A stretch of 64,000 bases of DNA from Streptantibioticus rubrisoli (lineage in GTDB: Bacteria; Actinomycetota; Actinomycetes; Streptomycetales; Streptomycetaceae), in the NCBI RefSeq assembly GCF_024436055.1, contig NZ_JANFNH010000004.1:1-64000 (forward strand). The letters are read 5' to 3'. This document shows positions 1-64,000 of this stretch, piece by piece. The stretch's first letter is position 1. The number at the start of each line of letters is the position of its first letter. The notes beneath the pieces are model-generated. The model was not told the origin of the DNA and searched no databases. It saw only the letters and a program-made list of their open reading frames with translations. Both the position numbers and the translations under genes were made by a program.

Positions 1-8
1 TTCATAGT

Positions 9-127
9 GTTTCGGTGGTCATAGCGTTAGGGAAACGCCCGGTTACATTCCGAACCCGGAAGCTAAGCCTTTCAGCGCCGATGGTACTGCAGGGGGGACC
101 CTGTGGGAGAGTAGGACACCGCCGAAC
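9..127 (+). rRNA. 5S ribosomal RNA
   Basis: The sequence matches the streptomycete 5S rRNA as I know it: the 5' GTTTCGGTGG and the 3' CCGCCGAAC pair to close helix I, and the conserved CCGAACCCGGAAGCTAAG and GATGGTACTGCAGGGGGG blocks lie between them. The expected length of about 119 nt fits. A strong terminator follows directly, so this is the last gene of an rRNA operon whose 16S and 23S genes lie left of the window. End positions are uncertain by a few bases. Confidence 0.97.
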
Positions 128-137
128 AATTCTTATG

Positions 138-180
138 GACCCTCGGTCCCGGCCTAAGAGCTGGGACCGAGGGTCTTTTT
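138..180 (+). terminator. rRNA operon intrinsic terminator
   Basis: A perfect 13-bp inverted repeat (138-150 with 163-175) is followed by five T residues. It sits 11 nt after the 5S rRNA, as expected for the end of an rrn operon. Confidence 0.95.
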
Positions 181-258
181 GTTTTCCGGCCGGTGCGCAC
201 TCTTCCCCTGAGTACGAGAAACTGGCACTACAGCAGTACGAACCAAGGAGTCACGTCG

Positions 259-2244
259 ATGTCCAACTCGTCCGAGGGCCGCTCGGATCGGCCCGAGCGC
301 AGGGAGCGGAACGCGGGCGCTGGCGACCGGCGCGGTTTCCGTAGCGGTGGTCCGCGCCGTAACGACGAGCGCGGCGGCTTCCGCCGGGACGACCGCCCCC
401 GCTATGACCGGCCGCGGGACAACTGGCGTGACGACCGCCGGGACGACCGCCGTGATGACAGCGGACGCCGCGATGAGCGCTCGCGTTATGACCGTCCCCG
501 TGACGACCGTCGTGAGGATCGTCCCCGCGAGGATCGTCCGCGTTATGACCGTCCGCGTCGTGACGATGAGCGTGGTGGGTTCCGCCGCGATGACCGTCCC
601 CGCGATGATCGTCGGAGTGAGGATCGTCCGCGTTATGACCGTCCGCGTCGTGACGATGAGCGTGGTGGGTTCCGCCGTGACGAGCGTCCTCGTTATGACC
701 GTCCCCGCGATGACCGTCGTGGTGAGGACCGTCCGCGTTATGACCGTCCGCGTCGTGACGATGAGCGTGGTGGGTTCCGCCGTGACGAGCGTCCCCGTTA
801 CGACCGTCCCCGCGATGACCGTCGTGAGGATCGTCCCCGCGAGGATCGTCCGCGTTATGACCGTCCGCGTCGTGACGATGAGCGTGGTGGGTTCCGCCGC
901 GATGAGCGTCCCCGTTACGACCGTCCTCGTGACGACCGTCGTGGTGAGGACCGTCCGCGCTATGACCGTCCCCGCGATGACCGTCGTGAGGATCGTCCCC
1001 GCGAGGATCGTCCGCGTTATGACCGTCCGCGTCGTGACGATGAGCGTGGTGGGTTCCGCCGCGATGAGCGTCCTCGTTATGACCGTCCCCGCGATGACCG
1101 TCGTGAGGATCGTCCCCGCGAGGATCGTCCGCGTTATGACCGTCCGCGCCGTGACGACGAACGGGGTGGGTTCCGCCGCGACGACGAGCGCGGGGGCCGT
1201 GGTGGCGGCCACGGGCGCAAGGGCGACGAGCGCTCGCGCGAGCGGCGTACCTACTCGCCGGGGCGTGGCCGGTTCGAGAACGCGGGCCGGGACGAGGCGC
1301 GCGAGGAGCGCCAGGCCGTCAAGCGGCTGCCGATTCCGGATGACGTGACCGGACAGGAGATCGACAAGAGCGTTCGCCAGGAGCTGCAGAGCCTGCCGAA
1401 GACCCTCGCCGAGGATGTCGCGCGGAACCTGGTCATGGTGGCCCGGCTGCTGGACACCGACCCGGAGCAGGCGTATGCCTACGCGAAGGTCGCGTTCCGG
1501 CTGGCGTCCCGGGTGGCCGCTGTGCGTGAGGCGATGGGCTTCGCGGCCTACTCGACCGCGCGCTACTCCGAGGCGCTCGCCGAGTTCCGGGCCGCGCGTC
1601 GGATGACGGGCTCGGCGGAGCTGTGGCCGGTGATGGCGGACTGCGAGCGTGGGCTCGGGCGTCCGGAGCGGGCGCTGGCCATGGCCGGTGAGCCGGAGGT
1701 GCAGAAGCTGGACCGGGCGGGCCAGGTGGAGATGCGGCTGGTCGCCGCTGGCGCCCGCCGCGACATGGGCCAGGCGGACGCCGCCGTGGTGACGCTGCAG
1801 AGCCCGGAGCTGGCGTCGAACGCCGTACACCCGTGGACCGCCAGGCTGCGCTATGCGTACGCGGACGCGCTGCTGGCCGTCGGCCGCGAGGATGAGGCCC
1901 GGGAGTGGTTCGGCAAGGCGCTGGAGGCTGACCAGAGCGGCACCACCGACGCGTCGGACCGGCTCGCCGAGCTGGACGGCGTCGAGTTCGTGGACGCCCT
2001 CGACCCGTCCGCCGAGGCGGATGACGAAGCCCCCGAGGCCAGTGCGGAATCGGAAGCCAAGCCGGAGCGGGAATCGGAGGCCAAGCCGGAGCCCGAAGCG
2101 GAGGCCGAGCCCGCCGCACAGGCGAAGCCGCAGGACACCGACCCCAAGCCGGAACCGCGGCCGGAAGCGGGTTCCAAGGAGGGTGAGGCGGCCCCGTCCT
2201 CCTTCCTGGACGACCCGTTCAAGGAGCCGGGCGAACAGGCCTGA
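259..2244 (+). CDS. TPR-like protein with Arg/Asp-rich repeat N-terminus
   Basis: The protein has 661 aa. ATG 259 is preferred because AAGGAG lies at 245-250; an upstream in-frame ATG at 193 has no ribosome site and falls just after the rRNA terminator. Residues from about 30 to 340 are disordered and built from repeats of R, D, P, Y and G, with the motif ERGGFRRD present seven times among RPRYDRPRDD units. From about 354 to 575 there is a helical TPR-like region with alternating Ala/Leu helices (AYAKVAFRLASR, ALAEFRAARRM). The last 80 or so residues are Glu/Pro/Lys-rich. Arg/Gly-rich disordered regions commonly bind RNA, and the gene lies directly behind an rRNA operon, so an RNA-related role is possible. 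That is inference: the family is conserved in streptomycetes but I know of no assigned function. Confidence 0.93.
   Translation: MSNSSEGRSDRPERRERNAGAGDRRGFRSGGPRRNDERGGFRRDDRPRYDRPRDNWRDDRRDDRRDDSGRRDERSRYDRPRDDRREDRPREDRPRYDRPRRDDERGGFRRDDRPRDDRRSEDRPRYDRPRRDDERGGFRRDERPRYDRPRDDRRGEDRPRYDRPRRDDERGGFRRDERPRYDRPRDDRREDRPREDRPRYDRPRRDDERGGFRRDERPRYDRPRDDRRGEDRPRYDRPRDDRREDRPREDRPRYDRPRRDDERGGFRRDERPRYDRPRDDRREDRPREDRPRYDRPRRDDERGGFRRDDERGGRGGGHGRKGDERSRERRTYSPGRGRFENAGRDEAREERQAVKRLPIPDDVTGQEIDKSVRQELQSLPKTLAEDVARNLVMVARLLDTDPEQAYAYAKVAFRLASRVAAVREAMGFAAYSTARYSEALAEFRAARRMTGSAELWPVMADCERGLGRPERALAMAGEPEVQKLDRAGQVEMRLVAAGARRDMGQADAAVVTLQSPELASNAVHPWTARLRYAYADALLAVGREDEAREWFGKALEADQSGTTDASDRLAELDGVEFVDALDPSAEADDEAPEASAESEAKPERESEAKPEPEAEAEPAAQAKPQDTDPKPEPRPEAGSKEGEAAPSSFLDDPFKEPGEQA
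358..1190 (+). repeat. In-gene tandem DNA repeats encoding RPRYDRPRDD units
   Basis: Irregular direct repeats with building blocks such as CGTTATGACCGTCC and GATGAGCGTGGTGGGTTCCGCCG recur throughout, partly as larger 75-100 bp units. Copies differ mainly at third positions (CGT/CGC, GAC/GAT), so the amino acid repeat is kept. The array probably varies in length between strains by slippage or recombination, and would be prone to misassembly. Confidence 0.9.
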
Positions 2245-2290
2245 GCCGACGGCAGAACGAACAAGCCGTATAACAGGCAGCAGAACATGC

Positions 2291-2327
2291 GGAAGGGCGC
2301 CCCGGCCACACGGCGGGGCGCCCTTCC
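2291..2327. terminator. Bidirectional hairpin between convergent genes
   Basis: A perfect 14-bp stem (2291-2304 with 2314-2327) has a 9-nt loop. It lies between the end of the TPR gene (2244) and the end of the convergent DUF1015 gene (2335). There is no T tract, as is usual for streptomycete terminators. Confidence 0.8.
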
Positions 2328-2334
2328 GATGTCC

Positions 2335-3687
2335 TCAGCCGAGTTCAAGGCTCCGCAACACCAGCCCGGAAGCAGGTTTCGGACCGAAGGAGGTCGACTT
2401 GTGCGGCATCATCACGCCTTGCCGGGCCAGATCCAGGACGGTCGACTCCGGCACCGGGTGCAGCAACACGGCCGTGCCGCCCAGCCGTTCGGCCTGCCGT
2501 ACCGCGGCCATCGCGTCGTGGACGTAGCCGATGTGCTCCGGAGAATCGGGCACCTGCCAGAGGCGGTCGATCAGCACGCTGTGCAGCACGGTGGCGTCCA
2601 GTCGGCGCCAGGCCTCGGGGCGGTCGCATGGCACTGATTCTTCGATGAGGCGCTCGTCGGGGCGGGTGAGCAGGTGGAACGAGCCGTCGCCCGCGAGGAG
2701 ATAGGTGTTCCCGCCGCTCTCCTTGTTGGCCGCCAGCGCGTCCAGGGCGGCTGGAAGCGGCCCGGGGAGCGTCTCGACCTGGAACACGTCCTGAAGCGCC
2801 GCCAGCGCCCGCGAGACCGGCATGTGCTGCAGCACCCGGTGGATGGCCCGCACCCGCAGCGGATAGCGCGCGGTGTCCACCAGGAGCACCAGACCGCGGT
2901 CCCACGGTCCGGACGCGCCGGTGCGTCGCTGCTCGTCGCGCAGCCGCAGATACGTCGCCCACCGGTGGTGGCCGTCGGCGATCAGGGCCTGCCGGGGGGC
3001 CAAGTCGGTTTCGACGGCGGCGAGTTGCTTCGGGTCGGTGATCGCCCACAGGCGATGCCGGGTGCCGTCCTCGGTCGTGGTGGCCAGCAGCGGCGGCTGC
3101 TGTGCGGTGCGCTCCACTATCCGCGCGGTGACGCTGCCGCCGTGCCCGCCGGAACCGTCGTAGTCGCCGCCGCCGTCACCGCGGTAGGCGAGCAGCAGCG
3201 GCTCCAGGTTGGCGCCGGTGGCCCGCATCAGCCCGGCCCGGTCGGCGACGGGCTCCGGCATCACATCCTCGTGCGGCAGCACGACGTGCTCGTCCGGGGT
3301 GGTCAGCCGTAGTGCGCCGATCAGGCCGCGTTGCAGCCCGGAGGCGTCGCTGTACTGCTCGTACACGTACAGCGCCGGTTCGGGGTCGGCGGCGAGCACG
3401 CCCTCCTCCAGCCAGTGGCGCAGGGTGCGCGCGGCCTGTGCGTGGCGGTCGGCGGGGTCGCCGGACTGCGGGAGGATCAACCGGACGATGTTGTGCGGGT
3501 CGGCGGTCTCCAACTGGTGCAGCCCATCCGGCCGGACCACGACGTCGTACGGTGGCGAGGTGACCGCGGACAGGCTGCCGACCCGGTCGGGGACGTAGCG
3601 CAGACCGCGGAAGGGCGCGAGCTGTAGACCGCGCGGTGGCCGGGGTTCCCCATGGCGAAGCCCAGGGGATGCTCCTGGAGTGCTCAT
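2335..3687 (-). CDS. DUF1015 family protein
   Basis: The protein has 450 aa and covers the full DUF1015 family. Recognisable features are an N-terminal LAPFRGLRYVPDRVG, SPPYDVV at about residues 43-49, DPHNIVRLILP, and a central ADGHHRWATYL motif, which is the family's most conserved stretch. The fold resembles ParB/SerK-type nucleotide-dependent kinases in related families, but I know of no demonstrated reaction for this clade. No clear ribosome site precedes ATG 3687. The gene is divergent from the HAD gene with 99 bp between them, which must carry both promoters. Confidence 0.9.
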   Translation of the reverse strand: MSTPGASPGLRHGEPRPPRGLQLAPFRGLRYVPDRVGSLSAVTSPPYDVVVRPDGLHQLETADPHNIVRLILPQSGDPADRHAQAARTLRHWLEEGVLAADPEPALYVYEQYSDASGLQRGLIGALRLTTPDEHVVLPHEDVMPEPVADRAGLMRATGANLEPLLLAYRGDGGGDYDGSGGHGGSVTARIVERTAQQPPLLATTTEDGTRHRLWAITDPKQLAAVETDLAPRQALIADGHHRWATYLRLRDEQRRTGASGPWDRGLVLLVDTARYPLRVRAIHRVLQHMPVSRALAALQDVFQVETLPGPLPAALDALAANKESGGNTYLLAGDGSFHLLTRPDERLIEESVPCDRPEAWRRLDATVLHSVLIDRLWQVPDSPEHIGYVHDAMAAVRQAERLGGTAVLLHPVPESTVLDLARQGVMMPHKSTSFGPKPASGLVLRSLELG

Positions 3688-3786
3688 CAGAGCATGCTAT
3701 GTGCCCGGCGGCGATCTGGGATCAGCGCCTGGGAAGATGCGTCAGAACCGCGCGCGGTGCGCGGCGAGGAGAGGGAGCGACGAGCG

Positions 3787-4818
3787 ATGAACCGGCAGAC
3801 CCTGCGGACCCGGCCGGACGGCAGCGAGCGGCCGCTGCACACGGCTTACGACACCGCGCTGCTGGACCTCGACGGGGTGGTGTACGCGGGCGGCATCGCG
3901 ATCGCGTACGCCGTCGAGTCGTTGGGCACGGCCCGCGCCGCCGGTATGCACCTCGCGTACGTCACCAACAACGCGCTGCGCACGCCCGACGCGGTGGCGG
4001 AGCACCTGACGGAGCTGGGCGTTCCGGCACAGCCGCAGGACGTGATCACCTCGGCCCAGGCGGTCGCGCGGCTGATCGCCGACGAGGTGCCGTCCGGCTC
4101 GAAGGTGCTGGCCATCGGCGGCGAGGGGCTGCGGGTGGCGCTGCGGGAGCGCGGGCTGGTGCCGGTGGACGCGGCGGACGACGGTCCGGCCGCCGTGGCG
4201 CAGGGGTACGGTGGCCTCGATCTGCCGTGGGGACGGTTGGGGGAGGCGGCGCTGGCGGTGGCGCGCGGGGTGCCGTGGTACGCGTCCAACACGGATCTGA
4301 CCATTCCGAGCCCGCGCGGCATCCTGCCCGGCAACGGCGCGGCGGTGGCGGTGGTGCGCATCGCCACCGGCGGCGAACCGAAGGTGGCGGGCAAGCCGCA
4401 GCCGCCGATGCACCGGGAAACGATTCTGCGCACCGGTGCGCGGCGACCGCTGGTGGTCGGCGACCGGCTGGACACCGACATCGAGGGCGCCTACGTCGGC
4501 GGAGTGGACTCGCTGCTCGTCCTCACCGGTGTGACCGCGCCCGCGCAACTGGTCGCGGCCGAGCCCCGGCACCGGCCGACCTATCTCGCCGCCGACCTGC
4601 GCGGACTGCTGGCCCCACAGCCGGAGGTGGAGCCGGACGGCAACGGCTTCCGATGCGGTGGCTGGACCGCCTCGGCGCACAGCGACCGACTGTGCGTCGA
4701 AGGCGCGGGGGACCCGTACGACGGCCTGCGGGCGCTGTGCGCGGCGGCCTGGACGGCGGCGGGCGATTCGGCCTGTGAACTGGACGCCGACAAGGCGCTG
4801 GGCCAGCTGGAACTGTAG
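3787..4818 (+). CDS. HAD-IIA sugar/phosphoglycolate phosphatase-like hydrolase
   Basis: The protein has 343 aa. ATG 3787 follows a purine-rich AGGAGAGGGAG stretch. HAD motif I is DLDGV (nucleophile Asp27, acid/base Asp29), motif II is VTNNA, and motif IV is VGDRLDTDIEG near residue 225, which is the NagD/PGP (type IIA cap) pattern. The substrate is unknown: family members dephosphorylate phosphoglycolate, nucleoside monophosphates or glycerol phosphate. The final 75 residues extend past the usual NagD end and include a Trp/Cys-containing segment seen in actinobacterial members. It is in a 6-bp convergent pair with the SCP2-like gene. Confidence 0.92.
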   Translation: MNRQTLRTRPDGSERPLHTAYDTALLDLDGVVYAGGIAIAYAVESLGTARAAGMHLAYVTNNALRTPDAVAEHLTELGVPAQPQDVITSAQAVARLIADEVPSGSKVLAIGGEGLRVALRERGLVPVDAADDGPAAVAQGYGGLDLPWGRLGEAALAVARGVPWYASNTDLTIPSPRGILPGNGAAVAVVRIATGGEPKVAGKPQPPMHRETILRTGARRPLVVGDRLDTDIEGAYVGGVDSLLVLTGVTAPAQLVAAEPRHRPTYLAADLRGLLAPQPEVEPDGNGFRCGGWTASAHSDRLCVEGAGDPYDGLRALCAAAWTAAGDSACELDADKALGQLEL

Positions 4819-4824
4819 CCCGCG

Positions 4825-5172
4825 CTACAGCAGGGAGCGCAGGCGCAGCAGATCGAGCAGCCCGGCCTCCAGCTTGACCCGGCCGCTCGCCCAGGCCTTG
4901 GCGAAGTGCAGTTCGCCGTTGACCAGCGCCACCAGGTCGTCGCCCGCCAGGCACAGCCGGATCTGGGCGCGCTCGGGCGGTGGCCCGGGCACTGTAATCA
5001 CGTCCCGGATGTGGCCGTCGGCGAGACGCCCCATGAACGTGATGTCGAGATCGGTGATCCGGCAGCTCAACGACCGGTCGAGGGCGGCTGCGCTGCGTAC
5101 GTCACCCTCGGCCTGGGCGAGGTTCTCCGACAACCGGTCGAGTGCCTCGCGGCACTCCTCGATGGTCGCCAT
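4825..5172 (-). CDS. SCP2 sterol-carrier-like small protein
   Basis: The protein has 115 aa, starting MATIEECREAL at 5172. An upstream in-frame ATG at 5400 would add 76 Pro/Arg-rich residues with no family likeness. The body has the SCP2-like pattern of a short N-terminal helix, a beta sheet containing CRITDLDITFMGRL, then LRLCLAGDDLVALVNGELHF and a C-terminal helix ending LDLLRLRSLL. SCP2 folds bind hydrophobic ligands; in actinobacteria these free-standing versions have no assigned ligand. It is divergent from the lysine-tailed gene, with about 227 bp of shared upstream sequence. Confidence 0.82.
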   Translation of the reverse strand: MATIEECREALDRLSENLAQAEGDVRSAAALDRSLSCRITDLDITFMGRLADGHIRDVITVPGPPPERAQIRLCLAGDDLVALVNGELHFAKAWASGRVKLEAGLLDLLRLRSLL

Positions 5173-5399
5173 CGGTGGGGCTGCTCCTGTGTCGCTGGTA
5201 CGTGCTTCGGCGGCGCGCGGTGTGGTGCGCGTACCGGCGACCGTACACCTGCGCGGGGCAGGGCGGTTTGGATGGCGGACGCGGCCCGGGCCCAGGGGTT
5301 TTCCTGGGGGTTTCCAGGGGCTTCCGCACGACGGAAGCGGGGTGGCACAGGGTAGCGTCATGACCATCGGCGTCAATGGTGAGGCGAGGAGTGAGGGCA

Positions 5400-6170
5400 T
5401 TGCGTGACGCGCTGCGCACCTGTCTACAGATCGCGGAGGGCCTGACCGAGGCCACCCGACGGCGGGCGGCGGGAGCGGCTCGGGAGCTTCTGGACCAAGC
5501 TGGGATCGACATGGACGAGCTCCAGAAGAGGATCGGTGAGCGGATCCCGCCGGAGGTACACAGCCTCGCGGACGAGCTGATCGCCTCCGGGCGCGCGAAT
5601 CGCGACCTGCTGCTCGGTCTGATCAGGGAAGAGGCCGACAAGACGAAGGCCCGGGTCAGCCGCCTCGCGGACGAGGTGACCAAGGTCGGCGTGATCCTGG
5701 AGGCACTGGAGCGCCGGGTACGCAGCCTGGAGGGCGAGCCCGAGGAGCCGACCGCCCCGGCCGAGCCGCCGTCCGCCGCGCGCGAGCGGGTCCGGGTGGA
5801 CGAGGAGAAGGCACCGGAGGCGCCGAAGAAGGCCGCTCCGACGAAGCGGACGACGGCTCCCGCCAAGAAGACGACGGCTCCCGCCAAGAAGACGACGGCT
5901 CCCGCCAAGAAGACGACGGCTCCCGCCAAGAAGACGACGGCGAAGAAGGCCCCCGCGAAGAAGACAGCCGCGGCCCAAAAGGCGGCCCCAGCCAGGGAGA
6001 CTGCGGCAGCCAAGAAGACACCTCAAGGGAAGACGACGGCAAAGAAGGCAACTCCTGCCAAGAAGGCAGCAACCGCCAAGTCGACAACTCCCAAGAAGTC
6101 GACAACCGCCAAGAAGTCGGCAGCGGGTTCGCCCCAGGCGCAGGGAAGCACGGGGCCAGGAGATGAGTGA
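5400..6170 (+). CDS. Coiled-coil protein with histone-like Lys/Ala tail
   Basis: The protein has 256 aa from a TTG at 5400, chosen because GAGGAG at 5386-5391 lies 8 nt upstream and the protein then begins MRDALRTCLQIAEGL. GTG 5391 and ATG 5376 are in-frame alternatives with poor spacing. Residues 1 to about 118 are strongly helical and heptad-like (TKARVSRLADEVTKVGVILEALERRVRSLEG). The rest is a Lys/Ala/Thr/Pro tail with TAPAKKT units and many KKA/KKT dipeptides, like the tails of mycobacterial HupB or HbhA and of histone H1. A nucleic-acid- or polyanion-binding role is inferred. The 3' end overlaps the next gene by 8 nt. Confidence 0.85.
   Translation: MRDALRTCLQIAEGLTEATRRRAAGAARELLDQAGIDMDELQKRIGERIPPEVHSLADELIASGRANRDLLLGLIREEADKTKARVSRLADEVTKVGVILEALERRVRSLEGEPEEPTAPAEPPSAARERVRVDEEKAPEAPKKAAPTKRTTAPAKKTTAPAKKTTAPAKKTTAPAKKTTAKKAPAKKTAAAQKAAPARETAAAKKTPQGKTTAKKATPAKKAATAKSTTPKKSTTAKKSAAGSPQAQGSTGPGDE
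5853..5936 (+). repeat. Four perfect 21-bp tandem repeats
   Basis: The unit ACGGCTCCCGCCAAGAAGACG occurs four times head to tail (5853, 5874, 5895, 5916), encoding the TAPAKKT repeats of the lysine-rich tail. Perfect identity, including third positions, suggests recent expansion and a tail that varies in length between strains. Confidence 0.93.
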
Positions 6171-6666
6171 CCAGACGCCCGCCCAGGGCACCGCAACGGA
6201 CCCAGCGGCCGAACCGTCCCCCCAGACCGAACTGAAGCCCTCCCCGGCCCCCGAACCGGAACAATCCACCGCCACCGCCACCGCCACCGAATCGGCCACG
6301 GCCCCTGACCCCGAACCGGAACCGGAACCAGCCCGCACCACCCACGCCGAGCCAGAAGCAGCCCGCGCCGCCAATCACCCCGAACCGCAACCATCCCCCC
6401 TCCCGACTCACCCGGAACCGCAACAATCCCCCCTCTCCACCCCGGAACAACCACCCCCCCACCCCCTCGGAGTCACCCTCGAACGCACCGGGAACGCGGA
6501 CGTGGACGCGCTGCTGGAGCGGCTGGCGGATGCCGACGACCTGCCGACCGAGGGCCACATCGAGGTGTATGAGGATGTACACCGAGGGCTGCGGGACACC
6601 CTCACCGCACTTGATTCCCGGCCAGGGCCGCCCGGCCCGAACCGGAGACACGACGACAGGAGCTGA
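6163..6666 (+). CDS. Conserved hypothetical protein, Pro/Glu-rich N-terminus
   Basis: The protein has 167 aa. ATG 6163 overlaps the 3' end of the preceding gene by 8 nt, which suggests translational coupling. Residues 1 to about 105 are low complexity (Pro, Glu, Thr, Ala). Only the C-terminal 50 or so look folded: NADVDALLERLADADDL followed by a short helix EDVHRGLRDTL. This short C-terminal domain recurs in streptomycetes between the lysine-tailed gene and tlyA. The function is unknown; position suggests a shared operon running through tlyA and nadK. Confidence 0.85.
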   Translation: MSDQTPAQGTATDPAAEPSPQTELKPSPAPEPEQSTATATATESATAPDPEPEPEPARTTHAEPEAARAANHPEPQPSPLPTHPEPQQSPLSTPEQPPPHPLGVTLERTGNADVDALLERLADADDLPTEGHIEVYEDVHRGLRDTLTALDSRPGPPGPNRRHDDRS

Positions 6667-6673
6667 ACAGAGC

Positions 6674-7489
6674 GTGGCAGGACAGGCAAGGCGGCGCCTC
6701 GACGCGGAACTGGTACGCCGTGGACTCGCGCGCTCGCGCGAGCACGCGGCCCAGTTGATCGCCGCCGGGAGGGTGACCGTGGGCGGGGCCACCGCCACCA
6801 AGTCCGCCACCCAGGTGGAGACCAGCGCCGCGCTGGTCGTCTCCAAGGACGAGAGCGATCCCGACTACGTCTCCCGTGGCGGGCACAAACTCGCGGGCGC
6901 GCTGGCCGCGTTCACCCCGCTGGGGTTGCGCGTCGAGGGCCGTCGCTGTCTGGACGCGGGGGCGTCCACCGGCGGCTTCACCGATGTGCTGCTGCGCGCG
7001 GGTGCGGCGCACGTGGTCGCGGTGGACGTGGGCTACGGTCAACTCGCCTGGTCGTTGCAGAGCGACGAACGGGTCACCGTCAAGGACCGTACGAACGTAC
7101 GCGAGTTGACGCTTGAGCAGCTCGACGGTGAGCCGGTGGACGTGATCGTCGGTGATCTGTCGTTCATCCCGCTCGGGCTGGTGCTGCCCGCGTTGGTGCG
7201 GTGCGCGGCGCCGGACGCGGACCTGGTGCTGATGGTCAAGCCGCAGTTCGAGGTGGGCAAGGAGCGACTGGGCAGCGGTGGGGTGGTACGGAGTCCGCAA
7301 CTGCGGGCCGAGGCGGTGCGGGGGGTGGCCGCGCAGGCGGCCGAGTTGGGGCTCGGGGTGCTCGGGGTGACCGCCAGCCCGCTGCCGGGACCGTCCGGCA
7401 ACGTCGAATATTTTCTGTGGCTGCGTGCCGGGGCGCCAGAACTCGACCCGGCGGATGTGGATCGAGCCGTAGCGGAGGGGCCTCGTTGA
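6674..7489 (+). CDS. tlyA: TlyA-type rRNA 2'-O-methyltransferase
   Basis: The protein has 271 aa, with GTG 6674 preceded by AGGAG at 6658-6662. TlyA enzymes 2'-O-methylate cytidines of 16S and/or 23S rRNA, and their loss gives capreomycin/viomycin resistance in mycobacteria. An S4 RNA-binding domain (residues 1-60, RRLDAELVRRGLARSREHA) is followed by an FtsJ-like domain with the SAM motif DAGASTGGFTDVLL, DVGYGQLAW, the VGDLSFIPL strand and MVKPQFEVG. The family's Lys-Asp-Lys-type catalytic residues appear to be present. The stop codon overlaps the nadK TTG start (TTGA, 7486-7489). Confidence 0.96.
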   Translation: MAGQARRRLDAELVRRGLARSREHAAQLIAAGRVTVGGATATKSATQVETSAALVVSKDESDPDYVSRGGHKLAGALAAFTPLGLRVEGRRCLDAGASTGGFTDVLLRAGAAHVVAVDVGYGQLAWSLQSDERVTVKDRTNVRELTLEQLDGEPVDVIVGDLSFIPLGLVLPALVRCAAPDADLVLMVKPQFEVGKERLGSGGVVRSPQLRAEAVRGVAAQAAELGLGVLGVTASPLPGPSGNVEYFLWLRAGAPELDPADVDRAVAEGPR

Positions 7490-8397
7490 GCGGATCGAAT
7501 ACGTCGGGCGAACGCACCGTCTTCCTGCTGGCGCACACCGGCCGTCCGGCGGCCGTACGCAGCGCCGAGCGCGTGGTGCAGGGCTTGCTGCGCTGTGGGA
7601 TAGGCGTGCGGATCCTGGCCGAGGAGGCGGTCGATCTGCCGTTGCCGCCGTCGGTGGACGTGGTGGAGTCCCGGCCGGACGTGGTGGACGGCTGTGAGCT
7701 GCTCGTCGTGCTGGGGGGCGACGGAACGCTGCTGCGCGGCGCGGAGTTCGCCCGGGCGTCCGGGGTGCCGATGCTCGGGGTGAACCTCGGGCGGGTGGGC
7801 TTCTTGGCGGAGGCGGAGCGCGACGACCTCGACAAGGTCGTGGACCGGGTGGTCACCCGGGCCTACGAGGTCGAGGAACGGATGACGCTGGACGTCCTGG
7901 TACGGGAGAACGGCACCGTGGTGCACACCGACTGGGCGCTCAACGAGGCGTCGGTCGAGAAGGCGGCACGGGAGCGGATGCTCGAAGTCGTCACGGAGGT
8001 GGACGGGCGGCCGGTCTCCGGCTTCGGCGGCGATGGTGTGGTGTTCGCGACCCCGACCGGGTCGACCGCCTACGCCTTCTCGGCTGGCGGTCCTGTGGTG
8101 TGGCCGGAGGTCGAGGCCCTGCTGATGGTGCCGATCAGCGCGCATGCGCTGTTCGCGAAGCCGTTGGTCACCTCACCGCGGTCGGTGCTGGCCGTGGAGG
8201 TCCAGCCGAAGACGCCGCACGGCGTGCTGTGGTGCGACGGGCGCCGCACGGTGCCGCTTCCGGCGGGGGCGCGCGTTGAGGTGCGGCGCGGGGCGGTACC
8301 CGTACGGCTCGCGCGGTTGCACCATGCGTCGTTCACGGACCGCCTGGTCGCCAAGTTCGCGCTGCCGGTGGCCGGTTGGCGGGGAGCACCCCAGTAG
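7486..8397 (+). CDS. nadK: NAD kinase
   Basis: The protein has 303 aa and phosphorylates NAD to NADP. TTG 7486 is chosen because GGAGGGG lies at 7474-7480 and the protein then starts with the usual SGERTVFLLAHTGR. The family's LGGDGTLLRG loop (catalytic Asp) lies near residue 75, followed by NLGRVGFLAE, ALNEASVEK and the signature GDGVVFATPTGSTAYAFSAGGP segment. It is complete and colinear with tlyA and recN, as in most actinobacteria. An alternative symbol is ppnK. Confidence 0.97.
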   Translation: MSGSNTSGERTVFLLAHTGRPAAVRSAERVVQGLLRCGIGVRILAEEAVDLPLPPSVDVVESRPDVVDGCELLVVLGGDGTLLRGAEFARASGVPMLGVNLGRVGFLAEAERDDLDKVVDRVVTRAYEVEERMTLDVLVRENGTVVHTDWALNEASVEKAARERMLEVVTEVDGRPVSGFGGDGVVFATPTGSTAYAFSAGGPVVWPEVEALLMVPISAHALFAKPLVTSPRSVLAVEVQPKTPHGVLWCDGRRTVPLPAGARVEVRRGAVPVRLARLHHASFTDRLVAKFALPVAGWRGAPQ

Positions 8398-8515
8398 CAC
8401 GGTCAGCTGGCCAGGGAGCTTCCCCCGAGCGCGACGTCAAGCTCGCGGTGGTGGCAACGGGGGGAGGGTGGGCGTAAACCCCACGCACCCCAGGCGGAGC
8501 CGTATCCTCGGTGCC

Positions 8516-10246
8516 GTGCTGGAGGAGATGCGGATACGTTCCCTGGGCGTCATCGACGACGCGGTGGTCGAGTTGTCGCCGGGCTTCACGGCGGTGACCG
8601 GCGAGACGGGCGCGGGCAAGACGATGGTCGTCACCAGCCTCGGCCTGCTGCTCGGCGGCCGTGCCGACGCCGCGCTGGTGCGGATCGGCGCCAAGTCGGC
8701 CGTCGTCGAGGGGCGGATCAGCGTCGCCCCCGACTCAGCGGCGGCGGTACGGGCCGAGGACGCCGGGGCCGAGCTGGACGACGGCGCGCTGCTGGTCAGC
8801 CGGACCATCTCGGCGGAGGGCCGGTCCCGCGCGTACGTCGGCGGCCGTTCGGTGCCCGCCGCACTGCTCGGTGAGCTGGCCGACGACCTGGTCGCGGTAC
8901 ACGGCCAGACCGACCAGCAGGGCCTGCTGCGTCCCGCCCGGCAGCGGGCGGCGCTGGACCGGTACGCGGGCGAGGCGGTCGCCGTACCGCTGGCGAAGTA
9001 CGCGTCCGCGTACCGTCGGCTGCGTGAGGTGAGCACCGAGCTGGACACCCTGACGACCAAGGCGAGGGAACGGGCGCAGGAAGCGGACCTGCTGCGCTTC
9101 GGCCTGAACGAGATCGCCGCGGCCGAGCCGCTGCCCGGTGAGGACGTCGAACTGGCCGCCGAGGCCGAGCGGTTGGGGCACGCCGAGGCGCTGGCGTCGG
9201 CGGCCTCCGCCGCGCACTCCGCGCTCGCCGGGGACCCGGAGGACCCCGAGGGGGTGGACGCCACCACGCTGGTGGCTGGAGCGAGCCGCGCCCTGGAGTC
9301 CGTGCGCTCGCACGATCCGGCGCTCGCCGCGCTGGCCGACCGGCTGGGTGAGATCGGGATCCTGCTGTCCGACGTGGCGGGCGAGCTGGCCGGTTACGCG
9401 GACAACCTGGACGCGGATCCGCGGCGGCTCGCGGCGGTTGAGGAGCGGCGCTCGGTGCTGGCCCATCTCACCCGCAAGTACGGTGAGGACATCTCCTCGG
9501 TCCTGGCCTGGGCCGAGCAGGGTTCGGCGCGGCTGGCCGAACTGGAGGGCGACGACGACCGGATCGAGGCGCTGACCGCGGAGCGCGACGCGCTGCGCGC
9601 CGAACTCGGCGAGTTGGCACAGGCGTTGACAGACGCGCGGACGGCGGCGGCCGAACGGTTCGCCACGGCGGTGACCGCCGAGCTGGCCGAGCTGGCGATG
9701 CCGCATGCCCGTATCACGGTGGAGATCCGCCAGGTCGAGGACCCGGACGGCATCGAGGTCGGCGGGCGGGCCGTGGCCTTCGGGGCGAGCGGTGCCGACG
9801 AGGTGGAACTGCACCTCGCCCCGCACCCGGGCGCACCGGCGCGGCCGATCGCCAAGGGCGCCTCGGGCGGTGAGCTGTCCCGGGTGATGCTCGCGGTGGA
9901 AGTGGTGTTCGCGGGATCCGACCCGGTGCCGACGTATCTGTTCGACGAGGTGGACGCGGGCGTCGGCGGCAAGGCCGCGGTGGAGGTCGGCCGACGGCTG
10001 GCCAGGCTGGCCAGGACCGCTCAGGTCATCGTGGTGACCCATCTGCCGCAGGTGGCGGCCTTCGCCGACCGGCAGTTGCTGGTGGAGAAGACGAACGACG
10101 GGTCGGTGACCCGCAGTGGCGTCAGGGTGCTCGACGGTGAGGACCGAGTGCGCGAACTATCGCGAATGCTGGCGGGGTTGGAGGATTCGGACACCGCCCG
10201 TGCCCACGCGGAGGAACTCCTGGAGACGGCGCGCGCCGCACGCTGA
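8516..10246 (+). CDS. recN: DNA repair ATPase RecN
   Basis: The protein has 576 aa from GTG 8516 (LEEMRIRSLGVIDDA). It is an SMC-like protein acting in double-strand break repair. Walker A GETGAGKT is at residues 29-36. A long Ala/Glu/Leu-rich coiled coil occupies the middle (about 150-400), and the C-terminal lobe has the ABC signature SGGELSRVMLAVE and Walker B YLFDEVDAGVGG. ATG 8528 is also in frame but sits too close to the GGAGGA at 8521-8526. About 118 bp separate it from nadK. No LexA-type box is evident in that gap. Confidence 0.97.
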   Translation: MLEEMRIRSLGVIDDAVVELSPGFTAVTGETGAGKTMVVTSLGLLLGGRADAALVRIGAKSAVVEGRISVAPDSAAAVRAEDAGAELDDGALLVSRTISAEGRSRAYVGGRSVPAALLGELADDLVAVHGQTDQQGLLRPARQRAALDRYAGEAVAVPLAKYASAYRRLREVSTELDTLTTKARERAQEADLLRFGLNEIAAAEPLPGEDVELAAEAERLGHAEALASAASAAHSALAGDPEDPEGVDATTLVAGASRALESVRSHDPALAALADRLGEIGILLSDVAGELAGYADNLDADPRRLAAVEERRSVLAHLTRKYGEDISSVLAWAEQGSARLAELEGDDDRIEALTAERDALRAELGELAQALTDARTAAAERFATAVTAELAELAMPHARITVEIRQVEDPDGIEVGGRAVAFGASGADEVELHLAPHPGAPARPIAKGASGGELSRVMLAVEVVFAGSDPVPTYLFDEVDAGVGGKAAVEVGRRLARLARTAQVIVVTHLPQVAAFADRQLLVEKTNDGSVTRSGVRVLDGEDRVRELSRMLAGLEDSDTARAHAEELLETARAAR

Positions 10247-10347
10247 GGGGCGCCTTCCGCTTGTGGCCGAGGTGGGGTCGGCAGCGCGCGACCCCGCACC
10301 GCGCCGCCCGGCGGTTAGAACCCGCCGTGACGCCGACCAAGCCCCCC

Positions 10348-10373
10348 GGCGTGGCGGCGTGCGCCGCCACGCC
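10348..10373 (+). terminator. GC-rich hairpin after recN
   Basis: A perfect 11-bp stem (10348-10358 with 10363-10373) has a 4-nt GTGC loop and no T tract. It lies about 100 nt after the recN stop and before the ribosome site of the next gene. It is likely a T-less terminator or attenuator. Confidence 0.55.
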
Positions 10374-10470
10374 GCCCGTGCCTACGCGAAGCGGGCGCCG
10401 GAGATGGCCGACAATGGGGGTGGCCGCGTGGGGGTGGCCGTGAGGCAGCCATCGGAGGGGGACGAGCCAC

Positions 10471-11277
10471 ATGTTCAGGACCGCGTTGGTGGCGGCAGGC
10501 GCCACAAGAGCCGCTTACGGTGCGCTGCGCGCCCGAGCACCCGGCGGCGCCGACCGTTGGCTGCGCAAGAACCACGCGGGCCGCACCGTTGACCTGTACG
10601 GCGGACTGGCGGCCGCCGCCGGTGTTGTGCTGGCGACCGCGGCCGCCCCGGGCCTGAGGGGCCGTACCCGCGCGGCGGCGCTGCTCGCCACGGTCGCGGC
10701 GGCGGGCTGCGGGGCGTACGACGACCAGGCGGGCTCCGCCGAGGAGCGCGGCTTGCGGGTCCACCTACGGAAGCTCGCCGACGGCCGGGTCACCTCCGGC
10801 ACGGTCAAACTGCTGGGCATCGGCGCGGCGGGACTGGCCGCGGGCGCGCTGATCGACAGACGACGCCCGGTGGACGCGGTCCTGGCCGCAGTGGTCATCG
10901 CGGGCAGCGCCCATCTGGCCAACCTGCTGGACGTGGCCCCCGGCCGGGCGGTCAAGGCGGTGCTCACCGCCGGTGCGCCCGGCGTGCTGCGCGGTGGCCT
11001 CGGGAGTGCGTTGGCCGCCGGACCGGTCGCCGCCGCCGCGGCGGTGCTCGCCGACGACCTGGGGGAGCGCACCATGCTGGGGGACGCTGGCGCGCATGCG
11101 CTGGGCGCGGCGCTCGGTGTGTCGATCGTGGCCGCGAACGGCCGCACCGGCCGGGCGCTGCACGCGGCGGTACTGGTCGCGCTGGCGGCGATCGGTGACA
11201 AGGTGAGTTACGGCGACGCACTGTGGACTGCCCCAGGAATACGGGTAGTTGACACCTGGGGACGTCTTCCGCGCTGA
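10471..11277 (+). CDS. MraY/WecA-like polyprenyl-phosphate glycosyltransferase superfamily membrane protein
   Basis: The protein has 268 aa with about seven to eight hydrophobic segments. GGAGGGGG lies 9 nt before ATG 10471. Although short for MraY/WecA (normally 320-380 aa), it keeps the superfamily marks in order: YDDQAG (the DDxxG magnesium site), a lone K/R-rich loop, LANLLDVAPGRA (NxxDxxxG) and MLGDAGAHALGAALG (the GDxGA loop). This suggests transfer of a sugar phosphate to a polyprenyl carrier, or a derived non-catalytic role. The adjacent GT4 gene supports a glycolipid or surface-polymer pathway. The substrate cannot be told from sequence. Confidence 0.8.
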   Translation: MFRTALVAAGATRAAYGALRARAPGGADRWLRKNHAGRTVDLYGGLAAAAGVVLATAAAPGLRGRTRAAALLATVAAAGCGAYDDQAGSAEERGLRVHLRKLADGRVTSGTVKLLGIGAAGLAAGALIDRRRPVDAVLAAVVIAGSAHLANLLDVAPGRAVKAVLTAGAPGVLRGGLGSALAAGPVAAAAAVLADDLGERTMLGDAGAHALGAALGVSIVAANGRTGRALHAAVLVALAAIGDKVSYGDALWTAPGIRVVDTWGRLPR

Positions 11278-11538
11278 CGGTGGCTTTCGCCCTTAAGGCG
11301 ACGGTTGGCTTCACACCCACTCAAATGGGTGATCCCGCACCAGCGCCCACCCCCACCAGCCGGGGAGCGGCCCTCGTACTGTCGGCCCCTGCTGGCATCC
11401 TGGAACCGCAAGCCCCCGAACCGAACACCGATCCACCCGTCCGCACAGGAACATCCAGGGGCGAACGGGTGTGCCTCCGTTGCCATCCCGTACGTTCAAC
11501 CAGCGAAGCACGCCGCCTACCCAGGAGCCGTACCCCGC

Positions 11539-12672
11539 GTGAGCACTAGCCAGACCCCGCCGTACGGGCCGTTGCACGCCGTGCAGGTGCTCGGCACGAC
11601 GGCCGGTGCGCATGTCAGCTCGCTGGCGGGTGGGCTGGTGGCGCGCGGGGTGGACGTGACGGTGTGCGGGCCCGCCGAGGCGGCCCAGGCGTATGGATTC
11701 GCCGGGACCGGCGCCCGGTTCACCCCCGTGGACATCGGTGGCAGGCCGGGCCCGCGCGCGGACGCGCTGGCCATCGCCGCGCTACGGGCCGCCTGTGCGC
11801 GCGCCGATGTGATCCATGCGCACGGGCTGCGCGCCGGACTGCTGGCCTCGCTCGCGGTCCCCGCGCCCAGGCGCCAGGCGCTGGTGGTCAGTTGGCACGG
11901 CAGCGAGCCCGCGTCCGGCACTCGCGCGGGCCTGCTGCGGCTGCTGGAACGGCGGGTGGCCAGAGCCGCCACCGTGGTGCTCGGTACCTCGTCGGAACTC
12001 GTCGACCAGGTACGGCGGTTGGGTGCCCGGGATGCCCGGTTGGCGCCGGTCGCGCTGCCCGGGCCACGGCTGGATCCGGAACGGCCCGGCGCCGACGCGG
12101 AGTGCGCCCGGCAGAAGCGGCGCGCCGAACTCGGCGCCATGGACCAGCCGTTGCTGCTGGCGGTCGGCCGCCTCGAACCGCACAAGGGGTACGACCTGTT
12201 GCTGGACGCGGCCCGCGAGTGGCGGTCCCTGGAACCGCCGCCGCTGGTCGCCATCGCGGGTGAGGGCAGCTGCCGCCCGGCGCTCCAGCACCGGATCGAC
12301 GCGGAGGACCTGCCGGTCCGGCTGCTGGGGCGGCGCGATGACATCGCCGAACTCCTCGCGGCGGCCGATCTGGTGGTGCTGCCCAGCCGCTGGGAGTCCC
12401 GGCCGCTGATCGCCGAGGAGGCGCTGCACGCCGGGGTGCCGCTGGTCGCCACGGCGGTCGGCGGCATCCCCGAACTGGTCGGCGACGCGGCCGCGCTCGT
12501 CCCCTACGGGGACGCGCGGGCCCTGGCTCGCGCCGTCACCGGACTGCTCGCCGACCCGGACGACCGCGCCCGGCTGGCCGCGGAGGGTCGGGCACAGGCG
12601 GCCACCTGGCCCAGTGAGGACGACACCGTCGCGCAAGTCCTCAGTGTCTACGACGAGTTGAGGGTGGGCTGA
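11539..12672 (+). CDS. GT4 family glycosyltransferase
   Basis: The protein has 377 aa from GTG 11539, with AGGAG at 11523-11527. It has a GT-B fold with an N-terminal acceptor domain (LGTTAGAHVSSLAGGL, HAHGLRAGLLASL) and a C-terminal donor domain with AVGRLEPHKGYDLLLDA and the EX7E-like SRWESRPLIAEEALHAGVPLVAT. The C-terminal GGIPELVGD loop is typical of retaining GT4 enzymes using a nucleotide-sugar. It probably acts in the cytoplasm on a membrane acceptor, plausibly with the neighbouring MraY-like protein. The 260-bp upstream gap allows it its own promoter. Confidence 0.92.
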   Translation: MSTSQTPPYGPLHAVQVLGTTAGAHVSSLAGGLVARGVDVTVCGPAEAAQAYGFAGTGARFTPVDIGGRPGPRADALAIAALRAACARADVIHAHGLRAGLLASLAVPAPRRQALVVSWHGSEPASGTRAGLLRLLERRVARAATVVLGTSSELVDQVRRLGARDARLAPVALPGPRLDPERPGADAECARQKRRAELGAMDQPLLLAVGRLEPHKGYDLLLDAAREWRSLEPPPLVAIAGEGSCRPALQHRIDAEDLPVRLLGRRDDIAELLAAADLVVLPSRWESRPLIAEEALHAGVPLVATAVGGIPELVGDAAALVPYGDARALARAVTGLLADPDDRARLAAEGRAQAATWPSEDDTVAQVLSVYDELRVG

Positions 12673-12824
12673 CGCCCGGTCTCTTCGCCCGGGGTGCGGC
12701 TGGTTCGGCACCGCCGGGCTCCGCCGCGCCGCCGCTGCGGGATTTACTCCGGGCAAGCCCCCAACCCCTCCACCGGGCAAAGCGCTGGGGGCAAGCCCCC
12801 ACCCCCCCCGGGAACCCCCCTCGC

Positions 12825-14645
12825 TCAACCCCCGTACGCGCCGGAGGCGGTGAGGCGTAGGGCCGTGTCGATCAGCGGCACGTGGCTGAACGCCTGGGGG
12901 AAGTTGCCCACCTGCCGTTGCCGCCGGGGGTCCCACTCCTCCGCGAGCAGCCCGAGGTCGTTGCGGAGCGACAGCAGCTTCTCGAACAGCTGCCGGGCCT
13001 CGTCCACCCGGCCGATCATCGCCAGGTCGTCCGCGAGCCAGAACGAGCAGGCGAGGAACGCCCCCTCGTCACCGGGCAGGCCGTCCACGCCCGCGTGGGC
13101 GCCCTCGGTGGGATAGCGCAGCACGAAGCCGCCGTCGACCGTCAGTTCCTTCTGGATCGCCTCGATGGTGCCGATGACCCGCTTGTCGTCCGGCGGCAGG
13201 AAGCCGACCTGCGGGATCAGCAGCAGCGAGGCGTCCAGCTCCCTGGAGCCGTAGGACTGGGTGAAGGTGTTGCGGTCCTTGTCGTAGCCCTTCTCGCACA
13301 CGTCCCGGTGGATCTCGTCGCGCAGCTCGCGCCAGCGCTCCAGCGGCCCGTCGACCTCCCCGGACTCGATCAGCTTGACCGTGCGGTCCACCGCGACCCA
13401 GGCCATCACCTTGGAGTGCACGAAGTGGCGGCGCGGCCCGCGCACCTCCCAGATGCCCTCGTCCGGCTCCTGCCAGTGGTCCTCCAGGTACTGGATCAGC
13501 TTCAGCTGGAGCAGACTCGCGTAGTCGTTGCGGGCCAGACCGGTCATCAGCGCCAGGTGCAGCGCCTCGCTGACCTCGCCGTACACGTCGAGCTGGAGCT
13601 GGCGCACCGCGCCGTTGCCCACCCGTACCGGCTTGGAGCCCTCGTAGCCGGGCAGCCAGGTCAGCTCCGTCTCGCCCAACTCCCGCTCGCCCGCGATCCC
13701 GTACATGATCTGCAGGTTCTCCGGGTCCCCGGCCACCGCGCGCAACAGCCACTCGCGCCAGGCGCGGGCCTCCTCGCGGTAGCCGGTGCGCAGCAGCGAC
13801 GACAGGGTGATCGCCGCGTCCCGCAGCCAGGTGAAGCGGTAGTCCCAGTTCCGAACGCCGCCGATGTCCTCCGGCAGCGAGGTGGTGGGCGCGGCGACGA
13901 TCCCGCCGGTCGGGCCGTAGGTCAGCGCCTTCAGCGTGATCAGCGAACGGATGACGGCGTCCCGGTACGGGCCGTGGTACGTGCAGTGGTCGACCCAGTC
14001 GCGCCAGAACTCCTCGGTGGCCGCCAGCGAGGCCTCCGGGTCCGGCATCGCGGGCGGCTGGTGGTGCGAGGGCTGCCAGCTGATGGTGAACGCGATCCGC
14101 TCGCCGGGGGAGACGGTGAAGTCGGCGAAGGTCGTCAAGTCCTTGCCGTACGTGGGGCATTCGGTGTCCAGCCACACCGAGTCGGGACCGGCCACCGCGA
14201 CCGTGCGGCCCTCGGTGGCCTGCGGGTCCTCCACCCGATGCACCCACGGCACCACCGCCCCGTAGGAGAAGCGCATCCGCAGCGCCGAGCGCATCGGCAC
14301 CCGGCCGCTGACCCCCTCAACGATCCGGATCAACTGCGGCGCGCCGTCACGTGGCGGCATGAAGTCGATGATCCGCACGGTGCCGCGCTGGGTGTCCCAC
14401 TCCGACTCCAGCACCAGGGAGTCCCCGCGGTAGCGGCGGCGCGTCGCGGCGGGCGGCTGCGTGCCGTGCGGGTACGCCGGGCCCAGCCGCCAGTAGCCGT
14501 GCTCATCGGCGCCGAGCAGCCCCGCGAAGACCGCGGGGGAGTCGAAGCGGGGCAGGCACAGCCAGTCGGCCGTACCGTCCCGGCAGACCAGGGCGGCGGT
14601 CTGCATGTCGCCGATGAGTGCGTAGTCCTCGATGCGCCCGGCCAC
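12825..14645 (-). CDS. Glycoside hydrolase family 15 protein (glucoamylase/trehalase type)
   Basis: The protein has 606 aa. GTG 14645 is preferred over ATG 14651 because GGAG at 14652-14655 touches the ATG but is 6 nt from the GTG, giving the usual AGRIEDYALIGDMQTAALV start. An N-terminal beta-rich domain (1 to about 220) leads into an (alpha/alpha)6 barrel. The RNWDYRFTWLRDAA segment is the family's catalytic region, and EEWDPRRQRQVGNFPQAFSH near the C-terminus carries the other carboxylate region. There is no signal peptide, so it acts in the cytoplasm; actinobacterial relatives include trehalases and enzymes on short alpha-glucans. Confidence 0.94.
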   Translation of the reverse strand: MAGRIEDYALIGDMQTAALVCRDGTADWLCLPRFDSPAVFAGLLGADEHGYWRLGPAYPHGTQPPAATRRRYRGDSLVLESEWDTQRGTVRIIDFMPPRDGAPQLIRIVEGVSGRVPMRSALRMRFSYGAVVPWVHRVEDPQATEGRTVAVAGPDSVWLDTECPTYGKDLTTFADFTVSPGERIAFTISWQPSHHQPPAMPDPEASLAATEEFWRDWVDHCTYHGPYRDAVIRSLITLKALTYGPTGGIVAAPTTSLPEDIGGVRNWDYRFTWLRDAAITLSSLLRTGYREEARAWREWLLRAVAGDPENLQIMYGIAGERELGETELTWLPGYEGSKPVRVGNGAVRQLQLDVYGEVSEALHLALMTGLARNDYASLLQLKLIQYLEDHWQEPDEGIWEVRGPRRHFVHSKVMAWVAVDRTVKLIESGEVDGPLERWRELRDEIHRDVCEKGYDKDRNTFTQSYGSRELDASLLLIPQVGFLPPDDKRVIGTIEAIQKELTVDGGFVLRYPTEGAHAGVDGLPGDEGAFLACSFWLADDLAMIGRVDEARQLFEKLLSLRNDLGLLAEEWDPRRQRQVGNFPQAFSHVPLIDTALRLTASGAYGG

Positions 14646-15174
14646 GTACATCTCCAGTCGAACAGCTTGAACCGTCCCGAGGGACGTTCGAATTCCAGGT
14701 CTGGCGTATTCGACGAACCTTGCTCCGGTGCCCCCTTGTACCGTGATGCGCCCCTTTGCTGGTTATACGCATGGGGCGGTCTCACAGTTCGGGAGCGGGC
14801 GGGGATGATGCCGTGCCGGCCGGCTCGCTATGGCCCCTTCCTGCGCCGCCGAACCCGACGGCACGAAGAGAGTGTCCGAGCAGAATACGACGTTGAACGG
14901 GGGGCGCGTGCGTTCTCCGGACGGCCGATTTCGGCCGGTCGGGTGAGCCGTGCGCCCAGCGCGACACGGTGACCGCGGGCGGTGAACGGCGGCCCGCTCG
15001 TACGCCGCCGCGCGCGGTTCGCCGGGGCGGTTGCCGCGCCGCCGAACGCGGTCGGGTCCAGCCGCTGATACGCTGGTAGCCCGTGGGCCGGTGGGTTGAA
15101 CCACTGAACCGCCTCGACGACTCCACCCCACACCGAGCCGTTGATCCTCACCTCGCGACCACGGGAGCCCCCTC
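14646..15174. other. Divergent intergenic region, GH15 / pyrG
   Basis: About 530 bp separate the divergent GH15 gene and pyrG. Open frames exist here but have no ribosome sites or recognisable domains. The stretch 14660-14760 is the least GC-rich part and probably holds the GH15 promoter. A GGCCGA/TCGGCC inverted repeat lies near 14922-14937. No RNA gene was recognised. Confidence 0.5.
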
Positions 15175-16881
15175 TTGGCACTGCCTCATCCTGGCAAAAA
15201 CCAGACGACCAAGCACATCTTCGTCACCGGGGGTGTGGCCTCGTCGCTCGGCAAGGGGCTGACGGCCTCCAGCCTCGGCGCCCTGCTCAAGGCGCGCGGC
15301 CTGCGGGTCACCATGCAGAAGCTCGACCCGTACCTGAACGTCGACCCCGGGACGATGAACCCGTTCCAGCACGGCGAGGTGTTCGTCACCAACGACGGTG
15401 CCGAGACCGACCTGGACATCGGCCACTACGAGCGGTTCCTCGACGTCGACCTGGATGGTTCGGCCAACGTCACCACCGGCCAGGTGTACTCCTCGGTGAT
15501 CGCCAAGGAGCGGCGCGGTGAGTACCTCGGTGACACGGTGCAGGTGATTCCCCACATCACCAACGAGATCAAGTCGCGGATCCGGCGGATGGCCACCGAC
15601 GACGTCGACGTGGTCATCACCGAGGTCGGCGGCACCGTCGGCGACATCGAGTCGCTGCCGTTCCTGGAGTCGGTACGCCAGGTCCGGCACGAGGTCGGCC
15701 GGGACAACGTGTTCTTCGTGCACGTCTCCCTGCTGCCGTACATCGGCCCGTCCGGCGAGCTGAAGACCAAGCCGACGCAGCACTCGGTCGCGGCGCTGCG
15801 CAACATCGGTATCCAGCCGGACGCGATCGTGCTGCGTGCCGACCGCGAGGTGCCGACCGCCATCAAGCGCAAGATCTCGCTGATGTGCGACGTGGACGAG
15901 GACGCGGTGGTGGCCGCGATCGACGCCAAGTCGATCTACGACATCCCCAAGGTGCTGCACGGCGAGGGCCTGGACGCGTACGTCGTGCGCCGCCTGGACC
16001 TGCCCTTCCGCGACGTGGACTGGACGCAGTGGGACGACCTGCTGGACCGGGTGCACAACCCCGCCCACGAGGTGACGGTCGCGCTGGTCGGCAAGTACAT
16101 CGACCTGCCGGACGCCTATCTGTCGGTGACCGAGGCGCTGCGCGCGGGCGGCTTCGCCAACAACACCCGGGTGAAGATCAAGTGGGTCACCTCGGACGAC
16201 TGCCGTGACGCGGCCGGTGCCGAGCGGCAGCTCGCGGACGTGGACGCGGTCTGCGTGCCCGGCGGCTTCGGCGACCGTGGTGTGGAGGGCAAGGTCGCGG
16301 CCATCGCCTACGCCCGGGAGAACAAGATCCCGCTGCTGGGCCTGTGCCTCGGCCTGCAGTGCGTGGTCATCGAGGCGGCCCGCAACCGCGCCGGTATCAA
16401 GGACGCCAACTCCACCGAGTTCGACCCCGCCACCGCGCACCCGGTGATCTCCACGATGGCCGAGCAGCTCGACATCGTCGAGGGCAAGGGCGACCTGGGC
16501 GGCACCATGCGGCTGGGCATCTACCCGGCCAAGCTCGCCGAGGGCTCCATCGTGCGCGAGGTCTACGGCGGCGAGCCGTACGTCGAGGAGCGGCACCGGC
16601 ACCGCTACGAGGTCAACAACGCCTACCGCGCGGAGCTGGAGAAGAAGGCCGGAATCGTCTTCTCCGGCACCTCGCCGGACAACAAGCTGGTGGAGTACGT
16701 GGAGTACCCGCGCGAGGTGCACCCGTACCTGGTCGCCACCCAGGCGCACCCGGAGCTGAAGTCCCGGCCGACCCGTCCGCACCCGCTGTTCGCGGGCCTG
16801 GTCGCGGCGGCGGTCCGCCGCCAGCAGGGCGCCGACGCGCTGGCCGAGCCGGTGAAGGAGCAGGCCAAGGCCAAGGCCTGA
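15175..16881 (+). CDS. pyrG: CTP synthase
   Basis: The protein has 568 aa and makes CTP from UTP, ATP and glutamine. TTG 15175 has GGGAG at 15162-15166 and gives a short lead before [17 protein letters not shown], the amidoligase P-loop. That domain runs to about residue 285. A class I glutamine amidotransferase domain follows: [10 protein letters not shown] holds the nucleophilic Cys, and [16 protein letters not shown] holds the end of the Cys-His-Glu triad. It is complete and has the usual length, with a 20-residue C-terminal Ala/Lys tail. A Nudix gene follows, as in other streptomycetes. Confidence 0.98.
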
Positions 16882-16896
16882 GCTCGGACTCGAAAG

Positions 16897-16934
16897 GGTG
16901 CCGGGGCGACCACGTGTGCGGTCACCCCGGCACC
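16897..16934 (+). terminator. Hairpin between pyrG and the Nudix gene
   Basis: A 14-bp stem (16897-16910 with 16921-16934) has one C-A mismatch and a 10-nt loop. It may partly terminate pyrG transcription, or reduce read-through to the Nudix gene 30 nt downstream. Confidence 0.6.
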
Positions 16935-16964
16935 GCCGTTCCCCCCCGGAGGAGCCGAAGACCC

Positions 16965-17600
16965 ATGCATGAGCCCGTTGTTCACGACACCCCTGAGGAG
17001 TGGCCGGTCTCGGCCACCGAGACGCCGTTCACCGGCCGGGTGACCGGTGTGCGCAGCGACCTGGTGACGATGCCGGACGGCAGCACCGCCCGCCGCGACT
17101 ACCAGACGCACCCCGGTTCGGTGGCCGTGGTGGCGCTCGACGAGGACGGCCGGGTACTGGTGCTGCGGCAGTACCGGCATCCGGTGCGGCAGCGGCTGTG
17201 GGAGGTCCCGGCCGGGTTGCTGGACGTGCCCGGTGAGCATCCGCTGCACGCGGCGCAGCGCGAGCTGTACGAGGAGGCGCACGTCAAGGCGGCGGACTGG
17301 CGGGTGCTGGTGGACATCTACAGCACTCCCGGCGGCTCCGACGAGGCGATCCGGATCTTCCTCGCCCGCGAGCTGACGGATGCCGAGGGCGAGCGGTTCG
17401 CGGCCTCGGCGGAGGAGGCCGAGTTCGAGCACGCCCGCGTTCCGCTGGACGAGCTGGTGCGCGGCGTCCTCGCGGGGGAGCTGCACAACTCCTGCCTGGC
17501 GGTTGGGGTGTTGGCGCTGCGCGCAGTCCTCAACGGCGACGGCCCGCAGGCCCTCCGCCCAGCCGACGCACCGTGGCCAGCGCGCCCGTTCGAGCAGTAG
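16965..17600 (+). CDS. Nudix hydrolase, ADP-ribose pyrophosphatase type
   Basis: The protein has 211 aa. GGAGGAG at 16949-16955 supports ATG 16965. The Nudix box is GLLDVPGEHPLHAAQRELYEEA. It keeps the REL-EE core but has one extra residue before the first Glu, and His where Gly is usual; this variant is common in the streptomycete orthologue. The upstream QTHPGSVAVVALDEDGRVLVLRQYRHPV is the ADP-ribose pyrophosphatase N-terminal pattern. It probably hydrolyses ADP-ribose or a related sugar nucleotide in the cytoplasm. Confidence 0.93.
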   Translation: MHEPVVHDTPEEWPVSATETPFTGRVTGVRSDLVTMPDGSTARRDYQTHPGSVAVVALDEDGRVLVLRQYRHPVRQRLWEVPAGLLDVPGEHPLHAAQRELYEEAHVKAADWRVLVDIYSTPGGSDEAIRIFLARELTDAEGERFAASAEEAEFEHARVPLDELVRGVLAGELHNSCLAVGVLALRAVLNGDGPQALRPADAPWPARPFEQ

Positions 17601-17715
17601 GCGCTTCGCTGGAAGTGCCGCGAGGTCCCGTCGATCGGCTGCGGCGTCGTCGTGGCTGGTCGCGCCCACGCGGCGGAGCCGCACATGAACACAGCCCCGC
17701 GCCCCTTCGGGTCGC
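17601..17715. repeat. Intergenic repeat, copy 1
   Basis: The sequence from about 17605 to 17711 matches a second copy at 23386-23500. The core at 17652-17703 (GTGGCTGGTCGCGCCCACGC through ACAGCCCCGCGCC) is identical over about 52 bases. Both copies start right after a CDS stop. I recall similar elements in many streptomycete intergenic regions. The rest of the gap to 17902 has no recognisable gene. Confidence 0.88.
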
Positions 17716-17902
17716 CGCCGCCGTGGGGGCGTGGCCCCCGCACGACCCAAGATCACCCGCGCGTGATACCCCCCGCGAATCCCCATGATCCGATGGAGTG
17801 ATCATCACAGCGGGTTGCGCCGACCGCCCGGTGACAGGGCTCGTATCCTCCTGTGTACGCGCGGCACGCGCCGCGTAACACGGAAAACGGGAGTGTGGCC
17901 CC

Positions 17903-19951
17903 GTGACGGATCGCGCGCTGACCGTACGGACAGGCGCCTGCGCGCTGCCCGCGGTGCCGCCGTACTTCGTCGGGCGCGGCCGTGAACTGCGCGAGCTGCG
18001 CGCCGACATCGACCGCCCCGGCCTCGCCGCGCTGCGCGGCAAGGACCACGGCGGCTGCCGGGTGCTGCTGGTCGCGGGCCGCCCCGGCTCCGGCCGCACC
18101 GCGTTGGCCGTCCGCCTTGCCCACGAGGTCGCCGACCGGTATCCCGACGGCCGGTACTACCTGCGGCTGACCGGCGGCGACGGCGAGCCCGTGCCGTCGA
18201 TCCGCGTCGCGCGCACCGTGCTGAGGGCGCTGGGCGGGACCGGTGCGGTGGCGGACGGCGCGTCGGAGGCGGAGGATCCGCTCGCCGTGCTGCGTACCGC
18301 GCTGGCCGGGCGCCGGGTGTTGATGGTGCTGGACGACGTGGCCACCGCCGACCAGGTGCTGCCGCTGCTGCCGCCGGGCGGCGGCCTGGTGATCGCCACC
18401 TCCGAGGGACCGCTCGCCGCGATCCCCGACGTACGGCCGTGCACCCTGGGCGGTCTGGACTCGGCGACCTCGGTCGAACTGCTCTCCGCGCTCGTCGGCT
18501 CGACCCGCGTCACCTGCGACCCCACCGCCACCGAGGCGCTCGCCGAGGAGTGCGGGGGCAACCCCACCGCGCTGCGCCTGACGGCCGGATGGCTCGCCGC
18601 CCGGCCTGGGATGTCGATGACCGACGCCATCCGCGAGCTCGGCGCGCTGCCTTGGGACGGCGCTCCCCCCACGCCCGTCGACCGGGCCTTCCGGCTGGTG
18701 CTGGGCGGGCTGCCGCAACCGGTCGCCCGACTGGCCCGGCTGCTGGCGCTGGCGCCGGACGGCGTGCTGGACGCGCACACCGCGTCCGCGCTGGCGGGCT
18801 GCCCGATGAGCACCGCCCAGACGATGCTCCGCGAGCTGCTCGGATACGGGCTGCTCCAGCGCGAAGTGCCGCTGGGGCCGGGGGAGTTGACCGAGGAGGA
18901 CGCACGGTTCCGCGTCCCCGGCTGCCTGCACCCGCTGCTGCGGGCGCGGCTGGCGGCGGACGAGCGCCCCGCCGAGGTGCGGCTGGCCAGGGCCCGGATG
19001 CTGGAGCGCACCGTACGGCGGCTGCGGTCCTGCCGGGCCGCCGCGGAACCGGCCGGTTCGCCCGCCCGCCGCAGGATGGAGGAGTTGCCCCGGCCGCTGC
19101 GGTTCGGCTCGTCCGCGGTGGCCGCGGGATGGCTGGGCGGGCGGCTGCCGGTGCTGCTGGCCGCCGCGCGCGACGCGGTGGCCGACGGTGAACTCGACAC
19201 GCTGGCACAGCGGTTGATCGCCGCACTGGTCAGGGCGCTGAACGCGCACCGCGCCGACACCGAGGCGCTACCGGAGCTGTACGAGCTGCACGGCCTGCTG
19301 CTGGCGGTCGCCGAGCGGCGGGCGCTGCCCCGGCAGACGGCGGCCGCGCTGATCAACCTCGCCGATCTGGACACCGCCGCCGGACGGACCAAGGAGGCGG
19401 TGGAGCGCTACCGCCGCGCCCTGGACGCGGCGAGGTCCGGCGACGACGGCTTCGCGGCGGGCCGTGCGCTGGAGGCGCTGGGCGACAGCTATCTGGAACT
19501 GGACGATCCGCAGCGGGCGGCGGACTGGTACGGCCGGGCGCTGGCGCTGCGCCAGTCGCGGGGCGAGTACGTCGAGCAGGCCAGGCTGCACGCCCGGCTG
19601 GCGAGGCTGCACACCCGCACCGGTGCGTACCCAGCCGCGCTGCGGGAGTGGCGGGCCGCCGGTGCGGCGCATCGCAGGCTGCGGGACGCCTCCGGGTACG
19701 CGATGGCGCTGGGCGAGGCGGCCGGGGTGCAGGAGCGCGCCGGGCAGCCGGAGGAGTCGCTGCGCACCTACCGGGACGCCCTGCACTGGGCGCGGCAGGC
19801 GGCGGACGCGCCGGTGGAGGGTGCCGTGCTGCTGCGGATGGCCGACGCCCTGGAGCGGCTCGGCGATCGGGCCGGGGCGAGGTTGCAGCGGGCGGCGGCT
19901 GAGGAGTTGCTGGGTCGTGGAGCGGGGCGGAGCGCACCCGGTGCCCGGTGA
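17903..19951 (+). CDS. STAND-type (NB-ARC-like) ATPase with TPR C-terminus
   Basis: The protein has 682 aa from GTG 17903. After a short lead, FVGRGRELRELRADI is the usual entry to a STAND NTPase module. Walker A is AGRPGSGRTALAVRLA (residues about 57-70) and Walker B is VLMVLDDVATADQVLPLL. A GGNPTALRL element matches the GxP motif of NB-ARC proteins. From about 480 to 650 there are TPR repeats (ALEALGDSYLELDDPQRAADWYGRAL). No DNA-binding or catalytic effector domain is visible, unlike SARP/AfsR regulators with the same core. Probably a signalling scaffold; its trigger and partner are unknown. Confidence 0.88.
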   Translation: MTDRALTVRTGACALPAVPPYFVGRGRELRELRADIDRPGLAALRGKDHGGCRVLLVAGRPGSGRTALAVRLAHEVADRYPDGRYYLRLTGGDGEPVPSIRVARTVLRALGGTGAVADGASEAEDPLAVLRTALAGRRVLMVLDDVATADQVLPLLPPGGGLVIATSEGPLAAIPDVRPCTLGGLDSATSVELLSALVGSTRVTCDPTATEALAEECGGNPTALRLTAGWLAARPGMSMTDAIRELGALPWDGAPPTPVDRAFRLVLGGLPQPVARLARLLALAPDGVLDAHTASALAGCPMSTAQTMLRELLGYGLLQREVPLGPGELTEEDARFRVPGCLHPLLRARLAADERPAEVRLARARMLERTVRRLRSCRAAAEPAGSPARRRMEELPRPLRFGSSAVAAGWLGGRLPVLLAAARDAVADGELDTLAQRLIAALVRALNAHRADTEALPELYELHGLLLAVAERRALPRQTAAALINLADLDTAAGRTKEAVERYRRALDAARSGDDGFAAGRALEALGDSYLELDDPQRAADWYGRALALRQSRGEYVEQARLHARLARLHTRTGAYPAALREWRAAGAAHRRLRDASGYAMALGEAAGVQERAGQPEESLRTYRDALHWARQAADAPVEGAVLLRMADALERLGDRAGARLQRAAAEELLGRGAGRSAPGAR

Positions 19952-20172
19952 GCCGGGCACGAGGGTGCCCGTCCGTAATCGGACCACCACGCCTACGAAT
20001 CTACTAGCTCCCTCGGCGAAAATAGTCACTTTGTAAGGCTAGACAGCGGGTCTTCCTTCATTAGACTTGACCCAGCCGCGGGCAACGCGGTCAGGTCCGG
20101 CGTGTGACGTTTTACCGCGCTATGTCCGGACAGGCATCTGCATCTCTCATTGAGCCAAGGACCGTGATCGAC

Positions 20173-21288
20173 GTGAAGGTCGGTATCCCCCGCGAGGTCA
20201 AGAACAACGAGTTCCGGGTCGCCATCACCCCCGCCGGGGTGCACGAGCTGGTGCGCAACGGGCACCAGGTGTTCGTGGAGCAGGGCGCTGGCACCGGCTC
20301 CTCCATCCCGGACGAGGAGTACGTCGCGGCCGGTGCGCGGATCCTCGGCACCGCCGACGAGGTCTGGGCCACCGCCGACCTGCTGCTGAAGGTCAAGGAG
20401 CCGATCGCGGAGGAGTACCACCGGCTCCGCAAGGACCAGACCCTCTTCACCTATCTGCACCTGGCCGCCTCCCGCGAGTGCACCGACGCGCTGCTGGAGT
20501 CCGGGACCACCGCCATCGCCTACGAGACGGTGGAGCTGGCCAACCGCGCACTGCCGCTGCTCGCTCCGATGTCCGAGGTCGCGGGCCGTCTCGCCCCGCA
20601 GGTCGGCGCTTACCACCTGATGCGCCACTCCGGCGGCCGCGGCGTGCTGCCGGGCGGTGTCCCGGGTGTGGCGCCCGCCAAGGCCGTCGTCATCGGCGGT
20701 GGCGTCTCCGGCTGGAACGCGACCCAGATCGCCGTCGGCATGGGCTTCGAGGTGACGCTGCTCGACCGCGACATCAACAAGCTGCGTGAGGCCGACAAGA
20801 TCTTCGGCACCAAGGTGAAGACCGTCGTCTCCAACGCCTTCGAGCTGGAGAAGGCCGTCCTCGACGCCGACCTGGTCATCGGTGCGGTGCTGATCCCGGG
20901 TGCCAAGGCGCCGAAGCTGGTCACCAACGAGATGGTCTCGCGGATGAAGCCGGGCTCCGTGCTCGTCGACATCGCCATCGACCAGGGCGGCTGCTTCGAG
21001 GACTCGCGTCCCACCACGCACGCCGAGCCGACCTTCCAGGTGCACAACTCGGTCTTCTACTGCGTCGCCAACATGCCGGGTGCGGTGGCCAACACCTCCA
21101 CCAACGCGCTCACCAACGCCACGCTGCCGTACATCATCGAGCTGGCCAACCGCGGCTGGCGTGAGGCGCTGCGCCGGGACGCGGCGCTGGCCAAGGGCCT
21201 CAACACCCACGAGGGCCAGGTCGTTTACCGCTCTGTCGCCGAGGCGCACGGGCTGGAGTCGATCGAGCTCAGCTCCCTGCTCGGCTGA
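20173..21288 (+). CDS. ald: L-alanine dehydrogenase
   Basis: The protein has 371 aa, exactly the usual length, when started at GTG 20173 (AAGGA at 20157-20161). It catalyses NAD-dependent interconversion of L-alanine with pyruvate and ammonia. KVGIPREVKNNEFRVAITPAG opens the substrate domain; the catalytic Lys lies in LLKVKEP and the catalytic His in YLHLAA. The NAD-binding turn is IGGGVSGWNATQIAVGMG, with DRD ending the second strand. The family usually has GVAG/GVVG at the dinucleotide turn; GVSG is a mild variant. A 220-bp leader with a lower-GC stretch (about 20000-20070) precedes it. Confidence 0.97.
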   Translation: MKVGIPREVKNNEFRVAITPAGVHELVRNGHQVFVEQGAGTGSSIPDEEYVAAGARILGTADEVWATADLLLKVKEPIAEEYHRLRKDQTLFTYLHLAASRECTDALLESGTTAIAYETVELANRALPLLAPMSEVAGRLAPQVGAYHLMRHSGGRGVLPGGVPGVAPAKAVVIGGGVSGWNATQIAVGMGFEVTLLDRDINKLREADKIFGTKVKTVVSNAFELEKAVLDADLVIGAVLIPGAKAPKLVTNEMVSRMKPGSVLVDIAIDQGGCFEDSRPTTHAEPTFQVHNSVFYCVANMPGAVANTSTNALTNATLPYIIELANRGWREALRRDAALAKGLNTHEGQVVYRSVAEAHGLESIELSSLLG

Positions 21289-21374
21289 CCACCCGCTCCA
21301 GGGGGCCTTCGGGTTCGCAGCCAGCCACGGTCAGTTGGCGAGCGTGTCGCGTCAACCGGCATCAAAACCGTGTC

Positions 21375-21409
21375 ACCGGCCGGGTCTTGTCCAACAAGGC
21401 CCGGCCGGT
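21375..21409 (+). terminator. ald terminator
   Basis: A 16-bp stem (21375-21390 with 21394-21409) has one G-U pair and a 3-nt CCA loop, located 87 nt after the ald stop. There is no T run. Confidence 0.82.
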
Positions 21410-21680
21410 CCGCTTCGCAACGACTTTGTGACGATGGTTTCGTTGATAGCGTAACTGGCCCGGAACTTAACTGTTTTACCGTTTCGCACACCCGCGAAAG
21501 ATCCCGGTTGCGCTCCTTACGCCCTTGACATCGGGGTGTTCGGTTGCCGACACATCGTGCCGTGTCCGGTGGATTGTGTTGCTGCGAACGGCCGACACGC
21601 CATAGAGTCGCCAACCGTCGGCATGGTGTCACGCTGACCTATTGAGAAGTTTCCTGGTCACCAAGGAGGTAAGACGACTT
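21410..21680 (+). promoter_or_regulatory. Leader and candidate promoter of the parA-scp operon
   Basis: This 270-bp region has no gene. A candidate promoter is TTGCTG (21579-21584), an 18-bp spacer and TAGAGT (21603-21608), about 70 nt before GTG 21681. A lone TTGACA at 21525-21530 has no good -10 partner. A very strong AAGGAGG lies at 21663-21669. Confidence 0.4.
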
Positions 21681-22796
21681 GTGAATGAGTCGACATTTGC
21701 TCCCGGGGGTGGTCAACCAGGAATGACCGTTGAGGGTCCGAGCCCGGCTGGACTTGGAGCCGTTGGGTCCGTTGCCGTCCGCACCTTCGAAGCACGCCGG
21801 ACCGATTCGAGCACGGAGACGCAAGCAACACACGCCATGTCGTCATACGAGGAAGACCTTCAGGGCGGTCAGTTCTACGACCCGGACGCCGAATACGAGC
21901 CGGACCCCGAGTACGCGGCCACCCTGGCCCCGGACGCCGCCCGGCAGCGCCGTGAGCGCGTCGGCCCGACCGGCCGTCCGCTGCCGTACTTCCCCATCCC
22001 CGGTCCGCTCACCGAGCACGGCCCGGCCCAGATCATCGCGATGTGCAACCAGAAGGGCGGGGTCGGCAAGACCACCTCGACCATCAACCTGGGCGCCGCG
22101 CTGGCCGAGTACGGACGCCGGGTGCTGCTCGTCGACTTCGACCCGCAGGGCGCGCTCTCCGTCGGCCTCGGCGTCAACCCCATGGAGCTGGACCTGACGG
22201 TCTACAACCTGCTCATGGAACGCGGTATGGCCGCCGACGAGGTGCTGCTGAAGACCGCCGTGCCGGGGATGGACCTGCTGCCCAGCAATATCGACTTGTC
22301 GGCCGCCGAAGTGCAGTTGGTCTCCGAGGTGGCGCGTGAGTCGACGCTTCAGCGCGCGCTCAAGCCGCTGGTCGCCGACTACGACTACGTCATCATCGAC
22401 TGCCAGCCGTCGCTCGGTCTGCTGACCGTCAACGCGCTGACCGCAGCGCACCGGGTGATCGTCCCGCTGGAGTGCGAGTTCTTCGCGCTGCGCGGTGTCG
22501 CGCTGCTCACCGAGACCATCGAGAAGGTCCGCGAGCGGCTCAACCCCGAACTCGAACTCGACGGCATCCTGGCCACCATGTACGACTCGCGCACCGTGCA
22601 CAGCCGCGAGGTGCTGGCCCGCGTCGTCGAGGCGTTCGACGACCACGTCTTCCACACCGTCATCGGCCGCACCGTCCGCTTCCCGGAGACCACGGTGGCT
22701 GGCGAGCCGATCACGACCTACGCCTCCAACTCCGTTGGCGCGGCCGCGTACCGACAGCTCGCCAGGGAGGTGCTCGCCCGGTGCCACGCCGAGTGA
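21681..22796 (+). CDS. ParA-family ATPase of the scpAB locus
   Basis: The protein has 371 aa from GTG 21681 (AAGGAGG 11 nt upstream). The first 110 or so residues are poorly ordered and acidic, containing an AVGSVAVRTFEARR patch. The ParA/MinD fold follows with deviant Walker A NQKGGVGKTTSTINLG, switch I VDFDPQGALS and Walker B DYVIIDCQPSLG. It is closest to Soj/ParA-like ATPases but is not next to parB, and is probably not the oriC ParA. The next gene overlaps it and scpA/scpB follow, so a role in chromosome organisation is a fair inference. Confidence 0.93.
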   Translation: MNESTFAPGGGQPGMTVEGPSPAGLGAVGSVAVRTFEARRTDSSTETQATHAMSSYEEDLQGGQFYDPDAEYEPDPEYAATLAPDAARQRRERVGPTGRPLPYFPIPGPLTEHGPAQIIAMCNQKGGVGKTTSTINLGAALAEYGRRVLLVDFDPQGALSVGLGVNPMELDLTVYNLLMERGMAADEVLLKTAVPGMDLLPSNIDLSAAEVQLVSEVARESTLQRALKPLVADYDYVIIDCQPSLGLLTVNALTAAHRVIVPLECEFFALRGVALLTETIEKVRERLNPELELDGILATMYDSRTVHSREVLARVVEAFDDHVFHTVIGRTVRFPETTVAGEPITTYASNSVGAAAYRQLAREVLARCHAE

Positions 22797-23362
22797 GTCT
22801 CCCCGGAGCCGACGAACTGTTCCGTACCACAGGGGGAATGGCGCTCCAGCCGTCAACTCCCCGGCAGCACAACAACGGTGACGCCACCACGTCCGCCGAG
22901 CGGCTGCGCTCGGTACCGGCGGCCGACGAGGACGGTACCGCCGCCGCGCGCCGCGCTGAGGACGACGAGCCGGGCGGCGAGGACGCGGCTCGCCGTGAGC
23001 AGGCCGACGCCAAGGCCACGGCGGCCGCGGAACACACCCGCTCCGACGCCCCCGAGGCGCCCAGCCCGACCACCCCGGCGCAGCGCCGCCCCGCGCAGGA
23101 GCACCCGGCGCCGGAGCGTCGGCGGCGCGGCGCGCCCAACCGCCGTCCCAGCGGCCGGGAACGGCACGACGAGAAGATCACGGTCTATGTCTCCGCCGAG
23201 GAGCTGATGGACCTCGAACACGCCCGGCTGGTGCTGCGCGGTGAACACGGCCTCGCCGTGGACCGGGGCCGCATCGTGCGCGAGGCGGTCGCCGTGGTGC
23301 TGGCCGACCTCGAGTCGCGCGGCGACGCGAGCATCCTCGTCCGCCGTCTGCGCGGCCGCTAG
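22781..23362 (+). CDS. ParA-linked protein with C-terminal RHH-like DNA-binding segment
   Basis: The protein has 193 aa from GTG 22781 (AGGGAGG at 22764-22770), overlapping parA by 16 nt, which suggests coupled translation. Residues 20-120 are low complexity (Ala, Glu, Arg, Pro). The C-terminal 65 residues look like a ribbon-helix-helix unit: a short strand KITVYVS, helix AEELMDLEHARLVLRG, turn, and helix DRGRIVREAVAVVLADLESRG. ParA ATPases usually work with a DNA-bound partner, and this protein fits that role here. The RHH reading is from pattern only. Confidence 0.82.
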   Translation: MPRRVSLPGADELFRTTGGMALQPSTPRQHNNGDATTSAERLRSVPAADEDGTAAARRAEDDEPGGEDAARREQADAKATAAAEHTRSDAPEAPSPTTPAQRRPAQEHPAPERRRRGAPNRRPSGRERHDEKITVYVSAEELMDLEHARLVLRGEHGLAVDRGRIVREAVAVVLADLESRGDASILVRRLRGR

Positions 23363-23385
23363 ACGCTCCGCTGGGGGTGCGGCTC

Positions 23386-23500
23386 GACGCTCCGCTGGGG
23401 ATGCGGCAGTGTGCCGTCGGTTGTCTGCAGCGCCGTTGTGGCTGGTCGCGCCCACGCGGCGGAGCCGCACATGAACACAGCCCCGCGCCACTTCGGGGCG
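23386..23500. repeat. Intergenic repeat, copy 2
   Basis: This is the second copy of the element at 17601-17715, again just after a CDS stop. The core 23438-23489 is identical to 17652-17703. Its first part is duplicated: GACGCTCCGCTGGGG occurs at 23362 and again at 23386. Confidence 0.88.
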
Positions 23501-23637
23501 CTAGCTGGCGCGCTGTGCGGTAGGGCGGTTTTCCGGGGGGAAGCCCGCCGGACGCCCTCGCGAAACGCGACATCGTGTGGCGAACCTGGATAGGGTGCCG
23601 GTTCGGCCGACCACCCGCCCCGCCCTGTTGGAACACG

Positions 23638-24765
23638 ATGACCGCAGCTGACCGCCCCGCCCGCCGCCCGCTGGGCCGAGGAGCGGCGCACCAGGCCCCG
23701 CCGCAGGCCGACTCCGGCACCGCGCTGGCCGAGCCGGGTTCGCAGCCGGAGGCCGGGCGGGCGACGGACACCGTGCCGCCACAGCCGGGCCCCACGGAAC
23801 CGGCGCCCGCGACCGTACCGGAACCGGCGCCTCCAGGGACCACCGAACCGGCGGCCCCCACCGCGTCCGAACCGCCCGCACCCGAACCGCCCGCGTCCGA
23901 ACCGCCCGTCGCCGCCGCGCCGGAGGCCGTGCCGGATGCCCAACCGGCCGTCGCGGACGGCCGGTTCACCGTTCGGCTGGAGAACTTCGAGGGCCCCTTC
24001 GACCTCCTGCTCCAGCTGATCTCCAAGCACAAGCTGGACGTCACCGAAGTCGCCCTGTCCAAGGTCACCGACGAGTTCATCGCGCACATCCGCGCGATGG
24101 GCGCCGACTGGGACCTGGACCAGGCCACCGAGTTCCTGGTCGTCGCGGCCACCTTGCTGGACCTGAAGGCAGCCCGGTTGCTGCCCGCGGCCGAGGTCGA
24201 GGACGAGGCCGACCTGGCCCTGCTGGAGGCCCGCGACCTGCTGTTCGCCCGGCTGCTCCAGTACCGCGCGTACAAGCAGGTCGCGCAGATCTTCGCCGAC
24301 CGCCTGGACGCCGAGGGGTTGCGCTACCCCCGCACCGTCGGCCTGGAGCCGCACCACGCGGAACTGCTGCCGGAAGTGGCCATCAGCATCGGCCCGGAGG
24401 GGTTCGCCAAGCTGGCCGTCAAGGCGATGCAGCCCAAGCCCCGGCCGGCGGTGTACGTGGAGCACATCCACGCGCCGCTGGTCAGCGTGCGCGAGCAGGC
24501 GGACATCGTCATCGCCCGGCTGCGCGCAGTGGGCACCGCGTCGTTCCAGGAACTGACCGCCGACGCCGCCGACACGCTCACCGTCGTCGCCCGCTTCCTC
24601 GCGCTGCTGGAGCTGTACCGGGAGAAGGCGGTCGCCCTGGACCAGGAGCAGGCGCTGGGCGCTCTCCAGGTCCGCTGGACCGGCGGCGAGGGCACCGGAC
24701 AGCCGCTGGTCACCGACGAGTTCGACCAGGAACCCGGGGTAGGGAAGGATGGCCGGGATGACTGA
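23638..24765 (+). CDS. scpA: Segregation and condensation protein ScpA
   Basis: The protein has 375 aa from ATG 23638; the ribosome site is weak. The first 105 or so residues are Pro/Ala/Glu-rich with PAPEPPASEPP-type repeats, an extension common in streptomycetes. The kleisin domain begins FTVRLENFEGPFDLLLQLI, with DVTEVALSKVTDEFI forming the N-terminal helical part that contacts the SMC neck. The C-terminal winged helix includes TASFQELTADAADTLTVVARFLALLELY. It acts with ScpB and SMC in chromosome condensation. It overlaps scpB. Confidence 0.96.
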   Translation: MTAADRPARRPLGRGAAHQAPPQADSGTALAEPGSQPEAGRATDTVPPQPGPTEPAPATVPEPAPPGTTEPAAPTASEPPAPEPPASEPPVAAAPEAVPDAQPAVADGRFTVRLENFEGPFDLLLQLISKHKLDVTEVALSKVTDEFIAHIRAMGADWDLDQATEFLVVAATLLDLKAARLLPAAEVEDEADLALLEARDLLFARLLQYRAYKQVAQIFADRLDAEGLRYPRTVGLEPHHAELLPEVAISIGPEGFAKLAVKAMQPKPRPAVYVEHIHAPLVSVREQADIVIARLRAVGTASFQELTADAADTLTVVARFLALLELYREKAVALDQEQALGALQVRWTGGEGTGQPLVTDEFDQEPGVGKDGRDD

Positions 24766-25399
24766 GCAGCACGAGGCACCCGCGGCAGTGCCGTCCGTCG
24801 CCGACCTCGACGTGAAGCCCGCGCTCGAGGCGGTGCTGATGGTGGTGGACGAGCCCGCCACCGAGGAGCACCTGGCCAAGGTGCTGGAACGGCCGCGCCG
24901 CGAGGTCGCCGACGCGTTGCGCGAACTGTCCGACGAGTACGCGCGGGACCGGCGGGGCTTCGAACTGCGGTTGGTCGCGGGCGGTTGGCGGTTCTACACC
25001 CGGCCGCAGTTCGCGCCCGCGGTGGAGAAGTTCGTGCTCGACGGCCAGCAGGCCCGGCTCACCCAGGCCGCGCTGGAGACCCTCGCGGTGGTCGCGTACC
25101 GCCAGCCGGTCAGCCGCTCCCGGGTCTCCGCGGTGCGCGGGGTGAACTGCGACGGCGTGATGCGCACCCTGCTCCAGCGCGGTCTGGTGGAGGAGGCTGG
25201 GACGGAACCCGAGACAGGTGCGATCCTGTACAGGACGACGAACTACTTCCTGGAACGGATGGGCCTGCGCGGCCTCGACGAGCTGCCCGAGCTGGCCCCG
25301 TTCCTCCCGGAGGCGGACGCGGTCGAAGCGGAGTCCCCAGAAGGGATCCCGTCATTCGACCCGGACGCCCCCGACACGACCTCGACTACGGAACACTGA
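24758..25399 (+). CDS. scpB: Segregation and condensation protein ScpB
   Basis: The protein has 213 aa. ATG 24758 is preferred because AGGGAAGG (24741-24748) is 9 nt upstream; ATG 24749 touches that site. Two winged-helix domains are visible: ALEAVLMVVDEPATEEHLAKVL first, then AALETLAVVAYRQPVSRSRVSAVRGVNCDGVMRTLLQRGLVEE, the family's strongest signature. It is a kleisin-interacting subunit that binds ScpA as a dimer. The acidic C-terminal tail (about 190-213) is variable. Start and stop overlap the neighbouring genes. Confidence 0.96.
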   Translation: MTEQHEAPAAVPSVADLDVKPALEAVLMVVDEPATEEHLAKVLERPRREVADALRELSDEYARDRRGFELRLVAGGWRFYTRPQFAPAVEKFVLDGQQARLTQAALETLAVVAYRQPVSRSRVSAVRGVNCDGVMRTLLQRGLVEEAGTEPETGAILYRTTNYFLERMGLRGLDELPELAPFLPEADAVEAESPEGIPSFDPDAPDTTSTTEH

Positions 25400-26439
25400 T
25401 GCGAAGCAGCGGCAGGAACAGCGGAAACCGGAACTACCGGGGGGCGGGCAACCAGCGCGACGACAAGTCCAAGCGCGCCGGTCGCCCCCGTCCCGAGGAG
25501 CGCCGCTACGACGTGGGCGGTCACGGAACCGCCGGATCCGGCAAGCAGGGCAAGCCGGGTGGGCCCGGCAAGCCCGGCACCGGCAAGAAGGCCGTCCAGG
25601 GCCGCAGGACCGCCCCGGCCCGGCCGCGCGAGTACGAGGCCCAGATCGAGGAGCGCAACCGCGCCCGGCACGACAAGCCGCAGCTGAAGCTGCCCAAGAC
25701 CTTCCCCGGTGCCGAGCAGGAGGGCGAGCGGCTGCAGAAGGTGCTGGCCCGCGCGGGCCTGGGCTCCCGCCGCGCCTGCGAGGAACTGATCGAGCAGCGC
25801 CGGGTGGAGGTCAACGGCAAGATCGTGACCGAGCAGGGCCTGCGCGTCGACCCGGAGAAGGACGAGGTCAAGGTCGACGGGCTCACCGTCGCCACCCAGG
25901 CCTACCTGTTCTTCGCGCTCAACAAGCCCGCCGGTGTGGTCTCCACGATGGAGGACCCGGAGGGCCGCCCGTGCCTCGGTGACTACGTCACCAACCGGGA
26001 GACCCGGCTGTTCCACGTCGGCCGACTGGACACCGAGACCGAGGGCATCATCCTGCTCACCAACCACGGGGAGCTGGCCAACCGCCTCACCCACCCGCGC
26101 TACGGCGTCACCAAGACCTATCTCGCCGCCATCCAGGGGCCGCTCCCGCGCGACCTGGGCCGACGGCTGAAGGACGGCATCGAGCTGGAGGACGGCTACG
26201 CCCGCGCCGACAGCTTCCGGGTGGTGGAGAACACCGGGAAGAACTACCTGGTCGAGGTCGCGCTGCACGAGGGCCGCAAGCACATCGTGCGCCGCATGCT
26301 CGCCGAGGCGGGCTTCCCGGTCGACAAGCTGGTGCGCACCCGCTTCGGTCCGATCGCCCTCGGCGACCAGAAGTCCGGCTGGCTGCGGCGGCTGACCAAC
26401 ACGGAGGTCGGCATGCTGATGAACGAGGTCGGCCTGTAG
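25399..26439 (+). CDS. rluB: RluB/RsuA-family rRNA pseudouridine synthase
   Basis: The protein has 346 aa. ATG 25399 overlaps the scpB stop by one base (TGATG). The first 100 residues are Gly/Lys/Arg-rich and disordered. An S4 domain (RLQKVLARAGLGSRRACEELI) precedes the catalytic domain with FALNKPAGVVSTMEDPEGRP and GRLDTETEGIILLTNHGEL, where the Asp in GRLD is the catalytic residue. It isomerises a uridine in 23S (RluB) or 16S (RsuA) rRNA; scp-operon linkage favours the RluB name. KHIVRRML and PVDKLVRTRFGPIAL close the domain. Confidence 0.95.
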   Translation: MRSSGRNSGNRNYRGAGNQRDDKSKRAGRPRPEERRYDVGGHGTAGSGKQGKPGGPGKPGTGKKAVQGRRTAPARPREYEAQIEERNRARHDKPQLKLPKTFPGAEQEGERLQKVLARAGLGSRRACEELIEQRRVEVNGKIVTEQGLRVDPEKDEVKVDGLTVATQAYLFFALNKPAGVVSTMEDPEGRPCLGDYVTNRETRLFHVGRLDTETEGIILLTNHGELANRLTHPRYGVTKTYLAAIQGPLPRDLGRRLKDGIELEDGYARADSFRVVENTGKNYLVEVALHEGRKHIVRRMLAEAGFPVDKLVRTRFGPIALGDQKSGWLRRLTNTEVGMLMNEVGL

Positions 26440-26496
26440 GACCCGCACCGCGGCGGGCTGGGGCGCGGCGGGCCACGGTGCGGCCGGCCGCGCCGT

Positions 26497-26632
26497 GGTG
26501 GCTTGCGGGGCGGTGGCTTGCGGTGCCGCAGGCGGCGCCGCGGTGGCTTGCGGTGCGGCGGGTCGCGCCGTGGTGGGTTGCGGTGCGGTGGGTCGCGGTG
26601 CCGCGGGCGGCGCCGCAGTGGCTTGCGGGCGT
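26497..26632 (+). repeat. Degenerate GTGGCTTGCGG tandem repeat
   Basis: Imperfect direct repeats of about 24-30 bp built from GTGGCTTGCGGTGC and GGCGGCGCCGCGG blocks follow rluB. Two shadow frames stay open across it, but they encode only ACGAAGGAAV-like low complexity with no ribosome site, so I read this as non-coding. Together with the inverted-repeat element at 26655-26802 it fills the gap 26440-26870. Confidence 0.75.
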
Positions 26633-26654
26633 CCGGACACCGCCGGGCTGCTGC

Positions 26655-26802
26655 GTCGTGGTCGCTCACCGTCGCGGCGGTCGATCTGCCGGGGGTTTGC
26701 TCCCACCCGGCAGACCCCGAGGCTCGCCCCCCGCACACGTCCCCTGGGGGCCTGGGGGCTTGCCCCCAGAAAGACTCCGCCGCGACGGCGAGTAACCACG
26801 AC
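26655..26802. repeat. 148-bp nested inverted-repeat element
   Basis: Outer 25-bp arms (26655-26679 and 26778-26802) match at 22 of 25 positions in inverted orientation. Inside is a 9-bp hairpin stem (26685-26693 with 26706-26714) and a CTGGGGGC/GCCCCCAG hairpin (26752-26759 with 26762-26769). No open frame accounts for it. It could be a REP/MITE-like element or a structured terminator for rluB and the convergent DUF952 gene. Confidence 0.7.
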
Positions 26803-26870
26803 GAACCGGGTCCGGCGGTGTCCGAACGCACCGCCACCCCCCAAAAAAACCAGGACCCAAGCCCGTCCGG

Positions 26871-27233
26871 CTAGGACCAGAGCTTCAGGCTGAGCGCCCG
26901 CCCCTCCGCATCCCGTTCCACCTCCAGCATTCCGGCGACCGCCGTCCGGTTGATCCGCCCGTACACGTGCGGGAAGAGGACGGTGGGCGCGGTACCCGGC
27001 GGCGGCGCCCCCGTGGGCGGCTCCCACCGCACCGGGGAGTCCAGCGCGTCCTCGTCGATGAGCAGCACCATCAGCGGGCCTACCGCGTCCCGGTAGAACG
27101 CGTCGGCCACCGCCAGCGCCGTGGACTCGTCGGGCGAGCAGTGCACGAAGCCGTCCTCGGCGAGCGTGGGCGGTGCGTACGGCCGCTCCGGGACGCGCAG
27201 CCAGTCGTCCAGCGGGACCACATGGAAGATCAT
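26871..27233 (-). CDS. DUF952 family protein
   Basis: The protein has 120 aa, starting MIFHVVPLDDWLRVP at 27233. It has the DUF952 marks: PPTLAEDGFVHCSPDE near residue 25, then VLLIDEDALDSPVRWEPP and FPHVYGRINRTAV. The fold is ADP-ribosyltransferase-like according to family knowledge, but no reaction has been established. It is divergent from tyrA with 88 bp between them. Confidence 0.9.
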   Translation of the reverse strand: MIFHVVPLDDWLRVPERPYAPPTLAEDGFVHCSPDESTALAVADAFYRDAVGPLMVLLIDEDALDSPVRWEPPTGAPPPGTAPTVLFPHVYGRINRTAVAGMLEVERDAEGRALSLKLWS

Positions 27234-27321
27234 GCGCAACGTTCTACCGGACGCGGCGCCCGAAGCCCGCATGGCCGGGACCGAAACGACCACCGGATCG
27301 GCGCAGTGGAAAAATGGCGCC

Positions 27322-28407
27322 ATGCGAACCGCCGCCGTAATCGGCACCGGACTGATCGGCACCTCCGCCGCCCTGGCCCTGGCCAGCCGCGGGGTCACCG
27401 TCCACCTCCGCGACCACGACCCGGACGCTGCCCGTACCGCCGCCGCGCTCGGTGCCGGGACCACCGACGAGCCGCAGGGACCGGTCGACCTGGCGGTCGT
27501 CGCGGTGCCCCCGGCGCACGTCGCCAGGACGCTGGCGGAGGCACAGCGCGCCGGGCTGGCCCGCGGCTACCTCGACGTGGCCAGCGTCAAGGGCGGCCCG
27601 CGGCGCGATCTGGAGGCGCTGGGCTGCGACCTGTCGCAGTACATCGGCACGCATCCGATGGCGGGCCGGGAGCGGTCGGGCCCGCTCGCGGCCACCGCGG
27701 ACCTGTTCGAGGGCCGCCCATGGGTGCTCACCCCGACCCCGAGCACCGACACCGAGGTGCTCAACCTGGCCCTGGAACTGGTCGCGTTGTGCCGCGCGGT
27801 CCCGGTGGTGATGGACGCCGACGCGCACGACCGGGCCGTCGCGCTGGTCTCGCACACCCCGCAGCTGCTGTCCAGCATGGTCGCCGCCCGCCTTGAGCAC
27901 GCCGACGAGACCGCAGTGCGGCTGTGCGGCCAGGGCATCCGCGACGTGACCCGGATCGCCGCGTCCGAGCCGGAGATGTGGGTCGACATCCTGTCCGCCA
28001 ACCCCGGGCCGGTCGCCGATGTGCTGGCCGAGGTCGCGGCCGACCTCGGCGAGACGGTGGAGGCGCTGCGTTCCCTGCAGTCGGCGGATGACGCCAAGCG
28101 GCGGGACGGTGCGGCGGGCATCGAGCGGGTGCTGCGGCGCGGCAACGCCGGACGGGTGCGGGTGCCGGGCAAGCACGGCGCGGCGCCCACGGTGTACGAG
28201 TCCGTGGTGGTGCTCATCGGCGACCAGCCCGGCGAGCTGGCCCGGGTCTTCGCCGACGCGGGCGCCGCCGGGGTCAACATCGAGGACGTGCGCATGGAGC
28301 ACGCCACCGGCCAGCAGACGGGCCTGCTGCAACTGATGGTGGAGCCGAAGGCGGTGCCGGTGCTGATCGCCGCGCTGCGCGAGCGCGGCTGGTCCATCAG
28401 GCAGTAG
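27322..28407 (+). CDS. tyrA: Prephenate dehydrogenase
   Basis: The protein has 361 aa from ATG 27322; the ribosome site is weak. It converts prephenate to 4-hydroxyphenylpyruvate for tyrosine synthesis. The NAD-binding Rossmann motif VIGTGLIGTSAALALASRG opens the protein, followed by VASVKGG, GTHPMAGRERSGP and VSHTPQLLSSMVA, the substrate-domain signatures. The C-terminus (about 290-361) is an ACT domain (VLIGDQPGELARVFADAGAAGVNI), suggesting feedback control by tyrosine. cmk and an acyltransferase follow. Confidence 0.96.
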   Translation: MRTAAVIGTGLIGTSAALALASRGVTVHLRDHDPDAARTAAALGAGTTDEPQGPVDLAVVAVPPAHVARTLAEAQRAGLARGYLDVASVKGGPRRDLEALGCDLSQYIGTHPMAGRERSGPLAATADLFEGRPWVLTPTPSTDTEVLNLALELVALCRAVPVVMDADAHDRAVALVSHTPQLLSSMVAARLEHADETAVRLCGQGIRDVTRIAASEPEMWVDILSANPGPVADVLAEVAADLGETVEALRSLQSADDAKRRDGAAGIERVLRRGNAGRVRVPGKHGAAPTVYESVVVLIGDQPGELARVFADAGAAGVNIEDVRMEHATGQQTGLLQLMVEPKAVPVLIAALRERGWSIRQ

Positions 28408-28491
28408 GCCGCCGGGACAGCATCCCGCCCGCGGCCGGTAACCTTGTCGTTGGCGTTCTGCTCCCACCCGTGTACGAAAGGTCCCCCAGCT

Positions 28492-29175
28492 GTGGAAACT
28501 CCGGTGATCGTCGCCATCGACGGCCCTTCCGGCACGGGCAAGTCGAGCACGTCGAAGGCGGTCGCGGCCAAGCTGGGGCTGAGCTACCTGGACACCGGCG
28601 CCCAGTACCGGGCGATGACGTGGTGGATGCTGAGCAACGGCGTCGATGTCAACGACGCCGCTGAGGTGGCCACCGCCGCCCACAAGCCCACCATCGTCTC
28701 CGGCACCGACCCGGCCGCCCCGACCATCACGGTGGACGGCGCGGACGCCACGGGCCCGATCCGCACCCAGGAGGTCACCGCGGCGGTCAGCGCGGTCAGC
28801 GCGGTGCCCGAGGTGCGCGCCCGACTGGTGGAGCTGCAGCGCTCGGCCGCCGCCGCGGCGCCGAACGGGATCGTGGTGGAGGGCCGGGACATCGGCACCA
28901 CAGTGTTGCCGGACGCCACCTTGAAGGTCTTCCTGACCGCCTCCGCCGAGGCGCGGGCGGCCCGGCGCAACGGCGAGCTGAAGGGCAAGGAGGCGGCCGA
29001 CCTCGCCGCCACCCAGGCCGCGCTGGCCAAGCGGGACGCGGCCGACTCCGGCCGTAAGACCTCGCCGCTGGCCAAGGCGGACGACGCGATCGAGGTCGAC
29101 ACCACGGACCTCACCCTCGACCAGGTCATCGAGTGCATCGTCACCCTGATCGAGGAGAAGCGAGCGGCTCGGTGA
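28492..29175 (+). CDS. cmk: Cytidylate kinase
   Basis: The protein has 227 aa from GTG 28492. It phosphorylates CMP and dCMP. The P-loop is AIDGPSGTGKSSTSKAVA, followed by YLDTGAQYRAMTWWML, the NMP-binding region, and VVEGRDIGTTVLPDATLKVFLTAS with the conserved GRDIG. The LID region contains KRDAADSGRKTSPL. The stop overlaps the next start by 4 nt (GTGA), so cmk, the acyltransferase and probably der form one transcript. Confidence 0.97.
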   Translation: METPVIVAIDGPSGTGKSSTSKAVAAKLGLSYLDTGAQYRAMTWWMLSNGVDVNDAAEVATAAHKPTIVSGTDPAAPTITVDGADATGPIRTQEVTAAVSAVSAVPEVRARLVELQRSAAAAAPNGIVVEGRDIGTTVLPDATLKVFLTASAEARAARRNGELKGKEAADLAATQAALAKRDAADSGRKTSPLAKADDAIEVDTTDLTLDQVIECIVTLIEEKRAAR

Positions 29176-29831
29176 CGCGCACGCAGGGCGCGGTGCCCGG
29201 ACCGTACGGCGCGGCCGTCGGCCGCCGGATCGGCATCGGCCTGATGAACGGCTGCTGGCGGCCCCGGGTGCTCGGCGCCTGGCGGTTCCCGGCCAGCGGC
29301 CCGGTCATCCTCGCGGGCAACCACGCGCACAACATCGACGGACCGATGCTGATCGGCACCGCACCGCGGCCGGTGCACTTCCTGGTCAAGCAGGAGGCGT
29401 TCATCGGCCCGCTGGACCCGTTCCTGCGGGGCATCGGCCAGCTGCCGGTGGACCGCGGACGGCCCGACCGGGCGGCGATCAGCGCGGCGCTGGGTGTGCT
29501 GGAGCGCGGCGGGGTGCTCGGGATCTTCCCCGAGGGCACCCGCGGCGCCGGTGACTTCGCCGAACTGCGGTCCGGGCTGGCCTACTTCGCGGTGCGCACC
29601 GGCGCGCCGGTGGTACCGGTGGCGGTGCTCGGCAGCGCCCGCGCCGGACGGCTCATTCCGGCGCTGCCGCCGCTGGGCAGCCGGATCGACGTGGTCTTCG
29701 GCGACCCGTTCGACCCGACCGACGGCAGCGGGCGGCGTACCCGCAGCGCGTTGGACACCGCCACCGCCCGCATCCAGAAGCAGCTGACGGCGCATCTGGA
29801 GTACGCCAGGCGCGCCACCGGGCGCGGCTGA
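29172..29831 (+). CDS. PlsC-like 1-acylglycerol-3-phosphate acyltransferase
   Basis: The protein has 219 aa from GTG 29172, overlapping cmk by 4 nt, with GGAGAAG upstream. Acyltransferase motif I is NHAHNID (the NHx4D type), motif II is the GIGQLPVDRG stretch, and motif III is FPEGTRG, then VPVAVLGSARAG. It probably acylates lysophosphatidate at the membrane face. The cmk-plsC-der order is typical of actinobacteria. The exact acyl acceptor is not shown by the sequence. Confidence 0.94.
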   Translation: MTRTQGAVPGPYGAAVGRRIGIGLMNGCWRPRVLGAWRFPASGPVILAGNHAHNIDGPMLIGTAPRPVHFLVKQEAFIGPLDPFLRGIGQLPVDRGRPDRAAISAALGVLERGGVLGIFPEGTRGAGDFAELRSGLAYFAVRTGAPVVPVAVLGSARAGRLIPALPPLGSRIDVVFGDPFDPTDGSGRRTRSALDTATARIQKQLTAHLEYARRATGRG

Positions 29832-29876
29832 GGAAACAACCCAAGACTTCGCTGACAGACGACGAGGAAATACTTC

Positions 29877-31334
29877 ATGGACACCACACACGAGTACGGC
29901 GAGCACGGCGCGCTCGGCGACGCCGAGTACGCCGAGTTCATGGAGCTGGCGGCGGAGGAGGGCTTCGACCTCGAAGAGGTGGCCGGCGACCTGGCCGCGG
30001 CCGGGCACGGCCCGCTGCCGGTGGTGGCCGTGGTCGGGCGCCCGAACGTGGGCAAATCGACCCTGGTCAACCGGATCATCGGGCGCCGCGAGGCGGTCGT
30101 GGAGGACCGTCCGGGCGTCACCCGGGACCGGGTCACCTACGAGGCGAACTGGAACGGCCGCCGCTTCAAGGTGGTGGACACCGGCGGCTGGGAGCAGGAC
30201 GTGCTGGGCATCGACGCCTCGGTCGCCGCGCAGGCCGAGTTCGCCATCGAGGCCGCCGACGCGGTGGTCTTCGTGGTCGACTCCACCGTGGGCGCCACCG
30301 ACACCGACGAGGCCGTCGTCAAGCTGCTGCGCCGGGCGGGCAAGCCGGTCGTGCTGTGCGCCAACAAGGTCGACGGCCCCTCCGGCGAGGCGGACGCGGC
30401 CATGCTGTGGTCGCTCGGCCTCGGCGAGCCGTACCCGGTCTCGTCGCTGCACGGCCGCGGCACCGGCGACCTGCTGGACGCGGTGCTTGAGGCGCTGCCG
30501 GAGGCACCCGCGCAGACCTTCGGCGAGGCGCTCGGTGGGCCGCGCAGGGTGGCGCTGATCGGTCGGCCGAACGTCGGCAAGTCCTCGCTGCTGAACAAGG
30601 TGGCGGGCGAGGAGCGCGTCGTCGTCAACGAACTGGCGGGCACCACCCGCGACCCGGTCGACGAGCTGATCCAACTCGGCGGCAAGACCTGGAAGTTCGT
30701 GGACACCGCGGGCATCCGCCGCCGCGTCCACCTGACCGAGGGCGCCGACTACTACGCCTCGCTGCGCACCGCCGCCGCCCTGGAGAAGGCCGAGGTGGCG
30801 GTCATCCTGATCGACGCCAGCGAGACGCTGTCCGTACAGGACACCCGGATCGTCTCGATGGCCATCGACGCGGGCCGGGCCTGTGTGATCGCGTACAACA
30901 AGTGGGACCAGCTGGACGAGGAGCGCCGGTACTACCTGGAGCGGGAGATCGAGCAGGACCTGGTGCAGGTCCAGTGGGCGCCGCGGGTGAACGTCTCCGC
31001 GCTCACCGGGCGCCACATGGAGAAGCTGGTTCCGGCGATCGAGACCGCGCTCGCGGGCTGGGAGACCCGGATCCCCACCGGCCGCCTCAACGCCTTCCTC
31101 GGCGAACTGGTCGCCGCCCATCCGCACCCGATCCGCGGCGGCAAGCAGCCGCGGATCCTGTTCGGCACACAGGCCGGGACCAAGCCGCCGCGGTTCGTGC
31201 TGTTCGCCTCCGGCTTCCTGGAGGCGGGCTACCGCCGCTTCATCGAGCGCCGGTTGCGTGAGGAGTTCGGCTTCGAGGGCACCCCGATCCAGATCTCGGT
31301 GCGGGTGCGCGAGAAGCGCGGGCGCAAGAAGTAG
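29877..31334 (+). CDS. der: Ribosome-associated GTPase Der (EngA)
   Basis: The protein has 485 aa from ATG 29877, 45 bp after the acyltransferase. Two GTPase domains are in tandem: first P-loop [14 protein letters not shown] (about residues 55-68) with DTGGWE and NKVD, then [14 protein letters not shown] with DTAGIRRR and NKWD. The C-terminal KH-like domain ends in RKRGRKK-type basic residues. An acidic N-terminal extension of about 45 residues is typical of actinobacterial Der. It acts in 50S ribosome assembly. Confidence 0.97.
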
Positions 31335-31359
31335 CCGCCCCCCGGTGCGCGGGCGCGGT

Positions 31360-31683
31360 TCAGCGCCCGTGCATCCGGTTGTCGTACGGGGCGACGGCCC
31401 CGGACGGGTTGGACTGCCCCGGCGGCAGCGCGGCGGGCCGGTAGCGGCCGTAGGACTGGGTGATGGCCCGCTGTTCGTGCTGTGGCCATGGGCCGCTGCT
31501 GTTGAACTGGAGTTCCTCTTCGCCGGTGCGGTCGCCCGGCAGTGCCCGGAACATCCGCCGGTACTCGGAGTACAGCGCGTCGTAGATCGGGGTGGCCGAG
31601 CCCGCGAGCGAGTCGTGCGGCGAGCGCATGGGCGGGATCTGGCTCTGGTACGGGCCTCGGGAGAAGGTGTCGTAGGTGTGCAC
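31360..31683 (-). CDS. Conserved actinobacterial hypothetical protein
   Basis: The protein has 107 aa from GTG 31683 (VHTYDTFSRGPY); ATG 31767 is an in-frame alternative that adds 28 residues with odd composition. The core SPHDSLAGSATPIYDALYSEYRRMFRALPGDRTGEEEL is what I recall as conserved in streptomycetes at this locus. The remainder is Pro/Tyr-rich. No known domain, signal peptide or membrane segment is present. It is convergent with der, 25 bp away. Confidence 0.8.
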   Translation of the reverse strand: MHTYDTFSRGPYQSQIPPMRSPHDSLAGSATPIYDALYSEYRRMFRALPGDRTGEEELQFNSSGPWPQHEQRAITQSYGRYRPAALPPGQSNPSGAVAPYDNRMHGR

Positions 31684-31784
31684 GTATGTACCAACGATTC
31701 CCGTACATCCGAGATGCGGGCCGTACGGGGCGAAATGACCGTTCCCTGGGCAAAAGCCCTGTGACAAGGGCCGACGCGGAACGA

Positions 31785-31825
31785 CGAAGGCCGGAGTACC
31801 CCCGAACGGGGTACTCCGGCCTTCG
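31785..31825. terminator. Perfect 18-bp stem terminator
   Basis: Arms 31785-31802 and 31808-31825 are perfectly complementary over 18 bp with a 5-nt CGAAC loop. It lies 16 nt beyond the end of the minus-strand gene 31841-32665 and so should end its transcript. No T tract follows on that strand. Confidence 0.88.
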
Positions 31826-31840
31826 TGCCGGTCGGCTGGT

Positions 31841-32665
31841 TCAGGTACCGGCGAGCGGCATGGTGCCGCCGACCAGTTGACCGGTGCTCGCCGCCCGGTC
31901 CAGCGCGTCGCGCAGCAGGTCCTCGCGCGGCTGGCGGCCGATGGTGCCGGCCGGCGCGGCGTAGACGAACACCTTGTTGGAGCGGTTGGCCGCGCTGCGC
32001 CAGCCCTCGCTCACCGGCAGCGGCTGGTGCGCCTGCCACCAGGCGGAGGCGTTGGCGGCGTTCGGGCCGCCCTGCAGTACGGCGTGCAGCTTGCCCATCG
32101 CCATCAGCACGGACCAGCCGGTCAGCTCGGGCGGCGGGATCTCCAGGTTGCTGACCGGGTGGAACCCCGCCTCGCGGAGCAGTACCAGGAACTCGTCGTG
32201 GGAGGAGTTGCCCGGGCGGGCGACTGGGCTGGTGGGTTCGACCACCAGCGCCGGGTGCAGGTTGTCCTGGCAGAGCACCAGGCCACAGGTGATGCCCAGG
32301 ACCGCCTGCTCCTCCGGGGTCGGCGGGACGGCGGGCGCGGGCGGCTGGTGCTGGTGCTGCGGCTGCGGCTGCGGTGCGACGGCGGGGCTGTCGCCGGTGA
32401 TGCTGCGCACGGCGACCTGCAACTGCTCCTCGGAGACCGGTACGACCTGCGACGGGATGCATCTGGCGTGCGCGAAGGCGAGCACCGCGGTCTCCTCGCC
32501 GACGAACAGCACCGTGCTGGTGGGTTCCTGTTCGGTGTTGCCGGGCGTGCGGCAGGAGGTGCAGTCGTACGGGCCTGGTGCGTTCTCGCCTGACACCAGG
32601 CGGGCGGCCTCCTCGTCGCCGATCTCGGCGCGTACCTCGTCGCTGACGTCGAGCATGGGCGGCAC
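31841..32665 (-). CDS. Conserved streptomycete hypothetical protein
   Basis: The protein has 274 aa. GTG 32665 has GAGGAG 7 nt upstream and gives VPPMLDVSDEVRAEIGDEEAA. A CTSCRTPG motif near residue 37 could bind a metal with other cysteines (ARCIPSQ, CGLVLC), but the set is incomplete. A Pro/Gln/His linker (about 100-125) separates two parts, the second of which has SVLMAMGKLHAVLQGG and AWWQAHQPLP. No membrane segments are present. The function is unknown. The gene is divergent from the Rpf gene. Confidence 0.85.
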   Translation of the reverse strand: MPPMLDVSDEVRAEIGDEEAARLVSGENAPGPYDCTSCRTPGNTEQEPTSTVLFVGEETAVLAFAHARCIPSQVVPVSEEQLQVAVRSITGDSPAVAPQPQPQHQHQPPAPAVPPTPEEQAVLGITCGLVLCQDNLHPALVVEPTSPVARPGNSSHDEFLVLLREAGFHPVSNLEIPPPELTGWSVLMAMGKLHAVLQGGPNAANASAWWQAHQPLPVSEGWRSAANRSNKVFVYAAPAGTIGRQPREDLLRDALDRAASTGQLVGGTMPLAGT

Positions 32666-33865
<1,200 letters not shown>

Positions 33866-34050
33866 GCCTGTCCAACTGCCGGAACCACCACAGTCGCGGG
33901 CGCAGCGGTAGAACCCGCCGCGACGGCGAGCGACTTGTCTGGTACGTGCGGTCAACGCGCGCAGGACGCACCTGTGTTGGCGAACCCTTCCATGGCGGGA
34001 TCCGTTCCAGCTCATGGCCGAGCCCGCGGAGCGGCGGTAGCGTGCGGTCG

Positions 34051-34081
34051 ATCCAGGAACGTCGCTCCATCCAGGAACGTC
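34051..34081 (+). promoter_or_regulatory. 18-bp-period direct repeat before the aldehyde dehydrogenase gene
   Basis: ATCCAGGAACGTC occurs twice (34051-34063 and 34069-34081) with an 18-bp period, 45 nt before ATG 34126. It is a possible regulator-binding site or a local duplication. Confidence 0.5.
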
Positions 34082-34125
34082 CGGCCCGCCACACGCGGCC
34101 CGGAACACCCCGAGGAGGCAGCCGT

Positions 34126-35649
34126 ATGACGGTCTACCAGGCACCTGGCACACCCGGCAGCGCCGTGACCTTCCGCTCCCGGTACGAGAACTGGATAGGC
34201 GGCCAGTGGACCGCCCCGGTGGACGGCCAGTACTTCGAGAATCCGACCCCGGTGACCGGGGAGACGTTCACCGAGGTCGCCCGCTCCACGGCCGCGGACA
34301 TCGAACTCGCCCTGGACGCCGCCCACTCGGCGGCGCCCGGCTGGGGCCGAACCGCACCGGCGGAACGAGCCGCCGTGCTCGGCAGGATCGCCGACCGGAT
34401 CGAGCAGAACCTGACCCGGCTCGCGGTCGCCGAGGTGTGGGACAACGGCAAGCCGATCCGCGAGGCGCTCGCCGCCGACATCCCGCTGGCCGCGGACCAC
34501 TTCCGGTACTTCGCCAGCGCGATCCGGGCGCAGGAGGGCTCGATCGCGCAGCTCGACGACGACACCGTGGCGTACCACTTCCACGAACCGCTGGGCGTGG
34601 TCGGCCAGATCATCCCGTGGAACTTCCCGATCCTGATGGCCGCGTGGAAGCTGGCGCCCGCGCTCGCCGCGGGCAACGCCGTGGTGCTCAAGCCCGCCGA
34701 GCAGACCCCGGCCTCGGTGCTGGTGCTGGCCGAGCTGATCCAGGACCTGCTGCCGCCGGGCGTGGTCAACATCGTCAACGGCTTCGGCGTGGAGGCGGGC
34801 AAGCCGCTGGCCGCCAACTCCCGGGTGGCCAAGGTCGCGTTCACAGGCGAGACCACCACCGGCCGCCTGATCATGCAGTACGCGAGCCAGAACATCATCC
34901 CGGTCACCCTGGAACTGGGCGGCAAGAGCCCCAACATCTTCTTCGCGGACGTGGCGCGCGAGCCGGACGAGTTCTACGACAAGGCGCTGGAGGGCTTCAC
35001 CATGTTCGCCCTCAACCAGGGCGAGGTGTGCACCTGTCCGTCCCGGGCGCTGATCCAGTCCAGCGTCTACGACAGCTTCCTCGGCGACTGCCTGGAGCGG
35101 ACCCGCTCCATCCGGCAGGGCAACCCGCTGGACACCGACACCATGGTGGGCGCCCAGGCCAGCAACGACCAGTTGGAGAAGATCCTCTCCTACATCGACA
35201 TCGGCACCGCCGAGGGCGCCAAGCTGCTCATCGGCGGCGAGCGCGTCGACCTCGGCGGCGCGCTCTCCGGCGGCTACTACATGGCGCCGACGATCTTCGA
35301 GGGCCACAACGGGATGCGGATCTTCCAGGAGGAGATCTTCGGCCCGGTCGTCGCGGTCACCCCGTTCGACGGCTTCGACGACGCGATCTCGCTCGCCAAC
35401 GACACGCTGTACGGCTTGGGCGCGGGAGTGTGGACCCGGGACGGCAACACCGCCTACCGGGCGGGCCGCGCCATCCAGGCGGGGCGGGTGTGGACCAACT
35501 GCTACCACGCCTATCCCGCACACGCGGCCTTCGGCGGCTACAAGAACTCCGGCATCGGCCGGGAGGGCCACAAGATGATGCTGGACCACTACCAGCAGAC
35601 CAAGAACATCCTTTGCAGCTACAACCCCAAGAAACAAGGATTCTTCTAA
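34126..35649 (+). CDS. Aldehyde dehydrogenase (AcoD/ExaC type)
   Basis: The protein has 507 aa; GAGGAG at 34111-34116 supports ATG 34126. It carries out NAD(P)-dependent oxidation of an aldehyde, probably acetaldehyde or chloroacetaldehyde by family likeness. Motifs in order are [28 protein letters not shown], the general-base Glu in LELGGKSPN, catalytic Cys in [18 protein letters not shown], and the C-terminal [20 protein letters not shown]. In many streptomycetes this enzyme is followed by DUF779. Here it is not, but a DUF779 gene with a leftover ALDH tail lies at 47.6 kb. Confidence 0.95.
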
Positions 35650-36098
35650 AGCCAGTAACAGGGCCGCCCGGCATGGAAGTTGACAGCCGGGTGACCCTCC
35701 TTCTCGACAACAGAGCGGAGAACGATCTCCCCTGTTACGCGCACAGCAACATGGCGCTTGCCGCAGGAAGTTCGGTGTCTGTTTTTTTGGGCTGTCTATC
35801 GACCAAGCCGTCGTTGCAGCTGGCGACCTACCGTTGGTCGTCTTCCCACGCGACAGCTACTTGGGGGTCGGTCAAGGAGAACAGCACCGCCCTCCGTGCC
35901 ACGAGCGCGTACAGCATCATGCACCGGCCGAACCCAAGCCACCGTCTGACTAGCGCAGATACCGACCTCCGGCACACAGCGCCGATCCGGCGAGGGACTA
36001 CCTCGGCGGCCCCGCAGGGATAGGCCGCGCTTTCACGGGGAGGAGTGAGCCACAAGATCCGATCGGAAGAACCGGCCGCACCAAGGACGGAGGAAGCC
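35650..36098. other. Intergenic region with no recognisable gene
   Basis: This 450-bp region is lower in GC than its flanks. It contains a run of seven T at about 35783-35789. Short open frames on both strands have poor codon bias and no recognisable domain. It marks the left edge of the accessory part of the window. Confidence 0.5.
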
Positions 36099-36230
36099 GT
36101 GAAAAGGCCCATCATCCGCCATCCCGCCACCTTGACGACCGCAGTCCTCGTTGCGATTGCCACACTGTTCTGCGTATGGCTTGTTGTGGAACTGGCAGTT
36201 CCGATGTTCGGACACACCACCCACAAGTAG
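36099..36230 (+). CDS. Small single-span membrane protein
   Basis: The protein has 43 aa from GTG 36099, with GGAGG at 36089-36093 and 5-nt spacing. It begins KRPIIRHPATLTT, has one hydrophobic span (about residues 14-35, AVLVAIATLFCVWLVVELAV) and ends GHTTHK. An in-frame GTG at 36045 would extend it by 18 charged residues, but GGGGAGGA is too close there. The positive-inside rule suggests N-terminus in. No function is known; tiny proteins of this kind occur beside stress genes such as csbD, as here. Confidence 0.72.
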   Translation: MKRPIIRHPATLTTAVLVAIATLFCVWLVVELAVPMFGHTTHK

Positions 36231-36557
36231 GGCTCTGTCAGCCGCAGCGGTCGCTGCCACGGTCGTCGCAAGGCGCTTCAACCCCCCGCCGCGACGCCAA
36301 CGACAGCGGCCGACGAAAGGTGGTCATGTCCTGTGGCGCACCGGATAGGCGCAGCGCGCGACGCAAGAAGTTCCCTCCCAGCGATGGGGGCGGCGGGCTG
36401 CGAGCCCCTCGCGGGGCACTTGGGTGCCTGGACGAGGACCGCCCAGCCAGGGTGGTACCCCCACCTTGGAAAATCGGCCGCACTTGCCAAACAGCCGGGT
36501 GGACCCCCTCCTTCGAGGGTGTCCACCCGGCTGTCCCGAAGTGAACTGGTGTCAGGG
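36231..36557. other. Intergenic region between convergent small genes
   Basis: This 327-bp region has no convincing gene. It contains a GGTGGTACCCCCACC near-palindrome at about 36450-36465 and the terminator at 36491-36534. Confidence 0.5.
36491..36534. terminator. Bidirectional terminator between small membrane genes
   Basis: A perfect 14-bp stem (36491-36504 with 36521-36534) encloses a further CCCTCC/AGGG stem with a TTCG loop. It sits between the convergent genes ending at 36230 (+) and 36558 (-). Confidence 0.85.
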
Positions 36558-36725
36558 TCACCATCGGTACCAGCGGGACCGGCTCGCACCTTCACCTGCG
36601 CGGACCAAGAATCCGAGCAGCCAGATGGCCAGGACCACAACCGCGACCCACCAAAGGATCTTCAGCGCGAAGCCCGCGCCGAAGAGGATCAGAGCAAGCA
36701 GCAGAACCAAAAGCAAGGGACCCAT
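36558..36725 (-). CDS. Small hydrophobic membrane protein (55 aa)
   Basis: The protein has 55 aa, MGPLLLVLLLALILFGAGFA through a KILWW turn to a second span and a basic, Trp-rich end (RSRWYRW). GGAGG lies 9 nt before ATG 36725; ATG 36731 is a closer in-frame alternative. Two short hydrophobic stretches (2-20 and 25-40) flank the LKILWW segment. I recall this as a widespread streptomycete hydrophobic protein found beside csbD-type genes. It is divergent from csbD at 36861, so they share a 135-bp control region. The role is unknown; membrane stress is a guess from context. Confidence 0.82.
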   Translation of the reverse strand: MGPLLLVLLLALILFGAGFALKILWWVAVVVLAIWLLGFLVRAGEGASRSRWYRW

Positions 36726-36860
36726 TGTCATACACCTCCATCACAGCCACTGCCCGCACCGTGGGTGATCATTCCTGCAAGTGGGGGGTTTGTCAGTCTC
36801 GTAAGTGGTGAGGTGATGTGGGATCACACGCTGGAATGAAATCGGTGAGAGGCACGGGAT

Positions 36861-37121
36861 ATGAGTGCCGAGCAGAAGGCCGGGGCGAAGATCGAAAAGA
36901 CAGTAGGCGCAGTCAAGAAGGCCATGGGCAAGACTGTCGGCGACGACACCTTGACCGCCAAGGGCGAAGCCGAGAAGGCCAAGGGTGACGCCCGCGCCGC
37001 TGAGGAAAAGAGCAAGGACTTCCTCGGTCCGCAACAGGTCCTCCCCGGGCGGGGAGATGGAAGCAAAGGGCGCGGACGTGGCCTGGTGCCCCCGCCCGTT
37101 GCTGCGCCCGGTTTCACCTGA
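36861..37121 (+). CDS. CsbD family stress protein with abnormal C-terminal extension
   Basis: The protein has 86 aa from ATG 36861. Residues 1-54 are a standard CsbD domain: AEQKAGAKIEKTVGAVKKAMG and then LTAKGEAEKAKGDARAAEEK. CsbD proteins usually end within a few residues of the KTKD position, at 55-65 aa. Here the frame runs on for about 30 Gly/Pro/Arg-rich residues (LGPQQVLPGRGDGSKGRGRG) unlike the family, so the original stop was probably lost by frameshift or deletion. CsbD proteins belong to general stress regulons in several bacteria. Confidence 0.82.
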   Translation: MSAEQKAGAKIEKTVGAVKKAMGKTVGDDTLTAKGEAEKAKGDARAAEEKSKDFLGPQQVLPGRGDGSKGRGRGLVPPPVAAPGFT

Positions 37122-37337
37122 CCGTAGAAGCCGCCGAGGTGGCCGTCCGCCGCAGGCTTGACCGTGCGCTTGAACCCGCTTTCTGCCCAGGGGCTCGGCG
37201 GCGGTGGCGCGAAACACCAACCGCCCCCAGCTTCCAATGACCTCGGGCAGCCTTCTGGCCTACTTCGTCGGCCAGCGCAACCGCGACCTACATGGCGTCA
37301 GCCCCTTTCAGGGGGCGTCGGAAACCGGTGGGCTCGC

Positions 37338-38906
37338 TCAGGTCCTTGGCCGGGGCGGGCCTTGCGGACGCGGTCGCGCTGCGCCCAGGCGCTCGGCCGC
37401 GCGGACGATGTTGCGGGCCATACCGCCGAAGACGACCGCGTGGAACGGCGAGACGCTCCACCAGTACAGGTGGCCCAGCAAACCGCGCGGATGGAACACC
37501 GCCCGCTGCCGGTAGCGCACCTTGCCCGCTGCGCCGTCGTCGGCTCGCTCCACCCGCATCTCCAGCCAGGCCAGGCCGGGCAGGCGCATCTCGGCACGCA
37601 GCCGCAGCAGTCGGCCGCGTTCGATCTCCTCCACCCGCCAAAAGTCCAGCGAGTCGCCCACCCTCAGCCGTCGGGCATCACGCCGACCCCGGCGTAGCCC
37701 GACTCCACCGGCCAGCCGGTCCAGCCAGCCGCGCACGGCCCAGGCCAGCGGGAAGGAGTACCAGCCGTTCTCGCCGCCGATGCCCTCGATGACGTCCCAC
37801 AGTGCCTCCGGCGCGACCTCGGCGTCGCGTTCGCGCACGTCGGTGTACAGGCTGCCGCCAGCCCAGTCGGGGTCGGTGGGCATCGGGTCGCTGGGTGCGC
37901 CGGGCAGGGAAGCCGACGACCAGCGCGTTGTGACCTGGGCGTCGCGGACGCGCCGCAGCGCCAGGGCGACGGCGCCGTCGAAGCCGATGGGATGGCCGGG
38001 AGGATTGGGCACGTAGCGTTCGAGGTCATTCTCCCGGCACACCACCTCGTGCCGCAGGGACTCCGTCAGGGGGCGGGCGATCCGGGCTGGCACCGGCGTC
38101 ACCAGGCCCACCCAGTAGCTGGACAGGCCGGGGGTGAGGACGGGCACGGGCAGGATCAGCCGCCGGGGCAGGCCGGACACGGCCGCGTAGCGGCGCATCA
38201 TGTCACGGTAGGTGAGCACGTCTGGGCCGCCGATGTCGAACGTGCGGTTGACTTCTTGGGGCAGTTCGGCGCTGCCGGTCAACAGGCGCAAAACGTCGCG
38301 CACGGCGATCGGCTGGATCCGGGTGTGCACCCAGCGCGGTGTGACCATCACCGGCAGCCGCTCGGTGAGGTAGCGCAGCATCTCGAAGCTGGCCGAACCG
38401 GAGCCGATGATTACGGCGGCGCGCAGCACGGCGGTCGGCACGCCGGAGTCGAGCAGGATGCGGCCGACCTCGGCGCGGGAGCGCAGATGGGGCGACAGCT
38501 TCCGCTCGGGCACCGACTCGGGAGTCAGCCCGCCCAGGTAGACGAGGCGGCCGACGCTTGCCCGGCGGGCCTGCTCGCCGAAGACGCGGGCCGCCTTGCG
38601 GTCGGTGTCCTCGAAGCCGCGCCCGGTGCCGAGGGCATGCACGAGGTAGTAGGCCACGTTCACGCCGCGCATGGCCCGTGCGACGGAGTCAGGGTCGGTG
38701 ACATCGCCTTGGACGATCTCCACCTGGTCGGCCCAGGAGTGGTCGCGCAGTTGGCGTGGGGTACGGACCAGACAGCGCACTTGGTGGCCTGCGTCGAGGA
38801 GCTCGGGTACGAGTCGGCCGCCGATGTAGCCGGTCGCGCCGGTCACCAGACACATCAGGCCGCCGCCCTCATGGTGCCCGGCCGGTGTGGTCTCGTCGCC
38901 GCTCAT
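37338..38906 (-). CDS. NAD(P)-binding epimerase-like protein with DUF2867 domain
   Basis: The protein has 522 aa from ATG 38906. The atypical SDR domain (about 18-310) has the Rossmann motif CLVTGATGYIGGRLVPELL and GRLVYLGGLTPE. The usual YxxxK catalytic pair is not evident, which suggests a binding or quinone-reductase-like role. The C-terminal 170 residues are a DUF2867-type domain (LWDVIEGIGGENGWYSFPLAW, LRLRAEMRLPGLAWLEMRV, HPRGLLGHLYWWSVSPFH). This two-domain protein is widespread in actinobacteria. The substrate is unknown. It is convergent with csbD. Confidence 0.92.
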   Translation of the reverse strand: MSGDETTPAGHHEGGGLMCLVTGATGYIGGRLVPELLDAGHQVRCLVRTPRQLRDHSWADQVEIVQGDVTDPDSVARAMRGVNVAYYLVHALGTGRGFEDTDRKAARVFGEQARRASVGRLVYLGGLTPESVPERKLSPHLRSRAEVGRILLDSGVPTAVLRAAVIIGSGSASFEMLRYLTERLPVMVTPRWVHTRIQPIAVRDVLRLLTGSAELPQEVNRTFDIGGPDVLTYRDMMRRYAAVSGLPRRLILPVPVLTPGLSSYWVGLVTPVPARIARPLTESLRHEVVCRENDLERYVPNPPGHPIGFDGAVALALRRVRDAQVTTRWSSASLPGAPSDPMPTDPDWAGGSLYTDVRERDAEVAPEALWDVIEGIGGENGWYSFPLAWAVRGWLDRLAGGVGLRRGRRDARRLRVGDSLDFWRVEEIERGRLLRLRAEMRLPGLAWLEMRVERADDGAAGKVRYRQRAVFHPRGLLGHLYWWSVSPFHAVVFGGMARNIVRAAERLGAARPRPQGPPRPRT

Positions 38907-39434
38907 CGTCGATCCCGCCGCCTGTCTGCCTGCTCCTGCTCCGCCGCTGTCGTGTCGTGCGGGTCACCTGTCTCTACAGTGCGGACGTGTTTGACGGAGG
39001 CGCCCGGGAGCGGGGGCCGGGCGGGTGACGGGTAGCCCGAGCGTGGCGCGCCCAGGCTGGCCGAACCGGCCCGGGGCCTGCCGAGTTCGGCGGTGAACCG
39101 TGAGCCGATCAGCGGGCGAGGTCAGGGAGCCACGGCCAGCTCGGAAGGACCGCGAAGCCAGCCAGGAGCGATAGGGGGCTGTAGGCGCCCAGCGGCGAGG
39201 CATACAGGCGAAGCCAGCAGCGGCGGTCAGCCACATGGTGGCGGCCGGAGGCCGCCCGGGCAGACGATGGTGGCGTTGGCGGCCGGAGCGGGCCGGTGTG
39301 GAAGGTGACCGTGACCAGCGCGGACAACCCCTGAGATCACTGCTGTTGCGCCCAGGTGCCGGGCTCGGCGTAGAGTCAGTACATACAGAGCGAAAATGCG
39401 TCAAATTGGGCGAAGCCTGTGAGGGAGTGGCCCG
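38907..39434. other. Intergenic region before the paralogous pair
   Basis: This 528-bp region has no convincing gene. A possible promoter for 39435 is TTGCGC (about 39347-39352) and TAGAGT (about 39372-39377) with a loose spacer of about 19 bp. A minus-strand frame around 39109-39200 ends in a hydrophobic stretch and could be a gene remnant, but it has no ribosome site. Confidence 0.4.
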
Positions 39435-39992
39435 ATGTCAACAGGAACGCTTCTGGAGATCATCATCCCCCTCGTGGTGGTGATCGCTCTGATCGCAGGG
39501 GCGACGGCACTGGTGATCCGTCGCCGCCATCTGCGGGAGCGCTTCGGCCCCGAGTACGACCGAACCGTTGAAGACGCGGACAGCCGTCTGGCGGGCGAGC
39601 GCGAGCTCAGCGCGCGTGAGAAGCGCCATGACGCGTTGGATATCAAGCCGCTGCCCAGCACCACACGGGACCGATATGCGGGGGAGTGGACCCGCGTGCA
39701 GCAGGAGTTCGTGGACCGGCCAGAGGTTGCCGTGCGGGACGCGGACCAACTGGTCACCTCGCTGATGCACGAGCGCGGCTACCCGACCGAAGGCTTCGAG
39801 CAGCAGATGAAGGACCTGTCGGTCGAGCACGGGCGCACGCTCGAACACTACCGGGCGGCCCACGAGGTCGAAACCCTCAGCGTCCAGCACAAGGCCACCA
39901 CCGAGCAGTTGCGGGGTGCCATGGTTCACTACCGCAGCCTTTTCGACGAGTTGCTCTCCGACGGTGGCCAAGCCCGGCACGCCCGCGCCTGA
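39435..39992 (+). CDS. Membrane-anchored protein with W..Q..FVD / HYRSLF domain
   Basis: The protein has 185 aa; GAGGGAG precedes ATG 39435. One N-terminal membrane span (residues 9-28, IIPLVVVIALIAGATALVI) is followed by a basic RRRHLRERFG stop-transfer, so the rest should face the cytoplasm. The body from about residue 75 has WTRVQQEFVDRPEVAVRDADQLV and ends HYRSLFDELL. That pattern is shared with the next gene, so the two form a tandem paralogous pair separated by only 32 bp. No assigned function; the helical, charged body suggests a protein-interaction role at the membrane. Confidence 0.85.
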   Translation: MSTGTLLEIIIPLVVVIALIAGATALVIRRRHLRERFGPEYDRTVEDADSRLAGERELSAREKRHDALDIKPLPSTTRDRYAGEWTRVQQEFVDRPEVAVRDADQLVTSLMHERGYPTEGFEQQMKDLSVEHGRTLEHYRAAHEVETLSVQHKATTEQLRGAMVHYRSLFDELLSDGGQARHARA

Positions 39993-40024
39993 CCCTCGGC
40001 AGCGCGAAGAGACGGAGGACGCCG

Positions 40025-40468
40025 ATGCGACGCGACAACAACACGCCCTATCCCGCCGAAAGCGGCCTGTCCACCGAAGACCTCGCCCAGGCGCGCGAGC
40101 GAACGGCAGACGAAGCGCCGCCACCCGAGGCCCCCGCCTACCCAGGCGAGGGCGCTCCCGCCGGGGCGCCGGACATGGCGGGCACAGAAGCAGACGAGGC
40201 TCCCCAACTCCTGGCCAGCGAGGAGGCGGACAGCTTTCGGGGGCGCTGGCAGGAGATACAAAGCAGGTTCGTGGACGACCCGCGTGAGGCCGTGCACAAC
40301 GCCGATGCCCTGGTCGCCGAAGTCATGCAGACTCTGGCCACCACCTTTGCTGAACACAAGGAGGGCCTGGAGGGCCAGTGGCACCGCGGCGAACAGGTGA
40401 GTACCGAGGACCTGCGAACGGCCCTGCGGCACTACCGGTCGTTCTTCAACCGCCTGCTCACCACATAA
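40025..40468 (+). CDS. Soluble paralogue of the preceding protein
   Basis: The protein has 147 aa; GGAGG (40014-40018) is 6 nt before ATG 40025. It lacks the membrane span of its neighbour; residues 1-70 are acidic, Pro/Ala-rich and disordered. The folded part has WQEIQSRFVDDPREAVHNADALV and ends HYRSFFNRLLTT, aligning with WTRVQQEFVDRPEVAVRDADQLV and HYRSLFDELL next door. The pair is probably co-transcribed and may form a membrane-bound/soluble duo. Function unknown. Confidence 0.85.
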   Translation: MRRDNNTPYPAESGLSTEDLAQARERTADEAPPPEAPAYPGEGAPAGAPDMAGTEADEAPQLLASEEADSFRGRWQEIQSRFVDDPREAVHNADALVAEVMQTLATTFAEHKEGLEGQWHRGEQVSTEDLRTALRHYRSFFNRLLTT

Positions 40469-41002
40469 GCCAGGCGGCGCCCGGTGGTGATCGCCCGTCA
40501 TGAGGCAAACCCGCCTTGGGCGGTGTACGCCACAAAGGGGCGGTCGTCTGGGCGGCCAGGCATGGCCCACGGCTGGTGTAACAGGAGGGCCTGGTGGAAA
40601 GCCGCGGGGCGAACGGTGCCTGCACCTTGGTGGTGCGAGCGCCGGGGTGCCATCGCGAACAAGCCGTAGCGGGCCTTGCGGGCGGGGCCCTTTCGCAGCC
40701 AGCACAGAAGGGAGGCCGAGCAGGAAACGGCACGAGCCCTTCCCCGCAAGGAGGTGGATGCCCCACGCCGATACGTGAGCGCTTCGCCCGTCCCGCCGCT
40801 CTGCCGGACGGCGAAGCACAGCCTTGGGCGGGGACACGAGCGGGTCCCGGGACACATTCACAAATCCCTCTCGGTCCCCGCCAGGCAGTGATCCGTGCCG
40901 GGACGGCCCGAGGCTGAGTTTCGGTCAGGAGGCCGTGCAGGAGAGCCACCCAGGAGGCGCATACCCGCGCGTACCGTCTCCCAAGGCGGGTAAGCGACCG
41001 CC
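40469..41002. other. Intergenic region, no recognisable gene
   Basis: This 534-bp region has several overlapping open frames on both strands, all with Arg/Gly/Pro-biased composition and no domain or ribosome site. I read it as non-coding or decayed sequence. Confidence 0.45.
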
Positions 41003-42478
41003 ATGAAGCGACGTCTCGCCGGAGCAAGGCGACTCATTGCCGTTGATCGGGTGGTGTTCGGCCGGATCGCCGCCCGGCCTTGGCCGTTCGCGGCATCGAC
41101 ACTGCCGCGGCTCAGCCGAGCCGCCGACCACGGTGTGCTCTGGTTCGGGGCGGCCGCCGCGATCGCGGGTTTCGGCGGCACGCCCGGACGACGCGCGGCC
41201 GGGCGGGGGTTGGCGTCGCTGGCGTTGGCATCGGCGGCGGTGAACACCGTGGGCAAGCGGATGGTGCGCCGACCGCGTCCGCTGCGGGATGGGGTTCCGG
41301 TGGTCCGGCAGCTGCGACGGCAGCCGTTCACCACCTCGTTCCCGTCCGGGCACGCCGCCTCGGCCGCCGCCTTCGCGGCCGGAGTGGGTTTTCAATCCCC
41401 GCGCTGGGGTGCGCTGGTGGCACCGGTGGCGGCGTCCGTGGCGTTCTCCAGGGTGTACACCGGCGTTCACTATCCGAGTGACGTGCTGGTCGGCGCGGCC
41501 ATCGGGGTGGCCGCCGCTGTCGTGGTGCGTGCGCTCGGATCCGATCGGCGGGAGCCGAAGCCACCGCGCGCGGCGGCCCCGGCGCTGGACGCCGGTGAGG
41601 GTTTGGTCGTCGTAGTCAACAACACCTCGGGCGTGCCACCGCTTCTGGTGCCGCACGCCGAGCGGCTGCGGGCCGCCGTGCCGAAGGCACACGTGATCGA
41701 GGCGACCGAGGACGACGACCTTCCCGCACTCCTGGAGAAGGCGGCCTGCCTTGCCGCTGAGCGGGGCGGCGCTCTGGGCGTTCACGGTGGCGACGGGACC
41801 GTCAACGCGGCGGCGGCGATCGCCACCCGGGAGGGCGTACCGCTCGCGGTGTTCCCCGGCGGTACACGCAACCACCTCGCGATGAGCCTCGGCGTCCAGG
41901 AGATCGAGGACACTGCCCGCGCTGTGCGGAACGGCCAGGCCACCGCGATCGACCTCGGGTACTTCACCGGAGTCGACGGGGAGCGCGTTGTGTTCGTCAA
42001 CACCTTCAGCGTGGGCGCCTACCCGGAACTGGTGCGCGTCAGGGAACGCTGGTCGCGCCGTCTGGGCAGTTGGCCCGCGAGCGTGCTCGCGGCGCTGCAT
42101 GTGTTGCGCACCGCCGAACCGGTGCCGGTGGTCCTCGGTGGCCAACGGCGCCTGGTGTGGCTGGTGTTCGTGGGGAACTGCGCCTATCGCGGCACCGGAG
42201 TGGCACCCCTGCGCCGAAGCGACCTGGCGGACGGTGTGCTGGACGTGCGGGTGGTGGACGCCGGCGCGTTCGCCCGCACGAGGTTGATGGCGGCGGCCGT
42301 CACGGGAGCGTTGGGGCGTTCCCCGGTCTACTCCGCCAAGAAGCTGCAAGGCCTGCTCATCGAAGGGCTCGGCGAGGACACGCACCTGGCCTACGACGGT
42401 GAAGTCAGGCGTGCCCCGAGCACGGTGCGCATGGCCAAGTCACATAAGGCGCTCGTCGTCTATCACCCCGGAGCGTGA
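41003..42478 (+). CDS. PAP2 phosphatase - diacylglycerol kinase fusion protein
   Basis: The protein has 491 aa from ATG 41003. The N-terminal half (about 30-175) is a PAP2 membrane phosphatase: KRMVRRPRP, FPSGHAASAAAFA and SRVYTGVHYPSDVLVG carry the three catalytic motifs. The C-terminal half (about 195-490) is a diacylglycerol/lipid kinase with HGGDGTVNAAAAIA, FPGGTRNHLAMSLG and LRRSDLADGVLDVR. One chain thus joins a lipid-phosphate phosphatase to a lipid kinase, which could recycle diacylglycerol or polyprenol lipids. The fusion is known in actinobacteria; the substrate here is not shown. Confidence 0.93.
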   Translation: MKRRLAGARRLIAVDRVVFGRIAARPWPFAASTLPRLSRAADHGVLWFGAAAAIAGFGGTPGRRAAGRGLASLALASAAVNTVGKRMVRRPRPLRDGVPVVRQLRRQPFTTSFPSGHAASAAAFAAGVGFQSPRWGALVAPVAASVAFSRVYTGVHYPSDVLVGAAIGVAAAVVVRALGSDRREPKPPRAAAPALDAGEGLVVVVNNTSGVPPLLVPHAERLRAAVPKAHVIEATEDDDLPALLEKAACLAAERGGALGVHGGDGTVNAAAAIATREGVPLAVFPGGTRNHLAMSLGVQEIEDTARAVRNGQATAIDLGYFTGVDGERVVFVNTFSVGAYPELVRVRERWSRRLGSWPASVLAALHVLRTAEPVPVVLGGQRRLVWLVFVGNCAYRGTGVAPLRRSDLADGVLDVRVVDAGAFARTRLMAAAVTGALGRSPVYSAKKLQGLLIEGLGEDTHLAYDGEVRRAPSTVRMAKSHKALVVYHPGA

Positions 42479-42528
42479 GCTCCGCGCGAGCGATCGAGCG
42501 GGGAAGGACATGAGTGGGAGGGGGAGTT

Positions 42529-43446
42529 GTGCTCACCGGGAGGGGGCGCGCCTGGGTGACGGCGCTGGGGCAGACTCCCGTCACGGCCTGGAACGAGGAC
42601 CTCACAGACTGGGCCGCGGCGCTCACCTACTACGCCGTGCTGGCGTTCTTCCCGGTCCTGCTCGTCGTCCTGTCGGTGCTCGGCCTGTCCGTTCCGGGCT
42701 CCGCGCCGGGAGCCATCGACCACATCACCCAGGTGGTGCCCGCCGCCTCCCGCGGGCCGCTTCGAGGAAGTCTGCTGAAGATGTCCCAACAGCCGACTAC
42801 CGCATGGACTTTGGTGGCTCTGGGAATAACGGGCTCGCTGTGGTCGGGGTCCAGCTACCTCAGTGTCTTCCGCCGCGCCCTGCACGCCATGTACGGGGTG
42901 GACAGCCACCGCCCGGTATGGCACACGGCGCTGCGTATCGTGATCACCGCGCTGCTGGTGATCCTCCTTCTCGTGGCCAGCGCCGTCACCCTCATGGCGA
43001 CAGGCGGGACCGCCCGTCGGCTGGGCAGGTTGCTGGACCTGGACGGTGCCACACTCGCCGCGTGGGAGCTGTTGCGGTGGCCCGCCGTGCTGTGCCTGGC
43101 TGTCGTGCTGACACTGGTGGTCTTCCGTACCGGACCCGCCGCCTCCCGGCCTCTGCGCCGGATGGCGCCGGGAGGGGTGGTGGCGGTGCTGCTGTGGCTG
43201 ACCGCGTCGGCTGGCTTCGCCGCGTACGCCTCCCACGTCAGCACCTACCAGCGCGTCTACGGTTCGCTCGCGGGCGTCGCGGTGTTCCTCGTCTGGCTGT
43301 GGCTCTCCAACCTCTCCCTGCTGCTGGGCGCCCAGTTCAACGCCCAACTGGCGAAGGCGGAACGCGGCGACCGCCCTCCGGCGGGCCCGGCGGTGAGGCG
43401 GTGGCGCATGCGCCGACGTTCGCCGGGGAGGCGCACTCGCGGTTAG
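42529..43446 (+). CDS. YihY/RBN family membrane protein
   Basis: The protein has 305 aa from GTG 42529; GGGAGGGGG lies just upstream, and GTG 42514 is a poorer in-frame start. About six membrane segments are present. The family signature LTYYAVLAFFPVLLVVLSVLG and the late GVAVFLVWLWLSNLSLLLGAQFNAQL are clear. YihY proteins were once called ribonuclease BN, but they are integral membrane proteins of unknown, probably transport-related role. It starts 50 bp after the PAP2-DAGK gene, and both are probably one transcript with the small membrane genes that follow. Confidence 0.93.
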   Translation: MLTGRGRAWVTALGQTPVTAWNEDLTDWAAALTYYAVLAFFPVLLVVLSVLGLSVPGSAPGAIDHITQVVPAASRGPLRGSLLKMSQQPTTAWTLVALGITGSLWSGSSYLSVFRRALHAMYGVDSHRPVWHTALRIVITALLVILLLVASAVTLMATGGTARRLGRLLDLDGATLAAWELLRWPAVLCLAVVLTLVVFRTGPAASRPLRRMAPGGVVAVLLWLTASAGFAAYASHVSTYQRVYGSLAGVAVFLVWLWLSNLSLLLGAQFNAQLAKAERGDRPPAGPAVRRWRMRRRSPGRRTRG

Positions 43447-43573
43447 ACGGGCGGTGTGTGGTCAGGGGTGAAACGAACGGGAGCGAGATGGCCTTTGCTG
43501 AAGCCTCATCCGCTGGTGCTGCGCGACTGCGCCTCCGGTTGGCTCCCGCCAATTCATTGAGTGAGGTATGGAG

Positions 43574-43732
43574 ATGATCTTCCTCGTAGCCGCGTTCATG
43601 CTGTTCGGCGTTCTTCTGGGCGCGGTGGTACACCTGCCGTTGCCCGCGACCGTTGCCATCGCCACCGTCATCGTCGGCTGGCTGGTGATCTACCTCGTGC
43701 GCCGGCGACAGTCTCACGATCGAACCAACTGA
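43574..43732 (+). CDS. Small two-span membrane protein (52 aa)
   Basis: The protein has 52 aa from ATG 43574 (GAGG 7 nt upstream); ATG 43568 is a closer alternative. Two hydrophobic segments, IFLVAAFMLFGVLLGAVVHL and ATVAIATVIVGWLVIYLV, are joined by a short LP turn, then RRRQSHDR. Codon third positions suit the genome. No homologue with known function is recalled. It follows the YihY gene by 127 bp and precedes the 43763 gene by 30 bp, so probably lies in the same operon. Confidence 0.75.
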   Translation: MIFLVAAFMLFGVLLGAVVHLPLPATVAIATVIVGWLVIYLVRRRQSHDRTN

Positions 43733-43762
43733 CCACGGGCTAATCGAGTCCAAGGAGAGGAT

Positions 43763-44026
43763 ATGGGTACCGAAACGCCCGTACGCGACCGACCGGCCTC
43801 CTTGCGGTACGCCAACAGTATGGCCGCCGCGTCGTTCATCTTCGGCCTGGTGGGCATTCTGGTGTTCAACGTGCTGTTCGGCCCCGCGGCCATCGTCCTC
43901 GGCGGTCTTGCTCTTCTTCGCGGCACCACCCGCCGCGCTCGTGCCCGCCTTGGAATCTGCCTTGGGGCGGCGGACTTGGTAATGCTGGCCGTTCTGACCT
44001 CCCTAGACCACACCGTGAGCTGGTAG
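43763..44026 (+). CDS. DUF4190-like small membrane protein
   Basis: The protein has 87 aa; AAGGAGAGG precedes ATG 43763. Two membrane spans are separated by a basic loop: NSMAAASFIFGLVGILVFN..GPAAIVLGGLALL, then TRRARARLGICLGAADLVMLAVL. The order of a hydrophobic hairpin with GxxxLG, an Arg-rich loop and a third weak span is typical of DUF4190 proteins. Function unknown. Confidence 0.83.
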   Translation: MGTETPVRDRPASLRYANSMAAASFIFGLVGILVFNVLFGPAAIVLGGLALLRGTTRRARARLGICLGAADLVMLAVLTSLDHTVSW

Positions 44027-44130
44027 TAGAGGACTTGGCCAGCGGTTTTCCACCCAGTGCCCCAGCCCTGTCACAGCCCAAGACCCGAGGCAGAGCGCCC
44101 AACCCCCACGTCGGCCCAAGGAGAATCTCC

Positions 44131-44190
44131 ATGCAGGCACTGATATGGCTGGGCATCCCTCTCATCGCCGGGATCAGCGCCAGCGCATAG
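44131..44190 (+). pseudogene. Truncated small membrane protein, nonsense-broken
   Basis: AAGGAG (44118-44123) and ATG 44131 start MQALIWLGIPLIAGISASA, then TAG at 44188. Streptomycetes carry many small proteins of the form M-ALLWLxIP..A.W...ARRRR; here TAG sits where a Trp (TGG) would be expected, and the frame beyond reads AVAARGRR. This looks like a recent nonsense mutation, followed by further decay downstream to about 44280. The alternative is a genuine 19-residue peptide. Confidence 0.5.
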
Positions 44191-44409
44191 GCGGTCGCCG
44201 CCCGCGGCAGGCGGTGGACGTGCTCCTGCGCCCCGTCGAGGAACCTGCCAGCAAATCCTCAGACGCCGGACGGTCTCGGACCCACATAAACTGGACGAAG
44301 ACCTCCGTACCAAGGCGACGGAGTCTGGAAGATCGAGGAGGTAGCGTGATCGCGAAGTATGCGGCTGCCGGTGCCTGACGGGGGACGACGCCGACGGCAG
44401 TGAGACTGG

Positions 44410-44559
44410 ATGGACACCTACCGGCGGCACGTGGAACACCCGCGTGACAGTGGCCGGGACAAACCCGTTAAACCCGGTCGTGGTCCGGATCCAGAGCTGC
44501 ACACAAACTCTCTGGTGAAGCTGGAGCCGGAAGTAATCGCCTACCGACAGCGGCGGTGA
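44410..44559 (+). CDS. Possible small ORF of unknown function
   Basis: A 49-codon frame from ATG 44410 encodes a charged, soluble peptide (DTYRRHVEHPRDSGRDKPVK). Its TGA overlaps the GTG start of the RNHCP frame (GTGA, 44556-44559). There is no clear ribosome site and third-position GC is low for this genome. It may be a remnant. Confidence 0.3.
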   Translation: MDTYRRHVEHPRDSGRDKPVKPGRGPDPELHTNSLVKLEPEVIAYRQRR

Positions 44560-45035
44560 ACCGCGTCACTCCCCAGTCAAGCCTGCGACCCTGCCAGGGG
44601 AGAGCGAACGGAACCCTGCGCCTCCGAGTTGAAGAAGCCCTTCGACTCGCTGAGGAGCAGAGCACCATCAGCAGAACAACCGAAAACACCGGCTTCACCT
44701 GCGAGAACTGCGGAAAGGCCGTTACGGCACTGGTCAACGGAAGCTACCGCAATCACTGTCCGTACTGCCTGTTCTCACAGCACGTGGACATCACACCCGG
44801 AGACCGTGCCAACGGCTGTCGCGCGCTCATGCGCCCGGTCGCCGTCGAGTACCACTCCGCCAAAAGATACATGATCGTCCATCAGTGCACCGGCTGCGGC
44901 ACCCGCAGCCGCAATCGCATGGCCGACGACCCGCACCAGAGCGACGACCTCGACACCGTCCTCTCTCTGATGCACCAAGCCATCGGCCCTCACGAAGCCA
45001 GACGCCCAAACCCGCGTCGAAGGAGACATATCTGA
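44556..45035 (+). CDS. RNHCP domain zinc-binding protein
   Basis: The domain is clear: TGFTCENCGKAV, GSYRNHCPYCLFSQHVD (the name-giving RNHCP), PGDRANGCRALMRPV and VHQCTGCGTRSRNRM, giving four CxxC/HxxC-like metal-ligand sets in about 85 residues. The only canonical in-frame start upstream is GTG 44556, which adds about 37 residues unlike the family. Relatives start right before the domain. At that point there is an ATC codon (44667) placed 9 nt after a good GAGGAG (44652-44657), so a non-canonical AUC start giving 122 aa is a serious alternative. Function of the family is unknown. Confidence 0.85.
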   Translation: MNRVTPQSSLRPCQGRANGTLRLRVEEALRLAEEQSTISRTTENTGFTCENCGKAVTALVNGSYRNHCPYCLFSQHVDITPGDRANGCRALMRPVAVEYHSAKRYMIVHQCTGCGTRSRNRMADDPHQSDDLDTVLSLMHQAIGPHEARRPNPRRRRHI

Positions 45036-45043
45036 CGCCTCCT

Positions 45044-45087
45044 GCGGCTCCCGCCCACCAGGCCGGGAGCCGCCTTTCTACTCTTTT
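45044..45087 (+). terminator. Intrinsic terminator after the RNHCP gene
   Basis: A 10-bp stem (45044-45053 with 45064-45073) is followed by a pyrimidine/T-rich stretch (CTTTCTACTCTTTT). It starts 8 nt after the RNHCP stop. Confidence 0.85.
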
Positions 45088-45220
45088 CGGCGCCAAAAGG
45101 GGGCCTGACCCGATCCTTCGCCAGCCAGACGCCCTTCGGCCGACCCACTCTAAGCAGTGGGCGGATTGCTCCGTACCGCCAACTCGCTTGCAAACCCTGC
45201 GGGTTGGCCGGATTGCGGTT

Positions 45221-45484
45221 CTACGGATGGCGTTCGATCCGCCAGACCGCGAGGGCGCAGATGCCGCTGCCGATGCCGTAGCAGGCGCCGCGCAGTAGGT
45301 AGGTGGCGGCGTCGGCGCGGCGGGCGCGAGCCCAGCGCCGGACGCGGGAGACGGGAGCGGGCGTGGTGTTGGTGTCCGTGCCCGGCTCCGCGTTCGGCTT
45401 GGTGGTGACGTTCGGCGTCGTGTTCGTGGGGGAGTTGCCGGAAGGCGTGGCCGGGGTGGGGGTGGCGGGCTCACGCTGGGGCAT
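45221..45484 (-). CDS. Hypothetical protein with C-terminal membrane segment
   Basis: The protein has 87 aa from ATG 45484 with AAGGA 8 nt upstream. Residues 1-45 are Pro/Thr/Asn-rich and disordered. The middle is basic (SRVRRWARARRADAATY) and a single weak membrane span follows (LLRGACYGIGSGICALAVW). It may be a C-tail-anchored protein. No family is recognised. It lies downstream of the sigma-factor pair on the same strand, 110 bp after it. Confidence 0.62.
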   Translation of the reverse strand: MPQREPATPTPATPSGNSPTNTTPNVTTKPNAEPGTDTNTTPAPVSRVRRWARARRADAATYLLRGACYGIGSGICALAVWRIERHP

Positions 45485-45594
45485 TGGGACCGTCCTTCGG
45501 TAAGGGTGTCCTGGTGAGGAGCCTGTCGGCGGTCGGTGGCCTGGGAACCGGGGACTGCCAGGCGGGCTCCTTTGCTGTTTGCTGTTTTCGGGGA

Positions 45595-46269
45595 TCAGTG
45601 CTGCAGGCGGTCGGCGATTTCGCGTTCGGGGCGGCAGACCAGGACGCAGTCGGTGTCGTCGCGGGTGGCCAGGCGCTCGACTTCCGCGGTCAGCGCGGGC
45701 TCGCGGGCGGGGGCGGCGGGTCGGTGGCGCCTCAGGAAGAAGCGGCCCATGAACTCCACCATGGCGTCCTCGGCGCCGAGGCTGCTCAGCAGTTGACGGA
45801 GCCAGTGGTCGGCCTCGGCGTTCTCGCCGCGGGCGAGGTGGTGCAGGTGGAGGCAGTAGGCGGCCATGCGGTGGCCTGCCCCGGCGGCGAGCTGCCACCA
45901 GAACTGGGCGCTTTCGGGGTGGTCGGCCTGGTACAGCATGCAGGCGAACACCTGGGCGCCGTCTATGTCGAGGTCCTCCAGCGGGCCGCGGGTCTCGTCG
46001 GGGCCGTCCTCGCCGATGGCGGAGGCCAACTCCTCGACGTGGCTGGCGGCACCGGGCTGGTCGAGCACCGAGCACACGACCGCCGACAACTGGTGCCGGG
46101 CCCGCGAGACGGTCGGCACGTCGTCGTTGGTCTCCCAGGCCCGGCTAGGCGGGGGGACGTATCCGGCGTCTTCGGCGAGATGGCGCAGTGCGGTACCGAC
46201 GTCGATCGGGCGACGCTTGGCCTCCGCCTGCTCGCCGATGTTCGCCAGGAGCTGTTCGATACTGCTCAT
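45595..46269 (-). CDS. Helical-repeat partner of the ECF-like sigma factor
   Basis: The protein has 224 aa from ATG 46269, which overlaps the sigma-factor stop by 4 nt (ATGA). It starts SSIEQLLANIGEQAEAKRRPIDV. From about 90 to 190 it is helical with Sel1/TPR-like units (QFWWQLAAGAGHRMAAYCLHLHHLARG, AEADHWLRQLLSSLGAEDAMVEFMGRFFLRR). No membrane span and no HxxxCxxC zinc anti-sigma motif are visible. Tight coupling to the sigma gene argues that it controls or assists it. Function unknown. Confidence 0.8.
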   Translation of the reverse strand: MSSIEQLLANIGEQAEAKRRPIDVGTALRHLAEDAGYVPPPSRAWETNDDVPTVSRARHQLSAVVCSVLDQPGAASHVEELASAIGEDGPDETRGPLEDLDIDGAQVFACMLYQADHPESAQFWWQLAAGAGHRMAAYCLHLHHLARGENAEADHWLRQLLSSLGAEDAMVEFMGRFFLRRHRPAAPAREPALTAEVERLATRDDTDCVLVCRPEREIADRLQH

Positions 46270-46790
46270 TCGGTGTCCCCTTCCGTCTTCAGAAGCGAGG
46301 GCACCGCCAGTTCCAGGCGCTCCTTGGCCTTGCGGCAGTGGTGACCGACCGTGCTGGCGCTTACGCCCATGTACCAACTGACCTGCTGCACGTCGCACTT
46401 GAGCACGAACCGCAGCACTGCGGCGTCGAACTGCCGCGGAGGCAGCTTGGTCAGCGCCTCGATCACGCCTGCGTCGCCGGGCAGCCTCTTCAGCCTCTTG
46501 CGGAAGGCGCTCAACGCCTCGGATATGACGACCCGTCGGAAGATCGCCCACACCTGCTGCTGCAGATTGCTTTCCTCCAGCAGCGCGTCCCAGTGCCGCA
46601 GGATCTCCAGGAACGCCCGGTGCACCGCGTCCTCGGCGGCCGCGTTGTTGCGCAGCACCACGTAGGCGTAGCGATGGAAGGTCTCCTGGTTGGCCAGGTA
46701 CAGTGCCTCCCAGTCCAAGGGCAGGGGTAGCACGCTGTCCTGAGCCACCGGGGCGCCGCGGTCCTTCGTGGACCTGTCTTCTTCGGTCAT
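46266..46790 (-). CDS. ECF-like sigma factor
   Basis: The protein has 174 aa from ATG 46790 with GAAGAGGA just upstream; ATG 46832 is a poorer alternative. Region 2 is visible as TFHRYAYVVLRNNAAAEDAVHRAFLEILRHW. Region 4 is LTKLPPRQFDAAVLRFVLKCDVQQVSWYMGVSASTVGHHCRKAKERLE, a helix-turn-helix that would read the -35 element. Region 3 is absent, as in ECF factors. Instead of a membrane anti-sigma factor, an overlapping cytosolic helical-repeat protein follows. The trigger is unknown. Confidence 0.88.
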   Translation of the reverse strand: MTEEDRSTKDRGAPVAQDSVLPLPLDWEALYLANQETFHRYAYVVLRNNAAAEDAVHRAFLEILRHWDALLEESNLQQQVWAIFRRVVISEALSAFRKRLKRLPGDAGVIEALTKLPPRQFDAAVLRFVLKCDVQQVSWYMGVSASTVGHHCRKAKERLELAVPSLLKTEGDTE

Positions 46791-47079
46791 GAGTCCTCTT
46801 CGTTGAGGGTTGAAGCGCAGGACGGGCGCCAAGTTCGGTCACGCCGCTCGCTTTTGAGGACTACTCAACCCCGCGGAACGCGCGTACGCGCATCCCCGCC
46901 ATCGCGAGATATGACACCGTGATGATCATTGGCAGCACAACGTGACTGCGTACCATCTGGTAACCCGCAGTGAAGTGCGCTTTCACCGACGGTGACGCAG
47001 CTTGTCCGAACCTTTCGTCAACCCCGTGACGCTAGTCACACCCGAAAGCGGTCGCCGCCCACGTCCGCCGCCACCTTGT

Positions 47080-47304
47080 TCAGGCGGTGTGATGCGGGAG
47101 TTCCCCGGCGGTCGCTGCCCCGAGGCACCGCAGGATGCGGTTGTTGACGTACTCGGGATGCTCGATGGAGGGGCCGTGCCGCGTGTCGGTGACCAGTTCG
47201 ACGTCCACGTTCGGCGTGAGCCGTTGCGCCCGGTCGCGTGTGGGGGAGGCGTGGAGCAGTGGGCTGCGGTCGCCGATCAGCAGCGTCCTCGTCGGCCAGC
47301 GCAC
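47080..47304 (-). pseudogene. Alpha/beta-hydrolase C-terminal remnant
   Basis: The 74 codons read like the last quarter of an alpha/beta hydrolase: TLLIGDRSPLLHASPT is the strand before the acid residue, and TDTRHGPSIEHPEYVNNRIL contains the His-bearing loop near the usual C-terminus. In-frame stops lie upstream (a TGA around 47330) and no catalytic Ser elbow is present, so the gene is truncated. Confidence 0.55.
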
Positions 47305-47595
47305 CGCGGAGGCCCCTTCGGACGTCCCGCGTCACCACATCGACCGCATCTTCACGCCTGAGGCAGACGGCGGACACGGCTAGCGAGGAACTCCCCGTGG
47401 CCGACTCTGGTATGTCTCGGCAGGGGCTGGCACCCCAGCCGCCAAGCGGTAACACTGTTCCATCGGCCGACTCCTGACGCCGGGGGACGTGCCCGCTGGT
47501 TCCCTGCCCCACCGCTGCTCAACGACCAAGATCCGGACCGCGCGCGGACCAACTCCGTTTCGCAGACAGCCGATTCCGTCCGTTGCCGCTGGTCA
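47305..47595. other. Decayed sequence between gene remnants
   Basis: About 290 bp lie between the hydrolase remnant (minus) and the ALDH tail (plus). No intact frame, ribosome site or promoter is convincing. It probably holds further hydrolase and ALDH debris. Confidence 0.4.
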
Positions 47596-47676
47596 GAAGG
47601 GGATGACTCGATGTACCACCATGAGACCGAGGATCCGCTGGTGAGCTACGCCCCGCAGGGGCCCGGGCTGTTCTGA
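47596..47676 (+). pseudogene. Aldehyde dehydrogenase C-terminal remnant
   Basis: The frame EGDDSMYHHETEDPLVSYAP..GLF matches the end of AcoD/ExaC-type aldehyde dehydrogenases, which in the intact gene at 34126-35649 reads [15 protein letters not shown].. and ends GFF. Only about 27 codons are recognisable; the rest of the enzyme is missing. The stop overlaps the DUF779 ATG (TGATG), which preserves the original ALDH-DUF779 coupling. Confidence 0.72.
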
Positions 47677-48086
47677 TGGGTGCGGCCGAGGCGCGCCGGG
47701 TCGGGTGTACCGAGGAGGCGGCGCGGTTGCTGCGCCGCCTCGGGCAGTCGCACGGTCCGTTGATGTTCCACCAGTCGGGCGGCTGCTGCGACGGCAGTTC
47801 GCCGATGTGCTACCCGGCGGGGGAGTTCCTCGTCGGCGACGCCGACGTTCACCTCGGGGACCTCGATGTGCCCGGGATGGATCCGGTGCCGGTCTGGATG
47901 GCGCGGGACCAGTTCGCGTACTGGAGCCATACGTATCTGACGATCGACGTGGTGCCGGGGCGCGGCAGCGGGTTCTCGTTGGAGGCGCCCACCGGCCAGC
48001 GCTTCCTGATCCGGTCACGGCTGTTGACCGACGAGGAGCTCGCAGCGCTGGGCTGGCGGCCTCCGCGAGGGCGGTCCGCGTTGTGA
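47676..48086 (+). CDS. DUF779 family protein
   Basis: The protein has 136 aa; ATG 47676 overlaps the stop of the ALDH remnant by one base. Family marks are HGPLMFHQSGGCCDGSSPMCYPAGEF near residue 26, with paired Cys that could bind a metal, then VWMARDQFAYWSHTYLTIDVVPGRG and FSLEAPTGQRFLIRSRLLTDEE. DUF779 genes usually follow an aldehyde dehydrogenase; here the upstream enzyme has been lost down to its tail. Whether it is still expressed is unclear, as its promoter probably lay upstream of the lost gene. Confidence 0.92.
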   Translation: MGAAEARRVGCTEEAARLLRRLGQSHGPLMFHQSGGCCDGSSPMCYPAGEFLVGDADVHLGDLDVPGMDPVPVWMARDQFAYWSHTYLTIDVVPGRGSGFSLEAPTGQRFLIRSRLLTDEELAALGWRPPRGRSAL

Positions 48087-48405
48087 ACACGTGAACAGCA
48101 AGAGGGTGATGTGGAGGAATAGTGGGTTCCGTTCTGGCTATTCCGCTTGCCGTTACGCATTAACCCCGCAGGCGGTTCCGCAATTGCCCGACCGGCACTC
48201 TGGACAGTCTTCCTGATAATCAGGATGGTCGGTGCACGGATGATTTCCGGCGGGCGTGGCGGCGTATTTCGCGGAGGCGGGATCGGCCCAGTGCGCGGGT
48301 GATCGGGGCGGCAAACGCCGCGGCCCGCACTGTGACAGAAGCGTGACGATGGCGCCGGGTCCCTCCCCTCGGCGGCGGCCGCCGAGCGGTCGTACGGTGG
48401 CGGAC
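48087..48405. other. Low-GC intergenic region
   Basis: This 319-bp stretch is clearly lower in GC at 48110-48290 than the rest of the window. It holds the doubtful Cys-rich frame on the minus strand and the upstream region of the I78-like gene. No promoter is clear. Confidence 0.45.
48153..48314 (-). CDS. Doubtful small Cys-rich ORF
   Basis: A 53-codon frame (TTG 48314; no ribosome site) ends in HPCTDHPDYQEDCPECRSG and CGTAC, with five Cys and two His spaced like a zinc knuckle. Third-position GC is low. It may be a real short protein or a chance frame. Confidence 0.25.
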   Translation of the reverse strand: MPPRSPAHWADPASAKYAATPAGNHPCTDHPDYQEDCPECRSGNCGTACGVNA

Positions 48406-48630
48406 ATGGCACCCTCTGCACCCTCACCGACCCCCGGTCCGGTACCGGAGGACAACATCGAGCGCTACGTCGGCATGACCCCGCGGGAGGCCGAGCGGAC
48501 CGCCGTCCGGCACGGCTGGACGACGGTGCGGGCGCTGCCGCCGGACGCGGTGATCACCCTGGAGTACCTCGCCGGGCGGCTGAACCTCACCGTCCAGGAC
48601 GGCGTGGTCACCCGCTGCTGGGCGGGCTGA
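48406..48630 (+). CDS. I78-type peptidase inhibitor-like protein
   Basis: The protein has 74 aa from ATG 48406; the ribosome site is weak. After a Pro/Ser lead it has the I78 inhibitor pattern: YVGMTPREAERTAVRHGWTTVRALP, then ITLEYLAGRLNLTVQDGVVTRC. I78 proteins are compact inhibitors of serine peptidases. This copy has no signal peptide, so it would act inside the cell, unlike the secreted S1 proteases nearby. A strong hairpin follows. Confidence 0.85.
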   Translation: MAPSAPSPTPGPVPEDNIERYVGMTPREAERTAVRHGWTTVRALPPDAVITLEYLAGRLNLTVQDGVVTRCWAG

Positions 48631-48642
48631 GCGCGGACGCGC

Positions 48643-48690
48643 CGACGGCCCGCGGGGGGAGTTGTGCGTACCGCTCCCCGCGGGCCGTCG
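48643..48690. terminator. Bidirectional terminator
   Basis: A perfect 15-bp stem (48643-48657 with 48676-48690) has an 18-nt loop. It lies between the I78-like gene and the end of the convergent PAP2 gene (48722). Confidence 0.88.
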
Positions 48691-48721
48691 ACGGTTTCTG
48701 GTGTGTTGTACGGGTTCCGGC

Positions 48722-49741
48722 TCAACCTCGGTGCCCGGTCGGGCGGGCCGGCCGCTCGGCGTGCGGTGGGCGGCGGTTGCCGGGCGCCGGGACCGCCGCG
48801 CGGTCGTGGCGCGCGGTGTGGCCGCGCAGGCCGTGGTGTGCGGCTCGGGCGGTCGCGGTGGCCGTGGTGGCCGCGGTGGGGCGGGCGGGGGCGCCCGCGC
48901 CGACCGGCTGGAGCAGCGGGGCGTCGTCCGCGGCACCGCGCGGGGGGATGACGCCGGAGCGGGCGGCGATCGGCGAGACGGTGACCGGCGTCGGCAGCCA
49001 ACGGGAGCGCAGCTGCGCCCACTTCACCAGCAGCCACTGCTCGGCGCGGCCGATCACCGGCTCGCACCACGGCAGCGCCAGCAGCACCAGCAGTCCCGCG
49101 CACCAGCCGCTGAGCACATCGCTGACCCAGTGCGTACCGAGATAGATCGTGGTCATGCCCACGGCCAGCGAGAGCACCGCGCTGACCACCGACAGCACCC
49201 GCCTGGCCCGTGGCGTGGTGGCCAGATACGCGAGGATCCCCCAGGTCACCACCGCGTTGGCGGTGTGCCCCGAGGGGAATATGTCGCCGCCCCCGAAGAG
49301 TTCGGCGGAGCCGATCGTGGTGGCGTAGTGCGGGCCGAGCCTGCCAAGTCCGTACTTGACCGCGCCCACCGTGATGTTGAGCAGCAGCAGCGCGGTGCCG
49401 AGCACCAGCAGTGGGCGCAGCGAGCGCTGCTTCCAGGTGCGCCAGCTCAGCCAGGCCGCGACCATCACCGCCGTCGGACCGCGCTGTCCGAGGACCACGA
49501 AGTAGTCCAGGAACGCGTGGAACTGCGGCCACTGCTTGTACGGCCGGAACAGCATCACCTGCCAGTCCAGTCGCACCAACTGGGACGTGCCGAGCACGGC
49601 CGCGACTATGGCCGCGTAGGCCACCGTGGTGGTGCCGAACAGCACCCGGCGTGTTCGGCTCATCCCTGGGACCTCGTGGTCGCTCGGCGGCTCCGGCTCT
49701 AGCCGTCGCGCCGAGTCGGCGAGGATTCGGTCAGTACGCAC
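48722..49741 (-). CDS. PAP2 superfamily membrane phosphatase
   Basis: The protein has 339 aa from GTG 49741 (VRTDRILADSARRLEPEPPSDHEVP), which matches the N-terminus I recall in streptomycetes; ATG 49663 (SRTRRVLFG) is an alternative. About six membrane spans are present. The PAP2 motifs are KYGLGRLGP, IFPSGHTANAVVTW and YLGTHWVSDVLSGW. It probably dephosphorylates a lipid or isoprenyl phosphate at the membrane. The last 75 or so residues are low complexity (Ala/Arg/Pro/His). There is no ribosome site; a TGTAAC 9-14 nt before the GTG could be the -10 of a near-leaderless message. Confidence 0.9.
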   Translation of the reverse strand: MRTDRILADSARRLEPEPPSDHEVPGMSRTRRVLFGTTTVAYAAIVAAVLGTSQLVRLDWQVMLFRPYKQWPQFHAFLDYFVVLGQRGPTAVMVAAWLSWRTWKQRSLRPLLVLGTALLLLNITVGAVKYGLGRLGPHYATTIGSAELFGGGDIFPSGHTANAVVTWGILAYLATTPRARRVLSVVSAVLSLAVGMTTIYLGTHWVSDVLSGWCAGLLVLLALPWCEPVIGRAEQWLLVKWAQLRSRWLPTPVTVSPIAARSGVIPPRGAADDAPLLQPVGAGAPARPTAATTATATARAAHHGLRGHTARHDRAAVPAPGNRRPPHAERPARPTGHRG

Positions 49742-50278
49742 ACAATCGACGTTACAGCGTGTGACGGCTGTGTTTGGTCGAACGGACCTTTTTGTGATGA
49801 CGATGTGATGTGGCAACAGTCACGCGATGTCGGGCAGCTCACATTTTTCCACTTGTTCTGAGCGTGGTTGAGCGGTGGCGCCGCAGCGGTGTTCCGCATT
49901 TACGCCGGTTATTTTCCGGTGGATTCCCGGGAATTGGTCCGGCCGGTTTTCCCGGTCCGGGTGAAATCTGACACATCGTCAGCTTCGGTCGCCGGTCGCG
50001 TTCCGTTTCAAGATCCTTAACCTTGGAAGGCCAACGCCGGGTCAACGCACGGGGACGCCGGAGCGACTCCTGGTGTGACCAAGGCCACCTTGTCGCTACC
50101 CCGTCGGCGCTGGCCGGAAGCCGATGGTCGTCCCGGGAGGGCGACCGACACCTGCGGCCGGGCCGCCCCACTCGCGTAACCTGGCGGCTCACCCGCCCCA
50201 TTTCGCCGGGTACCGCGGCCAACGGGCGCGGAAGGCGGCGCACGCGGGGCATGAGCGGACACCAGTGGAGGTGCATGG
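49742..50278. other. Divergent intergenic region, PAP2 / MFS
   Basis: This 537-bp region has no convincing gene. The left part (49742-49990) is low in GC and should hold both promoters. A GTGATGACGATGTGATGTGG stretch near 49794 has internal repeats. No regulator gene is adjacent to the MFS exporter. Confidence 0.45.
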
Positions 50279-51919
50279 ATGACGGGGACGACCACGGTCG
50301 GCACCCCGACGACGCCCACCGTTCCGCGCGCCAGACGGTCTCGCCCGGACCGCGGCGGAGCGACCGGCCCCGCCAACCGCTGGACGATCCTGGCCGTGCT
50401 CTGCGTCAGCCTGCTGCTCGTGGCGCTGGACGCGACCGTGCTGCACGTCGCGGTCCCCGCGCTCACCGAGGACCTGCACCCCAGCGCGATAGCGCTGCTG
50501 TGGATCGTCGACGCCTATCCGCTCGCCGCCGCCTCCCTGCTCATCCTGTTCGGCACCCTCGGTGACCGCGTCGGCCGACGCCGGGTGCTGCTGCTGGGGT
50601 ACGGGCTGTTCGCCGCCGCCTCCGCGGTCGCGGCACTGGCCAGCACGCCGGCCGTACTGATCGCGGCCCGCGCGCTGCTCGGCGTCGGCGGCGCCATGAT
50701 CATGCCCGCCACGCTGTCGGTCCTGCGGCAGGTCTTCCCCGACCGCCGGGAACGCGCGCTCGCCATCGGGCTGTGGAGCGCCGTCGCCGCGGTCGGCGCG
50801 GCGGTCGGACCGGTGCTCGGCGGCTTTCTGGTGGAGCGCTTCTGGTGGGGTTCGGTCTTCCTGGTCAACATCCCGCTGCTGGCGGTGGTCTGGCCGGTCG
50901 CCCGACGGCTGCTGCCGGAGTCCACCGGCGCGCACGACGGGCCGTGGGACGTGCTCGGCGCCGCTATGGCGGCGCTGGGCATCCTCGGGGTGATCCTCGG
51001 CGTCAAGCGGCTCGGCGGCGGTGGCGCGCCGTACCAGCCGGTGGTGCTCGTTCCGCTGCTGGTGGGGGCGGCGCTGCTGTGGCTGTTCGTACGACGGCAG
51101 CGCGGGCTGCGGCACCCGCTGGTGGACATGCGGATGTTCGCCAGGCCCGCGTTCAGCACCTCGGTCGGCTGCATCGTGCTGGCCATGCTGGCGCTGGTCG
51201 GCCTTGAGCTGATCGCCGTCCAGTACCTCCAACTCGTCCTGGGCCTGGCCCCGTTGGCGACCGGACTGCGGCTGCTGCCGCTCACCCTCGCCGCGATGGC
51301 CGCCGGGCTCACCGGATCGCGGATGCTGCACCGGCTCGGTCCGCGGCACATGGTCTGCCTCGGCTTCGTGCTCACCGCCTGCGCCGTGCTGGCGCTGACC
51401 GCGATGGGCCAGCACGACCGCCCCTGGCTGCTCACCACCGCCTTCGTCGCCCTCGGCTTCGGACTGGAGACCACGCTGTTCGGGGCGTACGAGTCGATGC
51501 TCAGCGACGCCCCCGCCGCCCAGGCGGGTGGCGCCGCGGCGATCGGCGAGACCTCCTACCAACTCGGCGCCGGAATCGGCATCGCGCTGCTCGGCAGCGT
51601 GATGAACGCCGGGTACGCACCCGGGGTCAGCAAAGTCGCCGGTGTCCCGGCCGCCGCCAGCGCTCAGGCGGCGCACTCGCTCGGCGAGGCGTACGAGGTG
51701 GCCGACCGGATCGGCGGCGGCACCGGCGAGGCGCTGCGCACCGCCGCCCGCGGCTCCTTCGTGCACGGACTGCACCTCACCCTGTCCGCCAGCGCCGCGC
51801 TGCTGCTGCTCGGCGCGCTCGCCGCGCTCCGCCTGCCGCGCACCGCCGAGCCGACGGCACGCGACCAGGCCGAGGGCGACGACCTTGAGGGTCTTTACGA
51901 CGAGCGGACGCGGCCGTAG
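50279..51919 (+). CDS. MFS transporter, DHA2 (14-span) drug exporter type
   Basis: The protein has 546 aa; GGAGG (50267-50271) is 7 nt before ATG 50279. About 14 hydrophobic segments are present. Motif A is GDRVGRRRVLLLGY between spans 2 and 3, motif C is GAAVGPVLGGFLVE in span 5, and WIVDAYPLAAASLLIL opens the family's second span. The SmvA/methyl-viologen-type DHA2 family pumps out cationic drugs by proton antiport. Basic N-terminal 35 residues are extra. The substrate is unknown; it runs in the same direction as the acyl-CoA dehydrogenase gene, 62 bp upstream of it. Confidence 0.93.
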   Translation: MTGTTTVGTPTTPTVPRARRSRPDRGGATGPANRWTILAVLCVSLLLVALDATVLHVAVPALTEDLHPSAIALLWIVDAYPLAAASLLILFGTLGDRVGRRRVLLLGYGLFAAASAVAALASTPAVLIAARALLGVGGAMIMPATLSVLRQVFPDRRERALAIGLWSAVAAVGAAVGPVLGGFLVERFWWGSVFLVNIPLLAVVWPVARRLLPESTGAHDGPWDVLGAAMAALGILGVILGVKRLGGGGAPYQPVVLVPLLVGAALLWLFVRRQRGLRHPLVDMRMFARPAFSTSVGCIVLAMLALVGLELIAVQYLQLVLGLAPLATGLRLLPLTLAAMAAGLTGSRMLHRLGPRHMVCLGFVLTACAVLALTAMGQHDRPWLLTTAFVALGFGLETTLFGAYESMLSDAPAAQAGGAAAIGETSYQLGAGIGIALLGSVMNAGYAPGVSKVAGVPAAASAQAAHSLGEAYEVADRIGGGTGEALRTAARGSFVHGLHLTLSASAALLLLGALAALRLPRTAEPTARDQAEGDDLEGLYDERTRP

Positions 51920-51981
51920 CGTCAGCGGCGACCAGGAAAGATCGATCAGCGACGATCGACCGTCCGCACGAGGAGCCGTCC

Positions 51982-53163
51982 ATGAGCAGCGCGCCGCCGT
52001 TCGAGCCGTCCGATCCGCTCGGCCTCGACGACCTGCTGAGCGACGAGGACCGCGCGGTGCGGGACACGGTGCGCCGCTGGACCGCCGACCGGGTGCTGCC
52101 GGACATCGCCGAGTGGTACGAGCGCGGTGAACTGCCCGGCATCCGCGAGTTGGCCCGCGAACTCGGCGCCATCGGCGCGCTCGGGATGTCCCTGGACGGG
52201 TACGGCTGTGCCGGGGCCAGCGCCGTCCAGTACGGGCTGGCCTGCCTGGAGTTGGAGGCCGCCGACTCCGGGATCCGCTCGCTGGTCTCGGTTCAGGGCT
52301 CGCTGGCGATGTACGCGATCCACCGCTACGGCTCGGAGGCGCAAAAGCAGCAGTGGCTGCCGCGGATGGCCGCCGGAGAGGTGATCGGCTGCTTCGGCCT
52401 GACCGAACCCGACCACGGCTCCGACCCGGCCGGGATGACCAGCTACGCCAAGCGGGACGGCACCGACTGGGTGCTCACCGGACGCAAGATGTGGATCACC
52501 AACGGTTCGGTGGCTGGGGTGGCGGTGGTCTGGGCCCGTACCGACGAGGGCGTCCGCGGCTTCGTCGTCCCCACCGACGCCCCCGGGTTCTCGGCCCCGG
52601 AGATCAGGCACAAGTGGAGCCTGCGTGCCTCGGTCACCAGCGAACTCGTGCTGGACGACGTGCGGTTGCCCGCCGACGCGGTACTGCCCGAGGTCACCGG
52701 GCTGCGCGGTCCGCTGAGCTGTCTGAGCCACGCCCGGTACGGCATCGTCTGGGGTTCGATGGGCGCGGCCCGCAGTTGCTTCGAGGCGGCGCTGGACTAC
52801 GCCAAGAGCCGGGAGCAGTTCGGTCGGCCGATCGGCGCCTTCCAGCTCACCCAGGCCAAGCTCGCCGACATGGCCGTCGAACTGCACAAGGGCATCCTGC
52901 TCGCGCACCACCTGGGGCGCCGGATGGACGCCGGGCGGCTGCGCCCGGAACAGGTCAGCTTCGGCAAGCTCAACAACGTGCGCGAGGCGATCGAGATCTG
53001 CCGGACGGCTCGCACGATCCTCGGTGCGAACGGAATTTCGCTGGAGTACCCCGTGATGCGGCATGCGACGAACCTGGAGAGCGTCCTGACGTACGAGGGC
53101 ACGGTCGAAATGCACCAACTGGTCCTGGGCAAGGCTCTGACCGGCCTGGACGCGTTCCGCTGA
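51982..53163 (+). CDS. Acyl-CoA dehydrogenase (glutaryl-CoA dehydrogenase-like)
   Basis: The protein has 393 aa; GAGGAGC precedes ATG 51982. It is an FAD enzyme of the acyl-CoA dehydrogenase fold: CFGLTEPDHGSDPAGM and KMWITNGSVAGVAVVWAR are the flavin/substrate motifs, RFG-type contacts lie in SREQFGRPIGAFQLTQ, and the catalytic Glu lies in TYEGTVEMHQLVLG. The TYEGT context and overall pattern resemble glutaryl-CoA dehydrogenase, including a substrate-side Arg candidate. The exact acyl substrate is not certain. Confidence 0.94.
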   Translation: MSSAPPFEPSDPLGLDDLLSDEDRAVRDTVRRWTADRVLPDIAEWYERGELPGIRELARELGAIGALGMSLDGYGCAGASAVQYGLACLELEAADSGIRSLVSVQGSLAMYAIHRYGSEAQKQQWLPRMAAGEVIGCFGLTEPDHGSDPAGMTSYAKRDGTDWVLTGRKMWITNGSVAGVAVVWARTDEGVRGFVVPTDAPGFSAPEIRHKWSLRASVTSELVLDDVRLPADAVLPEVTGLRGPLSCLSHARYGIVWGSMGAARSCFEAALDYAKSREQFGRPIGAFQLTQAKLADMAVELHKGILLAHHLGRRMDAGRLRPEQVSFGKLNNVREAIEICRTARTILGANGISLEYPVMRHATNLESVLTYEGTVEMHQLVLGKALTGLDAFR

Positions 53164-53282
53164 GCCCGCGGGGGTGAATCCTCAACCGCCGCGAGGCGGT
53201 CGCCCGACGGCGGGGACCGGCGGTGTGAACCGGCCGCTACCCGCTGTGGGCACAGGGGCACGGGCCCTTGGACCGGACCCGT

Positions 53283-53309
53283 TGGGGGCAGGCCCCCGGC
53301 CTGCCCCCA
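53283..53309. terminator. Perfect hairpin at the end of the SepF-like gene
   Basis: A perfect 12-bp stem (53283-53294 with 53298-53309) has a CCC loop and abuts the stop of the minus-strand SepF-like gene. It lies between convergent genes. Confidence 0.85.
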
Positions 53310-53753
53310 TCAGCTCTGGTTGAAGAAGCCGTCCGAGGCACGGCCGCCCGACGCTCCGTCGACCACCGTGTAGTCGGCGGGCGTCAACAGGAACACCCGG
53401 TTCGCCACCCGCTCGATGGAGCCGCGCAGCCCGAAGGTCAGCCCCGCCGCGAAGTCCACCACCCGCTTGGCGTCGGCCGCGTCCATGGCCGTGAGGTTGA
53501 CGATCACCGGCACGCCGTCCCGGAACAGCTCCCCGATGCCGCGCGCGTCCCGGAAGCCGTCCGGGGTCACCGTGGCGATCCGCTGGCCCTGCTCCTCGGC
53601 GCTGACCGCGGCGACCCGCACCCGTGGGTCGGTGACCCATTCGCTGGACTCGGGTCCTTCCGTGTAGTCCGTGTACTCCTCGTCGTAGTAGCGCTCGTCG
53701 TCGCCTTCGTCGACGAGTCCAAGCCATGCGCTGGCCTTCCGCACCGAACCCAT
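53310..53753 (-). CDS. sflA: SepF-like cell division protein (SflA type)
   Basis: The protein has 147 aa; GGAGG is 6 nt before ATG 53753. It starts [12 protein letters not shown], a SepF-like amphipathic membrane-targeting helix, then an acidic Tyr-rich linker. The folded domain has [46 protein letters not shown], the SepF core that polymerises and contacts FtsZ. Streptomycetes carry SepF plus two SepF-like proteins, SflA and SflB; the lack of the ftsZ/ylm context and the position suggest SflA. The symbol is from synteny memory, not a search. Confidence 0.9.
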
Positions 53754-54145
53754 GGACGCCTCCTCTCACGTGCGGTCCGTACCGTCCGCCCTCCTATGGT
53801 CGTCCATGATGTGGATGATGCGCCAAGTGGAAAGCCGCCGTACTGGGGATTCGTGACGGTTCTGGTGCAACAGCCGAACATGGCGATGCGTCAGGTAATC
53901 GTAGGAACGCGGATCGTGACGGTGTGCGAGAAAAACACCGTCAAGCCTTTCGGCGGGGTGACGGTGCGCATCCGTACGGCTCGCTGGCCGCCGGTTGTGT
54001 AACCGTCCGGGCGGTTCACTTCCCGTCTGACGGCCGGTTCACTCCCCTGTGCGGCGAGGTTCCGGGTGGCCGGTAGCATGACGGGCCGATCGCGACCGGC
54101 TACGACCGGTTGTGACTGTTCACGATCAAAAATGTGCGCCACTGG
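53754..54145. other. Divergent intergenic region, SepF-like / DUF5685
   Basis: This gap of about 390 bp carries a + strand frame (ATG near 53796 to 54002) with mediocre codon bias and no ribosome site, which I do not call. The stretch 53960-54130 is the likely promoter zone for DUF5685. Confidence 0.4.
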
Positions 54146-54181
54146 CGTGCCTGATTGGCTGCTGACGTGCCTAACTGGCTG
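54146..54181 (+). promoter_or_regulatory. Paired 16-bp direct repeat upstream of DUF5685
   Basis: CGTGCCTNNNTGGCTG occurs at 54146-54161 and 54166-54181, an exact 20-bp period (two helical turns). It ends 11 nt before the start codon and overlaps the ribosome-site region. It is a plausible operator. Confidence 0.6.
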
Positions 54182-54192
54182 ATGGGGGAGAG

Positions 54193-55455
54193 TTGTTCGG
54201 GATCATCCGGCCGTGCAGGCACCGGTTGTCCGAGGGGCTGGCCACCTCGTGGACGGCCCATCTGTGCGGCCTGTGCCTCGCACTGCGCGATGACCACGGG
54301 CAGTTGGCCCGGGTCGCCACCAACTACGACGGGTTGATCATCTCCGTTCTGGTGGAGGCGCAGTCCGAGCGCTCCGGCGACTGGCGGCGCACCGCGGGGC
54401 CGTGCCCGCTGCGCGGCATGCGCACCGCACCGGTGGCCAAGGGGGAGGGCGCCCGGCTGGCCGCAGCGGTCTCCCTCGTACTGGCCTCGGCGAAGGTACG
54501 GGACCACATCGCCGACCGCGACGGGCTGTTGGGCCGTCGCCCGGTGGCCGCCGCGGCCCGTCGGGTGGCGGGCAGCTGGGACCGCAAGGGAGCCTCGGTC
54601 GGCGCTGGAATCGGCTTCGACACCGCGGTCCTGGTCGACGCGGTGGACCGGCAGACCGGCATCGAGGCACTGGCCGGACCCGGCACCCCGCTGCTGACCG
54701 TCACCGAACCCACAGAGACCGCCACCGCCGCCGCCTTCGAGCACACCGCGGTGCTCGCCGGGCGGCCGGGCAACCGCGCCCCGCTCGCCGAGGCGGGTCG
54801 GCTCTTCGGCAGGCTCGCCCATCTACTGGACGCTGTCGAAGACTTGACGGCAGATCAGGTATCCGGCGCCTGGAACCCACTGACCGCCACCGGAACCGGA
54901 CTCGCCGAGGCGCGGCGGTTGTGCGACGACGCGGTGCACGGGATACGACTCGCGTTGCGCGAGGTGGAGTTCACCGACGCCAAGCTCGCGCACGTCCTGC
55001 TCGTCCACGAGTTGCCCAGGTCGGTGGACCGGGCCTTCGGCACGCTGGGACACGTTTGCGCCACACCCGCCGAGGGCTCCTACCCGCCCGGCGGCCCGTA
55101 CGGCCCGCCGCGGCAGAACCCGTACGGCGGCCCGTACGGCAATCCCTACCAGAACCCGCACGGTGACCCGTACCAGAACCCGTACGCGCCGGGCGGGCCC
55201 GGTGGCGGTTTCCCGCCGCCGGAACCGCCCCGGCGACGCAACTGGTTCACCGGATGCGCGATCTGGACCGGGCTGTGCTGCACCTGCCAGTTGTGCTGCC
55301 GCAACCCGTACCACGACCCGTGGACCGGGCAGCCGCGCGAGGGCTGGTGCCGCGGTGACTGCGACTGTGACTGCGACTGCTGCGATGTGTGTGACTGTTG
55401 CGAGTGTTCCTGCGAGTGCTGCGAGTGCGTGGAGTGCTGTAGCGGCTGCAACTGA
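54193..55455 (+). CDS. DUF5685 family protein with Cys-rich C-terminal tail
   Basis: The protein has 420 aa from TTG 54193, just after GGGGGAG. The N-terminal 280 residues are helical and all-alpha; an early CRHRLSEG and HLCGLCLALRDDHG set carries three cysteines and two histidines that could bind metal. A Pro/Gly/Tyr/Asn linker with PYGNPYQNPHG repeats (about 290-345) leads to a tail of about 70 residues with 23 cysteines, many as CC, CDC or CEC. There is no signal peptide or clear membrane span apart from a short CAIWTGLCCTC stretch. Metal storage, a metal cofactor, or peptide-like modification are all open. No reaction is established. Confidence 0.9.
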   Translation: MFGIIRPCRHRLSEGLATSWTAHLCGLCLALRDDHGQLARVATNYDGLIISVLVEAQSERSGDWRRTAGPCPLRGMRTAPVAKGEGARLAAAVSLVLASAKVRDHIADRDGLLGRRPVAAAARRVAGSWDRKGASVGAGIGFDTAVLVDAVDRQTGIEALAGPGTPLLTVTEPTETATAAAFEHTAVLAGRPGNRAPLAEAGRLFGRLAHLLDAVEDLTADQVSGAWNPLTATGTGLAEARRLCDDAVHGIRLALREVEFTDAKLAHVLLVHELPRSVDRAFGTLGHVCATPAEGSYPPGGPYGPPRQNPYGGPYGNPYQNPHGDPYQNPYAPGGPGGGFPPPEPPRRRNWFTGCAIWTGLCCTCQLCCRNPYHDPWTGQPREGWCRGDCDCDCDCCDVCDCCECSCECCECVECCSGCN

Positions 55456-55643
55456 CAGCCCGTGTGACGGGGTGTGGGGCGGTCTGCGGTCACCGGTCCA
55501 CGCGGTACCGGACTATGGCGACGCACAGCTTGGGCGCCCGTCCCCGAGTGGCAGCCGCCATGTCCGAAAAGGCCCTCTTGTGTGGGGAGTTGGGCCGTCC
55601 GGGATACTCCGCGACAGCGCTCTCCACCGCACAGGAGGCATGA

Positions 55644-56735
55644 GTGAGGATCAAGCGCAGCGTCCACCACCGCCGCCCCGTCCACCACCGCCCCCGACTC
55701 GAAAGACGCGCCCTCGCCACGGCCGTCAGCTGCGGACTCCTGGCCGCAGCGGTCATCGCCCTGCCCGCCGCGGACACCGCGGAGGCGACCCCGGAGAACT
55801 CCGACATACCGGCCTCCGCCGCCGCCCTGGCCAGCGCCCTCGGCAGCACCACGACCGCGGGCGCGTACTACGACAGCGCCGACCGGGCCACCGTCGTCAA
55901 CGTCACCTCCCAGGCCGCCGCGCGTTCGGTACGGGCCGCCGGGGCGCTGCCAAGGCTGGTCAGACACAGCGCCGCGCAGCTGGACGCGGTGGGAGCGCAC
56001 CTGCGCTCCCTCGACATCCCGGGCACCGCCTGGTCGGTGGACCCGCGCAGCGACCAACTCGTGGTCAGCGCCGACCGTGCGGTGACCCCCGCTCAGTTCG
56101 CGGCACTGCGCGCCACCGCCACCCGGTACGGCGACGAGGTGCGGGTACGGCGGGTGGACGGTCGGTTCGCCCGGCTGCTCGGCAGCGGTGACCCCGTCTA
56201 CGGCGGCGGCTTCCGCTGCTCGGTCGGCTTCAACGTGCACAAGGGCGGCGTGCGCTACTTCCTCACCGCGGGCCACTGCGGAAAGGCGGCCGTCAAGTGG
56301 TACGCCGACCCCCTGCAGTCCAAGGTGGTGGGCACCACCGTTGACTACACCTTCCCCGGCCAGGACTACGCCCTGGTCAGGTACGCCAACCCCGGGCCGT
56401 CCCCATCGGTTTCGGCCAGCGGCCAGGCCTTCACGAAGGCCGCCGACCCGTACGTCGGCGAACCGGTCAAGCGGCGGGGTAGTACCTCCGGTGTGCACAG
56501 CGGTGCGGTCACCGGGCTGAACGCCACCGTCGACTACGGCGGCGGCGATGTCGTCTCCGGCCTCATCCAGACCGATGTGTGCGCCGAACCGGGCGACAGC
56601 GGCGGTGCCCTGTACGCCGGGAACACCGCGCTGGGCCTCACCTCCGGCGGCAGCGGGAACTGCCTGCTGGGCGGTACCACCTACTACCAGCCGGTGACCG
56701 GGGCGCTGGCCCACTACGGAGTGAGCATCGGCTAG
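55644..56735 (+). CDS. Secreted S1 (streptogrisin-like) serine protease, copy 1
   Basis: The protein has 363 aa from GTG 55644 (AGGAGG at 55633-55638). The N-terminus is Arg/His-rich, then a hydrophobic ALATAVSCGLLAAAVIAL signal ending near ADTAEA. A pro-region (about 50-170, alpha-lytic-protease type with GTAWSVDPRSDQLVVSAD) is followed by the mature enzyme: His in LTAGHCG, Asp in GQDYALVRY, Ser in AEPGDSGGALY. Disulfide cysteines (RCSVGF and GHCG; VCAEPG and GNCLLG) are present. It is a close relative of the protease at 58217. Confidence 0.95.
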   Translation: MRIKRSVHHRRPVHHRPRLERRALATAVSCGLLAAAVIALPAADTAEATPENSDIPASAAALASALGSTTTAGAYYDSADRATVVNVTSQAAARSVRAAGALPRLVRHSAAQLDAVGAHLRSLDIPGTAWSVDPRSDQLVVSADRAVTPAQFAALRATATRYGDEVRVRRVDGRFARLLGSGDPVYGGGFRCSVGFNVHKGGVRYFLTAGHCGKAAVKWYADPLQSKVVGTTVDYTFPGQDYALVRYANPGPSPSVSASGQAFTKAADPYVGEPVKRRGSTSGVHSGAVTGLNATVDYGGGDVVSGLIQTDVCAEPGDSGGALYAGNTALGLTSGGSGNCLLGGTTYYQPVTGALAHYGVSIG

Positions 56736-56892
56736 CGGGCACGACCATCATCGACCGGTCGGCTACGCTTTGTGGTCGGCCGGTCTCGGTGGGTGCGCCC
56801 ACTGACGGCTGCTCCCGTGAGGCGTACCGTGAGGTAGGAGGACATCTCACGATGCCCGCGATTGGCTGGTACGGCGACGGCAGGGGGCCGTG

Positions 56893-57885
56893 ATGGTCGT
56901 GGACTTGGTGGCGGCGGTGCTGGCGTTCGGCGCGGTGTACTTCCTCGCGGGCGCCCGCGTTGTCCAGCAGTTCGAGCGCGGGGTGCTGTTCCGGCTCGGC
57001 CATGCGCAGGAGCGGTTGCGCGGGCCGGGCTTCACCATGATCGTGCCGATCATCGACCGGCTGCGGAAGGTCAATCTGCAGATCGTGACGATGCCGATCC
57101 CGGCCCAGGAGGGCATCACCCGGGACAACGTCACGGTGCGCGTGGACGCGGTGGTGTACTTCAAGGTCATCCACCCGCGTGATGCCATCATCAACGTCGA
57201 GGACTACCGCTTCGCGGTACTCCAGGTGGCGCAGACCTCGCTGCGCTCGATCATCGGCAAGAGCGATCTGGACGATCTGCTGTCCAACCGCGAGAAGCTC
57301 AACGAGGGTCTGGCGCTGATGATCGACAGCCCGGCGCTCGGCTGGGGCATCCAGATCGACCGGGTGGAGATCAAGGACGTGTCGCTGCCCGAGACGATGA
57401 AGCGGTCGATGGCCCGGCAGGCCGAGGCGGCCCGGGACCGGCGGGCCCGGGTGATCAACGCGGACGCGGAGTTGCAGGCGTCGAAGAAGCTGGCGCAGGC
57501 GGCCGCGGCGATGTCCCATGAGCCCGCGGCCCTCCAACTGCGGCTGCTGCAAACGGTGACGGCGGTGGCCGCCGAGAAGAACTCGACGCTGGTGCTTCCC
57601 TTCCCGGTGGAACTGCTGAGGTTTCTGGAACGAGCCGCGCAGAACCCGCAGTTGACCTCGGCGGCCCCGGCCGCCCCGACGCCCGAGGAGCCCGCGTCGG
57701 CACCTGCCGCGTCGTCCGTCGTGATGCCTGAGCCGTCCACGGCGAACGAGATCCCCGGCGAACCGCCCGGTGTGGAGCCGTCGGTTGACGTGCCGTCGAC
57801 CGAACTGTCCGACGGCGAGCTGCCCGAGGTCCGGCTGGACGAGGTCGAACCGGGCGCCGGAACCGCCGCGGAGGACGGCAAGTAG
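56893..57885 (+). CDS. Slipin/stomatin-like SPFH (band 7) membrane protein
   Basis: The protein has 330 aa from ATG 56893; GTG 56890 is a near alternative. One N-terminal membrane span (about 4-20) is followed by the SPFH domain: QFERGVLFRLG, GPGFTMIVPIIDRLRKVNLQ, VDAVVYFKV and IDSPALGWGIQIDRVEIKDV, the stomatin signature. A helical AEAARDRRARVINADAELQASKK stretch leads to an acidic Pro/Ala tail. SPFH proteins organise membrane microdomains. It sits between two related secreted proteases, an arrangement that deserves note; slipins often pair with NfeD, which is absent here. Confidence 0.94.
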   Translation: MVVDLVAAVLAFGAVYFLAGARVVQQFERGVLFRLGHAQERLRGPGFTMIVPIIDRLRKVNLQIVTMPIPAQEGITRDNVTVRVDAVVYFKVIHPRDAIINVEDYRFAVLQVAQTSLRSIIGKSDLDDLLSNREKLNEGLALMIDSPALGWGIQIDRVEIKDVSLPETMKRSMARQAEAARDRRARVINADAELQASKKLAQAAAAMSHEPAALQLRLLQTVTAVAAEKNSTLVLPFPVELLRFLERAAQNPQLTSAAPAAPTPEEPASAPAASSVVMPEPSTANEIPGEPPGVEPSVDVPSTELSDGELPEVRLDEVEPGAGTAAEDGK

Positions 57886-57905
57886 GCCCTGTCGCCTGAC
57901 TGGTG

Positions 57906-57931
57906 ACCGCTGACCGGACACGGCCAGCGGT
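57906..57931 (+). terminator. Hairpin after the slipin gene
   Basis: An 11-bp stem (57906-57916 with 57921-57931) has one mismatch and a 4-nt loop, 20 nt after the slipin stop. It is followed by an AT-richer stretch. Confidence 0.6.
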
Positions 57932-58069
57932 TATAGGACAGCGCTTACTGTCACAGGATCCTCACAGCTTCTTCATGGATGGCCGATTCGTGGTGGTCGG
58001 GGCGGGGCTTTCGCATGCCCAAAAGGTGTACAGGGGGCGAATCGCGCGTCCATGGTGGGGGATTCCGGT

Positions 58070-58085
58070 AGTGGACTAGACCGGA
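58070..58085 (+). promoter_or_regulatory. DasR-like (dre) candidate site before protease copy 2
   Basis: AGTGGACTAGACCGGA matches 12 of 16 positions of the dre consensus as I remember it (A-G/C-TGGTCTAGACCA-G/C-T). It lies about 130 nt before the start codon in the 330-bp leader (57886-58216). The match is partial. Confidence 0.35.
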
Positions 58086-58216
58086 ATTGGACCTTGCCCG
58101 CCATCTAGTGGTATCGGGATACTCGTCGGCGCCGATTGGCATGCACACGACTCACCCCTGCAGCTCCTCCAGGTCCGGCCACCAGGTCGGCCCAACCCCC
58201 ACAGGAGGTACCCGAG

Positions 58217-59290
58217 TTGACGCACCGGCGCACTACCACCAGACGTACCGCCCTCGCGGGCGCGGGTGTCGCCGCGCTCGCGGCCAGCGCCATCCTGCTG
58301 CCCAACGCCAACGCGGCCACGGCCACCCCGACCGGTCTGAACCAGGCCACCGCCGTCAAGCTCGCTTCCACCCTCGCCACCCACCTCGGTGACCGCGCGG
58401 CCGGTTCCTACTACGACGCCCAGGCCAAGCGGCTCATCGTCAACGTCACCGACCCGTCGGACGCGGACGCGGTGCGTGCCGCCGGCGCGGTGCCCAGGAC
58501 CGTCAAGTACTCGACAGCCCAACTGCACGCCGCCACCGTCACGTTGAACAAGCAGGCCCGCATCCCCGGCACCGCCTGGTCGGTGGACCCGCGCAGCGAC
58601 AAGGTCGTGGTCACCGCGGACCCGACCGTCACCGGAGCCAAGCGCACCAAGCTCGACAAGGCCGTCACGTCACTCGGCGACAAGGTGACGTTCCGGCGGA
58701 CGAAGTCCCCGTTCAAGCCGTACATCCTCAGCGGCGACGCCATCTGGGGCAGCGGGGTGCGCTGCTCGCTCGGCTTCAACGTCACCAAGGACGGCGCCCC
58801 GTACTTCCTGACCGCCGGACACTGCGGCAACGCCTCGCAGACCTGGTCCGACAGCCAGGGCGGATCCGAGGTTGGGCAGACCGTCGACTCGCAGTTCCCC
58901 GGCACCGACTACGCGCTGGTGCAGTACGACGACCCGAACAGCGACCACACCAGCGCGGTCGACACCTACGACGGCAACCAGCAGCAGATCACCCACGCCG
59001 CCGACGCGACCGTGGGCGAACAGGTCCAGCGCAGCGGCAGCACCTCGGGCCTGCACGGCGGTTCGGTCACCGGTCTGGACGCCACCGTCAACTACTCGGA
59101 GGGCACCGTCAACGGCCTGATCGACACCAACGTCTGCGCCGAGCCTGGTGACAGCGGCGGTGCGCTCTTCGACGGCGACGCGGCCCTCGGACTGACCTCC
59201 GGCGGCAGCGGTGACTGCAGCTCCGGCGGGGAGACGTTCTTCCAGCCGGTCCCGGCGGCACTCAGCGCCGAGGGCGCGACCATTCCGTAA
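58217..59290 (+). CDS. Secreted S1 (streptogrisin-like) serine protease, copy 2
   Basis: The protein has 357 aa from TTG 58217, with AGGAGG at 58203-58208. It starts THRRTTTRRTALAGAGVAAL, a Tat-like or long Sec signal ending near NANA. The pro-region again contains GTAWSVDPRSDKVVVTAD. The catalytic His is in LTAGHCG, Asp in GTDYALVQY and Ser in AEPGDSGGALF. It is much more acidic/Thr-Asp-rich on the surface than copy 1. The two copies share the pro-domain and catalytic order and flank the slipin gene, so they look like a duplication. Confidence 0.95.
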   Translation: MTHRRTTTRRTALAGAGVAALAASAILLPNANAATATPTGLNQATAVKLASTLATHLGDRAAGSYYDAQAKRLIVNVTDPSDADAVRAAGAVPRTVKYSTAQLHAATVTLNKQARIPGTAWSVDPRSDKVVVTADPTVTGAKRTKLDKAVTSLGDKVTFRRTKSPFKPYILSGDAIWGSGVRCSLGFNVTKDGAPYFLTAGHCGNASQTWSDSQGGSEVGQTVDSQFPGTDYALVQYDDPNSDHTSAVDTYDGNQQQITHAADATVGEQVQRSGSTSGLHGGSVTGLDATVNYSEGTVNGLIDTNVCAEPGDSGGALFDGDAALGLTSGGSGDCSSGGETFFQPVPAALSAEGATIP

Positions 59291-59333
59291 CCACCCGCAC
59301 CAACCCCGAACCTTCGTGATCCCCCCACCCGTC

Positions 59334-59370
59334 GAAGGCCGTCCGTACGCACCCTGTGCGGGCGGCCTTC
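59334..59370 (+). terminator. Terminator after protease copy 2
   Basis: A 12-bp stem (59334-59345 with 59359-59370) includes one G-U pair, with further pairing inside the loop. It lies 43 nt after the protease stop. Confidence 0.8.
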
Positions 59371-59472
59371 GGCGTGCCGGGACGGCCGCCGCCTGCGGCC
59401 CGGAGCTTACGGATCCGTGACGGCGGCCGTTCCCGCTGGTCAGCGAGGGGGTACCGGTGGTCGAATCGGAAC

Positions 59473-60189
59473 ATGGGCAAGGACGGTACCGGCGCACCCG
59501 TCGGACGGCGGGTTGTACTCGGCATGCTCGGGCTCGGCGCCGCGGGGGTGGCCGCCGGGGGGTACCTGCAAAGCGGTCTCGACAACCTGCTGGCGTCCGT
59601 CACGGCCAAGGACCCGACCGGGCTGTCCGGGCTGCTGCCCGGCGGCCAGGGCTTCCGCTTCTACTCGGTGGCGGACTCGGTACCGCACCGCTCGGCCGCC
59701 GACTACCGGCTGACCGTGGACGGCCTGGTGGACCGCCCGACCACCTACACCCTGGAGCGGTTGCGGGCGATGCCGCGGACCCGGCTGGTACGGGACGTGC
59801 AGTGCGTGACCGGCTGGCGGGTGCCGCACTACGCGTTCACCGGGGTGCGGCTCGCCGACCTGCTGGCGCAGGCCGGCGTGCGGCCGGAGGCGAAGGCGCT
59901 CCGCTTCACCTGCTTCGACGGCGTGTACAGCGAGAGCCTCACCCTCGACCAGGCCAGACGGCCCGACATGCTGGTCGCCTACGAGATGGACGACAAGCCG
60001 GTAACCGCCGCGCACGGCGGTCCGGTGCGGCTGTACGCCGCGCCCATGTACTTCTACAAGTCCGCCAAGTGGCTGTCCGGGATCACCCTCACCGACCATG
60101 TCCAGCCCGGTTACTGGGAGCACTACGGCTACGACATGGACGCCTGGGTGGGCCGGTCGAACGGACGCACCGATGCGCCAACGTCCTGA
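59473..60189 (+). CDS. Molybdopterin-dependent oxidoreductase (sulfite oxidase-like domain)
   Basis: The protein has 238 aa from ATG 59473; the ribosome site is weak. The N-terminus has GRRVVLGMLGLGAAGVAAGGYL, a twin-arginine-like signal. The Moco domain shows FYSVADSVPHRSAADYRLTVDGLVDRP, then RDVQCVTGWRVPHYAFTGVRL, with the Cys that should ligate molybdenum, and AHGGPVRLYAAPMYFYKSAKWL. It probably acts outside the membrane and passes electrons to the overlapping cytochrome b gene product. The substrate (sulfite, methionine sulfoxide or other) cannot be set from sequence. Confidence 0.92.
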   Translation: MGKDGTGAPVGRRVVLGMLGLGAAGVAAGGYLQSGLDNLLASVTAKDPTGLSGLLPGGQGFRFYSVADSVPHRSAADYRLTVDGLVDRPTTYTLERLRAMPRTRLVRDVQCVTGWRVPHYAFTGVRLADLLAQAGVRPEAKALRFTCFDGVYSESLTLDQARRPDMLVAYEMDDKPVTAAHGGPVRLYAAPMYFYKSAKWLSGITLTDHVQPGYWEHYGYDMDAWVGRSNGRTDAPTS

Positions 60190-60805
60190 AACCATGCGCC
60201 GCTTCACCACCGCGGAGCGCTGGATCCACCGCACCACCGCCGTCCTGATGGGCGTCGCGCTGCTCACCGCCGCCTTCTTGTACCTGCCCGCGCTCGCCGA
60301 ACTGGTCGGCCGCCGCAGGCTGTTGGTGAGCGTGCACGAGTGGACGGGGCTGCTGCTGCCGCTGCCCCTGCTGGCCGGTCTGGCCTTCCGGGCCGTCCGC
60401 GCCGACCTGGGCCGCCTCAACCGTTTCGGCCCGCACGACCGGCGCTGGCTGAGCGCCGCACTGCGGCACCGGACCGTCGGGCGGCCGGTCCCGGCGGGCA
60501 AGTTCAACGCCGGGCAGAAGCTGTACGCGGCCTTCACCGCCGGGGCGGTGCTGGTGATGCTCGGCACGGGCCTGCTCATGTGGTTCACCCATCTCGCCCC
60601 GCTGGTGTGGCGCACCGGCGCCACCTTCGTGCACGACTGGCTGGCGCTGGCCATCGCCGTCCTGGTGCTGGGGCACATCTGGATGGCGGCGCGCGACCCG
60701 GAAGCCCGCCGCGGCATGCGCACCGGCTGGGTGTCGCGCGCGTGGGCGCGACGCGAACACCCCCTGTGGGAGAAGGAGTCACCCGACGCGCAGCCGCGTC
60801 CGTAG
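60173..60805 (+). CDS. Cytochrome b (b561/FdnI-like) membrane subunit
   Basis: The protein has 210 aa from ATG 60173, overlapping the oxidoreductase by 17 nt; ATG 60194 is an alternative. Four membrane segments are present. RFTTAERWIHRTTAVLMGVAL holds the first heme His, SVHEWTGLLLPLPLLAG the second, and VHDWLALAIAVLVLGHIWMAA the last pair, as in formate dehydrogenase gamma and YedZ-like b-type cytochromes. It is the membrane electron partner of the Moco enzyme. Its 3' end overlaps the convergent GNAT gene by 27 nt. Confidence 0.92.
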   Translation: MRQRPETMRRFTTAERWIHRTTAVLMGVALLTAAFLYLPALAELVGRRRLLVSVHEWTGLLLPLPLLAGLAFRAVRADLGRLNRFGPHDRRWLSAALRHRTVGRPVPAGKFNAGQKLYAAFTAGAVLVMLGTGLLMWFTHLAPLVWRTGATFVHDWLALAIAVLVLGHIWMAARDPEARRGMRTGWVSRAWARREHPLWEKESPDAQPRP

Positions 60806-61276
60806 GTAGTCAGCGCCGCCCGGCCCGGGCGTTCGGTGCCCGTCGGCCCGCCAGCCGTGGCGAACGTAGAACTCCCTGGCGCGGCCGTTGCGCTCCCAGA
60901 CGCACAGCCGCCCGTACGGCACGAGGGCGTCCCGTAACGCCGCCAGATACGCCGCGTGCAGCCGACTGCCGATCCCCAACCCCCAACTTCCGGGCCGCAC
61001 ATGGAGCTGGTACAGCTCGCAGACCCCTTCCTCCAGCGCTCCCATCGACAGCACTCCGACCACCCGATCACCACGCACCGCGCACAACGCGATGTGCCGC
61101 TCGCCGCCAATCGCCCGTCGCCATCCGGCAGTTCGCTCCGCGTGCTCGACCGGGTCGGCCAACTCCGCCTCGGCCAGCCCGCCCGCGCGGTAGTAGGCGG
61201 TGCGCGCCTGGGTGTGCACCTCCACCATGGCGGCCAGATCATCGATGGCCGCGGTCCTGATGGTCGTCGTGTCCAT
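60779..61276 (-). CDS. GNAT family N-acetyltransferase
   Basis: The protein has 165 aa from ATG 61276. GNAT motif A is LYQLHVRPGSWGLGIGSRLHAAYLAAL, with the acetyl-CoA loop R/Q-x-x-G-x-G/A read as SWGLGIG, and LCVWERNGRAREFYVRHGW is the C-terminal motif B. Substrate unknown. The start of the protein (TTIRTAAIDDLAAMVEVHTQA) is typical of the family. Confidence 0.92.
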   Translation of the reverse strand: MDTTTIRTAAIDDLAAMVEVHTQARTAYYRAGGLAEAELADPVEHAERTAGWRRAIGGERHIALCAVRGDRVVGVLSMGALEEGVCELYQLHVRPGSWGLGIGSRLHAAYLAALRDALVPYGRLCVWERNGRAREFYVRHGWRADGHRTPGPGGADYLRTRLRVG

Positions 61277-61323
61277 GGCCGTCCAGACGTGCGGGCGGCG
61301 GACGGCGGTTCCCCGCCGGGGCG

Positions 61324-61830
61324 TCACCCGGCGGCCAGGTCCAGGCGCCAGTCGTTGCACCGCATGGTGCTGCCGGGCGGGTACTCGAAGTCGCACTCGC
61401 CGAGGAGCGAGAAACCGAGCTTCCGGCACAGGGCGTTCGACGGCGGATTGCCGACGGACGGAAAAGCGTGCAGATACCGGTGCTTTCGCTCCGCCTTGAC
61501 CCGCTCCACGACGGCCGTCACAGCCGCCGCCGCTATGCCCCGCCGCTGGAAGGGCGGCAGCACCCCCCAACCGGTCTCGTACACGGTCTCCCCGCGCCAC
61601 GTCCGCTCCCAGTAGCCGACGCCGCCGACCGGTTCGCCCTCCGGCAGTACCACCCGGAACATCCCGCCGATCCGCAGATACCGCTCGTGCCGCGCGAGAA
61701 CCTGCTCCTCGCTCTCCGGGCCTCCAACGTGCTCGGTCATCTCCGGCGCGTTGAGCCGCCGCAGCAACTGGAGATCACCATCGCCCCACGGCTCGATCTC
61801 CACCCGCACCCCGCGAGCCCGCTCCACCAT
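61324..61830 (-). CDS. GNAT family N-acetyltransferase (RimJ/RimL-like)
   Basis: The protein has 168 aa from ATG 61830. It begins VERARGVRVEIEPWGDGDLQLLRRLN, then VGGVGYWERTWRGETVYETGWGVLPPFQRRGIAAAAV with the acetyl-CoA loop FQRRGIA. The C-terminus NALCRKLGFSLLGECDFEYPPG is the RimJ/RimL type. It lies 47 bp upstream of the other GNAT on the same strand and may share its transcript. Substrate unknown. Confidence 0.9.
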   Translation of the reverse strand: MVERARGVRVEIEPWGDGDLQLLRRLNAPEMTEHVGGPESEEQVLARHERYLRIGGMFRVVLPEGEPVGGVGYWERTWRGETVYETGWGVLPPFQRRGIAAAAVTAVVERVKAERKHRYLHAFPSVGNPPSNALCRKLGFSLLGECDFEYPPGSTMRCNDWRLDLAAG

Positions 61831-61969
61831 CTCGCCACCCCCGTTCGATCGCCGTCCTTGTGAGAGATCACACCACATGGCTCTGACAACGCCGATCCGT
61901 CGGCGGCCCGGAGCGAGAGCGGTGCCCCGGGCCGCCGTGGAACCCGCAGGGTTCGGGACCCCCGACCGG

Positions 61970-62180
61970 GCCGGGGAGGAGTCGCGGGGGCCAGGGCGCA
62001 GCCCGGCGAGAGCTTGGGGGAGGAGTCGCGGGGCCAGGGGCGCAGCCCAGTGGGGGGCTTGGGGGCGGGAGCCTCCAGGGTTCAGGGGCGCAGCTCCGGC
62101 GGGGGCTTGGGGCGGAGCCCCAGGGGTTCGGGGGCACAGCCCCAGTGGGGTTCGGGGGCGCAGCCCCTGGGGCGGGACGG
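61970..62180. repeat. G-rich GGGGGCTTGGGGGCG / GGGGCGCAGCCCC intergenic repeat
   Basis: About seven imperfect units of 25-30 bp are built from GGGGGCGCAGCCCC(A/T)G and GGGGGCTTGGGGGC. Shorter relatives with GGGGGC(A/T)(A/T)GCCCCC cores occur at 12745-12815, 26752-26769 and 53283-53309, so this is a genome-wide intergenic repeat type. It fills most of the gap 61831-62323 between GNAT and dnaE2. Confidence 0.8.
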
Positions 62181-62227
62181 GAGGGGATTTACCCCTTTTG
62201 CGACTTACGGGCACTGTGACACTGTGT

Positions 62228-62243
62228 TCGAACGAGTATTCGA
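62228..62243. promoter_or_regulatory. LexA/SOS box of dnaE2
   Basis: TCGAACGAGTATTCGA matches the actinobacterial LexA box TCGAAC-N4-GTTCGA at 11 of 12 fixed positions. It lies 81-96 bp before the dnaE2 start codon, as expected for the SOS-controlled error-prone polymerase. Confidence 0.88.
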
Positions 62244-62323
62244 AGATCTGGTTTAAGGTGGACCTGAGAAGGCCCGAAGGGGCGGAAGCGAAGGGAGGGG
62301 CGCGTGGGAGGCGGGAGGTGTGT

Positions 62324-64000
62324 ATGGCTGGCTTTACACACCTGCATGCGCTCTCCGGGTTTTCCATGCGGTACGGGGCCAGCCACCCGGAGCGGCTGGC
62401 CGAGTGCGCCGCCGAGCGGGGGATGGACGCGCTGGCGTTGACCGATCGGGACACCGTCGCGGGGGCGGTGCGGTTCGCCGTGGCGTGCCGGAAGGTCGGG
62501 GTGCGCCCGGTCTTCGGGGCCGGGCTCGCCGTGCCGGAGGCTCCGGAGCAGGCGGCCGGGAGCGGCGCGGTGCGGCGGCCCGCGCCGGTTCGGGGCGGGG
62601 CCTTCATCGACGAGTCGGTGCCCCGCGCGATCTTCCTCGCCCGGGACGGTGCGGCCGGTTGGGCCGCGCTGTGCCGACTGGTCTCCGCCGCCCACCGCGC
62701 CCCCGACCGCCCCCGGCTGACCTGGCAGGACCTGACCGGCGAAGGGCTGACCGTCCTGCTGGGCGCCGAGTCCGAGGTCGGCCGGGAACTGGCCGCCGGA
62801 CGGCCCGACCGGGCCGCGCGGCTGCTCGCGCCCTGGCGGGAGGTGTACGGGGACGCGCTGCGCCTGGAGGCCGCGTACCACGGACGGCACGGCACCGGCC
62901 CCGGCTCACTGCGGCTCGCCGCCCGTACCCTCGGCTTCGCCGCCGCACAGGGGGTGCGGCCGGTGCTGAGCAACGCCGTGCGGTACGCGGACCCCGGCCA
63001 GGGCGAGGTCGCCGACGTGCTGGACGCGGCGCGACTGCTGGTACCCATCGACACCCGCAGGCAGGAGTCGCTGGACAGCGGAGAGCGCTGGCTCAAGGAC
63101 ACCGCGTCCATGGTCAGGATCGCCGAGCGGATCGCCGAGGCCGCCGGATACCGGCGCGCCGTCGCGTACCGGCTGCTGGATGAGACGGCCCGCACCGCCG
63201 CGCTGTGCGCCGTCGACCCGGTGGACGACCTCGGGATGGGGCAGGTGCACCTCCCCGAGCCGGACCTGGTCGGCGCGGGCAGGCGCAGCGCCGACCGGGT
63301 GCTGCGATCCCGCTGTGCCGCCGCCATGGTGGTCAAGGGATACGACCGCAGCCGCGAGCACTGGGACCGGCTGGAACACGAGCTGGGCATCATCCAACGG
63401 CTGCGCTACGCCGGGTACTTCCTCACCGTCGCCCAGGTCGTGGACGACACACGGGCTCTCGGCATCCGGGTCGCGGCCCGTGGCTCGGGCGCGTCCTGTC
63501 TGGTCAACCACCTGCTGGGGATCGCCAATGCCGACCCGGTCGAACACGGTCTGCTCATGGAGCGGTTCCTGTCCGACCGCCGGGCCGCGCTGCCCGACAT
63601 CGACATCGATGTGGAGTCCGCCCGGCGCCTTGAGGTCTACCGGGCGATCTTCGATCGCTTCGGCGCCGACCGCGTGGCGACCGTCGCCATGTCCGAGACC
63701 TACCGGGTCCGGCACGCCGTGCGGGACGTGGGCGCCGCCCTCGGTATGGACCCGATGGAGACCGACCGGCTGGCGAAGTCCTTCCCGCACATCCGGGCCC
63801 GCGACGCCCGTGCCGCGCTCGCCGAACTGCCCGAGCTGCGCGGGATCGACGCGGACCGGTACGGGCGGATGTGGGAGCTGGTGGAGGCGCTGGACGGGCT
63901 GCCGCGCGGGGTCGCCATGCACCCGTGCGGAGTGCTGCTCTCCGACGCCGGGCTGCTGGACCGAACCCCGGTCATGCCGACCAGCGGCGAGGGCTTCCCG
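62324..64000 (+). CDS. dnaE2: Error-prone DNA polymerase DnaE2 (partial, 5' part)
   Basis: 559 codons from ATG 62324 (GGAGG upstream) remain open to the window edge; the full protein is usually about 1100-1180 aa. The PHP domain opens with FTHLHALSGFSMRYGASHPERL and LALTDRDTVAGAVRFA. The polymerase core begins AARGSGASCLVNHLLGI, and the catalytic acid pair lies in LPDIDIDVESARR. DnaE2/ImuC lacks proofreading and carries out damage-induced mutagenesis with ImuA'/ImuB. No imuAB genes are visible in the window. The LexA box upstream supports SOS control. Confidence 0.96.
   Translation, partial: MAGFTHLHALSGFSMRYGASHPERLAECAAERGMDALALTDRDTVAGAVRFAVACRKVGVRPVFGAGLAVPEAPEQAAGSGAVRRPAPVRGGAFIDESVPRAIFLARDGAAGWAALCRLVSAAHRAPDRPRLTWQDLTGEGLTVLLGAESEVGRELAAGRPDRAARLLAPWREVYGDALRLEAAYHGRHGTGPGSLRLAARTLGFAAAQGVRPVLSNAVRYADPGQGEVADVLDAARLLVPIDTRRQESLDSGERWLKDTASMVRIAERIAEAAGYRRAVAYRLLDETARTAALCAVDPVDDLGMGQVHLPEPDLVGAGRRSADRVLRSRCAAAMVVKGYDRSREHWDRLEHELGIIQRLRYAGYFLTVAQVVDDTRALGIRVAARGSGASCLVNHLLGIANADPVEHGLLMERFLSDRRAALPDIDIDVESARRLEVYRAIFDRFGADRVATVAMSETYRVRHAVRDVGAALGMDPMETDRLAKSFPHIRARDARAALAELPELRGIDADRYGRMWELVEALDGLPRGVAMHPCGVLLSDAGLLDRTPVMPTSGEGFP

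Follow-up and report, generated by a model that had tools for sequence, protein, structure and literature searches.

SCC elements are islands that occupy the 3′ end of rlmH, a conserved protein gene, and their units stack. The closest known case that we have seen for the locus described here is PAISt, at the 3′ end of bacA in Streptomyces turgidiscabies (PMC4057263). The pSLS integrase group is given as an exception to tRNA-gene targeting among AICEs (PMC3218068), and the site of the Samy phage as a radical-SAM gene and not an aldehyde dehydrogenase (ALDH) gene (PMC12924846). Our search of open-access papers found no literature on an ALDH integration site. Here we analysed the first 64,000 nucleotides of a Streptantibioticus rubrisoli contig (NZ_JANFNH010000004.1), hereafter the window, and conclude, with a probability of roughly 0.87, that a member of a site-specifically integrating island family entered the 3′ end of its ALDH gene. 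The case is built by sequence comparison, through which we document a precise insertion, an exchanged tail, a common right end, tandem arrays and a linked integrase.

A sequence-only reading of the window had described the last 27 codons of an ALDH joined to a DUF779 gene, and an intact ALDH at 34126-35649 with no DUF779 beside it. The second observation held as claimed, and so did the short frame itself: positions 47596-47675 encode EGDDSMYHHETEDPLVSYAPQGPGLF followed by a stop that overlaps the DUF779 start (TGATG). Its ALDH likeness, however, extends over only about 20 codons (47615-47675). Window positions 47615-47676 match the 3′ end of the ALDH gene of G002, a genome of the same genus, at 87% identity over 62 bp, and the E value of this match (1.4e-14) means that the scrap is not a chance resemblance. 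The first codons (EGDDSM) are instead part of the right end of an insert, and this right end is also present in an insert of G001, another genome of the genus. PF05610 matches only once in the source genome (G000; 7.26 Mb in 103 contigs), at the DUF779 gene. Direct tblastn or blastn with the window's own ALDH gave no match in the scrap region, because the tail of that ALDH was exchanged.

We found that in G002 window positions 28673-35607 are joined directly to 47615-54570, with 35608-47614 absent, and that the single ALDH of this genome ends LLVSYAPQGLGLF, its stop overlapping the DUF779 start. The ALDH-DUF779 site is likewise uninterrupted in G007, which belongs to another genus. In the window 12 kb separates the two genes, which have both stayed on the + strand; each border has a copy of the gene end, and the reading frame is preserved. 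Judged from these alignments, the window carries an insertion of about 12 kb inside the ALDH 3′ end, and the scrap is evidently the native C-terminus of the window's own ALDH, displaced and still overlapping DUF779. The earlier suggestion that the locus had been split by rearrangement was therefore right in essence, since genes adjacent in G002 and G007 are separated here. Comparing both sites with related genomes, as that reading had advised, gave neither of the outcomes it foresaw: the two sites are one site in relatives. Simple relocation is ruled out by the empty site in G002.

Table 1. Features of the ALDH-DUF779 locus, in window coordinates
Feature	Position	Strand	Evidence
ALDH (ExaC) gene, host-derived part	34126..35607	+	unbroken match to G002 up to 35607; NCBIfam ExaC
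Left boundary core: left half-site CCAGCAG and spacer ACCAAGAAC	35592..35607	+	boundary alignment; core repeat in 22 junctions
Replacement ALDH tail, 13 residues and stop, presumably insert-derived	35608..35649	+	abrupt departure from G002
Cargo	35650..47524	.	absent from G002; no integrase found
CsbD-like protein	36861..37121	+	PF05532 31.6 bits, below its cut-off of 40
NAD(P)-binding protein with DUF2867	37338..38906	-	PF11066 E 8.6e-44; PF13460 E 2.4e-20
PAP2 phosphatase and diacylglycerol-kinase-type protein	41003..42478	+	PF01569 E 8.1e-20; PF00781 E 8.9e-15
YihY/BrkB-type membrane protein	42514..43446	+	PF03631 E 1.2e-54
RNHCP-domain protein	44556..45035	+	PF12647 E 1.2e-31
Sigma-70-type factor	46266..46832	-	PF08281 E 7.5e-07, over its cut-off
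Conserved right end of insert	47525..47614	+	HMM of 20 other junctions without ALDH part: 47526-47609, E 6.6e-15
Paired motif TCCGGACC(A)-N4-CGGACCAA, possible integrase arm site	47532..47552	+	16/17 scored positions
Right boundary core (half-site, spacer, half-site), somewhat diverged	47617..47643	+	boundary alignment; core repeat in 22 junctions
Displaced native ALDH tail (ALDH-like similarity from about 47615)	47635..47675	+	87% over 62 bp to G002 ALDH end; continuous with G002 from 47615
DUF779 gene	47676..48086	+	PF05610 E 2.5e-45

The proteins encoded by the window's unit (Table 1) are, in our functional reading, of envelope or stress type. Small CsbD-like proteins are encoded by the window's insert and also by that of G112 (L187 2179-2430, read by eye). 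Just inside the right end of the window's insert lies a short protein fragment (47080-47304, - strand) which, over 57 residues, shares 40% identity with a frame located between ALDH and DUF779 in G167 (L058). The spacer differs between the window's two cores (ACCAAGAAC at the left, ACCGAGGAT at the right), which counts against the island model.

In G001 the distance between ALDH and DUF779 is 44.6 kb, and a third junction copy lies between the two genes. Identity of the flanks is highest between G000 and G002 (93.2% left, 89.6% right), while G001 stands at 89.4-89.5% (left) and 85.5-85.6% (right) to both. Given that G000 and G001 are occupied and the closer G002 is empty, either separate insertions or an excision is required. 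It is possible, if rather doubtful, that the inserts of G000 and G001 go back to a single old insertion that later had its cargo replaced: over 269 bp, reaching beyond the family-wide motif, their right ends show 82% identity, but blastn finds nothing else in common between the two inserts and no shared cargo, and the empty G002 would need a precise excision.

Using the window's right end as query, we found related DNA in other genomes; the junction family to which it belongs occurs across Streptomycetaceae. In the common layout a right end containing TCCGGACCA-N4-CGGACCAA is followed by a variable stretch, a core of the type CACCAGCAG-ACGAAGAAC-CTGCTGGTG and an ALDH tail. The core is an inverted repeat formed by the codons of a conserved QQTKNLLV, and the target in G002 reads CAGCAG-ACCAAGAAC-CTGCTG. 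A leave-out HMM of 20 junctions, built without the window and G001, matches the window with an E value of 6.5e-24, or 6.6e-15 without the ALDH part; on 20 shuffled windows the full leave-out model found nothing at E≤10, and the best E value of the model without the ALDH part was 1.6. This second model has one weak extra match in the window (59417-59452, E 0.044). A 22-junction model, whose training set includes the window, matches 324 of 394 genomes, many via ALDH itself. Among the 150 matches listed for the 394 genomes there are at least 85 full junctions, in at least 61 genomes, and at least 46 right ends without a full ALDH tail, in at least 38 genomes. What follows these 46 right ends (G205, G130, G354 and others) is not a full ALDH tail; they may be array ends, decayed sites or insertions elsewhere.

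Several of these junctions form arrays. G290 has four, spaced 6.4, 7.0 and 11.1 kb; G263 has six in 69 kb, one of which is a right end only; and G258 has three within a 25 kb ALDH-DUF779 interval, two of them incomplete on the left. Across units, the spacing between junctions is about 1.4 to 33 kb. One match that covers the junction lies on a 608 kb linear plasmid of Streptomyces microflavus (NZ_CP054927.1 341609-341771, L204), near a non-ribosomal peptide synthetase gene. A phage record with an ALDH tail (MT835641.1, L207) was rejected, as ALDH residues 75-507 are present and it looks like bacterial DNA.

A fragment beside the ALDH end of G075, together with a fragment in G290, led to an integrase that has matches in 136 of the 394 genomes. 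In 26 of the 30 best integrase loci an ALDH tail or full junction lies near the 3′ end of the integrase gene, in convergent arrangement; the distance to the tail is about 164-179 bp in the 17 loci with one open frame followed to its end, but L151 has about 0.7 kb there and L124 1 kb. The other four loci (L133, L149, L152 and L153) have no ALDH tail nearby, which counts against the island model. Eight of the integrases (about 465 residues) were compared, and R273, K321, YDLR (396-399) and Y431 are invariant among them, so that the R, K, H/YxxR and Y of tyrosine recombinases are present in all eight sequences (R273, K321, Y396/R399, Y431). We take these residues to have the catalytic roles. PHROGs assigned three of three proteins as integrase (E 9.2e-28 to 3.6e-31). 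Pfam PF00589 stayed below its cut-off in all eight, NCBIfam gave nothing over cut-off and solved structures gave no match by sequence. The low PF00589 scores and the lack of a match to a solved structure count against the island model. A PF00589 search of 14 genomes found no match in the ALDH-DUF779 interval of the window or G001, and this lack of PF00589 matches at ALDH sites is explained by the integrase group scoring below the Pfam cut-off. Pfam-based searches for mobile elements would thus miss this group (L124-L153, alignment A2).

In 25 of the 26 loci a copy of the right end's paired motif lies 130-144 bp inside the left end (13-17 of 17 positions), and 22 of 22 right ends have the motif, the mean of shuffles being 10 of 17; it was picked by eye from the same sequences on which it is scored, and is a pattern to test. 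The integrase, divergent and tyrosine-type by its predicted active site, is linked to the ALDH tail in relatives, and we infer that it makes the insertions. In the window's insert, tblastn with the eight integrases reached a best E value of only 0.17, and the left end lacks the paired motif at the usual distance (best match 13/17, at 425 bp); both results count against the island model. A check for AICE features found int absent, and no Tra or Rep family among the window proteins given to Pfam. With neither a detectable integrase nor a convincing left arm motif, the window's unit is probably decayed or helper-dependent.

The missing integrase would be expected if the 12 kb had arrived with no site-specific recombinase, by homologous recombination within ALDH at its left border and an illegitimate event at its right border, and the window's two cores are indeed imperfect copies. 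We consider this improbable, since the two boundaries coincide with one and the same short core, and the combination of this right end with an ALDH tail recurs at no fewer than 85 places, often with one integrase group. Site-specific integration, our preferred reading, would proceed as follows. The target would be the inverted repeat in the QQTKNLLV codons of ALDH, and recombination of the ALDH core with the core of a circular island would be carried out by a tyrosine integrase, whose gene lies at the left end in more complete relatives. The island would bring its own last 14 or so codons and a stop, leaving the ALDH whole with a new tail, and the native tail would remain at the far boundary beside DUF779. 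Each insertion would recreate the site, allowing units to stack in tandem.

The ALDH at 34126-35649 is ExaC (NCBIfam NF050026, 943.5 bits, cut-off 900). It is the one close ALDH of the source genome, where the next best ALDH is 45% identical. To place its new tail we compared 78 distinct tails, nine of which have an ILCSY-type ending (I/VLC). The ten tails most similar to the window's include all nine of these (69-74% identity), and all nine come from genomes of genus g10, either at internal junctions or in ALDH genes of junction-bearing genomes. This likeness supports an origin of the window's new ALDH C-terminus in the insert. The idea that the operon had lost its enzyme found no support: by these comparisons the ALDH is the original enzyme, kept in place with its last codons exchanged, and no enzyme was lost. 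Loss by deletion, with the ALDH at 34 kb as a separate copy, would leave the fragment at DUF779 and the intact ALDH elsewhere that we see, but is most improbable given the single, directly joined site of G002 and the single close ALDH of G000. The ALDH of G024 (C7 35567-37027) ends QEKQGFF, versus SPNALGLF in its genus-mate G010, and the DUF779 gene of G024 (C25 56688-57068) is on a different contig from the ALDH and has no ALDH tail; this is possibly another tail exchange.

We also surveyed ALDH-DUF779 spacing in 249 genomes of the family; at the cut-offs used, DUF779 is matched in 141 of them and a close ALDH in 196. The matches listed include 150 ALDH rows from 149 of the 196 genomes, and both genes in 116 genomes, 13 of which have the genes on different contigs. 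There were 107 listed pairings on the same contig. Four far pairings were set aside (G118, on opposite strands at 7.5 Mb; G103 at 1.9 Mb; and G197 twice, at 5.1 Mb), and the 103 retained, all with ALDH and DUF779 on the same strand, comprise 57 with 62-303 bp between the genes and 46 with 4.8-329 kb. Between the two genes, at least 11 of the 46 split pairs have a junction match (in G154 to the tail part only); the other 35 have no junction there among the matches listed, which counts against the island model. Any junction or right end among the matches listed was found in 14 of 46 split versus 2 of 57 tight genomes. Ten inspected split loci of genus g10 have no ALDH tail next to DUF779, which also counts against the island model and means that a split in gap length is by itself no proof of one cause. 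In view of these ten loci and the 35 pairs, we do not claim that every long ALDH-DUF779 gap is such an element; the insertions explain at least some of the genomes in which these usually adjacent genes lie apart.

The cargo of other units is varied. We found a Mokosh pair (MkoA E 1.5e-235, MkoB E 5.9e-76), a GmrSD_N-Schlafen protein, type I-C cas3, cas5, cas8 and cas7 in one G290 unit between two ALDH-tail junctions (L107:890-6970), a polyketide synthase between two junctions of G370, another between ALDH and a junction of G191, and ordinary metabolic genes. PADLOC gave no match for two large cargo proteins, L110:2362-6060 (NB-ARC) and L107:9201-13310. Defence island as a general reading was dropped, there being no clear enrichment: at E 1e-15, 38 PADLOC families were matched among 90 cargo proteins versus 41 among 90 control proteins, in a coarse test with large proteins excluded. 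The cargo set (A3) is 90 of 165 called proteins, leaving out the largest, the G001 inserts and several G263 and G191 units, and the control set (A4) is 90 of 98 proteins; genes in these loci were called by our own simple GC3 rule.

More tentatively, the ALDH end in Streptomycetaceae could be a chromosomal dock at which units stack, resembling a coarse integron, a picture to which we give clearly less than an even chance. An ALDH-specific tyrosine integrase, acting also in trans, would capture integrase-less cassettes of about 1-30 kb, each with the common right end and a spare ALDH tail, and strains would serially collect and exchange immune, metabolic and natural-product modules, the enzyme staying whole with an exchanged C-terminus. 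The conserved junction of about 150 bp and the integrase group provide a marker for a hotspot of gene acquisition in antibiotic-producing bacteria. The locus is also a case of an enzyme's C-terminus exchanged by horizontal transfer, and the ALDH site is a candidate for strain engineering.

Among known systems, SCC elements differ from the ALDH islands in hosts and target and use large serine recombinases. SGI1 at trmE is likewise an island in the 3′ end of a conserved protein gene, with another host and target. As here, several AICEs can accrete at one site in Streptomyces, and decayed AICEs without integrase occur, although AICEs mostly use tRNA genes and carry traB and rep modules (PMC9513070, PMC3218068). 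PAISt resembles the ALDH islands more closely: its entry point is a palindrome in the 3′ end of a protein gene, it has a tyrosine recombinase, the gene end is repeated at each border and once more as an internal att copy, excision is modular, and integrase remnants occur in relatives (PMC4057263). It differs in its bacA target, its 8 bp palindrome and its 674 kb in two modules (PMC4057263), whereas the ALDH islands use ALDH codons and consist of many small units (about 1.4 to 33 kb) with a common right end.
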